From the NCBI GenBank assembly GCA_028554795.2, contig CM068831.1, positions 31,918,644-31,982,643 of the forward strand: DNA of 64,000 bases. Direction: 5' to 3'. A program made the position numbers and the translations under genes. This stretch comes from Sinohyriopsis cumingii (taxonomy: Eukaryota; Mollusca; Bivalvia; Unionida; Unionidae). The stretch's first letter is position 1; every line of letters begins with the position of its first letter. Shown one piece after another: positions 1 to 64,000 of this stretch. The notes under the pieces are model-generated. The model was not told the DNA's origin. It searched no databases and saw only the letters and a program-made list of their open reading frames with translations.

Positions 1-1290
1 TCGACCAAGAAAAAGTTTTTGACAGATTAGAACATAACTATATACAGAAGGTTCCAGAAAAATTTGATTTCGGACCGAATTTTCGAAAATGGACCGAAAT
101 CCTATACACAGGGATAACTTCATGTGTACAGGTAAATGGAAAATGTACGAAAGAATTTGAAATACAACGATCAGTGAGACAAGGATGTCCACTATCGATG
201 CTATTATACGTAAGGGCAATATAAATCCTAAGCCACAAGATAAGAACTAACCCAGATATACAAGTGTACAGATACCAAACCTTAAAATAAAATTAAAAAT
301 GCTCCAACATGCACACGATTGCACTACCTTTATAAGGGAAGGAAGATGTTACAAATACTTAAAAGAAGAATTTGAAAAATTCGGTAAAGCGTCGGGCTCA
401 CAAATTAATCACGACAAGACGGAAATCTTACAAATAGGAAACTGGAGGGGCAACCATCCAGGGTTACATCCACCTACTGAGAGATACGGTAAAAGCTCTA
501 GTGGTGCACTTTGGCAAAAAAGAAACAACAGAAAACTACAAACAAATTATCAAGAAAATACAGGGAAATGTGGATATCTGGGCCATGGCGCCAATATGCA
601 TTATGGAGCGAGCCCAAGTGGCAAAGACATATTTATATTCAAATATAAACTATATAATTAAATCCATAGACATAGATAGCAAAATTTTAAACAGGATAGA
701 CAAAGAGATAATAGTCTATGTCTGGAATTTTAATGCATTGCATAAAAAAGAAATGTTATATAGAGATAAAAGTAGAGGAGGCTTGGGTTTGCCAATCCCT
801 CTACTACTAAAACTAACAAATATAATTAATAGGTTTAAAAAAAAAAATACAACCAGACCCAGCTACAGCATTTGAAGCACTATACATATACTGGTTCGGC
901 TTCACTCTGAGAAACCGACAGAAATATATAAAAATAATAAATTAACCAAAAAGTTTGAAGTACCACGAAAATTCAAATATATTAAAGAAATACTTTTAAA
1001 GTACAGGGATAAAACGGAACTATGGAAATTAGAAGTAAGCGAAAGTTATACATGGATTAGAGAAGAAGTAACGAAATATATAAAATGTAGAGTAGAACAG
1101 GAAAACTGGGGGATAAACTGGACTAAAACTTGGAAAAACTGGGAAAAAATAAGATCTTTAAAAACACAAAGTATTATTTTTAAGTATCTACACATCGACT
1201 GGCTTACAGGCGAAGAATCAATCAAACGTCGTATGACTAGGGAAATGCCAAAATGTCCGCTATGTAAAAAGCCAATTTCGCCAAACTAAA
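1..1290 (+). pseudogene. L1-like non-LTR retrotransposon reverse transcriptase remnant
   Basis: The plus strand, read across several frames, gives pieces typical of LINE ORF2 reverse transcriptases: a DQEKAFDRLEH block at the very start, SVRQGCPLSMLLY near 170-210, and a downstream RDKSRGGLGLP block near 755-800 that is common in the C-terminal part of L1/Tx1-type proteins. The catalytic YADD box is not visible; the frame is broken near 215-300 where it should be. The reading frame is interrupted by several stops and frameshifts, and the 5' part lies outside the window. It ends near 1290 with a Cys-containing KCPLCKKPI stretch. An inactive relic. The clade (L1-like) is inferred from block spacing only. 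Confidence 0.75.
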
Positions 1291-1499
1291 TACGATGGCC
1301 CAATGCGACAAAAGCAAAAATAATATAATCATGGTAATAATGGAAATTTGTAAGAAATACAAGTATCATAGAAATAATATTTTATATTTAGATGTGGATC
1401 ATGATATAAAAAAAAACTGTTTTAAAAATAATAGACTACATAATAACAACTATGATATCCTGCTGACAAGTGATTAAGATTTCTAAATAAGAAAACCAA

Positions 1500-3950
1500 A
1501 TAGAAAATAAACACCATATCTACGATCTCGAGGAGGAGGCGGGGGAGGGTTTCGGAAGTACCGATAGCAGTAACGCTGATGCGAGCCGAACCCTGCCCCA
1601 CCGCGCGACTAATATTTCCCTGCAGATAAAATATACTTTCAACTCCAACTTAATAATACCTTCAACCCAAACTTATAAGAGAATTTTTTTCTCTTTTTTT
1701 GACTTATTTTTTTGTTAGTAAGGGATACAGGGAACCTCTGCGTAGGAGAAGTATGTTGCATAGACGCCGCAGGGCTAAGTCACAAGGCGCTACGCGAAGT
1801 GGACAGGCCTGCGAAATAGTGACAGAAAAACCCACACAGAGGATATGGACAAACATAACAGAAACATGGGGAAATAGTAACATTTAAAGAAGAACAAGTC
1901 TAACAATACTAACATAACTAACACATAAATACAAGTTATAACTTTTGTAACTTTCAATTACACTTTCAATGAAGAAGAGGGCTACACTCCGCTAAAAGCG
2001 AAACATTCAGAAAATAAAGGAAAATGCGGAACTTTTATCGGACAAGCCTCTCATTCAAAGTAGAGAGAAAACAACACATATGACCAATTACTCAAAACAA
2101 TAAGTTTCTTTTATAAAAGCAAATATCTCTCCCAAATTTCGAAAACAATAAAGGCCGTCCCAACATATAAACATATAGCAAACATGCACATAGCATATAC
2201 ATATAGCATACACGGGACTTTGGGATCTGTGGCAAAGATCACCAAACACATAAGGGAAGGAATTTCGACATCGGGAATACAACCCAGTGTCGGATGAACA
2301 ACCCTTTAGATAACACTAGGGATTAAATACCCTATCAAAAATTCAATACATTTTTTTGATCAAAATTCTACTATAAATAATACAAACATACACACCTTCG
2401 GGGGAGACAGAAACACATAACAACCTTTCCTTTTTTTTTTTGGAAATGGGGGAAGCATCTGTCTGGTGCCCACACACACCCCCCACCCCCCACCCCAAGA
2501 AAAATAGTGTTATACCGCGGCGAGTATGCGGTTGCCTCTTTCATCAATAACACTGAAGGCGAGTTGTAGGGCATCTTAGAGATCTATTGAAAACCAGCAA
2601 GGCTTTCCATGATTCATAGGACAGTCATATATATGGATATACGCTATGTGAGGTCGACAAGGTGCTAGATCACCGGTACGTACAGCCGCGCCTCCCACAA
2701 AGCATGTAAAATAAAGCCACCCTCGCCCCCAAACAAAATATATTTACCAGGTGTATTTCATAACGTACGCGGCTACGACAGTCGTATTACCATGGAGGTT
2801 TCAAAAGAATAGTAACGCCAGTGAAAAGAATACGGAGACGTACATGGATGGAATTTTATACAGCTATGTCAATTCCGTACGGTGAACATGTGATTTGAGC
2901 AGTGGACTGGTATTGAAGCAACCACACCTCTGTTTCTGTTTTGTCATTCATTCTTTTGAATCATAGTGTGCGAAACATATTAGTTCCTTGAATTGAAAGT
3001 ATCAAAAAGACGTTATGGAATATCACATTCATTTCGTTTTGAGTGTATTAAGATATAATGTGATCTCATTTGGAAATGTAGTACAATTTCATGTATCAAG
3101 TTCTAGAACGAATATCAATGGTCATGGTATTCGGATTTGCAGAACTAACACATAACGTGCTCTTAGGGAAAATTCAAGATGCACACATGCAAAAGTATAT
3201 TTATTGCCACTCTTATTACCCTCTAAATAAGACATGTTTATGCCCTGTCTCTTGCATGCTTGCTTATTGGAGGGATCCCGGCTATGACCTGTATGATATC
3301 ATATAGTTAACTTACACGATACTATTTATGGACACAAATCTCATGCGGTATGAAACCGCGTAGTATGCACAATACTGTACGATTCTGGCAATGCAAAGTT
3401 AACTGATAAAAATGAGCATGTAATAAGGAAAAATATTGCATGATTACGATACAGATAACGGCGAAAAAATGAGCGCATAATACATTTTTGAATTCATTGC
3501 GTAATAATACATGGAGTGGACGTGCATTAGTCCTACTTTCATAAGGTATCGTCTTAACTATCGACCTGGTTATGGGCCGATCAGCTGAATGCACTTCAAC
3601 GTACTAGAATGTATCAATTTACCACAACCTTTAAACACACATTCTTGCATAACGTTAACTTAACATGCAACCTAATACATGTGACTTTTTACCAGCAAAG
3701 TGTGAGCATCGTTATATTTAGATACTATGGAAAAAATACATGTATTGTAAGAATAAAATCCAGTATTTATATATGCAGTTAACAAAAGTTAATACAGGTA
3801 TCAGATGTGTTCACAGGTACACGTTATACACACTATTTGAGAATTTTCCAATAACAATGAATATTTATTTAAGCCTGTTGCTATTCTACAAATACTTATT
3901 GATAGTACTTGTGAGTATATTATGCTGCCTTCCTGGCGTGCATGCTGATA
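1500..3950. other. Intergenic DNA without a recognisable gene
   Basis: AT-rich sequence with only short, unsupported open frames. It contains a C-rich run at about 2470-2505 and a poly-T stretch near 2430. The piece around 1700-1890 has a longer open frame rich in Arg, but I cannot tie it to any family. It may be the decayed tail of the retrotransposon upstream. Confidence 0.5.
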
Positions 3951-3953
3951 TTT

Positions 3954-3954
<1 letters not shown>

Positions 3955-4050
<96 letters not shown>
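3955..4050. repeat. (CT)n followed by (AT)n microsatellite
   Basis: A run of CT dinucleotides changes directly into a run of AT dinucleotides. A compound simple repeat with no coding potential. Confidence 0.95.
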
Positions 4051-4051
<1 letters not shown>

Positions 4052-4850
4052 CGGCGCTCGTAAACAATGTAGTAAATGTAACTGTAACATTTGTATTTTT
4101 ACAAGCATTTGAAAATGAGCTACGTTTGACGTAAATTCATTACAGATGACTTATTGTCAGTAAAACAGTTATACTTGCCAAAATAATTCAGCTGTGGCTA
4201 ATAGTTATTCCACAATTTGCACCAAATACGCATAAATGAAAAAATGAAAATTAGGAATATTAATTTATTTAACGCTATTATTTGTTTTTGATATAAAACT
4301 AGCAGCTAATCCATTTGGATTATCTAACAATGCTGGCGGTGGGCGGGAGAGACTTTGAGTCGGAGTTATCTGTCCGATCATCAGCTTCTGATAATACTCA
4401 TTGCTTGATGCATTGATGGATTTTCAAGAACACATTGTATAAATTGACTCCTTGCTAATTATAGTAAACTAGCGTATCCTTTACATTATAATTACAAATT
4501 TTTTGTCCATATATCAGCTGTTCTCAAGCTGTGAACGGCGATCACCATGTGGAAAAGATTCCATTTAACGTCTCTGTATATGTGTACAATCGTTTACGTC
4601 TGGAAACATTTTGCCAACTACAACATAAGCTATAGTGTGCATGTACTTCTGACTAATGTAGGTTACCTGTGGCTTCCACAAAAATCCACATTTATTGTAA
4701 GCATCATTTGACGGATATAGCCAAAGACACCTAAAGTAAAAACATCCGAAATGCACATTATATTTATAGAATTAGGTACATGAATAAAATTCTGTAACAG
4801 ACTGGGTTTCCAGCGGTCAAAGGCTTGTTTAAATGATTTGCATACCCGTG
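4051..4850. other. Intergenic flank left of the palindrome
   Basis: AT-rich DNA without a convincing gene. It is unique flank: the matching stretch beyond the right end of the palindrome (after 19606) is unrelated, so the palindrome boundary is sharp. Confidence 0.5.
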
Positions 4851-4855
4851 CCACA
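4851..4855. repeat. Target-site duplication, left copy
   Basis: CCACA directly precedes the AGCAGCAGG terminus, and the same five bases follow the CCTGCTGCT terminus at 19602-19606. Polintons usually make 6-bp duplications. If one A was lost on the left, CCACAA would be a 6-bp match. Confidence 0.75.
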
Positions 4856-5096
4856 AGCAGCAGGGGGGGCGAATCCGACATTTTGTCCAATCGTCATTTG
4901 GCTTAATTAGTACTTTCTGCACTCAGCGGATCCGGTGTCGTCAGCGCCTGGTAAAAAAAAAACGACGTCGTCGTCGAGGGGATCGTCCGGACGTCATTTG
5001 GTTTAATTAACACCTTCTGCGCGTCGATCCCCAGCGTCGTCAGCGTCCGGTAAGCACATCGACGACCGCGTCGATGTCATCGCCCCCCCTGCTGCT
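4856..5096 (+). repeat. Terminal box A, left outer end
   Basis: A 241-bp unit that begins AGCAGCAGGGGGGGCG and ends CGCCCCCCCTGCTGCT, so the unit has its own short terminal inverted repeat. Inside are two direct repeats of about 63 bp (4892-4954 and 4992-5053), each running from CGTCATTTGG through TTAATTA and a TTCTGC block to CGTCAGCG and GGTAA. Together with box B this gives eight such repeats in the whole element. They may be binding sites for the integrating or replicating enzyme. Confidence 0.85.
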
Positions 5097-5193
5097 ATGA
5101 TCTTACAAACAGAGTGATCACTAACTCCTCCTCTTGTAAATCAATTAGGTTATTTGACTGATCGGTAATTCTAAAATTAATTCTCGTTAAAAA
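5097..5193. other. 97-bp spacer between terminal boxes A and B
   Basis: AT-rich, non-coding, and found only as the mirrored copy at 19264-19360. It has no repeats of its own. Confidence 0.6.
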
Positions 5194-5458
5194 AGCAGCA
5201 GGGGGGGCGAATCCGACATTTTGTCCAATCGTCATTTGGCTTAATTAGTACTTTCTGCACTCAGCGGATCCGGTGTCGTCAGCGCCTGGTAAAAAAAAAA
5301 CGACGTCGTCGTCGTTGTCATCGTCGAGGGGCCAAATCGACAATTGTCCGGACGTCATTTGGTTTAATTAATACCTTCTGCGCGCCGATCCCCAGCGTCG
5401 TCAGCGCCTGGTAAGCAAACGCGACGACCGCGTCGATGTCATCGCCCCCCCTGCTGCT
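5194..5458 (+). repeat. Terminal box B, left inner copy
   Basis: A 265-bp relative of box A with the same AGCAGCAG/CTGCTGCT ends and the same two internal repeats. It differs by an extra stretch of about 25 bp (GTTGTCATCG...CAATTGTC) between the two repeats. It lies 6 bp beyond the end of the ATPase relic. A Polinton end elsewhere in this window (38936-38945) also abuts an ATPase 3' end, so B is probably the ancestral Polinton terminus and A a duplicate. Confidence 0.85.
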
Positions 5459-5464
5459 TACAAT

Positions 5465-5917
5465 TTAACCGAATATTTGGTCAAGTCCGATACGATATCG
5501 TGCCCGAGGGTCATGTAAATTTATCGTTACAAATCCATGTGGGGTCGACTGAGCATGACTAAAAAAGTTTCGAAAAACATTAAAGTCCATGTCACCGCCG
5601 CACCATGTCTGCCAAATATTTCGTAGCGTGTGTGTATCAACGCCGTTGAATACAGCAAGAATATTACAGTTGTCTCTGATTACTTTTGGAACCTGAGTGT
5701 ATCGTTGAGTGACATATATCACGTCAGTGTTTTTATGCCTGCCTCTGGAAAATATCCTAGCTGGGTTTTTTTGATTGTCTAACATAACATCATCGTACAC
5801 GACTAAATTGTTAACGTCGCCATCAATATCATCGATACCCGGTGCATCATTGATACTCGATGACAATCGCTGATGCATTCCCGTTGAACCTTGTAGCATC
5901 GATGGAGGAACTGTCAT
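5465..5917 (-). pseudogene. Polinton-type packaging ATPase, C-terminal half only
   Basis: The 150-residue frame contains the Walker B block NNLVVYDDVMLD, then RIFSRGRHKNTDVIYVTQRY and a conserved C-terminus ending LDQIFG. It aligns by eye with the fuller ATPase relic at 38985-39622, which also has the Walker A motif GAPGSGKT. This copy has no Walker A. Its first residues (MTVPPSM) are encoded by one of the dyad repeats, so the N-terminal half was replaced by that repeat. It cannot be a working A32/FtsK-like ATPase. It is either a relic kept because it lies next to the terminus, or a small protein with a new role. The right-arm copy differs by one residue. Confidence 0.85.
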
Positions 5918-6084
5918 GGTTCCTATAAATAATTATTCTGACATTTCCTCCATGTGTGGCGGGTCAGTTTTGCAAAACAAAATCGATTCAGCATCGATGG
6001 AGGAACTGTCATGGTTCCTATAAATAATTATTCTGACATTTCCTCCATGTGTGGCGGGTCAGTTTTGCAAAACAAAATCGATTT
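5895..6084 (+). repeat. 95-bp tandem duplication holding dyads 1 and 2
   Basis: Two adjacent 95-bp copies (starting at 5895 and 5990) each contain a full nested dyad (5904-5951 and 5999-6046) and the motif TGGCGGGTCAG (5957-5967 and 6052-6062). The block lies between the ATPase relic and the HTH gene, which point away from each other. In the reverse reading each dyad contains a TATA-like CCTATAAATAATTATT. Confidence 0.9.
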
Positions 6085-6157
6085 TTTTACTCTGTCATGG
6101 GGTATTATTGTTATTATTGTTGTTGTTTTACAAAATGAAAAATTTTTTTATTAAATA

Positions 6158-6883
6158 ATGCCCCATCGGCGGATTTTAACCGACGAGGATACCAATGAAA
6201 TAATAAGACTCCGTGGGAAAACACCGATATCGGAAATAGCAGATCGATACAAAATCAGTTACCAGCGTATTTACAAAATATGGAAAAATGAACCCGACAA
6301 CGATATCAGAATGATAGACCTTAGCATCGACGATGAAATAAACCAGATTGTTGATGCACCCAGTGATGCGAATTCATCCATCGACGCCATCGTGGATAAA
6401 CAAACAATTCAGGACTTGCAATGGCGGCTAAATAATTTGACCAACGAGAATAAATCATTGCAACGACAGTTGAAAAACGCGTCAGGCACGGCCGATTATG
6501 ATCGAGTACAACGGCGCTATGATTATTTGCAACAGCGTTATGACGACTTGCAACAGCGACATGATGATATGCAACGGCGCCACGATGATGCGCAACGACG
6601 TCACGATGACATGCGACGCATCATTGGTGGGCTTCAGCACGAACTCGGAAATGTTCGGAAGGAATTGAATGAAGCGCAACACGATAATGCGCTACTGATT
6701 CAGCGAATCACCGAAATGACCGCCGCCCCCAGCGAGCCGGAAATAATCAGAAAAAAGAATAAACCCCGCGAGGACAGACCTCGCGAGGACAAATTTACGA
6801 TCGACGAGATCCCCGGTGTGGTATCTCGCAAGGATATCAAGTTTGTAAACCGCATGGACAAGGCGCTTCAAGATGGCGACTAG
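6158..6883 (+). CDS. HTH and coiled-coil protein, left copy
   Basis: 241 residues. Residues 6-45 look like a helix-turn-helix of the Hin/resolvase or transposase kind (SEIADRYKISYQRIYKIWK). An acidic linker follows, then a long coiled coil at about residues 85-185. The coiled coil includes tandem 7-residue units of the QRRHDDx/QQRYDDx type encoded by 21-bp DNA repeats (about 6500-6620). The C-terminus is basic (KKNKPREDRPREDKF). It is probably an oligomeric DNA-binding protein, perhaps acting at the dyads or the termini; this is inference from domain layout. The stop overlaps the convergent 92-residue gene by 4 bp. This copy has one heptad fewer than the right-arm copy and reads DTNEI where the right reads DTKEI. 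Confidence 0.8.
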   Translation: MPHRRILTDEDTNEIIRLRGKTPISEIADRYKISYQRIYKIWKNEPDNDIRMIDLSIDDEINQIVDAPSDANSSIDAIVDKQTIQDLQWRLNNLTNENKSLQRQLKNASGTADYDRVQRRYDYLQQRYDDLQQRHDDMQRRHDDAQRRHDDMRRIIGGLQHELGNVRKELNEAQHDNALLIQRITEMTAAPSEPEIIRKKNKPREDRPREDKFTIDEIPGVVSRKDIKFVNRMDKALQDGD

Positions 6884-7158
6884 ACCTTTCGTTCGGTAAT
6901 TACCCATACTGTATTAAATCGTTTGACGTCATGGTTTGGAAACGCTCTTTGGTAATATTTGTCGCGAAGGCATAACCGAGCTTTCGCTGAACGACTTTCA
7001 AATACCATACAATTGTATTTATCCCCGCTGGGGAATTTCTGAACCGCATGATATTTTCCGTTCTTGAATTTTACATTGATTGGCATCCTCGGGCAGGACT
7101 TTTTATAGTCGCTAATGACGCTGTCGAATTTCAACGGGTGATATTCCAACAACGACAT
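6880..7158 (-). CDS. Unknown 92-residue protein, left copy
   Basis: Begins MSLLEYHPLKFDSVISDYKK and is rich in basic and aromatic residues, without signal peptide, membrane segment or Cys motif. I do not recognise a family. Its sequence is identical in both arms, which argues that it is a real gene. It diverges from the 148-residue gene with a 45-bp shared promoter region that contains TTTTAATATTTAATT (reverse strand, 7179-7193). Confidence 0.7.
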   Translation of the reverse strand: MSLLEYHPLKFDSVISDYKKSCPRMPINVKFKNGKYHAVQKFPSGDKYNCMVFESRSAKARLCLRDKYYQRAFPNHDVKRFNTVWVITERKV

Positions 7159-7178
7159 TATAATTAAAGCCGTTATTT

Positions 7179-7193
7179 AATTAAATATTAAAA
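7179..7193 (-). promoter_or_regulatory. Shared promoter motif TTTTAATATTTAATT
   Basis: The same 15-mer occurs in the other divergent intergenic region of the arm (11289-11303). Both places are 45-53 bp gaps between divergently transcribed genes, so it is a good candidate for a core promoter or initiator element. Confidence 0.55.
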
Positions 7194-7203
7194 TGATATT
7201 AGA

Positions 7204-7650
7204 ATGATGGGGCTTGGATCATATTATGTTCCTCATGATGGAATAAATTGGATTGACCGCAGCAATAATGATTTACCACCTTATATTCCACCACGGCAAT
7301 TTCGATATGATAAAACCCGAAAAACAACACCCGATGGCGTCGTTATGGGCTGGCAAATAAATACTATCTGTTTGAATATTTCAAAGAGAAGAATTATCGA
7401 GTTTGATTCGGCGCCAGAGACCGCTAGGTACTTTGGTATTTACCAGGTCCACAATGATGACCTTCCCTATTATCTCGTTGATGGCATCGGAGACATTTGG
7501 ATCATACTCCGCGGGAATATTCCTGATGAAAAATGCGCTTGGTTTGATAACCTTGAAACGTTATTCGATAACGCCGTTGATGATCTTCCGTTGCGGCAAC
7601 GCAACGAGGTAGCGCGAATGCTTCGACGGTCGCCGTTGAAACCATCGTGA
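7204..7650 (+). CDS. Unknown 148-residue protein, left copy
   Basis: A soluble-looking protein with N-terminal MMGLGSYYVPHDGINWIDRS and a middle YFGIYQVHNDDLPYYLVDG stretch. No known motif is visible to me. Two adjacent Met codons start the frame, and the ATG at 7204 sits right after the divergent promoter region. It is convergent with the primase-helicase gene, and the gap between them (7651-8086) is filled by five dyads. The right-arm copy differs by one residue (R to C near the C-terminus). Confidence 0.7.
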   Translation: MMGLGSYYVPHDGINWIDRSNNDLPPYIPPRQFRYDKTRKTTPDGVVMGWQINTICLNISKRRIIEFDSAPETARYFGIYQVHNDDLPYYLVDGIGDIWIILRGNIPDEKCAWFDNLETLFDNAVDDLPLRQRNEVARMLRRSPLKPS

Positions 7651-7714
7651 TAACATTTCGGTGGGCGTACAAACGGCTCTATCAAGTTTGGAGAGTCACA
7701 TGTGACTCCATTGA

Positions 7715-8085
7715 TGAGAAAACTGTCACGGTTCTTATAAATAATTATTATGACACTTTCCTCATTCCGACCACACCCGACCATGAGGAACCCCATTACT
7801 CTAACCAGTCTCCGCTGATGGTAACACTTTTCCCATTATTGAGCGTGAAGGAAGTGTCATAATTCCTACAAATAATTATTCTGACATTTCCTTCATTGAT
7901 GAGGAAACTGTCACGGTTCTTGTAAATAATTATTATGACACTTTCCTCATTACTCCATTGATGGGGGGAACTGTCATAGTTCCTATAAATAATTATTATG
8001 ACATTTCCTCCACCGATGGGGGGCTGTCTCCGCTGATGGAGGAACTGTCATAGTTCCTATAAATAATTATTATGACATTTCCTCC
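7715..8085 (+). repeat. Cluster of five dyads (copies 3-7)
   Basis: Copies at 7715-7764, 7846-7895, 7900-7949, 7964-8011 and 8038-8085. Each has an outer arm GGAGGAA or TGAGGAA, an inner arm TGTCATA, an AT-rich core of about 18 bp with TATAAATAATTATT, then the mirrored TATGACA and TTCCTCC. The outer arms covary (GAAGGAA pairs with TTCCTTC, TGAGGAA with TTCCTCA), which points to selection on the inverted pairing. The cluster lies between two convergent genes. Confidence 0.9.
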
Positions 8086-8086
8086 A

Positions 8087-11000
8087 CTATCGGGAAAACC
8101 ATCCATTAACCGACCACACATGGAATCGTAACGCGCTGGTATGTTCGTCCGTCGCGGTAACATCCCCCCCGGCGAATCCAACATCATCGATGGTCTCGTT
8201 GATCCACGCTGGATCGCCTACAAAATCAGATTCGGGCCAGTCGGGATAATACAGCACGTAGTCGGATCGACCTGAGTGCTTAGTACCGTCCGATTGTAAT
8301 CGACCGCCGAATCCCTTGTAGATCGATTTAATTTTTTCAACGATATTTTTTAGCGTCAATTTACCCCTTCTGAACCTCATGTCCGGAAATATATCGCCGA
8401 AATGCTTCAACAGCGCGTTGTACTTGTCAAGTCGGTCTGGTTGCGCTAGCATCTCAGAAATGCTATTGATTAACCCGGCGCGACTCACAGGAACGCTCTT
8501 CACATCAAGTCGATCCGGGATTACATTTGGAAGGTTCAACGCGCCAAGAACATTTCTAACGATTTCAAGTTGCTGCCGGGGACTGATTTTATCGGACCGA
8601 CACGGCGTCGTTGCTACAGCGCTACCGTTATTATACTCGTCAACGAGAACGCGCTGATATCGCTGCAGCCGCGAAATGTTTTTATTCAGGTGTTCTATTC
8701 GGTAGTTATCTAGTTTTCTTACGTCGGTCTGGAACACGTAATTGAGGTACGTCAACGCCTTTTCATATGTCTCCAGTCGCTGTTCGGGGTCGTATTGGTA
8801 GTATTTATTAGCGGTGATTTCATCACTGATTTCATCACCGGTGATTTTATCACTGATTTCACTATTAACCGCAGCAATTCTCTCTCCGATGGAAGATTTT
8901 AAAAAATCGTCTACACGTGGATCACTATTAAGTACAGCGTCGCTGACTCGTTTCTGCTTTTGTTGTTTTTTTTCCTTCCATATTTCGTATTCATCTGGTA
9001 ATTCCCATTCAACTGAATAACCGGTTCGTTTCATCATTTCAACGAGTCTGCACGTGAAATAGCGTTTTGAATTGTTCTCGTCAATAATCGTGCTAATAAA
9101 CATATATCCGTAACCGGTATGTACATCACAGCGATTTGGGGTTCTAAACAGCAACTCCGTCGACGATAAATCCCTTTCATGTGATTCGATTGCGGAAATA
9201 ATATCATCGCGGGTCAGTGGAAGCTCTGTGCGGCTCCGTTTTGTTGCTGAATAATGTACTTCCGAAATATTTCGGAAACGATGGATAGCTTGTTTGGTCG
9301 CCTCTACAGAACCTAATTCCTCGGAAAACACCGTCATGTACTTGAATCGCGGGTCCACAATGGATATCCCGGCCTCGACGGTACAATTGTAGATCACCAC
9401 GTCGATGTTTTCAAACGCCGCAGTGGTATCAGCGAAATCTCGCTGTTTTTCGGCCGGGTCAGTGTACGCATGATAGTACTTTACTCGGTATCCTAATTGC
9501 TGTAATAATTTGGCGAGCTTCTCCACAGAATAATTTCCGCGTCGATTGTGAGTGAATACAACTGCACGATTTCCTCGTCGTAACATGTCCAACAGTTTAC
9601 TGTAGTTGTCTCTGTGAGATTGTTCCACAATAAATTTTTTACCATGATCGGGCCGATATTCGTTGGTGATGATTTTCATGTCCGGGCGATTCAAGTATTT
9701 CCTGAATAATTCTAGGTCATCATTGTTAGCGTCCGCGTCGAGTACAATTACCCGTTTCGCGGATGAAATCAGCCATGTTAGTGTTCCCCAAATCTGTTTA
9801 CCGCGTCTTGATGAGACTATCTGTCGAAGGATTCCGTGCCACTCATCCAGCAATAGAACATCGGGAATTCCCCCGACTCGTACAATTGATTCTATTTGGG
9901 AAATAACCCTGCGATGCTTTTTTGTATCGAATATAATGTCTCCATGGATCATTTCGTACGATTCGAGATTGTAGTCAATGGCGGTCTTTCTAGTAAAGGT
10001 CTTTCTATACGAGACGCACAACACAGACTGATCATCTCGTATTGATTTCCACGCCGACTCTGACTTGCCGAGTCCACAGTGGGATCCGTCCATGTAGTCG
10101 TCGTTGAGGATGATTTTACATCCCCGGCCGCCTTCATGAACGGGTGACTCGTGATAAGTATAATCGGGAGTCCTCTTGGGAAATTCACCGCTGTAGTCCT
10201 TGCGGCGATAATTGAAACCCCTCACGTATTTTTCGTAGAGGGTTCTATCGTCATCACCAGTGATTTTATCGCCGGTGATTTTATCACCATCACGCGGTAT
10301 TATTATTTTTTGCGCGCTTCTGTAACAACCGATTACGAACTGATCAGAGTAAACGCGCACAAATGCGTCAATGGCCTTTCCCTCGATGAATCCACCGATC
10401 TCATTGTATCCGTGACGTCGCTGACATATGTTGCAAAATGAGCCCGCAACTCTCCCCAGCGATATTATGTTGCCGAGTCGATTTGTAGTTCCGGTGATTT
10501 GATCGGGTTGTCCGGACAACAACGTGGAAAATTGCCGAATTTGTTCAGCAGTAAGATCATCACACTCGGTGATTTCAGGTTCCGGTTCGGGCTCAAGTTG
10601 TTCGTAACACGGCTGAATAGAGACCGGACAAGATAGCAGCGTGCCGGTGAATCCAACAGGATAGATCAATCGCTTATCAACGCTGTTTGGTTTCGCCGAC
10701 CTGGTTCCGGACAATTTGATGCTATACAGTCCAGCTTGCGTATCAACATTCCATGCTGGTCTATCCGCGGAGACTTTCTTCAACAGCGATTGATGTTCCT
10801 CGAAATCTACCGGGATCGTTTTTAACATAATGTGATAACCGCCGCTGGTTTCAAAAACCAAAACATCGTTGATGGAATCAACTAACTCATGGAAATACGA
10901 CAACAACTCGGCCAGCGATGGCGTCTTGGAATCCACGTCGATGGTAGGATATCTGCACCGGTGTTTCGGAATAATCTCATTAACAGCGGAATGTCCCCGA

Positions 11001-11275
11001 AATTCCCTTATGTCCGGATCATCTACGAACACGTAGAATTTTCCCATTTGTTGGATGATTACTCCACGAAACCGATAGTTTGCAACGGTGAGGAGTTCCA
11101 TTGCGGACTTTTTACTGGAAACACTCCAGGATGGACCCAAATGCCTTCGGTAGTATTCTCGCACGTCGTGATACGTTTCCGGGGACGTAAAAAAGTCATC
11201 CGGGGACTCCTCATAGTAAGATGTTCCGCGTCCCAATTCGTCGATGAAGGTGTTATTGGAATAATGATTATCCAT
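8087..11275 (-). CDS. Primase fused to herpes-OBP-like SF2 helicase, left copy
   Basis: 1062 residues in two parts. The N-terminal part resembles an archaeo-eukaryotic primase: DVDSK (D113, D115), a GGYHIM histidine (H148), then SIKLSGTRSAKP at about 185-196. A likely zinc site follows (C281, C284, H288, C317). The C-terminal part is an SF2 helicase: Walker A GSHCGLGKS (397-405), LLLDEWH (474-480), AVVFTHNRRG (571-580), NCTVEAGISI (630-639) and QAIHRFRN (662-669). Motif V/VI wording recalls the herpesvirus origin-binding helicase family (Herpes_ori_bp). It probably unwinds and primes the element's origin. It diverges from the zinc-ribbon gene across 53 bp. The right copy differs at five positions, none in a catalytic motif (H129Y, K547T, T688I, and T to P and N to D further on). 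Confidence 0.88.
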   Translation of the reverse strand: MDNHYSNNTFIDELGRGTSYYEESPDDFFTSPETYHDVREYYRRHLGPSWSVSSKKSAMELLTVANYRFRGVIIQQMGKFYVFVDDPDIREFRGHSAVNEIIPKHRCRYPTIDVDSKTPSLAELLSYFHELVDSINDVLVFETSGGYHIMLKTIPVDFEEHQSLLKKVSADRPAWNVDTQAGLYSIKLSGTRSAKPNSVDKRLIYPVGFTGTLLSCPVSIQPCYEQLEPEPEPEITECDDLTAEQIRQFSTLLSGQPDQITGTTNRLGNIISLGRVAGSFCNICQRRHGYNEIGGFIEGKAIDAFVRVYSDQFVIGCYRSAQKIIIPRDGDKITGDKITGDDDRTLYEKYVRGFNYRRKDYSGEFPKRTPDYTYHESPVHEGGRGCKIILNDDYMDGSHCGLGKSESAWKSIRDDQSVLCVSYRKTFTRKTAIDYNLESYEMIHGDIIFDTKKHRRVISQIESIVRVGGIPDVLLLDEWHGILRQIVSSRRGKQIWGTLTWLISSAKRVIVLDADANNDDLELFRKYLNRPDMKIITNEYRPDHGKKFIVEQSHRDNYSKLLDMLRRGNRAVVFTHNRRGNYSVEKLAKLLQQLGYRVKYYHAYTDPAEKQRDFADTTAAFENIDVVIYNCTVEAGISIVDPRFKYMTVFSEELGSVEATKQAIHRFRNISEVHYSATKRSRTELPLTRDDIISAIESHERDLSSTELLFRTPNRCDVHTGYGYMFISTIIDENNSKRYFTCRLVEMMKRTGYSVEWELPDEYEIWKEKKQQKQKRVSDAVLNSDPRVDDFLKSSIGERIAAVNSEISDKITGDEISDEITANKYYQYDPEQRLETYEKALTYLNYVFQTDVRKLDNYRIEHLNKNISRLQRYQRVLVDEYNNGSAVATTPCRSDKISPRQQLEIVRNVLGALNLPNVIPDRLDVKSVPVSRAGLINSISEMLAQPDRLDKYNALLKHFGDIFPDMRFRRGKLTLKNIVEKIKSIYKGFGGRLQSDGTKHSGRSDYVLYYPDWPESDFVGDPAWINETIDDVGFAGGDVTATDEHTSALRFHVWSVNGWFSR

Positions 11276-11288
11276 TATACTGTATGCT

Positions 11289-11303
11289 TTTTAATATTTA
11301 ATT
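11289..11303 (+). promoter_or_regulatory. Shared promoter motif TTTTAATATTTAATT
   Basis: Second occurrence in the arm, between the primase-helicase and zinc-ribbon genes. Same 15-mer as at 7179-7193 in opposite orientation. Confidence 0.55.
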
Positions 11304-11328
11304 GAATGCTTATTAATGGTTAATAATA

Positions 11329-11622
11329 ATGGTTAATCCGGCGCTTGCTGTCAACAAATGCAAATGGCTCCCCCAGGGATCAAAAGCCCCGTGTGGAAAA
11401 AACTGTTACGGCGAGTTTTGCGGGGTGCATAATAGTAGATCGAAACAGGGGCGCAAGGACGGTCCTCAGCCCTGTCTCGGATGTGGCACGGGAGTTCGAG
11501 GAAAGATTAGAATTTGTATCGGCTGTGGAAGCCCCCAGTATCGGTCCGCGGTAGAATACTGCCAACGAAAGAATAGACCGATACCATCCCCGGAAGAATT
11601 CTTAAAATCACGACGGGGTTGA
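11329..11622 (+). CDS. Small zinc-ribbon protein, left copy
   Basis: 97 residues with two Cys-rich clusters: CKW...PCGKNCYGEFCGVH in the first half, and PCLGCG and ICIGCG pairs in the second. The spacing fits one or two bound zinc ions. It has basic stretches (SRSKQGRK, RGKIRI) and is probably a nucleic-acid-binding protein. It reads toward the palindrome centre, away from the primase-helicase gene, and is followed by the third dyad cluster. I chose ATG 11329 over the out-of-frame ATG at 11345 because only the first frame has the paired cysteines. Confidence 0.8.
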   Translation: MVNPALAVNKCKWLPQGSKAPCGKNCYGEFCGVHNSRSKQGRKDGPQPCLGCGTGVRGKIRICIGCGSPQYRSAVEYCQRKNRPIPSPEEFLKSRRG

Positions 11623-11647
11623 ACGGGATTAATGACCCGTCACATAT

Positions 11648-11869
11648 GGAGGAAATGTCAATAGTTCCTCCATCAATAAACCGACCTGTCACACATGAGG
11701 AAAGTGTCATAATAATTATTTATAGGAACTATGACAGATCCTTCATTGATGGAGACAGTTCCCGATAATGGAGGAAATGTCATAATAATTATTTATAGGA
11801 ATTATGACAGTTCCCGATAATGGAGGAAATGTCATAATAATTATTTATAAGAACTATGACAGTTCCTCC
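11648..11869 (+). repeat. Cluster of dyads (copies 8-11), one internally deleted
   Basis: Copies at 11696-11744, 11770-11814 and 11822-11869 are full or nearly full. The copy at 11648-11671 is only 24 bp: the two outer arms remain but most of the inner dyad and all of the AT-rich core are missing. The cluster follows the zinc-ribbon gene. Confidence 0.88.
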
Positions 11870-12199
11870 ATCGATGGAAACTGGTCAGAGTAAAAAACTG
11901 ACCCGCCACACGTTCCCATCAATACTGGTTGATTTTGTAAACACCAATCGCGTTTCACTAGAATCGTAATACCGTTAGCGTGCTTGTTAATTTACCAGCC
12001 AGGATGCCCACGTAATCACACAAAAAAAAAAATAACAGAGGCGTTTATTTATACTGCGATTGTTAACATGTTAATGGGGGAGGATAATGATTTACAAGTA
12101 AATTATCTATCGCGGCGATGGGTTACAAAAAAATGATTTACAAAATATTTTTTTTCTGCGGTAAGAAATATGTCAGTTGTTTTTATTGTTGTTGTTATT
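11870..12199 (+). other. Non-coding centre-proximal segment, left arm
   Basis: About 330 bp without a gene up to the palindrome spacer. Holds CAGAGTAAAAAACTGACCCG (11886-11905), poly-A and poly-T runs, the small dyad GATTTACAAGTAAATTATC and a GTTAACATGTTAAT block. It is the sequence closest to the axis of symmetry, so an origin or telomere-like hairpin could lie here. Confidence 0.5.
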
Positions 12200-12234
12200 A
12201 CAAGGTCTCTACTAGTAGTAACTACTTAGGGGTC
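12200..12234. other. Central asymmetric spacer of the palindrome
   Basis: 35 bp between the arms that is not mirrored, with ACTAGT near its middle. In single-stranded form it would be the loop of a 7.3-kb hairpin. It could mark a former hairpin telomere or a recombination joint. Confidence 0.8.
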
Positions 12235-12563
12235 AATAACAACAACAATAAAAACAACTGACATATTTCTTACCGCAGAAAAAAAATATTTTGTAAATCA
12301 TTTTTTTGTAACCCATCGCCGCGATAGATAATTTACTTGTAAATCATTATCCTCCCCCATTAACATGTTAACAATCGCAGTATAAATAAACGCCTCTGTT
12401 ATTTTTTTTTTGTGTGATTACGTGGGCATCCTGGCTGGTAAATTAACAAGCACGCTAACGGTATTACGATTCTAGTGAAACGCGATTGGTGTTTACAAAA
12501 TCAACCAGTATTGGTGGGAACGTGTGGCGGGTCAGTTTTTTACTCTGACCAGTTTCCATCGAT
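12235..12563 (-). other. Non-coding centre-proximal segment, right arm
   Basis: Mirror of 11870-12199. No gene; same poly-A/T runs and small dyads. Confidence 0.5.
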
Positions 12564-12785
12564 GGAGGAACTGTCATAGTTCTTATAAATAATTATTATG
12601 ACATTTCCTCCATTATCGGGAACTGTCATAATTCCTATAAATAATTATTATGACATTTCCTCCATTATCGGGAACTGTCTCCATCAATGAAGGATCTGTC
12701 ATAGTTCCTATAAATAATTATTATGACACTTTCCTCATGTGTGACAGGTCGGTTTATTGATGGAGGAACTATTGACATTTCCTCC
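12564..12785 (-). repeat. Dyad cluster, right mirror of copies 8-11
   Basis: Copies at 12564-12611, 12619-12663, 12689-12737 and the deleted 24-bp version at 12762-12785. The deleted copy is present in both arms, so the deletion is older than the arm duplication. Confidence 0.88.
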
Positions 12786-12810
12786 ATATGTGACGGGTCA
12801 TTAATCCCGT

Positions 12811-13104
12811 TCAACCCCGTCGTGATTTTAAGAATTCTTCCGGGGATGGTATCGGTCTATTCTTTCGTTGGCAGTATTCTACCGCGGACCGATACTGGGG
12901 GCTTCCACAGCCGATACAAATTCTAATCTTTCCTCGAACTCCCGTGCCACATCCGAGACAGGGCTGAGGACCGTCCTTGCGCCCCTGTTTCGATCTACTA
13001 TTATGCACCCCGCAAAACTCGCCGTAACAGTTTTTTCCACACGGGGCTTTTGATCCCTGGGGGAGCCATTTGCATTTGTTGACAGCAAGCGCCGGATTAA
13101 CCAT
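12811..13104 (-). CDS. Small zinc-ribbon protein, right copy
   Basis: Identical in protein sequence to the left-arm copy (11329-11622), with the same Cys clusters. Complete conservation between arms of a protein this small supports a real, maintained gene or very recent duplication. Confidence 0.8.
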   Translation of the reverse strand: MVNPALAVNKCKWLPQGSKAPCGKNCYGEFCGVHNSRSKQGRKDGPQPCLGCGTGVRGKIRICIGCGSPQYRSAVEYCQRKNRPIPSPEEFLKSRRG

Positions 13105-13129
13105 TATTATTAACCATTAATAAGCATTC

Positions 13130-13144
13130 AATTAAATATTAAAA
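13130..13144 (-). promoter_or_regulatory. Shared promoter motif, right mirror
   Basis: Mirror of 11289-11303, in the 53-bp gap between the zinc-ribbon and primase-helicase genes. Confidence 0.5.
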
Positions 13145-13157
13145 AGCATACAGTATA

Positions 13158-16100
13158 ATGGATAATCATTATTCCAATAACACCTTCATCGACGAATTGG
13201 GACGCGGAACATCTTACTATGAGGAGTCCCCGGATGACTTTTTTACGTCCCCGGAAACGTATCACGACGTGCGAGAATACTACCGAAGGCATTTGGGTCC
13301 ATCCTGGAGTGTTTCCAGTAAAAAGTCCGCAATGGAACTCCTCACCGTTGCAAACTATCGGTTTCGTGGAGTAATCATCCAACAAATGGGAAAATTCTAC
13401 GTGTTCGTAGATGATCCGGACATAAGGGAATTTCGGGGACATTCCGCTGTTAATGAGATTATTCCGAAACACCGGTGCAGATATCCTACCATCGACGTGG
13501 ATTCCAAGACGCCATCGCTGGCCGAGTTGTTGTCGTATTTCTATGAGTTAGTTGATTCCATCAACGATGTTTTGGTTTTTGAAACCAGCGGCGGTTATCA
13601 CATTATGTTAAAAACGATCCCGGTAGATTTCGAGGAACATCAATCGCTGTTGAAGAAAGTCTCCGCGGATAGACCAGCATGGAATGTTGATACGCAAGCT
13701 GGACTGTATAGCATCAAATTGTCCGGAACCAGGTCGGCGAAACCAAACAGCGTTGATAAGCGATTGATCTATCCTGTTGGATTCACCGGCACGCTGCTAT
13801 CTTGTCCGGTCTCTATTCAGCCGTGTTACGAACAACTTGAGCCCGAACCGGAACCTGAAATCACCGAGTGTGATGATCTTACTGCTGAACAAATTCGGCA
13901 ATTTTCCACGTTGTTGTCCGGACAACCCGATCAAATCACCGGAACTACAAATCGACTCGGCAACATAATATCGCTGGGGAGAGTTGCGGGCTCATTTTGC
14001 AACATATGTCAGCGACGTCACGGATACAATGAGATCGGTGGATTCATCGAGGGAAAGGCCATTGACGCATTTGTGCGCGTTTACTCTGATCAGTTCGTAA
14101 TCGGATGTTACAGAAGCGCGCAAAAAATAATAATACCGCGTGATGGTGATAAAATCACCGGCGATAAAATCACTGGTGATGACGATAGAACCCTCTACGA
14201 AAAATACGTGAGGGGTTTCAATTATCGCCGCAAGGACTACAGCGGTGAATTTCCCAAGAGGACTCCCGATTATACTTATCACGAGTCACCCGTTCATGAA
14301 GGCGGCCGGGGATGTAAAATCATCCTCAACGACGACTACATGGACGGATCCCACTGTGGACTCGGCAAGTCAGAGTCGGCGTGGAAATCAATACGAGATG
14401 ATCAGTCTGTGTTGTGCGTCTCGTATAGAAAGACCTTTACTAGAAAGACCGCCATTGACTACAATCTCGAATCGTACGAAATGATCCATGGAGACATTAT
14501 ATTCGATACAAAAAAGCATCGCAGGGTTATTTCCCAAATAGAATCAATTGTACGAGTCGGGGGAATTCCCGATGTTCTATTGCTGGATGAGTGGCACGGA
14601 ATCCTTCGACAGATAGTCTCATCAAGACGCGGTAAACAGATTTGGGGAACACTAACATGGCTGATTTCATCCGCGAAACGGGTAATTGTACTCGACGCGG
14701 ACGCTAACAATGATGACCTAGAATTATTCAGGAAATACTTGAATCGCCCGGACATGAAAATCATCACCAACGAATATCGGCCCGATCATGGTAAAACATT
14801 TATTGTGGAACAATCTCACAGAGACAACTACAGTAAACTGTTGGACATGTTACGACGAGGAAATCGTGCAGTTGTATTCACTCACAATCGACGCGGAAAT
14901 TATTCTGTGGAGAAGCTCGCCAAATTATTACAGCAATTAGGATACCGAGTAAAGTACTATCATGCGTACACTGACCCGGCCGAAAAACAGCGAGATTTCG
15001 CTGATACCACTGCGGCGTTTGAAAACATCGACGTGGTGATCTACAATTGTACCGTCGAGGCCGGGATATCCATTGTGGACCCGCGATTCAAGTACATGAC
15101 GGTGTTTTCCGAGGAATTAGGTTCTGTAGAGGCGACCAAACAAGCTATCCATCGTTTCCGAAATATTTCGGAAGTACATTATTCAGCAACAAAACGGAGC
15201 CGCACAGAGCTTCCACTGATCCGCGATGATATTATTTCCGCAATCGAATCACATGAAAGGGATTTATCGTCGACGGAGTTGCTGTTTAGAACCCCAAATC
15301 GCTGTGATGTACATACCGGTTACGGATATATGTTTATTAGCACGATTATTGACGAGAACAATTCAAAACGCTATTTCACGTGCAGACTCGTTGAAATGAT
15401 GAAACGAACCGGTTATTCAGTTGAATGGGAATTACCAGATGAATACGAAATATGGAAGGAAAAAAAACAACAAAAGCAGAAACGAGTCAGCGACGCTGTA
15501 CTTAATAGTGATCCACGTGTAGACGATTTTTTAAAATCTTCCATCGGAGAGAGAATTGCTGCGGTTAATAGTGAAATCAGTGATAAAATCACCGGTGATG
15601 AAATCAGTGATGAAATCACCGCTAATAAATACTACCAATACGACCCCGAACAGCGACTGGAGCCATATGAAAAGGCGTTGACGTACCTCAATTACGTGTT
15701 CCAGACCGACGTAAGAAAACTAGATAACTACCGAATAGAACACCTGAATAAAAACATTTCGCGGCTGCAGCGATATCAGCGCGTTCTCGTTGACGAGTAT
15801 AATAACGGCAGCGCTGTAGCAACGACGCCGTGTCGGTCCGATAAAATCAGTCCCCGGCAGCAACTTGAAATCGTTAGAAATGTTCTTGGCGCGTTGAACC
15901 TTCCAAATGTAATCCCGGATCGACTTGATGTGAAGAGCGTTCCTGTGAGTCGCGCCGGGTTAATCAATAGCATTTCTGAGATGCTAGCGCAACCAGACCG
16001 ACTTGACAAGTACAACGCGCTGTTGAAGCATTTCGGCGATATATTTCCGGACATGAGGTTCAGAAGGGGTAAATTGACGCTAAAAGATATCGTTGAAAAA

Positions 16101-16346
16101 ATTAAATCGATCTACAAGGGATTCGGCGGTCGATTACAATCGGACGGTACTAAGCACTCAGGTCGATCCGACTACGTGCTGTATTATCCCGACTGGCCCG
16201 AATCTGATTTTGTAGGCGATCCAGCGTGGATCAACGAGACCATCGATGATGTTGGATTCGCCGGGGGGGATGTTACCGCGACGGACGAACATACCAGCGC
16301 GTTACGATTCCATGTGTGGTCGGTTAATGGATGGTTTTCCCGATAG
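13158..16346 (+). CDS. Primase fused to herpes-OBP-like SF2 helicase, right copy
   Basis: Full 1062-residue mirror of the left-arm gene with all primase and helicase motifs intact. Replacements relative to the left copy: Y129, T547, I688, a P in RLEPYE (about 867) and a D in LTLKDIV. Both copies could be functional. The coding DNA holds several GATAAAATCACCGG-type repeats that encode DKITGDKITG (331-340) and a second DKITGDEISDE block further on. Confidence 0.88.
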   Translation: MDNHYSNNTFIDELGRGTSYYEESPDDFFTSPETYHDVREYYRRHLGPSWSVSSKKSAMELLTVANYRFRGVIIQQMGKFYVFVDDPDIREFRGHSAVNEIIPKHRCRYPTIDVDSKTPSLAELLSYFYELVDSINDVLVFETSGGYHIMLKTIPVDFEEHQSLLKKVSADRPAWNVDTQAGLYSIKLSGTRSAKPNSVDKRLIYPVGFTGTLLSCPVSIQPCYEQLEPEPEPEITECDDLTAEQIRQFSTLLSGQPDQITGTTNRLGNIISLGRVAGSFCNICQRRHGYNEIGGFIEGKAIDAFVRVYSDQFVIGCYRSAQKIIIPRDGDKITGDKITGDDDRTLYEKYVRGFNYRRKDYSGEFPKRTPDYTYHESPVHEGGRGCKIILNDDYMDGSHCGLGKSESAWKSIRDDQSVLCVSYRKTFTRKTAIDYNLESYEMIHGDIIFDTKKHRRVISQIESIVRVGGIPDVLLLDEWHGILRQIVSSRRGKQIWGTLTWLISSAKRVIVLDADANNDDLELFRKYLNRPDMKIITNEYRPDHGKTFIVEQSHRDNYSKLLDMLRRGNRAVVFTHNRRGNYSVEKLAKLLQQLGYRVKYYHAYTDPAEKQRDFADTTAAFENIDVVIYNCTVEAGISIVDPRFKYMTVFSEELGSVEATKQAIHRFRNISEVHYSATKRSRTELPLIRDDIISAIESHERDLSSTELLFRTPNRCDVHTGYGYMFISTIIDENNSKRYFTCRLVEMMKRTGYSVEWELPDEYEIWKEKKQQKQKRVSDAVLNSDPRVDDFLKSSIGERIAAVNSEISDKITGDEISDEITANKYYQYDPEQRLEPYEKALTYLNYVFQTDVRKLDNYRIEHLNKNISRLQRYQRVLVDEYNNGSAVATTPCRSDKISPRQQLEIVRNVLGALNLPNVIPDRLDVKSVPVSRAGLINSISEMLAQPDRLDKYNALLKHFGDIFPDMRFRRGKLTLKDIVEKIKSIYKGFGGRLQSDGTKHSGRSDYVLYYPDWPESDFVGDPAWINETIDDVGFAGGDVTATDEHTSALRFHVWSVNGWFSR

Positions 16347-16347
16347 T

Positions 16348-16718
16348 GGAGGAAATGTCATAATAATTATTTATAGGAACTATGACAGTTCCTCCATCAG
16401 CGGAGACAGCCCCCCATCGGTGGAGGAAATGTCATAATAATTATTTATAGGAACTATGACAGTTCCCCCCATCAATGGAGTAATGAGGAAAGTGTCATAA
16501 TAATTATTTATAAGAACCGTGACAGTTTCCTCATCAATGAAGGAAATGTCAGAATAATTATTTGTAGGAATTATGACACTTCCTTCACGCTCAATAATGG
16601 GAAAAGTGTTACCATCAGCGGAGACTGGTTAGAGTAATGGGGTTCCTCATGGTCGGGTGTGGTCGGAATGAGGAAAGTGTCATAATAATTATTTATAAGA
16701 ACCGTGACAGTTTCCTCA
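16348..16718 (-). repeat. Dyad cluster, right mirror of copies 3-7
   Basis: Copies at 16348-16395, 16422-16469, 16484-16533, 16538-16587 and 16669-16718, between the convergent primase-helicase and 148-residue genes. Confidence 0.9.
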
Positions 16719-16782
16719 TCAATGGAGTCACATGTAACTCTCCAAACTTGATAGAGCCGTTTGTACGCCCACCGAAATGTTA

Positions 16783-17229
16783 TCACGATGGTTTCAACGG
16801 CGACCGTCGAAGCATTCGCGCTACCTCGTTGCATTGCCGCAACGGAAGATCATCAACGGCGTTATCGAATAACGTTTCAAGGTTATCAAACCAAGCGCAT
16901 TTTTCATCAGGAATATTCCCGCGGAGTATGATCCAAATGTCTCCGATGCCATCAACGAGATAATAGGGAAGGTCATCATTGTGGACCTGGTAAATACCAA
17001 AGTACCTAGCGGTCTCTGGCGCCGAATCAAACTCGATAATTCTTCTCTTTGAAATATTCAAACAGATAGTATTTATTTGCCAGCCCATAACGACGCCATC
17101 GGGTGTTGTTTTTCGGGTTTTATCATATCGAAATTGCCGTGGTGGAATATAAGGTGGTAAATCATTATTGCTGCGGTCAATCCAATTTATTCCATCATGA
17201 GGAACATAATATGATCCAAGCCCCATCAT
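16783..17229 (-). CDS. Unknown 148-residue protein, right copy
   Basis: Mirror of 7204-7650 with one difference: LPLRQC here, LPLRQR on the left. No family recognised. Confidence 0.7.
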   Translation of the reverse strand: MMGLGSYYVPHDGINWIDRSNNDLPPYIPPRQFRYDKTRKTTPDGVVMGWQINTICLNISKRRIIEFDSAPETARYFGIYQVHNDDLPYYLVDGIGDIWIILRGNIPDEKCAWFDNLETLFDNAVDDLPLRQCNEVARMLRRSPLKPS

Positions 17230-17239
17230 TCTAATATCA

Positions 17240-17254
17240 TTTTAATATTTAATT
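17240..17254 (+). promoter_or_regulatory. Shared promoter motif, right mirror
   Basis: Mirror of 7179-7193 in the divergent gap between the 148- and 92-residue genes. Confidence 0.5.
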
Positions 17255-17274
17255 AAATAACGGCTTTAATTATA

Positions 17275-17553
17275 ATGTCGTTGTTGGAATATCACCCGTT
17301 GAAATTCGACAGCGTCATTAGCGACTATAAAAAGTCCTGCCCGAGGATGCCAATCAATGTAAAATTCAAGAACGGAAAATATCATGCGGTTCAGAAATTC
17401 CCCAGCGGGGATAAATACAATTGTATGGTATTTGAAAGTCGTTCAGCGAAAGCTCGGTTATGCCTTCGCGACAAATATTACCAAAGAGCGTTTCCAAACC
17501 ATGACGTCAAACGATTTAATACAGTATGGGTAATTACCGAACGAAAGGTCTAG
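17275..17553 (+). CDS. Unknown 92-residue protein, right copy
   Basis: Identical in protein sequence to the left copy. It overlaps the end of the convergent HTH/coiled-coil gene by 4 bp. Confidence 0.7.
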   Translation: MSLLEYHPLKFDSVISDYKKSCPRMPINVKFKNGKYHAVQKFPSGDKYNCMVFESRSAKARLCLRDKYYQRAFPNHDVKRFNTVWVITERKV

Positions 17554-18296
17554 TCGCCATCTTGAAGCGCCTTGTCCATGCGGTTTACAAACTTGATATC
17601 CTTGCGAGATACCACACCGGGGATCTCGTCGATCGTAAATTTGTCCTCGCGAGGTCTGTCCTCGCGGGGTTTATTCTTTTTTCTGATTATTTCCGGCTCG
17701 CTGGGGGCGGCGGTCATTTCGGTGATTCGCTGAATCAGTAGCGCATTATCGTGTTGCGCTTCATTCAATTCCTTCCGAACATTTCCGAGTTCGTGCTGAA
17801 GCCCACCAATGATGCGTCGCATGTCATCGTGACGTCGTTGCGCATCATCGTGGCGCCGTTGCGCATCATCGTGGCGCCGTTGCATATCATCATGTCGCTG
17901 TTGCAAGTCGTCATAACGCTGTTGCAAATAATCATAGCGCCGTTGTACTCGATCATAATCGGCCGTGCCTGACGCGTTTTTCAACTGTCGTTGCAATGAT
18001 TTATTCTCGTTGGTCAAATTATTTAGCCGCCATTGCAAGTCCTGAATTGTTTGTTTATCCACGATGGCGTCGATGGATGAATTCGCATCACTGGGTGCAT
18101 CAACAATCTGGTTTATTTCATCGTCGATGCTAAGGTCTATCATTCTGATATCGTTGTCGGGTTCATTTTTCCATATTTTGTAAATACGCTGGTAACTGAT
18201 TTTGTATCGATCTGCTATTTCCGATATCGGTGTTTTCCCACGGAGTCTTATTATTTCCTTGGTATCCTCGTCGGTTAAAATCCGCCGATGGGGCAT
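17550..18296 (-). CDS. HTH and coiled-coil protein, right copy
   Basis: 248 residues: the left copy plus one extra heptad (RRHDDAQ) in the coiled coil, and K instead of N in DTKEI. The 21-bp repeat has expanded or contracted since the arms were duplicated, showing that the arms evolve separately. Confidence 0.8.
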   Translation of the reverse strand: MPHRRILTDEDTKEIIRLRGKTPISEIADRYKISYQRIYKIWKNEPDNDIRMIDLSIDDEINQIVDAPSDANSSIDAIVDKQTIQDLQWRLNNLTNENKSLQRQLKNASGTADYDRVQRRYDYLQQRYDDLQQRHDDMQRRHDDAQRRHDDAQRRHDDMRRIIGGLQHELGNVRKELNEAQHDNALLIQRITEMTAAPSEPEIIRKKNKPREDRPREDKFTIDEIPGVVSRKDIKFVNRMDKALQDGD

Positions 18297-18407
18297 TATT
18301 TAATAAAAAAAATTTTTATTTTGTAAAACAACAACAATAACAACAATAATACCCCATGACAGAGTAAAAAAATCGATTTTGTTTTGCAAAACTGACCCGC
18401 CACACAT

Positions 18408-18559
18408 GGAGGAAATGTCAGAATAATTATTTATAGGAACCATGACAGTTCCTCCATCGATGCTGAATCGATTTTGTTTTGCAAAACTGACCCGCCACAC
18501 ATGGAGGAAATGTCAGAATAATTATTTATAGGAACCATGACAGTTCCTCCATCGATGCT
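18408..18559 (-). repeat. Tandem dyads, right mirror of copies 1-2
   Basis: Full dyads at 18408-18455 and 18503-18550, each preceded by the mirrored TGGCGGGTCAG motif. The outer dyad again supplies the first codons of the ATPase relic. Confidence 0.9.
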
Positions 18560-18989
18560 ACAAGGTTCAACGGGAATGCATCAGCGATTGTCATCGAGTA
18601 TCAATGATGCACCGGGTATCGATGATATTGATGGCGACGTTAACAATTTAGTCGTGTACGATGATGTTATGTTAGACAATCAAAAAAACCCAGCTAGGAT
18701 ATTTTCCAGAGGCAGGCATAAAAACACTGACGTGATATATGTCACTCAACGATACACTCAGATTCCAAAAGTAATCAGAGACAACTGTAATATTCTTGCT
18801 GTATTCAACGGCGTTGATACACACACGCTACGAAATATTTGGCAGACATGGTGCGGCGGTGACATGGACTTTAATGTTTTTCGAAACTTTTTTAGTCATG
18901 CTCAGTCGACCCCACATGGATTTGTAACGATAAATTTACATGACCCTCGGGCACGATATCGTATCGGACTTGACCAAATATTCGGTTAA
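18537..18989 (+). pseudogene. Packaging ATPase C-terminal half, right copy
   Basis: Mirror of 5465-5917 with one replacement (QIPKV here, QVPKV on the left). It lacks Walker A in the same way, so the truncation came before the arm duplication. Confidence 0.85.
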
Positions 18990-18995
18990 ATTGTA

Positions 18996-19263
18996 AGCAG
19001 CAGGGGGGGGCGATGACATCGACGCGGTCGTCGCGTTTGCTTACCAGGCGCTGACGACGCTGGGGATCGGCGCGCAGAAGGTATTAATTAAACCAAATGA
19101 CGTCCGGACAATTGTCGATTTGGCCCCTCGACGATGACAACGACGACGACGTCGTTTTTTTTTTACCAGGCGCTGACGACACCGGATCCGCTGAGTGCAG
19201 AAAGTACTAATTAAGCCAAATGACGATTGGACAAAATGTCGGATTCGCCCCCCCCCTGCTGCT
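18996..19263 (-). repeat. Terminal box B, right inner copy
   Basis: Mirror of 5194-5458, 268 bp, slightly longer because the G/C and poly-T runs differ in length. Confidence 0.85.
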
Positions 19264-19360
19264 TTTTTAACGAGAATTAATTTTAGAATTACCGATCAGT
19301 CAAATAACCTAATTGATTTACAAGAGGAGGAGTTAGTGATCACTCTGTTTGTAAGATCAT
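19264..19360. other. 97-bp spacer between right terminal boxes
   Basis: Mirror of 5097-5193; no gene. Confidence 0.6.
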
Positions 19361-19601
19361 AGCAGCAGGGGGGGCGATGACATCGACGCGGTCGTCGATG
19401 TGCTTACCGGACGCTGACGACGCTGGGGATCGACGCGCAGAAGGTGTTAATTAAACCAAATGACGTCCGGACGATCCCCTCGACGACGACGTCGTTTTTT
19501 TTTTTACCAGGCGCTGACGACACCGGATCCGCTGAGTGCAGAAAGTACTAATTAAGCCAAATGACGATTGGACAAAATGTCGGATTCGCACCCCTGCTGC
19601 T
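19361..19601 (-). repeat. Terminal box A, right outer end
   Basis: Mirror of 4856-5096, 241 bp, with both internal repeats. The final 15 bases carry an A inside the C run, unlike the left end. Confidence 0.85.
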
Positions 19602-19606
19602 CCACA
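19602..19606. repeat. Target-site duplication, right copy
   Basis: CCACA directly after the CCTGCTGCT terminus, matching 4851-4855. Confidence 0.75.
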
Positions 19607-19955
19607 ATTAATTTAATCTCCTGATTTAACCACGCATACTGGTTTGATATTAGGGTTAAATCAATGATCATGGTAAAGGATACCTTGATTTTTTTCAGTC
19701 ATACTGAGAAGATGCATAAGGGAAAAGGTTCTCGCAATGTTAGGCCTCTGTATTAGTTGTCTTTTTGTTTAAAATCGTATACTTTAACATTCATTCAGTA
19801 GTTTTCTTTCATCACATTTCTGGCTATAGTATTATATTTGTACGGCATCTGAACACACAAACAATATTTTCTTTGTTCCATAATGCCTAAGATTCTTATA
19901 TATTATTTATAATTTGCGTTCTTCTTTCTCTCATGTTTCTCTGCCGCCACCTGAC
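19607..19955. other. Intergenic flank right of the palindrome
   Basis: AT-rich, no gene seen, unrelated to the left flank. Confidence 0.5.
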
Positions 19956-19959
19956 TCTC

Positions 19960-20450
19960 CTCGCATCAACGACTGATATGCCCTTGCTTACAGTCAGTCT
20001 CTAGGTTCCTCGGTCCTCGGCCAGCACTTTCCAGCCATCAGGTGAAATGTCGCATGCCTTCATGCCCCTCTTCACACGTCCTTGAAACGGAGTGAGGGGC
20101 GGCAGACTATTTTCGTGCCAGAAGGCAGCTGTCAATATAGGATGTTCTTTGGCATCCTCCCATCCTCCATGCGTCGCACGTTTCCCAGCCATCGAAGGCG
20201 GCGTTTGCTCAGCAGGGAGTACATGCTGGGGGTAATTAAACGCTGCATGATCTCGCTGTGTGGGGCACGGTCTTGCCAGCTGATTTTCAGGATGCGTTTT
20301 AGGCACCGTATATGGAAGGACTTGAGCCTGCGCTCTTGCCTTCTGTAGGTACTCCAGTTCTCACTTCCATATAGAAGGGTGCTGAGAACGTAGGCCTGGT
20401 AGACTTGGACCTTGGTGTGCTCTGTCAGCGCGTTGTTTTCAAAACAAAGA
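19960..20450 (-). pseudogene. Non-LTR retrotransposon, C-terminal RT remnant
   Basis: On the minus strand the reading gives VLSTLLYGSENWSTYRRQER, then RCLKRILKISWQDR, then KRRLRWLGNVRRMEDGRMPK. This is the standard C-terminal end of LINE ORF2 proteins after the reverse transcriptase. Catalytic parts are absent and the end is frameshifted. It is a 5'-truncated copy of a clade different from the L1-like remnant at the start of the window. Confidence 0.85.
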
Positions 20451-20810
20451 GCAAATATTATAGCACATCAAAGTATGTTCTGCTCATAAAGATGTTGAAC
20501 CAACAAAATATAGAGGAAGGTAACAGTAACTAAAGTATCTGTGAATAGGCTAGAGAGGAAGTTCACTGGTTATCAGATAACTTCTTACTTAATGTACGTT
20601 TGTCTAAAGTGACCATTTTCTACTGACATAATTATTGATAACATTCATCTGCTTGTTTACTTTCTTGATCAAGCATATCATTAAATCTTCTGTCGCAAAA
20701 CATACGTTCGTCTGAGAAAATACTTACACAATAAGAGGACTTAAATTATTGGCATATATGAAATTATGATAATAGATGCACTGAAAGTTCTCATTCTAAT
20801 GGTATTACTT
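20451..20810. other. Intergenic, nothing recognised
   Basis: AT-rich sequence between the LINE remnant and a SINE. Confidence 0.5.
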
Positions 20811-20811
20811 T

Positions 20812-21048
20812 GAGAGAGGGGCACCGGGTAGAACGACTTTACATATCATTAATATTGAACCTCTGTACAAGTTCGAGTCCCGGACTCGGCCAGATTGCGT
20901 TTGTGAGAAATCGAGAAATCTTGGCAGTAGTTTTCTGTGGGTCGGAAGTTCTTCCGAAGATTTTTACAGCTTCTTCCCCGACAAAATGCACATGCCGCCA
21001 TTTGTAGTTTTTCATATGACAGAAAATAGCGTTAAACCCATAACAACA
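20812..21048 (+). mobile_element. Probable tRNA-derived SINE
   Basis: Contains a box-B-like AAGTTCGAGTCCC followed by a conserved-looking body (TGTGGGTCGGAAGTTCTTCCG) and a GTTAAACCCATAACAACAAC tail. Box A is weak. The GTGGGTCGG...GTTCTT body also occurs in the SINE at 48545-48775. Confidence 0.55.
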
Positions 21049-24000
21049 ACTTTGGGAGCGAGAGAGAAAATGATTCCTTTCAGATTTCTTATCTCACTGG
21101 TGTTCTTATTGTTTACAGTCATTAGCTGGACTTATTCTGGGGTTAAACATTTAAAGATTGAGTTCGTTTTAGATTAATTTACCCATCCTCTGCTCAATTC
21201 TAAAACATTCTTTTCTGACTGTTATATTTCTCAACAGGTTTACGTTTATTCGTATCCACTGGAATATAGCCTTCAAGTTTGCACCTAACTACACTCAAAT
21301 TAAGAATCGACCATTATAGTTTAAGGTTCCGGACGAAACATAAAGGTAGATGAATTAGTTGATAACATGGTAACAGGTGAGTCACGTATACTCAATGGAA
21401 TTTCTTGACGTTTTATCTTACATAATCATTCAGTCTGATTTAAACGGAAATGAACACAAATTTAGTACATTTCATTTGGAATAATGCAATTATTATTACT
21501 TTTATTATTATTATTAGCAGTAGTAGTATTCACATATATTTTACAGATTTGGTTACCCTTAAAACATAAAATTTATATTGAACATGTGTAAACTACTGTT
21601 ATGAAGACAATAGTTTGATGTGTTGACAAACATACATTCAATATGATACTACATTCTTAAAATCCATTTTGAAAGACTGCGCGTATCGCAGTCCATCCAA
21701 TAATTCCTAGCAAATTATCATACATGCAATGTTTCTGCATATGTATAAGGTATTCTAAAGGAACTACCAGAAATTCTCTAATAAAATCTTTAAAAGTCCT
21801 ATCCTTCTAAAGGACTATTAAACATACTTTATTAAAATGAATGACTGTACATATTCAGTTAAATTCGTATGAATAGCCTTGCATTGCGTTACCCACATTA
21901 CAACGTACAGAAAACTCATCAGCTAGCATAATACAGTTAATACAACTGGTACATGTTTTTTCATTCATTTGATTACACTTTTATTACTCTGATGGCCGCA
22001 AGGAAGACACTGTTAGACAGCATGCGCTTGACAAGTAAATAATCTACCGAAGATTTACAATCATAATCTAAAATACATTTGTGCTGTTATTTCCCTGATA
22101 AGTTGAAACGTATGACTAACAAGGATAGATTCTCCAGAACATAAATGCCTTTATCTGTATTCAATAGCAACGTAAATGGCATTATCGTTGATAAATATAT
22201 TTAGTAACTAGATAATGTAATTTGATATTATGCTATTTATTTGAAAATATTGTATCTGTATTTCAGTTGCACTAACGTCAAAAACACACACAGGCGAGTT
22301 TAAGTGGAAGTATAAATTAAAATTGCCAAAAGTTAATAACTGTATTATTACACACACAACTAAACCTACGTAGCAACCTTAGTTTAAACAAGCTTTATAA
22401 ATATTTATTTTTATTCTTTACAGGTAAGACGCGTGTGCAATTACTGCTCACATAACTGTGTTATGCCTCAAGTATTACTATGTAAATAGTATGCCAAATG
22501 TATATGCTCTCTTTTAAATGGAGTCCACATTGCCAAGAGTATATTTGTTTTACTGATTACTCCTAACAACCTGTACGTGGACGTATTAAACAGCTGTAGA
22601 TCCGGGTTCATGCACTTTGCCAATGAACTTGATTTTTAATCAAATATATACGATAATCCTTCTGAAATATCGCACAGGTTAGCCGTCAACAATTCAAACA
22701 CTAATTTCACCATTTAACAAGCACCGGGGGTAATAAAACAAACTTGTCAAGTTCATTGATATATGCATGGATAAGCACTATTCATATTGTCTACATTAGT
22801 TGCATGTATATGAAGCACTAGTTGTGGTAGCAACGGATAGAGAGACGTGATGGATATTTTATTGTGGTTCCACTACAGAGGCACCTGCTCCCTAATGGCG
22901 CCCATACGGTGATAATGTTGACTTTGTAGAAATAAATTAAATTTGACGGATATTATAATGGTTTTGAATTAACACTCAATGCAACATTGTGGCCAGAAAT
23001 GAAGACGGGGCCTTGATCTGACCGCTGTAATGATATTTACCAGCAGTTCATGTTGAATTTCTCAACAAGTATTTATACTTTTCTATTCTACACTTGAGGA
23101 CCAATATCTATGCTTTCAAAAATATACTTTTAGCACCATGGTGTCGGTAATTTACCCGTGTACTTAGAGTAACTAAAACTGTACTTGAAACGGTCTGTTT
23201 GTTGTTTGCTTTTTTGCTTTTTTTTCTTGTAAAGTTTAGTCAGCTATTCAGGTCACTTTTCTCTACCTCCTAGTGATGACTTATCTAACAAGTTTGAACA
23301 AGTGAAGGTCCTTCCCTTACGATAGAAATAAAATGAATTCATATACGTGCTTGATATAACAACAAAGAAAAAAGCAAACAATGCACATAGCTAGTGATAT
23401 AAAAATAGGTAAAGAAATATAATCGATGTACGTGGTGGTGCTATCACAAGGGTATCGTATTTTACACCAGTACATTATGTTTTTGACACTGCCGAGTATG
23501 CCAGAAGACGAATAATGTAAAACCTCTGCTGAGATTTCTTTGTCTCGCTAACAAAACTAACAAAAATCACACTTGTCTAATTTTGAGTCCAGTGAAAATT
23601 TCAAATGCTGTATGGATTATATTTATGTTATTGTCTTGCAATTTAATATTTTACACTGTCCGCTAAAGACCATTAAATTAATAGTTAATCGAGGATTATA
23701 TACAAGGCCGGATTAAATGATGAGCAAATTGATCAGTTGCTCAAATAAAACTCAAGGCATTGATATGGTCTTTCTTAGCTTCTTTTTATTCATCGATTTT
23801 CTTTTTGTTTTTATTTTTTTAAGTGGGTGGGTTGTGTGCTTTATGGAATATTTTCCAGGTGCCTACAGCCATCATGTAAGTACAAGGTCCATTGTTTACG
23901 ATTAAATCACTGTGACATCATCTGTTTGTGCATTCTTCGACAAGTCAATACTGAAAAAAGGCCGGTCTATTCTTTGCATGAAATATGGGCTGCAAGTAAG

Positions 24001-24690
24001 TAAGTAACGTACAAAAAAGTTTCAAATCATAAAATATTTTAGTATATCAGTCCAGTAAAATTATAAAATGATAAACACCTTGATTTTATAACCTGAGAGA
24101 AGGAATAGAATCGTTCATATACATCAATGCTGGATAGGGAAAGTCCACCATATAGTCATAATTTCGTATGCAAATGGTGAAATATTTGTATCTGTCAACC
24201 AAGCATCATATTGTATTATATTTCTAACATTTCTGAAAGAAATGTGAAGGTTGAAATCAAAATAGAGAATATTAATGAAACTTTAAAACGGCAAAACACC
24301 GGAGAAGGTGCTGAACTAATAAAGTGATGCATGCCAGTATCAAAGCCAAACATTCATCACTTTTGTGGAATAATTCATATGCTGCTTATTTATCTTTTTA
24401 GAAAAATAGCTTGCTGGAATATCTACACCATTTTGCCCTCATAAATCTATACTCCACCAACCTCAACATCACTTGCATCAAATGACATTTTGAATGATTG
24501 ACTGCAGTTTGGAGCTGAAAAGAACTAATACTCTCTTAAGAACGGCTTTAACTTCTAAAAAACATCATGATATTTTTCAGACCAATGAAACTTTGATTTC
24601 CTGAGCAAACAGTGTGGCTGAGGTTAAACAATTATGGAAAACTTGGAACGAAATTTCCGTTAGTATCGAGCACTAACCCAAACTTGCATC
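21049..24690. other. Long intergenic stretch without a gene
   Basis: About 3.6 kb of AT-rich sequence with short, unsupported frames only. I see no RNA gene or clear repeat. Confidence 0.5.
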
Positions 24691-24699
24691 AGTTGCTTT

Positions 24700-27060
24700 T
24701 ACTGATAGGCACAGATAATCCAGGGATATCTTTGATCTTAGCATCTAAAGATTTAACTTGTCCGTGGCCAAATAGTTGTCTTACATATGACACACAAGCA
24801 CGGTAATACTCACTTTTGGATAAAGTAATTGTCAAACTACATCAGTGAGTCTAAGAATTTCCGAATTGTCTCTAGGTGATCTTTAAAGGTGTCGTGGTAT
24901 GTATCACAGTTATCTCGACCATATTTAATTATGTTGGATAAATTTTGACAAGTTCAAGACGAACCTTTCACCCCAAACGACATCACTTAATACTGATAAA
25001 GTCCATCTGGAAATACGAAATATTAATATTTCTTTTCCATGACTGGAATTTGACAGAAACTCTCAAAGGGTCAAATTTGGTGACATACTTTACATTTCCA
25101 GTTTTATCAATGCAGTAATCGATTATTGGCAATGGAACTGAATAGTGTTGTCAAACTGTTCACCTTTATATATTTAGTACACATGCAGAAATTATTTTTT
25201 CGACACAAGAATACATGTTGAATTCCAATAATTCTTACCCGGAATTATGCAATCATTCTGCAGCAACTGTGAATTTCTTTATTCAAACATTTTTGTGTGA
25301 GATTATTAATTATGTATGGATGTTGTCTCACTGGTATGGAATCTACAATTTCCACGCCATAATAGATTTATTTTTGTTCGTATAAGAACATATGTGCTCA
25401 TATTCAGATAATACCTGTTTTAGTTCATTATTTTCTTGCTGCTTTAGATAAGAACATTTTCGGTCCAAATTATTCATAATTTCTGATTTCCGAAGATAAT
25501 TTACTTCAAGGTTTTTACAATCATATTGCATTCCGTCGCTTAAATCCTCACTCGGTGGGGCAGGCACAATAAAATTCATTACATTATTAACCTGGCTAAT
25601 TTTATCAATATACCGGCATTCTTTTAATATATTTAAATCCCAGGAGTGCCATTATTGTAATTTAACTAATTTTCTTCTGGACTTTGCAAGGACTATAATG
25701 CCAAATCTGATTAATACATTTTGATTGATCCAAATGAGGAGCAAACGTGACCTTGTCAAGCATAATGTTCAGAAAATGTGTCAGCTAAATTAATAATTTC
25801 CTGATCAATACTATTCTCAAGATTTTTATGTGCCATATCTCTAGTAACTGCACAAGTTGGGTATAAATCGGGGATTTCTTTCTCAATAGGATTGACGTCT
25901 GATCCAAACAAGGCTTGTCGGTTACAAGTGAATTAACCATATCCTTATTTCCAGCTAGGTCATTGCCTAATAATAAATAAATACCCACGACGGGTAAAGA
26001 CGACACTGTTCCAAATGTCACAGGTACTGAGACTAATTCTGGTAAGAAATTTACACAATGGAGTAGATCATTAACAAGCCACACTCTATTCTCTGAAAAC
26101 GAAAACTCTCATTAGAAGATGACTTCACAGACAAGGCAAAATATATGATAATAAAAGTTTCTGAGTAACTCCTGTGTCCCTAAGAATTTAAGGTTGGGTC
26201 ATTCGAAATTTGTATGTGATCGTATGAGGCTGAAATAGTTTTTTTTTTTACCAGAAGTTTTTTCAGTGGAAGACTTATTGACAAAATAAACTTTTAGAGC
26301 TAAGGAATACTCGTTTGCTGTACCAGCAGCTCTATGTGATCTTTCTAACATATGCTGATCATGGTAAGTTTTAACTTCACTATGGACGCAGTTCTAGAAC
26401 TCTTTATCCAGCACGAGATGTCTGAGATTTTCGTAATCTTGACAAACTTCCTTAGCTAAGCACCACCTATCAATCAATTGCTCTTTTTCTCGTACAATTT
26501 CAACACGAGTTGGTTCAGTTTATTTTTATAGTTCCTAACCTTTTGTCGATAAGCCTCAGGCATCAAATGCACTTTTCAAGATGCATTTTCAAACCAGATC
26601 TTAATCAGCAGTTTGATGTACTTAAGGAAAGTGTATGCAACACGAACATTGACAAAACATGCACTTTGCAATAACAGAGTCTAGTGCTATCTTGAACATC
26701 TCAAATTTTCAGCATTTTGTTGTTGTTTTTTTTAAATGAGGAAACTAGTTATCTACTTCTTTTTCATTAACAGAGAGTACTAAGCTAATATTCGTAGTAA
26801 CATCAAAATTTGAATTTGTGTGAAAAGTGGGGTCTTGCGTTTTACTTGCCAGCTCTATTTTTAATTTTTTTTTTTATATATTCAAATTCCATTGCTTCCT
26901 TTTCTTTTAATTTCTGCATCTGCAAAGGCATTTTTTTTTTGTTTGTAACTGCATTGTATTTGTCTCTATTTCCTCTGTCACCAATAGCATTTGTTTTTCT
27001 TCTCTATGTAACTGCATTTGTCGCTCTCTCCTCTTTCTGAATCTCAAGCTTTTGTACCTG
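24700..27060 (-). pseudogene. Gypsy-like LTR retrotransposon gag-pol remnant
   Basis: On the minus strand, in order: a charged coiled-coil gag-like part (KLEIQKEERATN, about 26820-27060); a PVVGIYLLLGNDLAGNK block (25960-26000) that marks the segment after the protease in many Gypsy-type polyproteins; LRKSEIMNNLDRKCSYLKQQ (25400-25510); and RT pieces (SIPLPIIDYCID, VKYVTKFDPL) near 25050-25150. Many stops and frameshifts; no LTRs or YIDD box seen. It abuts the start of Polinton 1. Confidence 0.7.
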
Positions 27061-27207
27061 GATTTCGTTCTTGTATTTTAATTTACATTCCACAACATGC
27101 ATGCTCCAGCCAAACGGGGATTTACGAATCAAATCAAAAGGATTTTTATCCACAACATTCTTTTCCAGCAAATATTGGACCAAAATGTTTTTTATTTATT
27201 GCTTCAT

Positions 27208-29468
27208 TAGAAAAGCCTTTAGCTAGATGTCCGAACACAGTGGCGGAGATTCTTAAATCAATTTACGCAACAAAGAAATGGATACTACAGCACCTCGATT
27301 CACCAGCAGATACAATTGTGACGGCTGATAATATTTGTGAGTTTTCTTCAGCGTTTGACTCCCGGATTTGGGAAAAATATTTTACTTCCAGTGACTGTAG
27401 TTCATGATCACTGCCGTATTTCTGTTGCGCACAGAGCACAACTCGTTCGATTTGCAGTTGAGTATTTACCCCACAAAACCTAAAATCTATGCGGGTACGA
27501 TGGTCCTATGATTATCCAATCAGTAACTACGGCTTCAAAGTCATCTATTAGTGTGATGCCAAACAACATGGAAAAAAGATATTTCGACTTCGCCACCTGC
27601 AGTTTATCAATTATGTACTGTTAATGAATTTGTCTTTAGACAATTAGTCAGCAATCTCGCGTTGGAAAATTTCAAAATCCCTCGCAGGTATTGTCCAACA
27701 ATGCTGACTTAATAATGAGAAAAGGGATGTATCCGTACGAGTACATGAACGAATGGGCTAATTGTCCGAAACTAAGTTGCCACCGATCGAAGCCTTTGTT
27801 CGTTGTTGTCTCTTGAGAGTATTTCTGAAAGCGACTTGGAGCTCGCAATCCAATTTTGGACTTTATTAGAGTGCAAAATCTGGGGCGACTATCACAATAT
27901 ATATCTGCGCACAGAGGTGCTGTAGCTCTCTGATGTGTTTGAAAAATTTCGTGATACGGCCCTGGACGTGTACAAGCTCGATCCCGCCAATTTTGTTTCG
28001 TTACCAGGTATGGGCAGGGAGGTTTTGTTGCCCAAAACCTAACTCTCGTAAGAATTGCTCACGGACATTGAACAGCATCTTTATATCGAGCGATCACTTC
28101 GTGGCTGAATAACCATGGTGAGTCACATATACGTTCGTGGGAACAACCCAAACGTTTCCGGATATAACCCCGCTGCATCAAGCAGTTCCAATAATTTTTA
28201 GTTCAGTGGATTGACCCTGCACACATAGTTCTACAAAACGACTAGCACGATCACAACATCCACGGTGATCACGGAATCTTCTTTGAAGTTGACCTGGATT
28301 ATTCAGGGCATTAATACGAGTCGCACAACGATTATCCGCTGGCTCCAGAAGAGCTGGCGGTGCCAGGTGGTATGTGGTTGTCCACATATATATAATTGAT
28401 CGTTGATGAAACTGGACGCAAATATACCGAATGTACCATACTCGCCCCGAGTCTCGGGTCCAAACACAATTACGTACGACACGTTCGAAGCCTCCAGCTG
28501 TATCTGCGATTGGGTATGCGTGTAACCAAAATCCATCTAGTGCCTGGTTTTCGTCAACAAGTTTGGATGGCCCAGTACATGCAGATGAATACGGACCTAC
28601 GCACAAAAGCCAACAATGACTTTGACAGTAAGTTTGGATGGCCCAGTACATGCAGATGAATACGGACCTACGTACAAAAGCCAACAATGACTTTGAGAAG
28701 GACTTTTTCACGCTCAGGTACAATGCTGTGTTTGGGGAACCTTTGGAGAATCTGCAGAGACGAATCCGCGTAGATTTTGTCCGTGATGATGGTAGTGAGC
28801 AAGACAATGTTCAAACGCTCACCATGAACCCAGTCTTTAAGGCTGGAATTCATTCCTTCACAGCAAAAAATCAATACTCAAACTCACAGACTAATCTATG
28901 AACGATCTTGCGTGCCATATTTGTCGAAGCTGCTCTTGTACGGATTTTACTATGATAAGATCAAACAGTTTTATCAGAATAGGATCAAGGGTACGCCGAC
29001 ACTGACTCGTTGCTGATATATATCACCACCGAATATATGTAACCGGACATGGCACACTTATGTTTGGTTAACGAATTTGATATCAGCCACTATCCGAAAG
29101 AACATCCGTTGTTTCGTAACGCCAATTAAAAAGTGTTTGGCAAGTTTAAAGAAGAAAGCCAACTTATTGAAGAGAATTAGGGACTGCGGCCTAAAATATG
29201 CTTGATGGTAATCAGGTAGCAGAGCTCTGACAAGGTGTTCCAAAGGTGATTGTGCAAAAAATATCTCAAGCACGAGTTGTACCTTGAGTTTCTTCGTAAC
29301 AGTCGTGAATTTACGCACATCGCAAATATGATCTGATCCAAGAACCATCAACGAAGTGTTGTCCCCCTGCACCACGATGAGTTAGTCTCTTCTAGATACG
29401 ATGCGATGGCTACTACCCGATGCAATCACCACTTACGCGTTTAGTCAACGTGACCCAACTTACGATTG
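27208..29468 (+). pseudogene. Polinton protein-primed DNA polymerase B remnant
   Basis: Reading across frames gives the characteristic landmarks in order: MPNNMEKRYFDF (about 27560), KGMYPYEYMNEW (27723), a DVFEKFRDTALDVYKLDPAN stretch (27935), ITMVSHIYVRGNNP (28115), LGMRVTKIH (28510), NDFEKDFFTL (28685), YADTDSLLIY with the catalytic DTD (28992), SHYPKEHPLF (29085), GLRPK (29180) and a C-terminal LLPDAITTYAF. At least ten stops or frameshifts separate these blocks. A 71-bp tandem duplication lies at 28561-28702. PolB copies Polinton DNA by protein priming; this one is dead. Confidence 0.9.
28561..28702 (+). repeat. 71-bp tandem duplication inside the PolB remnant
   Basis: The segment starting GTTTGGATGGCCCAGTACAT at 28561 is repeated at 28632 with a C-to-T change. 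It duplicates the VWMAQYMQMNTDLRTKANND block and shifts the frame because 71 is not a multiple of three. Confidence 0.95.
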
Positions 29469-30180
29469 ATACTGGCTAATGGCGTGTTAACAAAAATCCA
29501 GCTAAATGTTCCATATCTGCTGTAACGACTTGTAATTCCTCTCGCACAAATGCAAGCCGAGGAGATTTTCCTCCTGTGAACTAAGTCCACTTGGTATTGT
29601 TCCATTCGGTGACGGTCGCAATCGGTAACGGGTAGATTGTCTTGGAGAATCAATCGTTCTGAGATCGTGAATACCTCGAAGGACCACTGTGGGTTAGAAA
29701 CGCGACGTTGTTGCCAGCCTTTAAACTCACCAGAATTATACCGATACTGAACAAACTTGTCTCCGAGCTGGTGAACCGCGTTGTTTTGCCGAATCGAACT
29801 GATAAGTTTTAACCTCGTACATGTGACTTCATTTTTCAAGGCTGCTATGATGAATGGGAGTCGCTCTAACCATTCTTGAGACCGCATTGGCCTCAAGAAA
29901 AACTCTTGTACGTACTGATGACCGAATATTCGTTCTACAGGAGTATACTCAACTCGTTCCTCAATAGCTTGGTCACGATATACATTGACCTGCCTGACAC
30001 CTACTCGCACATGGTGTTTTGTCAGCATCACATCCACAGATACGAGAAAATCCTTGCCAAGATCCACTTGTACCAATCGTGGCCACGTGAGTGGGACGTG
30101 TGCATAAATGTTCGCGAGTGCTTTACAAATAAACTTCTTTGCTCCACACTGATAATAAATTACAGTAACCGCTGATCCTA
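29441..30180 (-). pseudogene. Polinton integrase remnant (Polinton 1)
   Basis: A 211-codon open stretch on the minus strand starts within the catalytic core (VQVDLGKDFL, second Asp of the DDE triad), passes the region of the third acidic residue (AIEERVEYTPVERIFG), then RLPFIIAALKNEVTCTRLK, and enters a chromodomain-like tail (FVQYRYNSGEFKGWQQRR). It matches the Polinton 2 integrase at 40166-41560. The N-terminal zinc-binding and first-Asp regions lie upstream (to about 30500) in broken frames. It is convergent with PolB; their ends overlap by under 30 bp. Confidence 0.85.
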
Positions 30181-30659
30181 CATTACGTACTTAAACTCGA
30201 GTTGGATTTCTGTTACTGTTTTCCATTGATGTATCACGCAATATGAAAACATGATTGTAATAATCGACGAACAACTATTCAACGGCATCACGTAAAAGAA
30301 CATTCGAAGAGGCCCTTGGTACGAGCTAAGAATTTTATTCGATTTCTCCGCGCACCAAGTAACTGTCCAAGCTTGGTGTCAGAACTGTCTTTCCATAACG
30401 AAGTTCGTGCACTCATCCTTGACATATGTGCGGATTACCTCGTTTAGTCTTCTCATCATTGATTTGTCCGGAACCTTTAAGTCCGGGGAGTCAGTATCGA
30501 GATGTTTTGGATACATCAGTTGAACAATCAGACAAAGCAATCATGTAATAATTTCCGGCAGTGATATCACAGATCTATACAAAAGACAACGATGTGAAGC
30601 TGCTTAAAAATGTACTGAATTGGTTCAAAATGTGATGGAAGGCAGCAAACAAGTCAAAT

Positions 30660-31050
30660 GTAAAATGTAAGTTACGAGTGCGTCAGGCTGAACGATGTCT
30701 GACAGCGTGTTTCGAACGAACATTTGCGGCGTTGACCAAACCTGCAAAAGAAATTAATGAACGTGCCAAGGATATTGAAAAGGTCACTAAGGTCGCAACG
30801 GAACAAGTGATATCGGTCACGCAAACCGAAGAAGATCCTGGTCGCACTCGTGAACCAAGAGCACCAAGGCTATCATAAAAAGCCATAAAAACAACTAAAG
30901 AAGCTACTACTCGCTTGCCAGAGATGGTGGCTGAAGTAAAACAAAAGAAGAAGAAGACGTCGAAGATATATATTATTGATGCATACATCGAAGCAAACAT
31001 TGTAAAGAAGGTCGCCAGAGGATCAACAGAGACCCATTCCGTGTAAATAT
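30660..31050 (+). pseudogene. Scaffold-like coiled-coil protein piece, Polinton 1
   Basis: Reads LRVRQAERCLTACFERTFAA, then LTKPAKEINERAKDIEKV and a Lys/Glu-rich tail, interrupted by one stop at 30877. Position and wording suggest it corresponds to the start of the Polinton 3 gene at 57848 (LQVRQ... FKPITAVTEKA). Weakly supported homology; the function in virions would be structural at most. Confidence 0.5.
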
Positions 31051-33330
31051 TTAAATACCTCCCAACTGGAGAGATTTAGTGATCAAAGAATCATCAAAGC
31101 ATATTTAAAATTTTGGATCAAGTTGGTACAAAGAGGATTTATTGGGGCTAAAATAGCCTTATGCAAGATATTTTATTCTTATAATAATATACTTTAATTT
31201 GATGAAAGCTGGGAAAGGTAATGTAACAGCTTAAGAGATACAAAATTGTATGTATCTCCTGCACAGAGCAGAATAATATCAGACAGCCCATACAACTCAT
31301 ATTCTCTAGCCACGATTCCGAATTTGATAACCATATCTACAACATGTGGGGTCGAACAGACATATTGGTACTTTGTCGTAGCAAAATCTATTGAATTTCA
31401 TGACTTGCCGCCCTCAGTATGTAATGTCAACTAACCAATAGCGTTTTGCATTGTACGGACTGGCACTTGAAAATTGCTTCTTTATCAGTGCATTTAAGTT
31501 GCGTGCTCACCTTGACTCGATCATGTAGGAACAGTGCTCAAATTAGAACAAATTAATTTTAATTCGATGCGGTGGTTTGCAGCCGCATCCAATGAAATTC
31601 ACAGACCTGAAGCACACGCATATCTGCTCGATACACCAATGTGTAGATAACGTTATCAAATAGAAAACTTTGCTAGCGAAGAAGATAGAACGACAACGAC
31701 ACAAGAATATCATGGGTATTGACTATCCAATGCCAATTACAGGTGAATATTCGGATCGACCAGTATATACTTGTGAAATTGAGGCAGAATAATGCTCAGT
31801 TCACGCAGCCGCTCTCACCCAAAATGTAAGAAGCCTCCACTGGATCAGAAAAATAAAAACAAATTGCACCTAAATCTCCTGCTTTGGAAGAAAAACCATA
31901 TTGGATAGACGAACATGTACAAAGGTTTCACGGCAACCGATACCAAGACTTAAACCAACAAAACAAGAAGTTGTGTATATTGTTTATTAGAATTTTTTAC
32001 GTAGCTTTAAAAACAATTTCAGTCATATCGCTACTACGTCTGCATTGTGACAGTTTGTGGTAATGTCTACCACTGGGGCATCATTACGCAGATATGTAGC
32101 ATCATATTCCACCCGCTCATATTATCCGGACACAAGGCCGACCAGTTCTAACACTAACCTCTTAATAGTTTGCGCCTTGCGAGGCAGATGTTAGTACCAT
32201 TTGTAAAAGTCTTTGGTGTGACTCTACAATGGGTTTGAACTCGCGACCTCCCACATCCGGGGCGGGCGCTCTAGCACTAGGCCACAGGAGCGGTCCATGG
32301 AGAGTGCCTTGGTGTTGAACTGTTTGATCATAAAGTCTCTGCAGAGTGATATGAAATACTTGTGTGATCAGCTCGTGCTGGCAACAATGCGCCCAAAGTA
32401 ATCAATGAAGCCACATAGATATATGAGGCCGTTGCTTACTAATTATCGTATGGACAGAGATACATATCGTGCTGATGCATAAACGTGTTGAATATATGCA
32501 TGATGTATACAACATCGATGATGAGTTCTGACACAATTTAGACGGTGATGTAGGTTTAACATATGCTGCGATGCCACAAGTGGTTTGAAATACTACCCAG
32601 ATCTTGATCACAAATGATTACCTTCCACAAAACGAAAATGCAGTGTGACATTTTCTGCACCTATTACTGGTGATGAATCACGCACACTTGAGATCACTCT
32701 AGCATCTCTGTGAGTGTTTTACAGTTGTCCTAATATCCAATCCGAACCGTTTGGTTGCCTGCCCGCGAATGGTACATTTGTGTCTACAGTAGACTTTGTC
32801 AATGACATACAAATGAAATTTCATTTTGCGCGAGCGACAGATAAACCACCAAGAACGAAATTCGAAGTTCAGTACTGTCTTTGCCATATACTCTCAAACT
32901 TATGCAACATTCCAGATGACAAACGATTCTTGCATGTGGGATGTTTTGTCGCAACCTGACTTTGTGAAAATTATCTTAACGACTCAACTAAATTTAACTT
33001 GTGATGCGTCAGTGGTAGTTATGAAAGCAGGTCTGAAACAACATATGTAGCTGTTTAATGTTACATACTGTTTGCGTTTTCACCAACCGTGGAACCATGC
33101 GATTTTATATAGATTACGCCCGCGACACCTATATATATGTAAAGTCATAATAATCGGCTGATCCATATTTGTTTTTCCTTTGTGGATTGAGACGGGCATG
33201 TGGTGGGTCTGCGCGGTCAATCGTTATGATACAACTGTACATTATGGTTCGACCTGATATTTAATTATACAAAAGGAATGACAGTCATGCACGGACTTGT
33301 GAAACACATTCGCATAGTTAACACCAGAAA
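31051..33330. other. Decayed Polinton 1 interior, plus an inserted SINE
   Basis: Short frames only. RWFAAASNEIHRPEAHAYLL (about 31567) and a frame at 32714-32959 (FGCLPANGTFVSTVDFVNDI) look like former coding pieces, but I cannot assign them. Confidence 0.45.
31985..32310 (-). mobile_element. tRNA-derived SINE, minus strand
   Basis: Reverse reading gives box A TGGCCTAGTGC and box B GAGTTCAAACCC at the 5' end (32230-32300), then a body that also occurs, without the tRNA head, at 55810-56015. It is inserted in the Polinton 1 remnant. Confidence 0.75.
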
Positions 33331-33359
33331 ACTCGTTTTCATATTACTATACTGAGGTA

Positions 33360-34030
33360 TTTGATCAGGCTTTGGACATGGAAGCGCCTGTACTAGTGGA
33401 TCGAAGCAAGCGAGAGTTTCAGTATTACTCATATCCGGGCAGGGATCCCAATCAGTTAAAAGCAGAATAGAAAGTGCAAGACACGTCTAGTTTGCTTTCT
33501 TCGTTGTGAGGCATTGTTTTGTTGTTTTTTTAAATTGAATGAAAACCGGCACAGGCTGTCGATATCAATTATCCTGCTAATGCCCAAGTGGGATTTGTCA
33601 ATAATGGTATGATACCGTTGTTCAACAGTGCACGTTATTACGTCGATGGAAATGAAATTGAATTCGTCTTGCACAAAGCTGACGTGGCAGAAACAATTAT
33701 AGGACACGCCAGGTACAGTTATGATTACCCAAGAACCGCTATTCCAACAATGCCGTTTGCAAAGATGCAACTAAAAATGCAGACAATCCTCAACCCTTGC
33801 AGTTCACATTGATTCCTTACAGCACACACAGCTGCTCGCACAGCCCTGTTGACAAACCCAAATAAAAATTTTAGCTTTGGATTTGAACAGCGTCAATCGT
33901 AACGTTTTGGTGATTCACTGAGGGTTTCTGGCGTAAACTTCCTTAGTCACTTGTTTATGTTTGTAGAGATGTTCGCAAAGTTATATTTGGAACCAAAAAC
34001 ATGGTCACTTTTTTGTCGTAAGAACAATTC
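33360..34030 (+). pseudogene. Polinton capsid protein remnant (Polinton 1)
   Basis: Pieces LDMEAPVLVDRSKREFQYYS (33375), then QVGFVNNGMIPLF and IIGHARYSYDYPRTA (33585-33740), then SFGFEQRQS and LFMFVEMFAKLYLEPKTWSL (33870-34010). They follow the Polinton 3 capsid (59739-60807) in order. The part after the last block is missing: the reading runs straight into the pVI-like protein, so about 120 C-terminal codons were deleted. Presumed double jelly-roll capsid protein, by position and analogy. Confidence 0.75.
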
Positions 34031-34343
34031 CAACGATGCAGTTGGACGTGGTGGTAAAGTTGGGTTGTCAACACTGATTTTGTATATACCTGTGTTATCC
34101 CGTTCACTTTCTCCGTTTCTTGCAGCAATTCCAGATTTGTTGGCGGCAACGGATATAGCGGTTAAAAAAGCTACATCGTTAAGGGCAGTCGGAACTGCAC
34201 CAGGACTGGTTTCGATAAAGGCAGTGAGAGGCCGTAATAAAAAATACAAGGCTTTCGATTACCAGGTACGAGCCGTCAAATACCCTCAAAGAAAGGCCTT
34301 CGATTTCCAGGTCGCAGAAGATCGTGTCACGGACCCATCGTGA
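34030..34343 (+). pseudogene. pVI/pX-like small virion protein remnant (Polinton 1)
   Basis: Contains LSPFLAAIPDLLAATDIAVK and RAVGTAPGLVSIKAV, matching the hydrophobic Ala-rich segment of the Polinton 3 protein at 60875-61348. Fused in frame to the capsid remnant by the upstream deletion. Confidence 0.65.
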
Positions 34344-34690
34344 TTTAATCGAGATGTCAGAATCAATCAAACATGTTCGTGGTATTGATGTGAGATGAAC
34401 TTATATCGATGGTGCCACATACACGGGAAACTGGCATCGTCAATCTGGATTTATTAACAGGCCCTGGCACTCATTGGGTCTCATACGTGGTAACATCTCA
34501 ACATAGTTTGTATTTTGACTCGAATGGATTTGCACTGCCAGTTGAAGTTGTTAATTATGTATCAGGGTATTGTAAGCAACCGTTGTTTCATTCGACTATG
34601 TAATTACAAACACACTTGGGTGGTCCCAAATGCGGACATCTTGTCATTGAAGCGTTGCGTACACTGGAGCGTGCAATTTCACATTAACAT
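34344..34690 (+). pseudogene. Adenain-like cysteine protease remnant (Polinton 1)
   Basis: ETGIVNLDLLTGPGTHWVSY carries the catalytic His, LYFDSNGFALPVEV the Asp region, and KCGHLVIEALRTLE further on the catalytic Cys region. A stop separates the N-terminal part and a frameshift separates the Cys block. Such proteases mature virion proteins in adenoviruses and Polintons. Confidence 0.8.
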
Positions 34691-34761
34691 ACGTGTGATA
34701 TTATACAACAATATTTGTTAACATTTACGGACGTTACACATCTCGATGAAACAGTCCTGAT

Positions 34762-35130
34762 ATGGATCTGAGCAGGTTTACCACTAAAACCGATTTGATT
34801 GCGCTTGCCAACAATGTTGTCGGCCTTGATCCAGGTGACATTATTATGTTTGAAGATCGCAATTGCAAAACTAAAACGTCTAACGTAGAGAATCAAGATA
34901 TTATTGACAAGCTCAAAGGCACTGTTGCAAAGAATCTTGTTGAGGTCACTGAAAACTTAAGAATCAGAGACAGCTGCGTCTCGATGTAGTTATCAAATAC
35001 TATGTTGATACAGCTATTATTGTAATAAAACAATACGTGCAAGAAATCGCTCATGTGTACGCATCACCGCGTGTTGTAAGTTAATTTACAAAATATGGCA
35101 AACCGCCAACCAGTAAAGAAGAGGAAATAT
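34762..35130 (+). pseudogene. Fibre-like protein remnant (Polinton 1)
   Basis: MDLSRFTTKTDLIALANN and TSNVENQDIIDKLKGTVAKN match IDLSKYVTKDEIDNL and TSNIKWNDIVRRVLGAVTDN of the Polinton 3 gene at 61864-62831. The frame closes at 34989, and short pieces continue to about 35130. Confidence 0.6.
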
Positions 35131-36185
35131 CTGAATTTAAACAAACAACTGATCTAATTGTTTTTGATAATTTAAATGGTTTTGATAACCCTAAATCTAA
35201 CATACATCGCGAGAGTCTGGATTATATTTTTTATTATATCCGGTTATTGCAACGGATGGAGTCAAGTAACAGCTTTAATAATTAATCAGCCTGGCCTGAG
35301 AATAGTAATGCGTGATGAACCCGACACCGTTGCTCCAAATGCGACATCATTATCATTGTTATCTAGAGTAAAAATTCAGTTTGAAACAATGCACATCTAT
35401 CCAGTCGGACACATTGCCGTTTTTGGTATTTGTGTTTAAGATTAGATATTATCAATATATTATAAGTAATGGATTCAACTGAGAAGGTTTTACAGACGGG
35501 GTTATGGACCGCTGAGTGAAGATGCTAACATCGATAATCACTTTGTCCCACCTGTAGATGAATATCTTCGTTGTTACCAGGTCCTTGCATACAATGAAAT
35601 ATATTATGACAGTAAGCACCAAATACAAATTGATAGCTGGAACCAACATGACATCTACCACAACCAACTCTAGGTCAGTTTGGAATCATCGCCCACGCAA
35701 ACGTCCAAAAGTTGACTACAGTAACAAATGCAATATCACTCCGGGATAGGTTCTACAATAAGTAAGTATCATTCACCAATGTATCCACCCAGTTACGTTT
35801 ACCATCGAATACTTTATTCAAGGTTAACTCAACTAAGAAAAAAAAGATCTCGATTATTATTCAAGAAGGAAGTACTTGTTCCGGTAACAGTTACTAGGCA
35901 AAGACGATCTTAAGATGTACTTGCGTGATTGGTGTGTTTTTGGATGAGAGGTGTGCAAAACCATTAGGAGATTTAAGTATTCCTGTGACACATGTATTCT
36001 ATAACTGCATCACAATTTTGCCAGTAGAAAGGGTAATTGGCTAGAAGTTCGCTTGCGTATTGCATATGTTAATGATGATGAGACTGTGCAAGGTATGCCT
36101 GTCGTGTAATTGAAATACGCGATTGTATTATTAATATAAGAACTATGACGGACCCTCATTTTTACTGACGTCAAAAATAATCGAA
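35131..36185 (+). other. Decayed 3' part of Polinton 1
   Basis: Frames of 60-90 codons (35176-35439, 35558-35749, 35728-35913) without clear family. Arg/Lys-rich stretches such as RPRKRPKVDYSNK suggest former virion or nuclear proteins. Confidence 0.4.
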
Positions 36186-36189
36186 GCGG

Positions 36190-36500
36190 AAAAACAGTTG
36201 CGTGAAACGGCAGCAACTGTTGTTTTTTGTATAAATGGAATAACAACCACATCAAATGTCGTGAGTGCACCAGTCAGTATCACTGTCAGACTTATTTCGA
36301 TAATAACTGGTGTATTTGACGTTGCAAGCAAATTTATTTCGATACGACTACAATCTCGATACGTGCCTACTCCTAACATGCTTTCAGCTGCACAAAGCAG
36401 TTCTAATACGATCAATAGATTGTAGTCAGTAGTGATCAAGGATAAAATTATCAGTGCGGCTGAGTTTGAATCAGAAATAGAATATCACGGTGATTTATGA
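36190..36500 (+). pseudogene. Hydrophobic protein remnant similar to Polinton 3 gene at 63142
   Basis: VVSAPVSITVRLISIITGVF followed by DVASKFI resembles [15 protein letters not shown]...[12 protein letters not shown] of the 63142-63642 protein, including the double hydrophobic stretch. A stop at 36424 is followed in the same frame by ISAAEFESEIEY. Confidence 0.55.
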
Positions 36501-36564
36501 GCACAAATAGAAAACAGCGCTGTTGCAGATTTACAGACAATATAATTCGTGTAAGGTTGCAGAG
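36423..36564 (+). repeat. 142-bp inverted repeat, left copy
   Basis: Its reverse complement occurs at 37638-37779 with only a couple of mismatches. It covers the end of the hydrophobic-protein remnant. Confidence 0.95.
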
Positions 36565-36639
36565 AACAGGTTATCTATCGAAAACACATTTTTAGCTGGC
36601 AGTGTTTGTATTGATCATTGCCATATTCATGTTTGTGTG

Positions 36640-36900
36640 AGTGTTACACACTCTGCCATTGCAAGTAGAGTAGTAGGAATGCCCGGGGTTTAGTCCCACT
36701 GGACCTTGGGTGGGCACTGATAGACGCCACTGCCCTATGCCCCCCTTCATGATCCACCATATGGTTGGGTTGTATCGTTACTAAACATGCATGAGATGCT
36801 TAGGTCGCATATGGGTAAAGTTAGTTAAGGGACGGAGGCAATGAATGATGGCATTGATCCTTGAACCGAACCGTAAATTCACATACTACTACATGTGTGT
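36640..36900 (+). mobile_element. Possible SINE
   Basis: A GGGGTTTAGTCCC box-B-like sequence and a G/C-rich body stand out from the surrounding AT-rich DNA. No second copy in the window. Confidence 0.3.
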
Positions 36901-38930
36901 TCTCGATGATGCCGAATTGAGATTTTGTCAGGTGTTCAAACTGCCCAGGTGTACAGCAAGATGGTAGTTTATTTAAAGTTAAAAACGTTTTGGCTGATCA
37001 AGGAGCATAAACAATGAAATTTATTGGAATAAATACGTCGTTTACGGATGGTGGCTTTTCATTCAAAAAGGACATTTAAACAGAAGAGAGATGGGAACGA
37101 AAGATATTTTGCTCTAAACATTTCGCTGGAGGCATATTTAAATTAATTTATCAATTGTGTTATGTTCAGCTTGAATTTACAGATATTTGAGGTCATGCTT
37201 TAACTATAACTGATAAACATTGTTTACAGTCCCCTGTAGAAGAGACAAATCATAATATTATCATATTTATATTTTAGATTAAAATTATCATGATTATATC
37301 TTGAGCGTTCCTTTACATTCCATTGGCTGATGATGACCTTTTTCTTGACTTGCATCATATATGTATTTAATTATGTTGAATAAAGACACTACCTCAAGTG
37401 CGTTCTTTTTTATTTACAGGTTTTAAAACTTCTTTGTATGACATAACCAGTCCAAAAACAAAACAACCAAGAAACTGTTACAATAAATTTATTTAAACCT
37501 GAGAAAATTTTACAAATTCATCAATTGATTGTTTTACGGTATCACTTGCTCTTTCTTTATTTCACATGTTGAAATAAAATTTGAATTTTTTGATTTATTT
37601 ATGGCAGCGTTCATTTGGCTTGCAAAGTCAAAGTGTACTCTGCAACCTTACACGAATTATATTGTCTGTAAATCTGCAACAGCGTTGTTTTCTACTTGTG
37701 CTCATAAATCACCGTGATATTCTATTTCTGATTCAAACTCAGCCGCACTGATAATTTTATCCTTGATCACTACTGACTATCGTTCCAGCACTGTCAAAAA
37801 GTTCACGAGCTTGCAGCCGCTACCTTGGCATTCCTTGATATCACGTCGAAAAGAAAGGCGTGCGAGACACTTTCCACGGAACATAGGGAACTGAAATGCC
37901 TACAATTTGGTCCCGCCCTAACGACTAACGACCAGGCTAGAGAAACCCAATCCATGCTTGTGAAATATCTTCGATTAACAAGTAGAGAAGGACACCTTAA
38001 AAGTGGCGGCCTTCTATTTTAGTAATCCAACCGTCGTGCTGCAAATTGATGAGATCGAGAAGATGGCTGCCCATATTATATATAATATTGTATGCGCTCT
38101 GGGATTTGATGGGCATTTGTCTTCTGCTTTCTGTTTGCCCTCGTCTTTTGAACGCAAAAGTGCATCACTTCAGGTATGTTATTATTGTTTTGAGTGGGCT
38201 CTTCTGTCTGCCCTCTAACCAACAGGCAACAGTTTAAAGTTACCAGATTAGCAAATTACCACTAGCACCTGGAAGAGCTTGTCCTTACAGACACTTGGCT
38301 TTGCGGTCAAGGATATGGTTTAAAGCTCTGCTAGTGTACTCAAACAACTTTCGTTTATGTGATCAATTTAATCTTCTGGACGTGAGTATGTCAAATACTT
38401 CATCATTAATGAAAACAAGGACTACAAAATATCACTTTTTATCGCTGGAGGCAGCACGCTATTAGCCGAATTCGCGTTCGGCAACTTCCGTCCGTAAAGA
38501 CAAGGCGGAAGTGGCGGAAGTGACGTGATGTAGGGAACAGTATATTTCTACTTTCCTTGTTAGTTGCATTCAATACCTTGGGTCATCAGATCAGTAACAG
38601 GTGAGATAGTCAGCAGTGACCATTTGAGAGAGGACGATTTCGACACCGTCTATAAAATGAAAGAGTCACTTGGTATAACGACCATCAGACGACTCGTGCC
38701 AAATGCAGCGGCAGAGAGGTTGAACAGATCTTTTGCTGGATCGTCATTTATGAAAATATAAAGCTTCCTGTGAAAATGAAAATATAAGGTCATTAACCCA
38801 AAATCGAAACATCTTACTGACAGAGCGTTTCTCTAATAACTTAGTTTATTTTGTTACTTTATTTTTGTCACTAGTGGGTTTTTTTAAGTATGCACGTTCG
38901 TTTATCCACCAGACATTTAATTAAGGTCGC
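36901..38930. other. Intergenic, no gene seen apart from the inverted repeat
   Basis: AT-rich DNA with short frames. Contains the second copy of the 142-bp inverted repeat. Confidence 0.45.
37638..37779 (-). repeat. 142-bp inverted repeat, right copy
   Basis: Reverse complement of 36423-36564, about 1.07 kb away, so the DNA between them could form a snap-back structure. High identity next to heavily decayed genes implies a recent duplication. Confidence 0.95.
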
Positions 38931-38984
38931 ACTCCCTCTGCTGCTGTAATTAAATCAATATTATATCAGTCTCTCGTCCAAAGA

Positions 38985-39622
38985 TTCTATCAAAACCTAT
39001 ATGTTATCCTGATCGAGGATCACGTAAATTTATCGTGATAAATCTGTGTTCAGTAGATTGTGTTTTTGAAAAGAAATTTCTAAATCTAATCATGTCCATG
39101 TCCAAACTACACCAAGTATGAAGAATATTTCGTAGAGTATGTGTATCGACTCCACTAAACACAACTAAAATATCGCAGTTATCTCTAATCACTTTAGGTA
39201 TTTGTGTATATCGCTAGGTAACATAATCACATCCGAGAAAATATCCGAGCTGGATTTGATTGTTTATCTAACATTACATCATCATATACTACGAGATTAT
39301 TAATAAATCCATCAAGGTCATCATCAGATGGAGCTTCATCAATATCGGTGATAAAATTAATAATATCATTGCAGTAATCGTCCAACAATTTTGCGTTTTC
39401 ATTAAAATCGTTTAGCACATCGTAACATCGGTGATCATCAACAGACGCAGCTACTAAATACAACTTATCTTATTTGAGCCATCTCATTATCAAATTAAGC
39501 TGCAATTGAGTTTTACCAGACCCAGGTGCACCTATGATAATTGCTTTGATAGAATTTGGTAGAGCTGGATGATGTTTTACTGACTCATGCTTTCGTGTAG
39601 CTGAGAAATCAATGGCATCCAT
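38985..39622 (-). pseudogene. Packaging ATPase (A32/FtsK-like) remnant, Polinton 2
   Basis: Starts MDAIDFSATRKHE at 39622, then Walker A GAPGSGKT, a stop, YLVAASVDDHRCYDVLN, Walker B NNLVVYDDVMLD, a frameshift near 39230, then RYTQIPKVIRDNCDIL and a C-terminus ending FDRIFG. It shows what the 150-residue relics of the palindrome have lost. It would have pumped DNA into virions. Three or more lesions. Confidence 0.88.
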
Positions 39623-39699
39623 GTTGTACAAATATAATAAATAATATGGATCTAGATTGTTTTCGATGAAGATCATCTACCTCCACAAGCGGATTAACA

Positions 39700-40084
39700 A
39701 TGATAATAACAAAAAAATAAAAAGCGCGCGGTTACAGGCAAGTGTGTGAAATGTGGTACAAAAAATACAAATCTATTTCTAATAATAAAATCGGCGGTGA
39801 TATCGCTGCTTCACTGGGAAAATTAATATAACTCCATCGGCTAAATATCCAGAAGAAAATACCTTCCTGGAAATAATTAGTGTGGTCCTGGAACTCGACT
39901 TGATATTCGACTTGATAAACAAGATCAACCAAACCCTGGTGAATATCCGATAAATGAAATTGATAAAGCGTGTCATATTCATGATGTAGCTTATAAAAGT
40001 AATGATTTACAACGACATATTGCAGATGTGAAGTTGATGCATTCGTTAAATTCCATAAATAATAAATCTTTTAGATTATCATAA
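39700..40084 (+). pseudogene. Phospholipase A2-like domain protein, Polinton 2
   Basis: The reading LPGNN-stop-CGPGTRLDIRL continues into DQPNPGEYPINEIDKACHIH and DVAYKSNDLQRHIADVKLM. The GPGT calcium-loop-like motif and the HDVAY catalytic pair are those of the PLA2-like proteins found in Polintons and in parvovirus VP1. A single TAG at 39878-39880 sits where a Tyr would be expected. It probably helped virions cross membranes. The N-terminal limit is uncertain. Confidence 0.75.
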
Positions 40085-40165
40085 TAATTAATTGGTTGGC
40101 AAGATCTGCGATGAAAGGTAAATTATTATTCGTAGCCGGTAATTAATCAACCGATTATTGAAATA

Positions 40166-41560
40166 ATGGAATCGATTTATTATAGCCCAAGAGGATATTG
40201 GAAAGGTAGAGCAGCGATTAGTAAACTCGCTGATGCAGCAAATGTTACACGTTATGTTGCTGAAATATGGTTAGCACGACAGGCAATATGGCATATTTAC
40301 CTTCCACCACCTAAACAAATTCAGCATGCATATTTTGATGTCAGCACTCCTAATGAAGTTCATCAAGCAGATATTTTATTTTTACCACATGATACTATCA
40401 GATTTGGTAGACGTCAATTAATATACAAATACGCGTTAACTGACGTTGATGTTGCAAGTAGATATAAGGAAGCAGAACCGTTATCAACTAAAACGGAAAC
40501 TGAAGTTTCTTCTGTGCTTGAACGAATTTATAAACGAGGAACCTTACGATGGCCACAACTATTATTAGTTGATCTCGGTAAGGAATTTATTGGTGCGGTA
40601 TCATCGTTGATGAAGCAACACAACGTCAAAATCAGACGAGGACATACCGCAAAGTGGCTAGCACGACAGGCAGAATGGCAATTTTATCTACCACCAACTA
40701 AACAAATTCAGTATGCACATTTTGATGTCAGCACTCCTAATGAAGTTCATCAGGAATACATTTTATTTTTACAACACGATACTATCAAAAATAGTAGACG
40801 TCAGTTAACATACAAATACGCGTTAATTGTCGTTGACGTTGCAAGTAGATATAAGGAAACATAGCCGTTTTCAACTAAAATAGTCTCTGAAGTTGTATCA
40901 GATTTTGAACGAATTTATCAACGAGTATCCAGACCACAAGGTGGTCTACGATGGGGACAACTACTACTGGTTGATCCTGGCAAAGAATGTCTTGCTGCAG
41001 TATCATCTCTGATGAAAAAACGTAACGTCTAAATCAGACGAGGACACACAGCAATTGATCGTCATCAAGCAATTGTTGAACCATTTAACCGAACACTTAC
41101 TGGGCGATCATTTTGGATATCAATATGCAAAGGAAATAATTCACAAAGACAAGAGATCTCGTGAATGGGTTGCAAGATTACCAAGTGTAATAGCTGCGTT
41201 AAATAATAAAATTACTCGAACAACGGCCATGAAACCCATTAATGCAATTACAACAAAACAAACATATACCAATACAACGACATGACTTTTCAAAACAACC
41301 AGTAATAAGCAATGTAACTATGTGATATTTATATGAACCTGGTGAAATTGAAGGTGGAAAAAAAATAGCAACTGATCCTTTTTGGAGTATTACGATACAT
41401 TGAATTTCTAGCGTGGTAAGTGCCACGTGTAGACACGCAATCTATGGATTAAATTCAGCTGCTCCTCAGCGTGGATTTGTACGTGAAAAATAACAAGTAA
41501 TTCCTGAAGATACACTATTAACACCACCTTCACTTTTGCAAACTAACACCTCGACGTCTT
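40166..41560 (+). pseudogene. Polinton integrase with a duplicated core, Polinton 2
   Basis: N-terminus IYYSPRGYWKGRAAISKLAD is typical of Polinton integrases. The core appears twice: VHQADILFLPHDTIRFGRRQ, TDVDVASRYKEA and LLLVDLGKEFIGAV at 40350-40600, then diverged copies at 40740-41000. Only the second copy reaches the third acidic residue (IVEPFNRTL, about 41070). A chromodomain-like tail follows (YEPGEIEGGKKIATDPFW; QRGFVREK; IPEDTLLTPP). Stops at 40862, 41030 and in the tail. Pasting of Polinton DNA into the host is its known family role. Confidence 0.9.
40269..41055 (+). repeat. Tandem duplication of about 387 bp in the integrase core
   Basis: TGG(C/T)TAGCACGACAGGCA begins both copies (40269 and 40656), and the order of motifs repeats. 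The copies differ at many sites, so the duplication is old. Confidence 0.85.
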
Positions 41561-41564
41561 ATAC

Positions 41565-41880
41565 TTTCAAGATAAAAAAAAGTTAGCATCACATGTTCGC
41601 CTGTGTGACTGACATTACTACTAATTCTGTATAAGGTAAATTCTCTTGGATTATTATTCGAATACTGGCACAACATTACTGTGTTACAGCTCGCATTCTG
41701 TTCTTGTTTTAATGTTAAATTCAGCGTCAAGATCAAAGTCGCGATTATTATTGTTTTGGTCACATTGTTTATAACTATTTTTTTTTATTACTTCATCATC
41801 TCTATTGCCAGGAATGGTTCCTGAGTTTGACTATTATTTTCTCTAAAGGTCTATGATAACCCTCCTCAGTTGAGATATTC
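41565..41880. other. Short interval inside Polinton 2
   Basis: Minus-strand short frame 41530-41763 with a hydrophobic start (TKTIIIATLILTLNLTL), not assignable. Confidence 0.4.
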
Positions 41881-41899
41881 TTGTGACTCGAGACACTGC

Positions 41900-42948
41900 G
41901 AGATAAACTAAATTTGACCATTCTATACGATCATCGACGATCCAAACATTTGTATCAGAGATGGTCAATACTTGTGATGAATGAATCGTCATTGCGTATC
42001 CCAGCTTCCATGGATTTTTGTCGATAGTTAACGCTCTCTCAACAACACTGACTTGAACTAAAACAATAACATTTAATACAAGATTTTTTTCTCTGACAAT
42101 CCTGGTATATCAACGTCGATATTCTGTCGTCGCGTAACTGCTGGTCGATAACACAATGGTACGGGTAGATTTTAAACTTTTTCTTTATGAAACATAAATA
42201 ATTGTTGTTGAAGTGTATCATGAACCATCTTTCTACTTGCAACTATGAAATCATTTGGTCTCCATAAATTCCGAAAATTATTAATAGGGGTTTCTGAAAT
42301 TATTTCACGCATTATTTTACACTGAATTTTATTTGGTTGTAGTCTGATTCATTTATTAAACTCTATCAATTCTAGACCAAGTGCTCTATGATCATCAAGT
42401 ATTTCTTCATAATAATCTATACACTTCTTACCCATCCATGTGGAGACAATCCAACAAAAGGCGGTGGTTGACCACGATCGCCTAACATTATTACAGCAGT
42501 ATTTTTCGTCAATAACAAATCAAGGAATATTTTTAGTGTTTCCAGCGACATTGCACATAATTCATCCCAAACAATAACCCTTGGAATATATATATTCGCC
42601 CATTCCTTTAGGAGTCCATTTATCTCCCTTCCATCGAACGAATTTGTGATAAGTGCATGATTTAATATTTCTTTCTGTCATTTCTCTTGCGAGTCTGTTT
42701 GTAGGTGTTAATACAACTATATCAAAATTTCGAAACAGTTCAATCAAACGAGTTGTTATACCAGAACCTTCTGGTCCGTTGAGATGAAATGTGTTGTGTC
42801 TAGCTATAGGATGATATACAGATGGTGCCGATGACAATTTTGATATTTGACTATTTTTTTTAATATATATTTTTGATTTCAAAGTCGGCGGATTCAGAAT
42901 AATCAAGTATATTTTCTTGTTGTATTCTCCATTCAACCCATGATGCAT
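41900..42948 (-). pseudogene. SF1 (PIF1-like) helicase remnant, Polinton 2
   Basis: Minus strand: HLNGPEGSGITTRLI is Walker A with the Lys changed to Ile; IVVLTPTNRLAREMT is motif Ia; SCTYHKFVRWKG follows; IPRVIVWDELCAMS is the DE motif II; and IMLGDRGQPPPFVG is motif III. A frameshift lies near 42600 and several stops come after 42360. A helicase of this kind occurs as an accessory gene in some Polintons and large viruses. Inactive here. Confidence 0.8.
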
Positions 42949-43099
42949 AAGTGCCGATATGAAGTTGTTCTAGCAATCTTGTATTCTTGTTGATATAAAA
43001 TGAGTCTGTGCGACTCTAACAGCAAAATCAGAAACTCTATGTATCATCGTTCATAAATTTATTGAAACGTACGCGGGCATTGAATATCTTAAATGAGTA

Positions 43100-44433
43100 A
43101 ACTATGGTGACTCACCATCAATGTGACTCAACAATTGTACCTAATTTAGTTCCATTAGGCAAGAAAACTATTTCTCGACTTATAGACGTATTTCTATTCG
43201 TCGTATCAACAATTATAAAATCTAACTCATCATCATCTATAATTAATCTTGTACAATGTCGTTTATGATCATATGATCTTCCTTGGGGGAATTTACCGAT
43301 TTCTTTCTGCCAAGATCTTTTGCGATTTTATTCCCAAAAATCAGTCATATCAGGATTTTCATCATCAGAATATTTTGTTTGTTATTGTAACCAAACGTCC
43401 TTCTGCGGACAATATGCTACTATTGCTTCACTTACCATCAACTATATAAATATTTTTACATCAATCATATATCGTAATAATACAGTTGGTACCCAACTTT
43501 TTTCTGAAAAGTGTTTACCAAACCAGACACAACAAATCGGATGAAGACCTTTAGCAAACTCTAATGGCTCGATACAATCCAGTCAAGTCAAAATCTCTTA
43601 AAGGTTTATCGCAACTCGTGTGTTGCATGTCCAAATCTTTTAAATATTTCGAACATTCACCCATTCCAAGAAAACGTCCGGGATAATATATATCTTTATG
43701 ATCGTATTTACTATTCCACAATCCACCGTATCCATAGTCGATACAACTACATTGTATTGTTTCAAGAAAATCAAACCGAGTTGGTTTTCACGATTTGTTT
43801 TCTCTAGCAAAATGAGCGGCAACTGACGGAATGGTAAAAGCATTAATCAATAATTGTTCACTAATTGTTCAGTATCGTCATGGGTATATTTCATCGCAAG
43901 ATTTTTCATTTTTGTATGAACAGAATCTTTACGATATTATTCACCATTAGGTCTTACAAACTGATGAAACTTACTTTTTTCCTCGATACAGATACTTCCA
44001 TCTGGCCTAATCAATTCATCGTCGTTTTAAGAACACTGAAATAACCATACTGATACATGATCATTCTTAATTATTTCGTTAATAAAATCAAACATATCTC
44101 CCTGCTAAAATATAACAGTTCGATTTCGTGGAAATATGGTTACTGCATTAGTCCACACATGTGCATTATGATCATTAATTTCAGTCGAAGCTTCTTTCGC
44201 TTTATATTCTGATTCGTACAAAATCTCTCACTTTATTGTTTTATCATTATTGGAAATTTTAGTTTCTTTCCTAGCTCAGCGACATCTTTAACAGACGCTC
44301 TAGTATCTTTCACTATTTCTTCCCAATCATTTATTATTTTACGTCTTTTATCCGCTAAACCATTTTTACGAGTCGAATTTGTAAAATGTTCCGTTACTCG
44401 TACAACTACACAATTTAGCCATAACAATTTCAT
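43100..44433 (-). pseudogene. Unknown decayed gene, Polinton 2
   Basis: Starts MKLLWLNCVVVRVTEHFTNS with a charged KRRKIINDWEEIVKDTRASV stretch. Later blocks include GDMFDFINEIIKNDHVSVWL, ELIRPDGSICIEEKSKFHQF and FAKGLHPICCVWFGKHF in shifting frames. It clearly was one long protein, but I do not recognise it. Confidence 0.5.
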
Positions 44434-44626
44434 CGATTTTAGATTATTAACGCTTGGTTTATCACTGATCAGTTATATTGCATAAATAACCGCGGTTACA
44501 GGATACATTCCTGGTTTGGAAATTTTACTCAGTATGGCAACACTTTCATCATGAAGGACAGGTTCATGTTTGTATGTAGGAAATGGTGTTAAAAAGTTAC
44601 TAATTTTAAATTTTTTCATGTTTCAG

Positions 44627-45470
44627 ATGTACACAAGGCATTTAATTGAGCTGTATTTATATATGGGCTTCACATATGATGAAATAACGATGATTTTATC
44701 AATAAAGTTCAAAGCCAAGATATCTGTGCGTCATCTAAAACGGAAATTGCGTGAACTTAAATTGACAAGGAGAAAAGGCTATTCTGATTTAGATATTGTG
44801 CTTTCATTTATTGAATATTAGTTAACAACATCTGGGCAGACGCACGGATACAGATGGCTGTGTCAAAAGTGCCTATTAAATGATTTGAAAGCGAAGAAGG
44901 AAGAAATTAGACTCGTGCTTAAGATAATGGGTCCACAAGGAGTTGAGTTAAGACAAAGACGATGCTTACGATGCCGACAATACTTCTCCAAAGGCCCAAA
45001 TTACTGCTGGATCATTGACTCATATGACAGACTTAAACCTTATGGATTGTGCATAAATGGCTGCATTGACGGATATTCCAGGAAATTAATCTGGTTAAAG
45101 GTTGGAAAATCTAACAGTGACCCAAAAGTCATTGTAAAATATTTTCTTGCTGCTGTTGAAGAATATGGAGGATTTCCAACGTTTATGCGTGACGATATGG
45201 GTACAGAAAACGTCAGAATTGCAGCTATGCAAAGGTTCCTTCGACGATCTGATAATCTAGATATTGACAATGATAGAACTTTCATATATGGCAAAAGTAC
45301 TCTGAACACCAAGATTGAGTCATGGTGGGCAATACTTAGAAAAGAGTGCTGTCAGATTTTGGATGGAAGAACTAAAGGTACTTCGAGATAGTGGGTTATT
45401 CTCAGGGAATGCACTAGACATCAACCTCGTACAATTTTGCCTTATGAGGTTATTGCAGGTACAGTATATG
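44627..45470 (+). pseudogene. DDE integrase-core transposase relic
   Basis: N-terminal HTH-like part (YDEITMILSIKFKAKISVRH), stop at 44819-44821 in an otherwise continuous frame, GYRWLCQKCL, then the rve-like core: YCWIIDSYDRLKPYGLCING (first Asp), VIVKYFLAAVEEYGGFPTFM, RDDMGTENVR (second Asp) and IESWWAILRKECC (Glu). A frameshift near 45350 leads to WMEELKVLRDSGLFSGNALD. It belongs to an integrase-core family widespread in animal genomes that is distinct from the Polinton integrase. The end is eaten by an (ATGT)n repeat. Confidence 0.82.
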
Positions 45471-45471
45471 G

Positions 45472-45503
<32 letters not shown>

Positions 45504-45575
45504 TGTATTTATGTATGTATGTATGTATGCATTCATGTTCATATGTATGTGCGTGTGTTTGTGTGTGTGTGTGTA
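45472..45575. repeat. (ATGT)n and (GT)n microsatellite
   Basis: Tetranucleotide run followed by a GT run, at the 3' end of the transposase relic. Confidence 0.95.
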
Positions 45576-45579
45576 TAGC

Positions 45580-47600
45580 CATTAAGGTTAACAGAGGTTA
45601 GGCGAAGATATGTCGCTGTCGATAGGTTGACCGCTTTGCACCTGGGGTTTTATTTCTCACTCATCCCAAAGCTGGTGGTCAGGAAACATGGCAAATACCT
45701 TTGTATTCAGGTCTAATGGGTGCTAAATGAAACTGATTTTGCTTTTTTGACGTTCAACTCGATGTAGTCATCTGGAAAGTTTTTTAGTCGTTACTCCTAC
45801 TGAATGGATGGTCATATCAACACGAAACAGGAACATTTCTTACGATGCATTGCCAATAACATGAATAAATAAAAATCGTACTGATATAATATCCAATAGC
45901 ATAGCCTTCGTAAAAGCCATGAGGCCGTGAAGGTCGTACTATCGCCTTACAGTTTGAACACATACTAACATCGATATACGGTTTCTCACTTGAACACTTC
46001 ATACAACAGGTAATCGGTCTTAAATATATATAAAACATGTGATGGTCCAACATCAAGCATTATTAACATGTCCGAAATGTCTGCATCCTTAAAAAAGTCT
46101 TCTCATCGCTATTCCTTAATCAACGACATTTTCAACAGAGCAAAATTTAGGAAAATATTTAGTATAGTTAGTTCTAAATGAAAATAGTGCTGGTATGAAA
46201 GAAACATGATCATCCTGCAGCCCCATTGAAATCTTGTAACGCTAAAAATAAAAAAAATAAAAATAAATAAAATGCAGCCATCTTTCCTCAGTGCGCTGGG
46301 CTGAGGTAAAATAAATGTTACGTGAATACAAAAGAACGATACCCCACCAGTGTAACTAATACAAGAAAAGTAAAATAAAGAAACGTTCCTTCGGTGCATT
46401 TATTCAAATTTTATATCGAGATTGCACATACAGTTTGTATTCAGATTCCGCTCGGATCTGTGACCCTTAACTGGTTAACGAATTGATATTATCCATTTGG
46501 ATAAGTCTCACTTTTAGAATGCGAATTAGTTGTAATCTCAGGGTACGCTATCGTGGCTTTTCTCATTTTGGACTCGTTGACTCTGATTGGTTATCTTATA
46601 CGTTGACTAATGACAGTGTGATTATGACGCACTTTAATTACTTCATACTGTATGAAACGAATCCCGCGCAATCGGGACGTCCCTTGCATTTTCCATGCAA
46701 CACATAACCTCTGATGTAAATAATGACCATGTTGACCTGTTTTTACGTCCTTTGGTGTTATATTGTAATACGTTAATGAGACCACAATGACTACATTACG
46801 TGTCATCACTAACCGCAATGTAAACAATAGCTTTAGAACTTGGAAAGCAAACGATTTCGTCAATTTGTACATTACAATGTTACAGAAATAAAATAAAATA
46901 TTAATTAGTTTCGATAGTACAGCCAACATAAATTATTATATGACATAGGTACAACCTATGCTAGCTGAATGAGATTGCGTGTTGTCATGGAGTTGTGAGA
47001 TGTGATGCCTTTTCTCTCGTGCGCGTTCTCAGCAATTGTACTCTAATGCTCCCGCGTTGCAAGAAATATGTGTTGATATTGTTATTCAATTAAATGTAAA
47101 TGTCTCACACGACTACTGTGTTATTTACGTTAATATACCCAAATAATATTTTGTGGGTGCATTATAACACATAATGGCGTCACAAATAACGTCATGCAAA
47201 GGAAAAGCGTAATGACTGAGGCTTCTGAATGTATTTCGAAGTCATTTCACTACATTCTTTTATATCTCTCCATCCCTCCTTCTGTCTCTCTCCATGATGG
47301 ACAAAATTACGTGGGAAAATGTGGAAGGAGAGAGGGAAAGAAATATTTTGAGCTAGATGAAAACTTTGAACTTATACTAAGCAGACTAGAGGGACCGGAG
47401 CCGTTATAATGTTATCTTTACAACTTTCCTTGAGATTTGTCGAGTCTCACACAATACTAAAGTCAAAACTTCGCACTTGCCTGTCGAAACGAGAAGGCCG
47501 TACTTGGCCAGGTGGCACTTATATACTTATAATATATTTTATGCTTGATTCTGTTCTTAAGTTATCTTTAACCTATAAATGTAACATCTGTAAATAATAA
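45580..47600. other. Intergenic, no gene recognised
   Basis: AT-rich sequence with scattered short frames. No supported feature. Confidence 0.5.
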
Positions 47601-47617
47601 ACTGGCTTAAGACACCA

Positions 47618-47621
47618 CCAC

Positions 47622-47662
<41 letters not shown>
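47618..47662. repeat. (CT)n microsatellite
   Basis: Uninterrupted CT run. Confidence 0.95.
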
Positions 47663-47665
<3 letters not shown>

Positions 47666-48049
47666 CGTTGGTCAGTTAGCATGTACATTTTTACCGTAAG
47701 AGATCATGATCACGCTCTGTCTCTCCCTGGATATATGATGGTAAAAACTGACAGACTAGTCGAGCAACAAAATTCCAAAGAGATGGACGATATATACAAT
47801 GTTATGGATAGCCCCTTTCCCCGAAAAAAATAATTGATGCAGCATACCCCCATCTCTCTTTCCCTCTCGCTCTGATCGTCGCAAGACACAGTCGGAAGTC
47901 AAAGGGCGTATCAGATGTGCATGAGATCAAGTCTATGATGGTAAGTCTGACAGACAAACTGACCAACAACGAGAGAGATATGGAGAATAAAAACAATCTT
48001 ATGGTGAGTAGCAACGGTAAGTAAAGCACTGTAAATAACTGTAACATTT

Positions 48050-48270
48050 GTGATGCGATGCTTCATAGGTTAGCGTGCCGGACTCATTACCGAAAGAGTG
48101 CGGGTTCGAATCATACCATAGAATCAGCCTGGGTTAGTTATAGTGGTGTGTCCTTGGGCAAGGCACTTTACTCCAATTACTTAAATAACCTAAATGTGTT
48201 GTTGTGCCATAGGTAACTAACGTGTGTTGCTCTACCATAAAGCACTAAACCAAACCAAAACTTCAATGTT
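48050..48270 (+). mobile_element. tRNA-derived SINE
   Basis: Box A TTAGCGTGCCGG and box B GGTTCGAATC are spaced as in tRNA genes. The body TGTCCTTGGGCAAGGCACTT is widespread in invertebrate SINEs. Confidence 0.8.
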
Positions 48271-48544
48271 TTGAATTACCTCTCGTTGGTTAGTCATTTC
48301 AATTAGCATATTCCTCACTCATTTAGAAGTATTTGCCGGTTATCGAATGGCAGCACTTTCACTGTTCGGTATGCTATCCATACAATGCTTGTAGTGCAAC
48401 CTTCATTTAAACCAATTTTCATTTTTAAATTCTATGCGACTATAATAAATGTAAATGAAACTCAAAAATGGAGCAAACTAAAAATTTCCAAAAGGATTGT
48501 GAGTAACTACAACATATGCAGAGCTATATTTTGTAGCTGGGGCC

Positions 48545-48775
48545 CCACGTGGCCGTGTAGTCGAAAGGACCCACCTTTATCTATCACTGCCATCCCACCT
48601 CTGTCCTCGAGGGTTTGATTCTCGATCCCGTCCTACGTAGGTATGTGGGAAAGCTTGCCAGTGAATTCTCGTGGGTCGGTGGTTCTTATAGAGGTATTCC
48701 CGGGTTCTTCCTCCACCAGTTATATCTCTCCATCCCTCCTTCTTGCGCTGATAAATGTTAAAGCCAAACAACGAA
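48545..48775 (+). mobile_element. tRNA-derived SINE, second family
   Basis: Box A TGGCCGTGTAGTCG and box B GGGTTTGATTC, then GTGGGTCGGTGGTTCTT and CGGGTTCTTCCTCCACCAG, ending TTAAAGCCAAACAACG. Its body is related to the SINE at 20812-21048. Confidence 0.7.
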
Positions 48776-48953
48776 ATTATTAAAGAGCTAATAATGTTTC
48801 CTACCTTAAATATTTTCAGCACGTTTTTTATGTTTTCTAATTGTATGGTGTTTGTTTTTGTAATCATATCATTATGTATGTTTTTATGTTATATGTGTTG
48901 TCTAATGTTATAAAACGCTTAGAGCTTCAAAAGATTAGGCGCTATACAAAGTC

Positions 48954-48956
<3 letters not shown>

Positions 48957-49003
<47 letters not shown>
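48957..49003. repeat. (TTA)n microsatellite
   Basis: About fifteen TTA/ATT units. Confidence 0.95.
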
Positions 49004-49004
<1 letters not shown>

Positions 49005-49009
49005 TCGTA

Positions 49010-50940
49010 CCGGGCACACTGGGAATGCATGTATAAAGAACACTCCCTCCGTCATTGCAGTTTCCTGTAGCCAATATTACCCGAGCTGGAAACATAAGTA
49101 TGTGTATTTGTGTGTGTATAAATAAAACATGTATATTATGCAAATATCACAAATCTTAATGGAGAGATCATGGCTTGAATGTTGCAAAAAACGTCCACAC
49201 GTTGGAAATTTATCTGGATAGTGTCACTTTCTATGATGATGTCACAGTGTCCAAATGGATATTTTATTGTGCAGCTGCTCATTTGATGCACATAAATAAA
49301 ACGTAAATGCATGGCTTTGTGTGGTTAATCATACGTATTTTATAAACTTTCACAGGATCGATAGTCCAAGAAATGAATAAGAGTATAAAACTTAGCAATC
49401 TATTTCAGCTGTATAGTAATCAATGGTATGCATAAATAATCTTAGAATATGGATGGGGATAAAGAATGTTTCGACAAGAGAACTTATGAGATTGATGTTC
49501 CGCCAAAACATAACTGTATGAACCAAATCTTTGCAATTATGCTAATTGAAATTACCATTTTTTTTCTTATATTCTAAAATAAGTCACAAAACCCTGAAAT
49601 CAAATGGATCAATTTAATCCCATGTATGAAACAGACAAGAAGTAACTTGTAAATCCCTTTACTTAAATTAAAGATATTATTCATAAATGTTGTATGATAG
49701 ATCGACAGACAAAAAGTTTGGATATTCAGTTCCATCATGGAGGAAAGGCAACATATCAATACTGACTTTTATTACATGTCCTGCAAAATAAAATTCAGCA
49801 GCAAAGACTTCGAAAAGTCATTATTCTTTTATTCCAGACAAGATTCGTACATTGTTTAAACAGAAGATCTGCATAGTATGCAATCTATACATAACATACT
49901 TATAAATGAAATCCAATTGATTCATACTGAAACATTAACTGATATGAAAGACGCAACACCATGTAAGTTAATGAAACCTGTTTGGAAAGTTCTGAATCAT
50001 AATGAAGATATAAAACAATGTAATCAGTCTCAACTTGAATCCTAAAAAGAACAGAAATATGTCAATTTTTACCCTGCGAAGAAATGGAGTATGTGGTCTA
50101 CTGGAATAGTTCACAAAGAAACAAATATAACTCATTTACTTTCTAACACTGTCAAAATACAAAAATTCTTTATCATCTGAATTTATGACACAGACATAAA
50201 TCAAATTATTAATGAAAGTACATGCAGCTGTGATGTAATCATCAAGGGTCTGAATATAGAAACAATATTTATTTCAATGTCCTTAAACTTTCATGCTTTA
50301 AAAAACAAATTATAAATGGTAGGTAACATAAATATATGTTTTCATCTGTGTCTGAATATATTATCCAGTTACACAAGCTTAAATGCAATTTCTCACATAA
50401 TACAAATTAAACATAATTATCCATTATTTGTCTGACCTTTTCATGATATAATATTCTTTTCTGTTTTCATTTCAGAATAAGCTGGTATTCCAATAAATTG
50501 TAATATTAACATGGTTATAATGAAACAAGAAAAATACAAAGAGACCTGAACAGTAACAAAGAATCTTAATCAATGTATTGAACATTTCAGAATTAAAAAC
50601 AAGAACATACTGATTGATATTAAATTATGAGTCATGAATGTAATGATGGTACCATCTATCTTGGAATATTATTGTTAATACCTCCTACATCAGTTGATAT
50701 TCAGCAGTATCTAGAAAAGAAATTACTGTCACACTTCTCTGGACTGCTAAGCACATTATTCTAAGTGTTTTGTGGGGTTTTTACACGGAGAGATCTTTTC
50801 GCTGTTGACAGTGTCATAGGTCAAATAATATTATATGTACTAATATTACATGCACCAAGAAACAACACTAACACTAAACATCCTTCCTATATGATTTGAG
50901 TCACATTAAACAAAACACATCTCCCAAACATTGCTTGAAA
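49010..50940. other. Intergenic, no gene recognised
   Basis: Very AT-rich. No frame above about 60 codons and no RNA motif seen. Confidence 0.5.
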
Positions 50941-50956
50941 GGATATTTTCAAATTC

Positions 50957-52890
50957 TTATCGCATATATGAGAAGGTTTCATAAATTGTTGGCATTCTCA
51001 GATTACTTCTACAAGTACGTGCTACCGGGCATCTTTCAAAGTCATATAACCTTGTAAACTCAACAGTGCTATTCTCACTCATAAGATTGGAACCTGTGCA
51101 AAACCTCAGAAAGTCTTCCATACTTTTATTGTCCAACCCTTTTACAAAACGTTTCATGTAGTCAGATGTGGTTTGCTGGTTGCAGTCCATCACATCTGGA
51201 AAGTTCAAAGCACATTTTGGTCCATTTTCAAATTGATTCAAAACACCTTTCTCCAACTTTCTATGACAAACTTTGGCTCCTGTAAGATTTCCTTGTGCAA
51301 TTTATTCAGTGATGGACTGGATGTTTGCAGGTGTTGGCAACTTTTTACACTCATGGGATTCCAAAAACTCCAACAGGTCATTAATATGTACCAACTCAAA
51401 ATTATCTAATGCTGCTTGAATGATGGTTCTTTCTGAAACTGGTATGAAGCCAAGAAAAGTTTTTGTAAGGCTTACTGTAAGCAAACCAAATATCGCATCT
51501 TCAAGTACAGGTTGCGCAAGTTGTACTGGAAAGAATTTCATGGTCAAACAACCATCACGTATGATTCTACCTACTGATTTCCATTCATCTTCAGCCATAT
51601 CATGTCGCAAAATAGGGACCTTGATATCAGTACCCTCACAACATTTGGAATAGAAGCTTTCCGAGAATTCAGTTAAAATATCCCTGTGAAGTCCAACACC
51701 TTCGTCTCTTTCATCTTCTCCATTTGTTAATAACCTTTTCACTGTGCAACTGCTAAGACACATCTCTTCCTTCTGATATAGCTTTATCAGTTCAGTAAAA
51801 CTGTTACCTTGATGTATCCTAAGTGTCGAATCAAGTCTCTCTTGCTCCTGTGCAGACTGAAGTGTATCTGTTTGTGGAGTTGGTATTCTGGTGATAATGT
51901 ATTGCCAGATTCAGAAGATACTGATTCAAACACAACACTATCATCTATGTAATCCATTCATAAAGTTCCAGCCTCTGATGTTGCAGTATTGGGTAAGGAA
52001 TTGCACGAAACTAATGAGACTCCTCTCTGATGACAAAATGTTGTAACTTCTGGCACAAAGTGAAAACATTATTTCATTATCTACTTAAACTGTCAACAAA
52101 CTTGACTGCAGATCTGAATCACTGGATTGCATGGTTGATCATGGTGTAGAGGCATTCAGTGCTGTTGGTGTTTCACACAATGCTATGTATGTTGTTGGCA
52201 CATATCCTTCAGGACTGACAGAGGCTGAGGCAGATGATAAATCTAATCCAAATACTGATTTCCCAACACAAGTGGTTAATCCAGGCAAATTCTCCTCTAG
52301 AGGACCTTTACCACTTGCATCTACAGCAACAACAGGATGCTTTTTTCTAGTATAAATATATAATATAAGTATTCTCATTTGTGTCATTTTGTACAGATCT
52401 TCCACTGTTGCCGAATCATCAACTGCTGACTGCTGGAAATCTTTTAAATAAAATTCAAATTCCGATTCACAACCCCTTTTTGATACACCTCCAGGGAAAA
52501 AGTCCCTTTCCATATTCAAGAACATCTTCTGCTTTCCAATATTTGCTCACTTTAGCCTCCCTTGTCCCACCACCATTTGTATTTATAACCTGTTGGTACT
52601 TTTCTGGGCATATATTAAAATTCGCACCAGCCAAGTTCAATCTTTCTCTCATTTTGAGAAGAATTTGCATTGTCCAGAAGCTTGGCTCTTCTTTGATCTG
52701 ATGACTCATCTTCTACATCAGAGAAATCATGTTTATTGTATTTTGATCCCAGCTTTCGACGTAGCTTCTCCAACAATGTGGTTTTTCTATTATACTTCTG
52801 TTGTTTGCTAAATAATATCTGGCATAATCTTTTTCTGGCATATACATCACCAATCTTTGGAATATACAGTTGTAACTGACTGTCTGGCAT
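50957..52890 (-). pseudogene. HECT-like E3 ligase domain gene, broken
   Basis: The minus strand reads MPDSQLQLYIPKIGDVYARK (from 52890), a basic NERKIEL region, a frameshift near 52650, ANFNICPEKYQQVINTNGGG, a second frameshift near 52470, an acidic middle, then ERDEGVGLHRDILTEFSESF (51690), a stop at 51302-51304, and in the same frame MEDFLRFCTGSNLM, ERCPVARTCRSNLRMPT and FSYMR-stop. The C-terminal blocks resemble the HECT domain of the G2E3-like proteins often spread by transposons in fish and molluscs; the Cys in VARTCRSN sits at the catalytic position. No introns are evident, so a retrocopy or transposon-borne gene is possible. Confidence 0.7.
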
Positions 52891-52899
52891 TGCACACAG

Positions 52900-55780
52900 A
52901 GTCTGGCAGACAATCTAAGACACAAACAAAAAATAAGGTTAATCATTTCAGTAATACAAATTTCTTGTGATATGTGTAAGTAAATAAGAGAGATTGGTAA
53001 CATTAAAATTTGACTCATGTTGGCACCATAGTGCAGAGCTAATGAAAACATACAGCCGGATGTCAAGGACTACTGTAATACATTTTCAAAGCTGGACAAG
53101 TAAAATGTTTCAAGGCCCTAATCCAGGACAAGTGATTTTTTTTGTGCCTATTTTACAACAAATTGGGAAAGCACAAATTTTCATACTTGAATCACTTTAT
53201 CAACCTTTATTTGGCCACTCATGCCCTCTGGGCATAGATAATGCTTAACTCAAACTCACGTGTGCATGATTTAAATTGCTACTTGACAGGATACTGGGCT
53301 AAGTGGCCAAATTATCAACTACTAAAAACATCTAAAACAAACAAATCTGACATGATGAAAGAGCATCTTTTTTAAATGACCTTGTTATTGTGTTTATTCA
53401 GCAGAGCACCATATGATTTCAATCGACCATGAACTGAAATTAATGAAATGCGATTTATCAACACAAGTGTCCTTTTCATTTATGAACTGATTCAATGACA
53501 GTAATGAATTGCTAATTTTTAATTGATTACACAGAAGATTTACTTTAGCATGCTGTACTGCATTTGAAGTCGAATATTTACGCTAAAGCAGCGGCATGTG
53601 TCTGCATTTACACGACATGATGTTTGTTATGATCACTTTAGTAGAAGAAATTGTCCAATGAGGAGTTCTTTTCTATTTGGATAAAGTGAGTTTACTAAAT
53701 CATTTTTGCAAGGAAGAATATGAAAAGAAAAATTTGTAGGATAAAAAATGTATGGCTGCCAATAAATCTGATGTAACTATTCTTCCAAAGAGACATAAGC
53801 CAGATACTGTGGCAGCAAGAAATGTCAAATATTACAAAACTGTGAGCCTAAGAAACTTTCTGACACATTGGGTTAATAATTATCCATGGTTTCAATTTAC
53901 TGAGTAGGAGAAAAGATGTTATCCAGTTATTACAAACAATATCCCAAACTGGCACACACTGGAAATTCAGCCAGCTCATTTGTGAATGGAACTGAAAATA
54001 TCAGTATTAAATCAAGCACACATCATGAGAATTTGAGACCTTGAAAATTCTGTGCAGCAATAAATTGCATGGCACAAACCAGCATGTGTAGAAAATCCTG
54101 GATGTTAAAGTTGCTAACACTCAACTAGGAAAGGCTTTTTTAAAACTAAATGAGTATGAAATCATAAACAAATCAAACAAATTTTTAAGACAGCTTACAC
54201 CTTGGCCCAAGACTGAATACAATATACTGATATGTAAACTGTGTGTGCACTCCAGGAGAAGAACGGTTTTAAACTATTAAAACAACTCAGGGCATGAGAC
54301 TTTGTTCTGTCCATTGACTGAGGCTTGTGAGAATAATTTAGGATAGGTCTGAATTCCAATAATTTCATTTCCATCACTTGCTGTTGGATTCTACCATACT
54401 GAAGCAAGAAATAGTGTATATAAGCTACCTTGACAGCAACATAAAATAAAACATTAAGTCCTTAAAGAAATAAATATGTTGTACATTTCTTTGTGGTTAA
54501 CGTGTCTAGTATTGATTAAAATACATACATCTAAACCAGTTCAGGCAAGAGACTAAAATTTAGGGACATGTGAAAATGCAGAGGGGACAAGTGTCTTTTC
54601 AGAAATCACAGTGTCCAAGTGGCTGAAAAGAGAATTTGATCATTAGGCTGTGGTGTATTCCTGCAAGTTCCTCACTCTCACTAAACAGAAGGCGTGTTAG
54701 CATCACAACAAAAAATATTTAGTTTCATGCTGGTATTCTTTTTACCTCTTCCTGATTTCTTGAATGTGACAGGATTCAGTTGACAAGACAAGTGTTTTCT
54801 AACGCATCTGACAAGTATAGGACAAACAACTTTTGTTTCTTCAGGATACTGTTTCACATTGCTACTGTATACAGACATGATATGAACAGTTCTTGCATAA
54901 TTATATTATTGCCAATTTTGTAAATGTATACAGCCAATAACCTACACTTAGATGACTGCACATGTAAATGTTGCCGAATTTAATGTTGTGTTATTTGCAG
55001 ATACTATAATTTTTTTATATATTATAACATCTCTCCATGACAGAGAGAGAGACAGACAGACAGACAGAATAAGAGAAATGAAAATGATGTCATCTGAGCA
55101 AAATGAAAGGTCTAGGTCCAAGAATCATTCATTGAGAATTTTTAAATAATTTGACAAGTCGTTTATTATAGCATTAATGCATAGTATTAACAAACAAGGA
55201 GAGCGGGCGGTCTATATAGGTTTCTTGTTAGTCACATGGATCCTTGTTTTCTTTTGTTTAGGTTACTAATTAAACAAATACATGTATCACTTTACATAGC
55301 AGTAAAATGCAAATAATTAAAAGCTGATTGTATTACTTACCCAAGATAGTGATAGTAACAACCTTAACTTCACAAACTTTTCAATTCATGACATAATGGA
55401 CTTCATAAAAGTTATAACGGCTATGTCCTTTCCAAGGTTCCAATAATTGTGTCCTATTCTTTTAAACTATTAACCACAAGATCAAATTTGCAAATTAAGA
55501 CTAAATAAGTATGAAGTCCAATAAATCTTCAAGATAGTGGTGTCTTTTTACACTTCTCCGAAAGATTACAGATATAATACTGGTACTAAATGTATAAGAA
55601 GTCTGTATTAAATATGTGTCTACTGATCTGAGCATTTTATTAAATTTACTCAGTTTATCATGGAAACATAAACATGTTAAAGAGCAGACGACAGACATGC
55701 AAATCATAATCAAAATAGCATCAATCAAGCCAGTGGCCAAACTGTGCTGATACATAAATATAGCCTTATATTTGTGTGTG
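52900..55780. other. Intergenic, no gene recognised
   Basis: AT-rich with short frames. A GA/CAGA-rich simple repeat occurs at about 55035-55070. Confidence 0.5.
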
Positions 55781-55806
55781 TGGGTGTGTGTGTGTGTGTG
55801 TGTGTG
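55778..55806. repeat. (GT)n microsatellite
   Basis: GT run directly before the SINE body at 55810. Confidence 0.9.
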
Positions 55807-55809
55807 ATT

Positions 55810-56015
55810 TGGATTTTTAACATAGCTTTAACAATTTTTCAGTCATACTGCTACGATGTCTACTGTGTGGTAGTTTATAATGATGTCTAGCACTGGAGCA
55901 TCATGCTGAAGACATGTAGCATCATGTCCCACCCAGTCAAATTTTCCTGACACCAGGCTGACCAGTCCTAACACTAACCTCTTGATGCTGAGCACCAAGT
56001 GAGGCAGCTCCTAAT
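55810..56015 (-). mobile_element. SINE body, head-less copy of the 31985 family
   Basis: Matches 31990-32200 (GCATCATGCTGAAGACATGT and CCTAACACTAACCTCTT blocks) but lacks the tRNA-like head: a 5'-truncated insertion. Confidence 0.75.
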
Positions 56016-56044
56016 ACCTAATATATCTCTCTCTCTCTCTCTCG

Positions 56045-57570
56045 AGTACACAATACATGACTGCTGTGCAAGCCAGGCGTATACAAAATAAAGCAGTACC
56101 ATTATAACAAAACAGTAGAATTATCAAGAATAATTGTATGGGAACTCTAGAGATATGGTCGACTGGAATAATGGTAGAAACTCGGTTTCGTACCCATGTG
56201 ACTAAAGAATCTAGCGAAATTGCAACAGTTTACTTTATCTAGCGTCAGGCTTCTATCTTTTTTTGTCGAGTCGGCTAACTCAGGTAATTTGATTTGTCTC
56301 ACTTTCTTTGTAATCAGTACGTCGTACAAGTGTCAGCCAAGTGGCTATATATCAATTGCCGATCACAACTTAATAGCCTGATAATTTAAATTTCACGAAC
56401 AAATATACATATCTACCATGGCATCATGCCAGCAATAATAGCACTAATTAACACGAAATGACCTGACAAATCAGAAGTAAGAGATCTAATCTCTATAGGC
56501 AATAGTGTAGTACGAAAGGCGCAATCTTCTCGTACACGAAACGCTTAGTTACCCCTCTCCCGCTATGAAATCAAGTGGTTACATTAGACGTTTGGGACCC
56601 AAATAGGCCTTATACTTACGGGGGTTGCTGGGGTAGTTGCTACGAGGATGACGTCATGGTTTGCACCGTGACAAGAAAAGGGAAAGCGCAATTCAATATT
56701 TATCTTTAGCGTTCTTCTGCCAATCATCAGACAACTAATTTAACTCCGAGACTGGGATTCATTTGTGTACATTATACGACATCATTAATCTCTCGATATT
56801 GCGACACCTAACATTTCTATTGTCCTTGATCTCAATCTTTTCTTATTCTCCGGATGAGAAACACGTGCTGATAAGTCTCAGCTATCGGCGATATTATTTA
56901 ATTAACAATAGACAGCGTGATGGCCTGACAACGTCAGTTTCACGACAACAAAAAATGACTATTATAGATCTCAACAGTTCAAATCACTGCGGGACCGACG
57001 TTTTCATTTGGGGGTTGAGGAAGAGGTGTGCATGTTTAGAGAAACGGTTATGGCCTATAAATAGTTTTAAAAGAATTTAATTGCGCTGATCATTGGAAAA
57101 CAAAAATTTATTGGCTTAATTTTATATATTGAAGAAAACTTATCTAAATAGCTTATCTTAAAGCCGATTAAGCAAAAACAAATATTTTGCTTGAAAGAAA
57201 ATTCCTAACCCACTTCATGCAAGAAAATTAACTCTAGAAATAAAATGTATTCGTATGATTCTTCCATGTTTGGAAAAACAAAAGACAGTTACAAAAAATG
57301 TGATTTTGGCACCGACTCAAGGGAATCCTATGATCATCGGTACTTTATGTCTATTGCTCAACAGAGCATACCAAAATGTAAATGTGTAATCCCTCGCCTT
57401 GGATTGTCTTGTATCGGTGTCAGAACTGGCATATATTGATTATACCTGTCTCGCGTCGAGCCATATTAAACGACATGATGTTGCGCAAACATCAGAGCAT
57501 TGGGGTGACTGCTAATAGAGAGGGTTATGCAATACCCGATTAAAGGCATATCAAATTGAGCAGATGTTCC
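56045..57570. other. Intergenic, left of Polinton 3
   Basis: No gene recognised. The frame at 56763-57080 (105 codons) has no family features. Confidence 0.45.
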
Positions 57571-57572
57571 AG

Positions 57573-57829
57573 AGCAGCAGAGGGGGTGAACAACCTCTAA
57601 TTCGTTCACTCTACGTTTCGCAAAATAAGCCTTCCTGGAAAATTGCATAAAAAACAACAAAATCGCGATTGTCTCAGTATCCAGTATAAGACAAACCTGT
57701 CAACGAACTTAATAAGCTCTAATTGACTTACCCAGCCTATCGCTGATAAGTTTTTCTGATCGCGAAAAATCGCAGGAAAATCTGCGATCACGTCGGTGTC
57801 AAGTTTGAGACAGCGCCCTCTCTGCTGCT
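57573..57829 (+). repeat. Terminal box of Polinton 3
   Basis: 257 bp bounded by AGCAGCAGAGGGGG and CCCTCTCTGCTGCT: the same plan and size as boxes A and B of the palindrome, but with an unrelated interior. It is followed by ATTAATTAAATCATTATTAT, which matches the sequence after the Polinton 2 terminus (38946), so the terminal inverted repeat extends past the box. Confidence 0.8.
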
Positions 57830-57847
57830 ATTAATTAAATCATTATT

Positions 57848-59234
57848 ATGTCAATAATTGCTAACCTCGGTGAAGCATATACCACTAAATTAGCACGAAA
57901 GCGACTAGAAACAATCAAAAATTTCTTTCTGTTCGTGATTCTGTAAGACAAACTTCAAGTACGTCAAGAAACACAAGCTGAATTTGTAGAGGGTACAGAA
58001 CAGTTATTTAAACCCATTACAGCGGTTACTGAAAAAGCTATTTGGGGAGATATTAAAGATGAGGAGGAGGAGAAGAAGGGTATTCTTCCAGTATTAAAAC
58101 AAACCGCTGCGCAGACTGAAAAAAATAGCAAAAAGATCTAAACAAACAAAAAAGATTTTAAAGAACTGAAATAGCTGTTGCTCAACCTCCATCTGTCGAT
58201 GAAGAAATACTTGAAGGTATTGGTAAAATTCGTAGTGAAGTCACCGACATGAAAAAAGAACTTGCGTCTACACCTAAACCAATAAAAGAAAATATTGAAT
58301 TGCTTTCAAAATTTAATGAAGATGTTATTAAGCAACTCAAAGGAATTACAGAAAACGATTTACCTGTTATGTCATTGGCAGGTATGGCTCAAAAAGACAG
58401 GATTTTAAATTTTAAATTCAGTGCATGCTACCGTAAACGACGAAAATTTCATCAGATGGGTATATCGTGTATACTAAAACAAAAAACAAGCCAGAAATAA
58501 TGATCCAAAATTTACGAGATTTATGAACGAAATACAAAGACTTTATCATGAAGAAGTAAGACAATACCAATCGCAGCCTCAAGGGTCACCACCTCCCTAT
58601 TGGCCACCTGAGCAAGAGCCGTCCGAACAACTTTCTCCACCTCTGCAACAAATAGAACGACAAAAATCTCAACCCGAACCTCAACCTAAGTCGTTCAAAT
58701 TACCGTTACAACCTTCAGTAATGTTTACCGACGAAGCTCTTAATACTTTTGCTGATCGGAATGAATAAATCAATATTGCTGCGCGTGAATATGATTCTAG
58801 AGAAAATGATCTGAAACCTGAATTTGCTGAAAAAGTAAAACCTATAAATTGGATTCCTGCATTATATTTTGCCTCCATAGATTCGAGTGTTAATGCAAAA
58901 GATCCAGGGTACATAAAATTTAGACAAAATTTAATCAGAGCGAAGCAACAACAAACTACTCGACTACAATCTCCAGAAGAAGAATTTCACGATTCTTCTG
59001 GTGCTCCTGGTAGTGGTTTGGGAAGTGGTCTTATTGCTTGTCCTAATAATATTCTCTAGGACGTGCAACGGTTAAAAATTCTAATTGGGGGTAAACGAAA
59101 TGGAAAAAATTCTCCGGAAATAACCAATGAAACAGCTAATATTTGTTGACGATTATTTGAAGGCGGTATCATGGACATTAATGTTTATCGGGAACTCATT
59201 GACGAAATCGTTGATAACTGTCACAGTGACTAGT
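57848..59234 (+). pseudogene. Coiled-coil/Pro-rich virion or scaffold protein, Polinton 3
   Basis: Starts MSIIANLGEAYTTKLARKRL. Later parts in order: FVEGTEQLFKPITAVTEKA, an acidic-basic KDEEEEKKG stretch, a helical IKENIELLSKFNEDVIKQLK (58280), a Pro/Gln-rich segment (58580-58690), MFTDEALNTF, a Gly-rich GAPGSGLGSGL and the C-terminal LKILIGGKRNGKNSPEITNE. The last block resembles a conserved C-terminus of proteins next to the capsid gene in other Polintons. At least five stops or frameshifts. Function in virion assembly is inferred from position only. Confidence 0.65.
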
Positions 59235-59346
59235 TGTTATCGCGATTAGATAAATGAATAACATATAAGATGATTATACATAATGCTCATCGTGGACCTG
59301 TAGCGGTTAGGGTGATAAATTTGCGATTACCAACCTATAAAAAAAT

Positions 59347-59723
59347 TACGGAGATGGATTCGGTGATGTTGTTCAGAGTTTATTCAAAAGGATGGCCCCC
59401 AAAGCAATGCCGATCGCAAAACAATTATCAATGAAAGCTATTGACATTGTTCGTGATAAAGCTTCTGGTGATATTGGTAATGTTGCCAGTAAAGCGTTCT
59501 TGGCAATCAAGGAAAGACTAGCACGATTAATACGTAAACCTCAAGGAGGTTCACCAAAAGCGGTCCAACCAGTGAATTACCAAGCACCCAAGTGATGCCT
59601 GCAAATGTCAGTAAAGCAATAAATCAAGCCGCAAATCAAAAACTAGCAGCCTTGATAAATAAAGGGGCTGAACAAATAAATCCAAGTCTGATATCAGGAA
59701 GTGGTCTTCGTGTTAGACGATAA
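59347..59723 (+). pseudogene. Small basic virion protein, Polinton 3
   Basis: YGDGFGDVVQSLFKRMAPKA, then AFLAIKERLARLIRKPQGG, a one-base shift near 59590, then NQAANQKLAALINKGAEQIN and SGSGLRVRR at the end. Gly-rich start and Lys/Arg content recall adenovirus-like core or minor capsid proteins. It lies 15 bp upstream of the capsid ATG. Confidence 0.6.
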
Positions 59724-59738
59724 CAAATCATAATAAAA

Positions 59739-60807
59739 ATGCTTAAACGTATATCTGAACCAGCGTTTGATATGGACGCGCCAGTACTCAATGATGAGTC
59801 TGTGCGTGATTATCAGTATCATTCTTATGAAGCAGTATCGCCAAATCAACGTGGACGAATTGAATTACGAGTTCAGGATACAAGTAGATATTTCTTGCCC
59901 GCTGAAGCATTTATTGAAGTCGAAGGAGAACTTGTAACAGACGTTGTCGCTAATACAGAATACGGAGCTGATGTCAGAGATGGCTTTGTTAATAATGGCA
60001 TCATGGCGTTATTCATTAGTGCTGCATATATGATCGATGGAAAAGAAATTGAGACAATCCAAGATAATATTGACGTTGCTACAACGATTATGGGTCTAGC
60101 AAGATATTCAGATGATCATACTAGATCAGCTGGTCCGACTATGATGTTCGACAAGGATAATGCTAACCATCCTGATGGAAGACCGTGTAATATTGGACGA
60201 CCAAGAAACAATGCCAAAAACGATGACGCCGATGTGTGGCCGGTGGTTCATGGTGTTAATCCAAATTACAATTTAGGATTTAGAACACGTCAATTAATGT
60301 TAAAATGTAATCGTAGAAGATTTTCATGTGCAATTCCATTGTCCCACATCTTTGGGTTTTGCAGAAATATCAGAAAGGTTATTTTTGGAGCCAAACGTAC
60401 AATTGTTCTTCATCGAAAAGAAGATAATGATGCTATCTGGCGAGAAGATGACGCTGCTGCTGGTAAAGTAATATTATTTAAACATTCGTTGTGGATTCCG
60501 GTAATGACTCCATCAAAATTATGCAGCACGTGCATATCATCTTTTGATGACACTTATGGGACGCGATCAAAATAATGATACTGGTTTGCAAATATCACAG
60601 TTAGATTTTACAGCGCTGTACCCGATTTATTATTTTTCGCGGGAACATCTTGATTTAATTAAGCAATCTGTCGTTGATATGCATTTTCGAGCTCGCGTAA
60701 CTGCATTACCTGTTACTGCAGTTGGTCCACCAATTGAATATGGTGATTACAGAGCAATTGCTGTTATACTCAGCAACAAATCAATGTTACTTGAAGGTGT
60801 TGGTGGA
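59739..60807 (+). pseudogene. Polinton capsid protein with one frameshift, Polinton 3
   Basis: MLKRISEPAFDMDAPVLNDE opens a frame of 278 codons that includes RVQDTSRYFLPAEAFIEVEG, GFVNNGIMALFISAAYMIDG, TIMGLARYSDDHTRSAGPTM and IPLSHIFGFCRNIRKVIFGA. A frameshift near 60520 moves the rest (QISQLDFTALYPIYYFSREH ... GVGG) to another frame ending at 60807. Total about 355 residues. Gene order and size fit a double jelly-roll capsid protein; I cannot confirm the fold by eye. Confidence 0.75.
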
Positions 60808-60874
60808 TGAATGAGAGTCATTGATGCCCCAGAGGAAAATATGTAGACAATTAGATCAATCCCGTTAATTATAA

Positions 60875-61348
60875 ATGTCCTATAGTCACGTTAATGTCAC
60901 TCTGACTACCGGTCAGGTGAAAAAATTACAATCCAAAAACGCGAGCGCATGCGGAGTAAAAATAACATTAAAGCAAGATCAAATTGCTAGTGGTGGTCGA
61001 AATAAGTTACCGTTGACTGAAACTCGACTAAAACATTTCAATAAAGCACAAAAAGCAAAAACCGGAGTCCAAATTGATTTCGCTCCAAGTGCCATCAAAG
61101 ACATCATTAAAACCGGTGGTATATTTCCACTTCTCGCAGTAATACCAGCATTAATTGCTGCTGCTGCACCAGCTGTCGCAAAAGCAGCAGCGTTAGGCGC
61201 TGTTGGAACCGCTGCTGGAATGGGATTAAAGAAAGCAACTGGGCAGGGAATTTTACACAAGGAAGGCTTGAAAAAAAGATTATCACGGACACAAAAAAAC
61301 CAACAAGGCCCCCAAAAAAGTCAAATATGCCACAGCCGGGTCGTCTAA
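60875..61348 (+). CDS. pVI/pX-like virion protein, Polinton 3
   Basis: 157 residues. Polar N-terminus, a Lys-rich middle (LKHFNKAQKAKTG), then the hydrophobic Ala-rich GGIFPLLAVIPALIAAAAPA and a Gly-rich GAVGTAAGMGLKKATGQG, ending in a basic tail. The Gly-Gly-Ile-Phe site recalls adenain cleavage sites in adenovirus pVI/pX precursors. Polintons carry such small membrane-active or DNA-condensing proteins between capsid and protease genes. Confidence 0.65.
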   Translation: MSYSHVNVTLTTGQVKKLQSKNASACGVKITLKQDQIASGGRNKLPLTETRLKHFNKAQKAKTGVQIDFAPSAIKDIIKTGGIFPLLAVIPALIAAAAPAVAKAAALGAVGTAAGMGLKKATGQGILHKEGLKKRLSRTQKNQQGPQKSQICHSRVV

Positions 61349-61403
61349 GACTACCAGTGGAACAATACGGAGCGGGTCTAAGACTTCCAGGAACTCCACC
61401 ATC

Positions 61404-61819
61404 ATGGGACCCCAAACGTTTTTAACACAGAGTGTTTTACTGATGTCAAATTTTGATTTACTCGATGCTGCTAAACAATTAAATATAAAAAATTCAGAGG
61501 TGCTTTTATTCCAGATCAGTTACCACAACAACCAAACAGCGCTGAAACAGGAATTATTAATCTTGATAACAGCGATGGTCCAGGAACTCACTGGGTTGCC
61601 TACGCGATTGATCCACGTGGAATTGTGTATTTCGATTCGTATGGGTTAGCACCGCCAGTTGAATTTCTAAAACATGTTGACGGATAACAAATCCTAGTTT
61701 GGTACTCAACGCTACCAACACAAACATTAACCGATCCACCAATATGTGGCCGTGAAGTAATTAATGTACTTGACGCGTTATCAAAATCAACCAAACCGCC
61801 TCACAAAGTCGTGCACTAG
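61404..61819 (+). pseudogene. Adenain-like cysteine protease, Polinton 3
   Basis: MSNFDLLDAAKQLNIKN opens the gene near 61443. After a frameshift at about 61495 come ETGIINLDNSDGPGTHWVAY (catalytic His), IVYFDSYGLAPPVEFLKHV (Asp region), a stop at 61685, then PPICGREVINVLDALSK (catalytic Cys). Two lesions, so probably inactive. It would have cut virion precursors such as the pVI-like protein just upstream. Confidence 0.82.
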
Positions 61820-61863
61820 TATACCGCAAACAGGTCGTCGTTTTAGACAGCCTTTAAAGATAA

Positions 61864-62831
61864 TATGGTTGATATTTATTGAAGATCTCTCAGCGAAAGT
61901 AAAGGCAAAAAACAAGATATTGATTTATCAAAATATGTGACTAAAGATGAAATCGATAATCTTATGAACCTCTCATGGGATTGACCGAGATGAGGATGTT
62001 TTTCAGGATAAATGCGGTGTGTTAAAAACCAGCAATATCAAATGGAATGACATAGTTCGACGAGTACTCGGTGCAGTCACGGATAACATCCTTGTGTTTA
62101 CTGACAGCGAAAAAATCGGAGACTCAAGTATATCATTTACAACCATCAGAGATGACATCACAAAAAGTGTTGCTAATCGTTTAAAAAATACTGGTGACAC
62201 AATGACAGGTGAACTCAACATGAACGGAAATAAAATAGTGATGTTAAGAGATCCAACATCCGACGAAGATGCCGCAGCAAAAAATACGTTGTCGTTAACT
62301 ACATCACCGTTGATGGTAAATTATCCACGTTGCGGGCCGAGTATGATGTTCAAGTAAGCACGTTTACAAATCTCCCTAGAAACTTTAGAAAAATTAATGA
62401 AACCGCAGAGGAATTCTTTGGTACCCCGCTCACCGTTGACACAAAACTCTGATATCAAAAAAACATTGGATACGATTAAAAAAGCACTTGAAGATGTCGT
62501 AAGTGGAATTCCTGAGATTGTTAACAAAATTAGTCTGATTAAAATCACACCAAGATTAACTCCTGGGCATATTACTAACATAGTATACACGGTATCATCA
62601 GGATTCGAAACATGGTCAAAGCAAAATAATACTATCAAACATACCGCAACAGTCACTGTGTACAGGCTGTCTGTGTTCAGTGCAGCAAAATTTGAGATAT
62701 TTACAACGTATCCATGGCGTCATTCAACTTATAAGTTTTCTGGAGTTGTGTCTATCACATTAAATAGCGGAACCGAAGAAACATTTATACAGGAAGCAGC
62801 TGATAAGATATTAACCGCAACATCTTATTGA
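61864..62831 (+). pseudogene. Fibre/tail-spike-like protein, Polinton 3
   Basis: IDLSKYVTKDEIDNL, then a frame with TSNIKWNDIVRRVLGAVTDN and the block TGDTMTGELNMNGNKI followed by DPTSDEDAAAKN. The latter is the well-known trimeric-fibre repeat found in tail fibres of phages and in fibre proteins of Polinton-like elements. A frameshift at about 62295 leads to a 144-codon C-terminal frame (62397-62831) rich in Thr/Ser beta-strand-like segments. Probably the host-attachment protein. Confidence 0.7.
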
Positions 62832-62919
62832 TGGTGGTTGGAATTTGTAGCCGAAACACCTCAATTAGTTACTGCGTAAAATAATAATGGCATTGACAGC
62901 GCCAACAACATTAAATGTT

Positions 62920-63127
<208 letters not shown>

Positions 63128-63141
63128 GATCAAGTACGCGA

Positions 63142-63642
63142 ATGGCATTCAGAATTAAAAAATACCATCATCGAGTATACGTTAAACGTAAAAAGTACAA
63201 GCGGCGTGAAATCGCGCTGGATGCTATAGTTTATTCAGTATCTATGTTAGTTGCGTCCACCGGGGTAGTATTATCAGCGCTAACGCCAGTAACAACTGCA
63301 GTAGCAGTAACAATATGCGTTTCATCATCGGCTGCCATCGCTGGTGTTTTTAATATTATCGCCAAAAAGATATCAACGTGCACGAGCACAAAACTCAACG
63401 ACGCAATTGTAAAATTAAACACAGCAACAACAGCATATTCTAAATTATCGTCGCTGATATCATCAAGCCTCAGCGACGATAAAATATCAGATTCCGGATT
63501 CGCGTTAATGGTTAACACATACAATGAAGTCCACCATTTGAAAGAAGAAAACATAAATAATGACAGAACTACTTCAGCAGTTAGCCGCAAATACAACTCC
63601 GCCGTAAAACACGATGATAACAGTAAGCTCAAGCAAGCCTGA
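63142..63642 (+). CDS. Hydrophobic (membrane) protein, Polinton 3
   Basis: 166 residues. Basic start ([20 protein letters not shown]), then two adjoining hydrophobic segments at about residues 29-77 ([40 protein letters not shown]), then a Ser/Thr-rich helix-like tail. A degraded relative lies at 36190-36500. Family unknown. A membrane-inserting virion protein is a guess. The frame is intact. Confidence 0.65.
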
Positions 63643-64000
63643 ATTCAGTATTAATTTTCCAACTGCGATTCGGGTAAGCGACATCGCGTTAGCACAGTTG
63701 CGATTATACCACAGTTGGCCAAATATCAGATCAAAATCATTTTGTGAATTACCAGCAAATAATTCGTTGTGTTTGCAAATAAAAATAAACCCGATGGTAC
63801 ACCCGACTGGAACGTTGTTGGAATATCCACCGGGTGCTATCAGATCGAAGAAATCAATGAGGAATTAGCGCGTAGAATAAAAAATATCACCGGGAAGGAA
63901 TCCAAGATAGTAATAACAACCCACGAACCAACACTGTCTTCCGCAATCGAGATTAACTTTCCCGATTACGCCGTGGATATATATGAGTCATCGATCAGAA
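63614..64000 (+). pseudogene. Conserved Polinton virion protein, 5' part
   Basis: [20 protein letters not shown] followed by LRLYHSWPNIRSKSF, a frameshift near 63810, then GCYQIEEINEELARRIKN and EINFPDYAVDIYESS to the window edge. The layout (YxSWPNI, then a YxIxxIN block, then a beta-strand VDx end) is one I associate with a widespread Polinton protein next to structural genes. It overlaps the end of the hydrophobic-protein gene by about 28 bp. Confidence 0.6.

Follow-up and report, generated by a model that had tools for sequence, protein, structure and literature searches.

Gene-bearing palindromic elements with Polinton-type ends form a family in the genome of Sinohyriopsis cumingii

Long palindromes are usually unstable and accidental in origin. 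What, then, is the 14.7-kb palindrome found in a 64-kb stretch of the Sinohyriopsis cumingii genome (hereafter the window)? Its left arm (4856–12199, 7,344 bp) and its right arm (12235–19601, 7,367 bp, the mirror copy on the minus strand) align end to end in BLAST with 99.39% identity, 18 mismatches and 6 gaps (19 mismatches in MAFFT), while the central 35 bp (12200–12234) are unpaired across the axis. Transitions make up 12 of the 18 mismatches, and one of the indels is a 21-bp in-frame tandem unit. The near-perfect palindrome of the original prediction, with ~7.3-kb arms around 35 bp, is therefore real, and the sequence at both ends also bears out the predicted matching termini (AGCAGCAGG/CCTGCTGCT, of the AGCAGC...GCTGCT type) flanked on either side by CCACA (4851–4855 and 19602–19606), a 5-bp target-site duplication. 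A 6-bp duplication (CCACAA), conceivable in this element with the loss of one terminal A, was set aside because the other resolved elements fit best at 5 bp. Each outer end carries two terminal units of 241 and 265 bp, 97 bp apart. On the left, unit 1 (4856–5096, plus strand), which is bounded by the 17-bp inverted repeat AGCAGCAGGGGGGGCGA, is followed by a 97-bp spacer (5097–5193, plus strand) whose last 36 bp are B-end sequence at 97%, and then by unit 2 (5194–5458, plus strand); on the right, unit 2 lies at 18996–19260 and unit 1 at 19361–19601 (both minus strand). Two further elements with such terminal units are located inside the window.

Searches of the 2.9-Gb host genome yielded further copies, after which the idea of a single accident was dropped. 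With the replication gene (43 of 1,194 candidates scored), inverted arms were found at 25 of the 26 loci listed, comprising 17 inverted pairs, most of them known from the inverted gene pair alone and not from the entire palindrome, four pairs recognised via 600-bp fetches, and four in which the other arm is inverted and partly deleted; the remaining locus is non-palindromic. With the palindrome centre (40 of 90 candidates scored), inverted arms were found at 39 of the 40 loci listed: both halves abut in 35, four are inverted and have lost sequence at the axis or next to it, and one is non-palindromic; 16 of 91 match rows, faint outer fragments of loci included before, do not enter these counts. 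Of eight palindromes examined at the axis, seven have a loop of 35 nt, constant in length and place; the exception is C3, whose axis was not at the midpoint. Neither end of C3 nor the left end of C16 was found in the sequence fetched for them. In a scan that allowed a shift of up to 9 bases at each end, all six palindromes with both ends located, at six different sites, proved to end in the AGC type and to be flanked by 5-bp target duplications; C19b fits the end pattern if one terminal triplet is missing. The view of the palindrome as a single inserted element is supported by these ends, and the search for other copies with the same ends was positive, with dozens of loci having a common axis. 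A family of palindromic elements with a common axis and homogeneous arms is thereby established in the host genome.

The ends also match all 11 local Polinton-like elements that were located by both ends. Unit 2 is ~95–97% identical to their ATPase-side terminal repeat and occurs at this identity in the A-ends of all 11. These elements are 14.6–16.0 kb long, and 5-bp duplications were found in 10 of them, one being without a resolved duplication. Vertebrate Mavericks have (AGT)2//(ACT)2 ends and a 6-bp target duplication (PMC8097293), whereas 5 bp is duplicated by the palindromes and the local Polinton-like elements alike. Like Polintons/Mavericks, the palindrome has terminal repeats, ends in a doubled trinucleotide (here (AGC)2//(GCT)2), duplicates its target, contains an ATPase fragment and is of similar length, but it differs in being a full palindrome, in having its own Rep-like gene and iterons, and in arms without a recognised integrase, polymerase or capsid gene. 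One Polinton-like copy carries an A32 ATPase, an rve integrase and an SF1-type helicase; polymerase B and capsid gave no match in 10 of its 14 ORFs (at least 150 codons) that were scanned, a result that lends no support to protein-primed replication or packaging. The label "Polinton-type" given to the palindrome holds for its ends only: integrase, polymerase and capsid families were unmatched by Pfam in the six arm ORFs examined.

What do the arms encode instead? From the outside inwards, the left arm carries a fragment of an A32-type packaging ATPase (5465–5932, minus strand; residues ~90–220, without the Walker A part), which is decayed in the family members C12 and C1, a 241-aa helix-turn-helix and coiled-coil protein (6158–6883, plus strand), a small conserved protein of ~92 aa (6880–7158, minus strand), a 148-aa protein (7204–7650, plus strand) that is strongly diverged in C1 and C12 (40–46% aa identity), an intact origin-binding-protein/Rep-like SF2 helicase of 1062 aa (8087–11275, minus strand), and a 96-aa cysteine-rich protein, zinc-ribbon-like by weak match (11332–11622, plus strand). 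A second intact copy of the Rep/OBP-like gene lies in the right arm (13158–16346, plus strand). Comparison of the window element with both arms of C1 and of C12 gave overall dN/dS values of 0.10–0.19 for the core genes: ~0.11 for the helix-turn-helix protein, 0.10–0.12 for the ~92-aa protein, 0.15 for the helicase and 0.16–0.19 for the cysteine-rich protein. Pfam matches among the six arm ORFs were Herpes_ori_bp/Helicase_C (the helicase), the Pox_A32 fragment and HTH_7 with the coiled coil, the rest being weak and sub-threshold. Among NCBIfam families, the Rep/OBP-like protein comes closest to CyRepA1, a plasmid protein, with a score under the cut-off, and its helicase region weakly matches solved replication origin-binding proteins. 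A structure model built from two sequences reached a pLDDT of 29. The N-terminal 390 residues have no Pfam match; a reading of this part as a primase (AEP), suggested by the impression of a motif that Pfam does not back, is not claimed.

Each arm moreover contains ten iterons (TGTCA-N22-TGACA, 32 bp): iterons 1–2 within a 95-bp tandem duplication (5912–6038), iterons 3–7 between two convergent genes (7724–8077) and iterons 8–10 at 11705–11861 in the left arm. The palindrome thus holds 20 iterons, against none in the remaining 49,243 bp of the window; 50 simple two-base block shuffles served as control. A function as promoters is unlikely for five of the ten iterons per arm, since these are located between two convergent gene ends.

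Are the arms of each element alike because they were made together? In an alignment of ~600 sites from 12 elements, the two arms differ at 0–2 sites in 11 of them, compared with 1.8–8.6% between elements, and the two arms are sisters in the corresponding tree in 11 of 12. In the exception, C2, the arms are unlike at 23 of 601 sites (3.8%). In long alignments, the arms of the window element, C12 and C1 diverge by 0.20–0.26%, whereas blocks of more than 700 bp from the window element are 6–14% different from C1 and C12. Structural variants are symmetric as well: in the window element each arm carries units 1 and 2, in C1 each arm has a B-type unit with spacer and lacks unit 2, in C12 each arm has the unit-2 type alone, and the diverged 148-aa gene is present on both arms in C1 and in C12. 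We consider it probable that the palindrome is a satellite of the Polinton-like elements that possesses an initiator/iteron replicon of its own, and that it is regenerated from one arm via a hairpin intermediate.

Alternatively, the palindrome could be ancestral, its arms being kept identical within the chromosome by gene conversion, as in Y-chromosome palindromes, and moved by ordinary integrase-mediated transposition. The uneven arm differences of C1 (11 of 14 in the outer 2,085 bp, three in the inner 5,080 bp) and the similar arm divergence of the three elements in long alignment are in favor of this scenario, but we regard it as unlikely, because lesions of single arms persist: C1 has a 2.4-kb insertion in one arm alone, C17 has stop codons in one arm only, the stops of C10 differ between the arms, four loci have one-arm deletions, and the C2 arms have drifted 3.8% apart. 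These unrepaired lesions argue that arm identity dates from insertion.

Regeneration from one arm has also to be weighed against a scenario in which each palindrome is a one-step derivative of a single-arm element. There is one candidate, the non-palindromic copy, or monomer (7,384 bp), which has its own 5-bp duplication, B-type ends matching unit 1 plus spacer of the palindrome at 92–93%, and ~8 nt that pair beside its loop (TTGTTATA/AATAACAA), followed by B-end sequence. ODIRA (PMC4689423) likewise starts from an origin and a central short interrupted inverted repeat, and yields hairpin-capped DNA and then an inverted dimer; it is a chromosomal amplification tested in yeast, whereas the palindrome is mobile and has ends of its own. 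Nevertheless, the monomer accounts for only one of the 26 replication-gene loci and one of the 40 centre loci listed, and it is nested among palindromes in the 600-bp tree (support 0.92 with C4), which makes this origin improbable. Its right stem is absent from all 11 B-ends of the Polinton-like elements, and therefore the monomer may itself derive from a palindrome. An assembly artefact, from fold-back reads or glued copies, was ruled out as barely conceivable even though palindromes are a known assembly hazard, given the unlike flanks on the two sides, the 5-bp duplications at six sites, the arm-specific substitutions (mostly transitions) and the same axis at many independent loci; equally far-fetched is the transposition of the palindrome as cargo of two small terminal-unit elements, for although a 17-bp inverted repeat encloses every unit separately, all 11 Polinton-like elements have a terminal unit at both ends and no single unit within the window is flanked by a duplication.

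How would regeneration from one arm proceed? The Rep/OBP-like helicase would start the element's own replication at the iterons. If the free DNA is self-complementary, copying that reaches the loop could turn back, as a hairpin or snap-back strand, and use the first arm to remake the second; the arms would then be born identical at every insertion. The data suggest that, upon moving, one half of the element's genome is rebuilt from the other. From the common ends and the duplication length we infer that the local Polinton-like elements may provide the rve integrase that, in trans, inserts the palindrome via the common terminal repeats. The palindromes measure 13.5–14.8 kb, three of six being 13.5–14.4 kb and just under the size range of the Polinton-like elements; doubling to this size may, speculatively, matter for packaging. 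More tentatively, the family could be an inherited, obligately self-complementary lineage whose free form is a ~7-kb linear DNA with a 35-nt hairpin loop at one end and a Polinton-type terminus at the other, which would be doubled by copying round the loop to roughly the size of the Polinton-like elements and inserted by, perhaps packaged with, the Polinton-like machinery; each cycle would rebuild one arm from the other, and the element would thereby homogenise itself. In this genome, members of the family are usually inserted as a gene-bearing palindrome, and the axis was kept while the elements diverged. The family offers a naturally occurring animal model for hairpin-mediated replication, shows how a small replicon can bear the ends of a virus-like element, and connects genome doubling with the size of the presumed helper in a way that can be tested.

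Several known systems share single features with the palindrome. In foldback (FB/TU/Galileo-like) transposons, long inverted repeats built from short non-coding tandem units form most of the element, with target duplications. The window palindrome likewise consists mostly of inverted repeats and has target duplications, but its arms bear genes with low dN/dS around a single 35-bp loop that is conserved. Adenovirus symmetric recombinants and self-complementary AAV hold two facing copies of one genome end, as expected from strand fold-back; these are sporadic or engineered, whereas the palindrome belongs to a family with dozens of insertions. Transpovirons are small, linear, hitch-hiking DNAs with terminal repeats that depend on a larger virus, in contrast to which the present element is palindromic and has ends that link it to the Polinton-like elements residing in an animal genome. 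Among the papers listed by searches on palindromic or inverted-dimer Polintons and on adenovirus fold-back palindromes, none describes such an element, which is weak evidence for its absence from print as the coverage of subscription journals was thin. The helicase region, by its Herpes_ori_bp match, resembles herpesvirus-type origin-binding proteins and the SF2 helicases of mriyaviruses (PMC11253617), while the HUH endonuclease and capsid of mriyaviruses are not recognised in the palindrome arms: neither Pfam nor PHROG families of HUH endonuclease or double-jelly-roll capsid matched any of the six arm ORFs. No relatives of the Rep and ATPase proteins were found in viral contigs or in one scan of genome contigs, nor of the iteron and terminal patterns in viral contigs, and plasmids gave no match. 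The phage search returned only two records of one Halomonas phage, matching in RepA at 26.8%.

The palindrome at 4856-19601 proved to be as originally described: its arms of 7,344 bp (4856-12199) and 7,367 bp (12235-19601) are 99.39% identical over the whole length and 35 bp apart (loop, 12200-12234), and CCACA lies on both flanks, adjoining the AGCAGC/GCTGCT ends. From the outside inwards, each arm carries two terminal units (unit 1, 241 bp; unit 2, 265 bp) separated by a 97-bp spacer, an A32-type ATPase fragment without the Walker A part, iterons, a helix-turn-helix (HTH)/coiled-coil gene, a small gene on the opposite strand, a 148-aa gene, further iterons, a 1062-aa Rep (an origin-binding-protein/Rep-like SF2 helicase, opposite strand), a small cysteine-rich gene and a last set of iterons, with about 340 bp remaining before the loop. 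The arms differ by 18 substitutions (12 transitions; 19 by the MAFFT count) and 6 indels, and 10 of the 18 fall within six reading frames (8 amino-acid changes, 2 silent, no stops). By comparison with homologues, each arm has acquired its own changes, the left one at Rep residue 836 and in the ATPase fragment, the right one at Rep residues 547, 688 and 977 and in the 148-aa gene; the arms are two DNA stretches with separate mutation histories.

Rep matched Pfam Herpes_ori_bp over the cut-off (3.8e-12) and solved replication origin-binding proteins at 6e-5; the plasmid protein CyRepA1 gave 2.9e-30, but with 105.7 bits under a cut-off of 200. The iterons, ten per arm, are imperfect palindromes of a constant 32 bp with an A+T-rich centre; the window has none in its remaining 49,243 bp, and shuffling the arm sequence in blocks left a mean of 0.14. 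Their arrangement is like that of a herpesvirus origin, a likeness of layout read from sequence. Relatives of Rep and the 148-aa protein (P0001, P0046, P0047; 69-75% identical) were seen on short ENA and JGI contigs, and the only two species-labelled sequences among 44 ATPase homologues come from Sinanodonta woodiana, a freshwater mussel, which makes a unionid the probable host.

Searching the 2.90-Gb assembly, in which the window is C8:31918644-31982643, with Rep gave at least 45 matches at at least 26 loci (best 43 of 1,194 candidates scored). Among the matches listed, 17 of 26 loci are inverted pairs directly, while the nine single loci comprise four with an inverted partner, four whose other arm is inverted and partly deleted, and one that is non-palindromic; the pair on contig C12, known from a unit-2/ATPase search, is absent from these matches. 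A search with the centre gave at least 40 loci (best 40 of 90 candidates scored). Among those listed, both halves abut in inverted order at 35; four, also inverted, have lost sequence at the axis or next to it, and the last is the same non-palindromic copy. Joined, 21 Rep pairs and 35 centres amount to at least 47 loci, nine common to both (match within 3 kb). Other copies with the same ends were looked for and found, six palindromes being read at both ends: C8 (14,746 bp, duplication CCACA), C12 (14,840 bp, ATATG), C11 (13,524 bp, TAGGG), C13 (13,779 bp, ATTGT), C19b (14,377 bp, GCAAT, lacking one terminal triplet) and C1 (16,921 bp, CATCA), the last including a 2.4-kb insertion in the left arm only (3538-5939 of stretch L009) that holds a 506-codon open frame. 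The left end of the C16 element and the axis and ends of the C3 element were not found in the stretches examined around them.

Arms differ at 18-19 of 7,342 compared sites in C8, 15 of 7,402 in C12 and 14 of 7,165 in C1, and C8 diverges from C1 and C12 by 6-14% in blocks over 700 bp. In 600-bp Rep pieces from 12 elements (nine from the Rep matches listed, plus C8, C1 and C12), 0-2 sites separate the two arms of 11 elements, unlike those of the inverted pair on C2 (18491041-18500013; 23 of 601 sites), and divergence between elements is 1.8-8.6% (mean 5.2%, 66 comparisons). A self-complementary replication intermediate that remakes one arm from the other would predict such identity within and divergence between elements, as well as symmetric structural variants and a single loop. 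Excerpts of PMC4689423 describe ODIRA in yeast, where hairpin-capped DNA with an origin is shown to give an inverted dimer, whereas here we infer the hairpin step. That gene conversion in the chromosome keeps the arms identical seems unlikely to us: the uneven spread of arm differences in C1 would fit it, but one-arm insertions, deletions and stops persist unrepaired, which argues against efficient chromosomal repair.

Comparing C8 with C1 and C12 by a simple Nei-Gojobori count puts dN/dS at 0.11 (HTH gene), 0.10-0.12 (small gene), 0.15 (Rep) and 0.16-0.19 (cysteine-rich gene); with values this low, the lineage has been under selection during its own copying. Rep is open on both arms of C8 and C1 and broken on both arms of C12, and 42 of the 45 Rep matches listed have no stop. 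With four stop codons in C12 and most of its length lost in C1, the ATPase fragment seems to be a relic.

Outside the palindrome, the window holds only two AGC[AG]GC...GC[TC]GCT pairs 230-270 bp apart. One bounds a 239-bp unit (38707-38945, AGCGGC...GCTGCT) adjoining a broken ATPase gene (38977-39622) of the same family as the arm fragment, followed from 40136 by an rve integrase (Pfam match over cut-off); this unit is identified mainly by place, length and ends, because its identity to unit 1 is no more than about 49% and, in one test, 1 of 300 random windows scored higher. We read 38707-41054 as a degraded Polinton-like element, its integrase coding sequence bearing a 400-bp tandem duplication (80% identical). 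The other pair bounds a 257-bp unit (57573-57829), followed by genes giving sub-cut-off double-jelly-roll and adenovirus-protease model matches; 57573-64000 is the left end of a further element, with weak capsid-like and adenovirus-protease-like genes, that continues beyond the window edge.

Unit 2 together with the 3' portion of the ATPase recurs at at least 34 further places in the genome at 93-97% (best 40 of 5,011 candidates scored). Eleven Polinton-like elements were located by both ends (14,564-16,005 bp), ten with a 5-bp target duplication and C9a ambiguous; their B-type end, opposite the ATPase side, is the counterpart of unit 1 plus spacer. We call these elements Polinton-like because the 15,058-bp C19 copy has an A32 ATPase, an rve integrase, a protein of 1186 residues that matches an SF1-type helicase (4206-7763 in stretch L013) and an HNH protein, and none of its ten scanned ORFs matched polymerase B or capsid. 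Vertebrate Mavericks end in doubled trinucleotides and make target duplications of 6 bp (PMC8097293), whereas the local elements and palindromes have 5 bp. As ends and duplication length are common to both, the integrase of the Polinton-like elements would insert the palindrome in trans; that it is packaged with this presumed helper is speculation from its length.

We consider it probable that the palindrome is a satellite of Polinton-like elements, regenerated from one arm via a hairpin. That it represents an inherited lineage with an obligately self-complementary genome is a bolder and more tentative reading. Both readings become slightly less likely because no polymerase B was found among the ORFs scanned in the presumed helper. 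Among the papers listed by searches of open-access literature, none described a Polinton-type family built as palindromes. Each part has known counterparts (Polinton-type ends, Rep/iteron replicons, inverted dimers), but the inherited palindromic architecture has none to our knowledge.

The single non-palindromic copy, or monomer (C19:13855233-13862616; 7,384 bp, duplication GCAGA), has two B-type ends, the right one starting 8 nt past the loop (TTGTTATA-35-AATAACAA). Either palindromes arise by fold-back from molecules of this kind, or the monomer is a product of hairpin opening at the loop and B-end joining; the latter is favoured, because the monomer nests among palindromes in the 600-bp tree (0.92 with C4) and its right stem is absent from all 11 B-ends examined. 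The loop is a special point under either reading. Element ends at C16:60354162 and C19:26361867 have one AGC triplet rather than two, and slide-back priming in protein-primed replication could give such ends. The window also contains a 146-bp inverted repeat pair (36423-36568 and 37634-37779; 98% identical, about 1.1 kb between).
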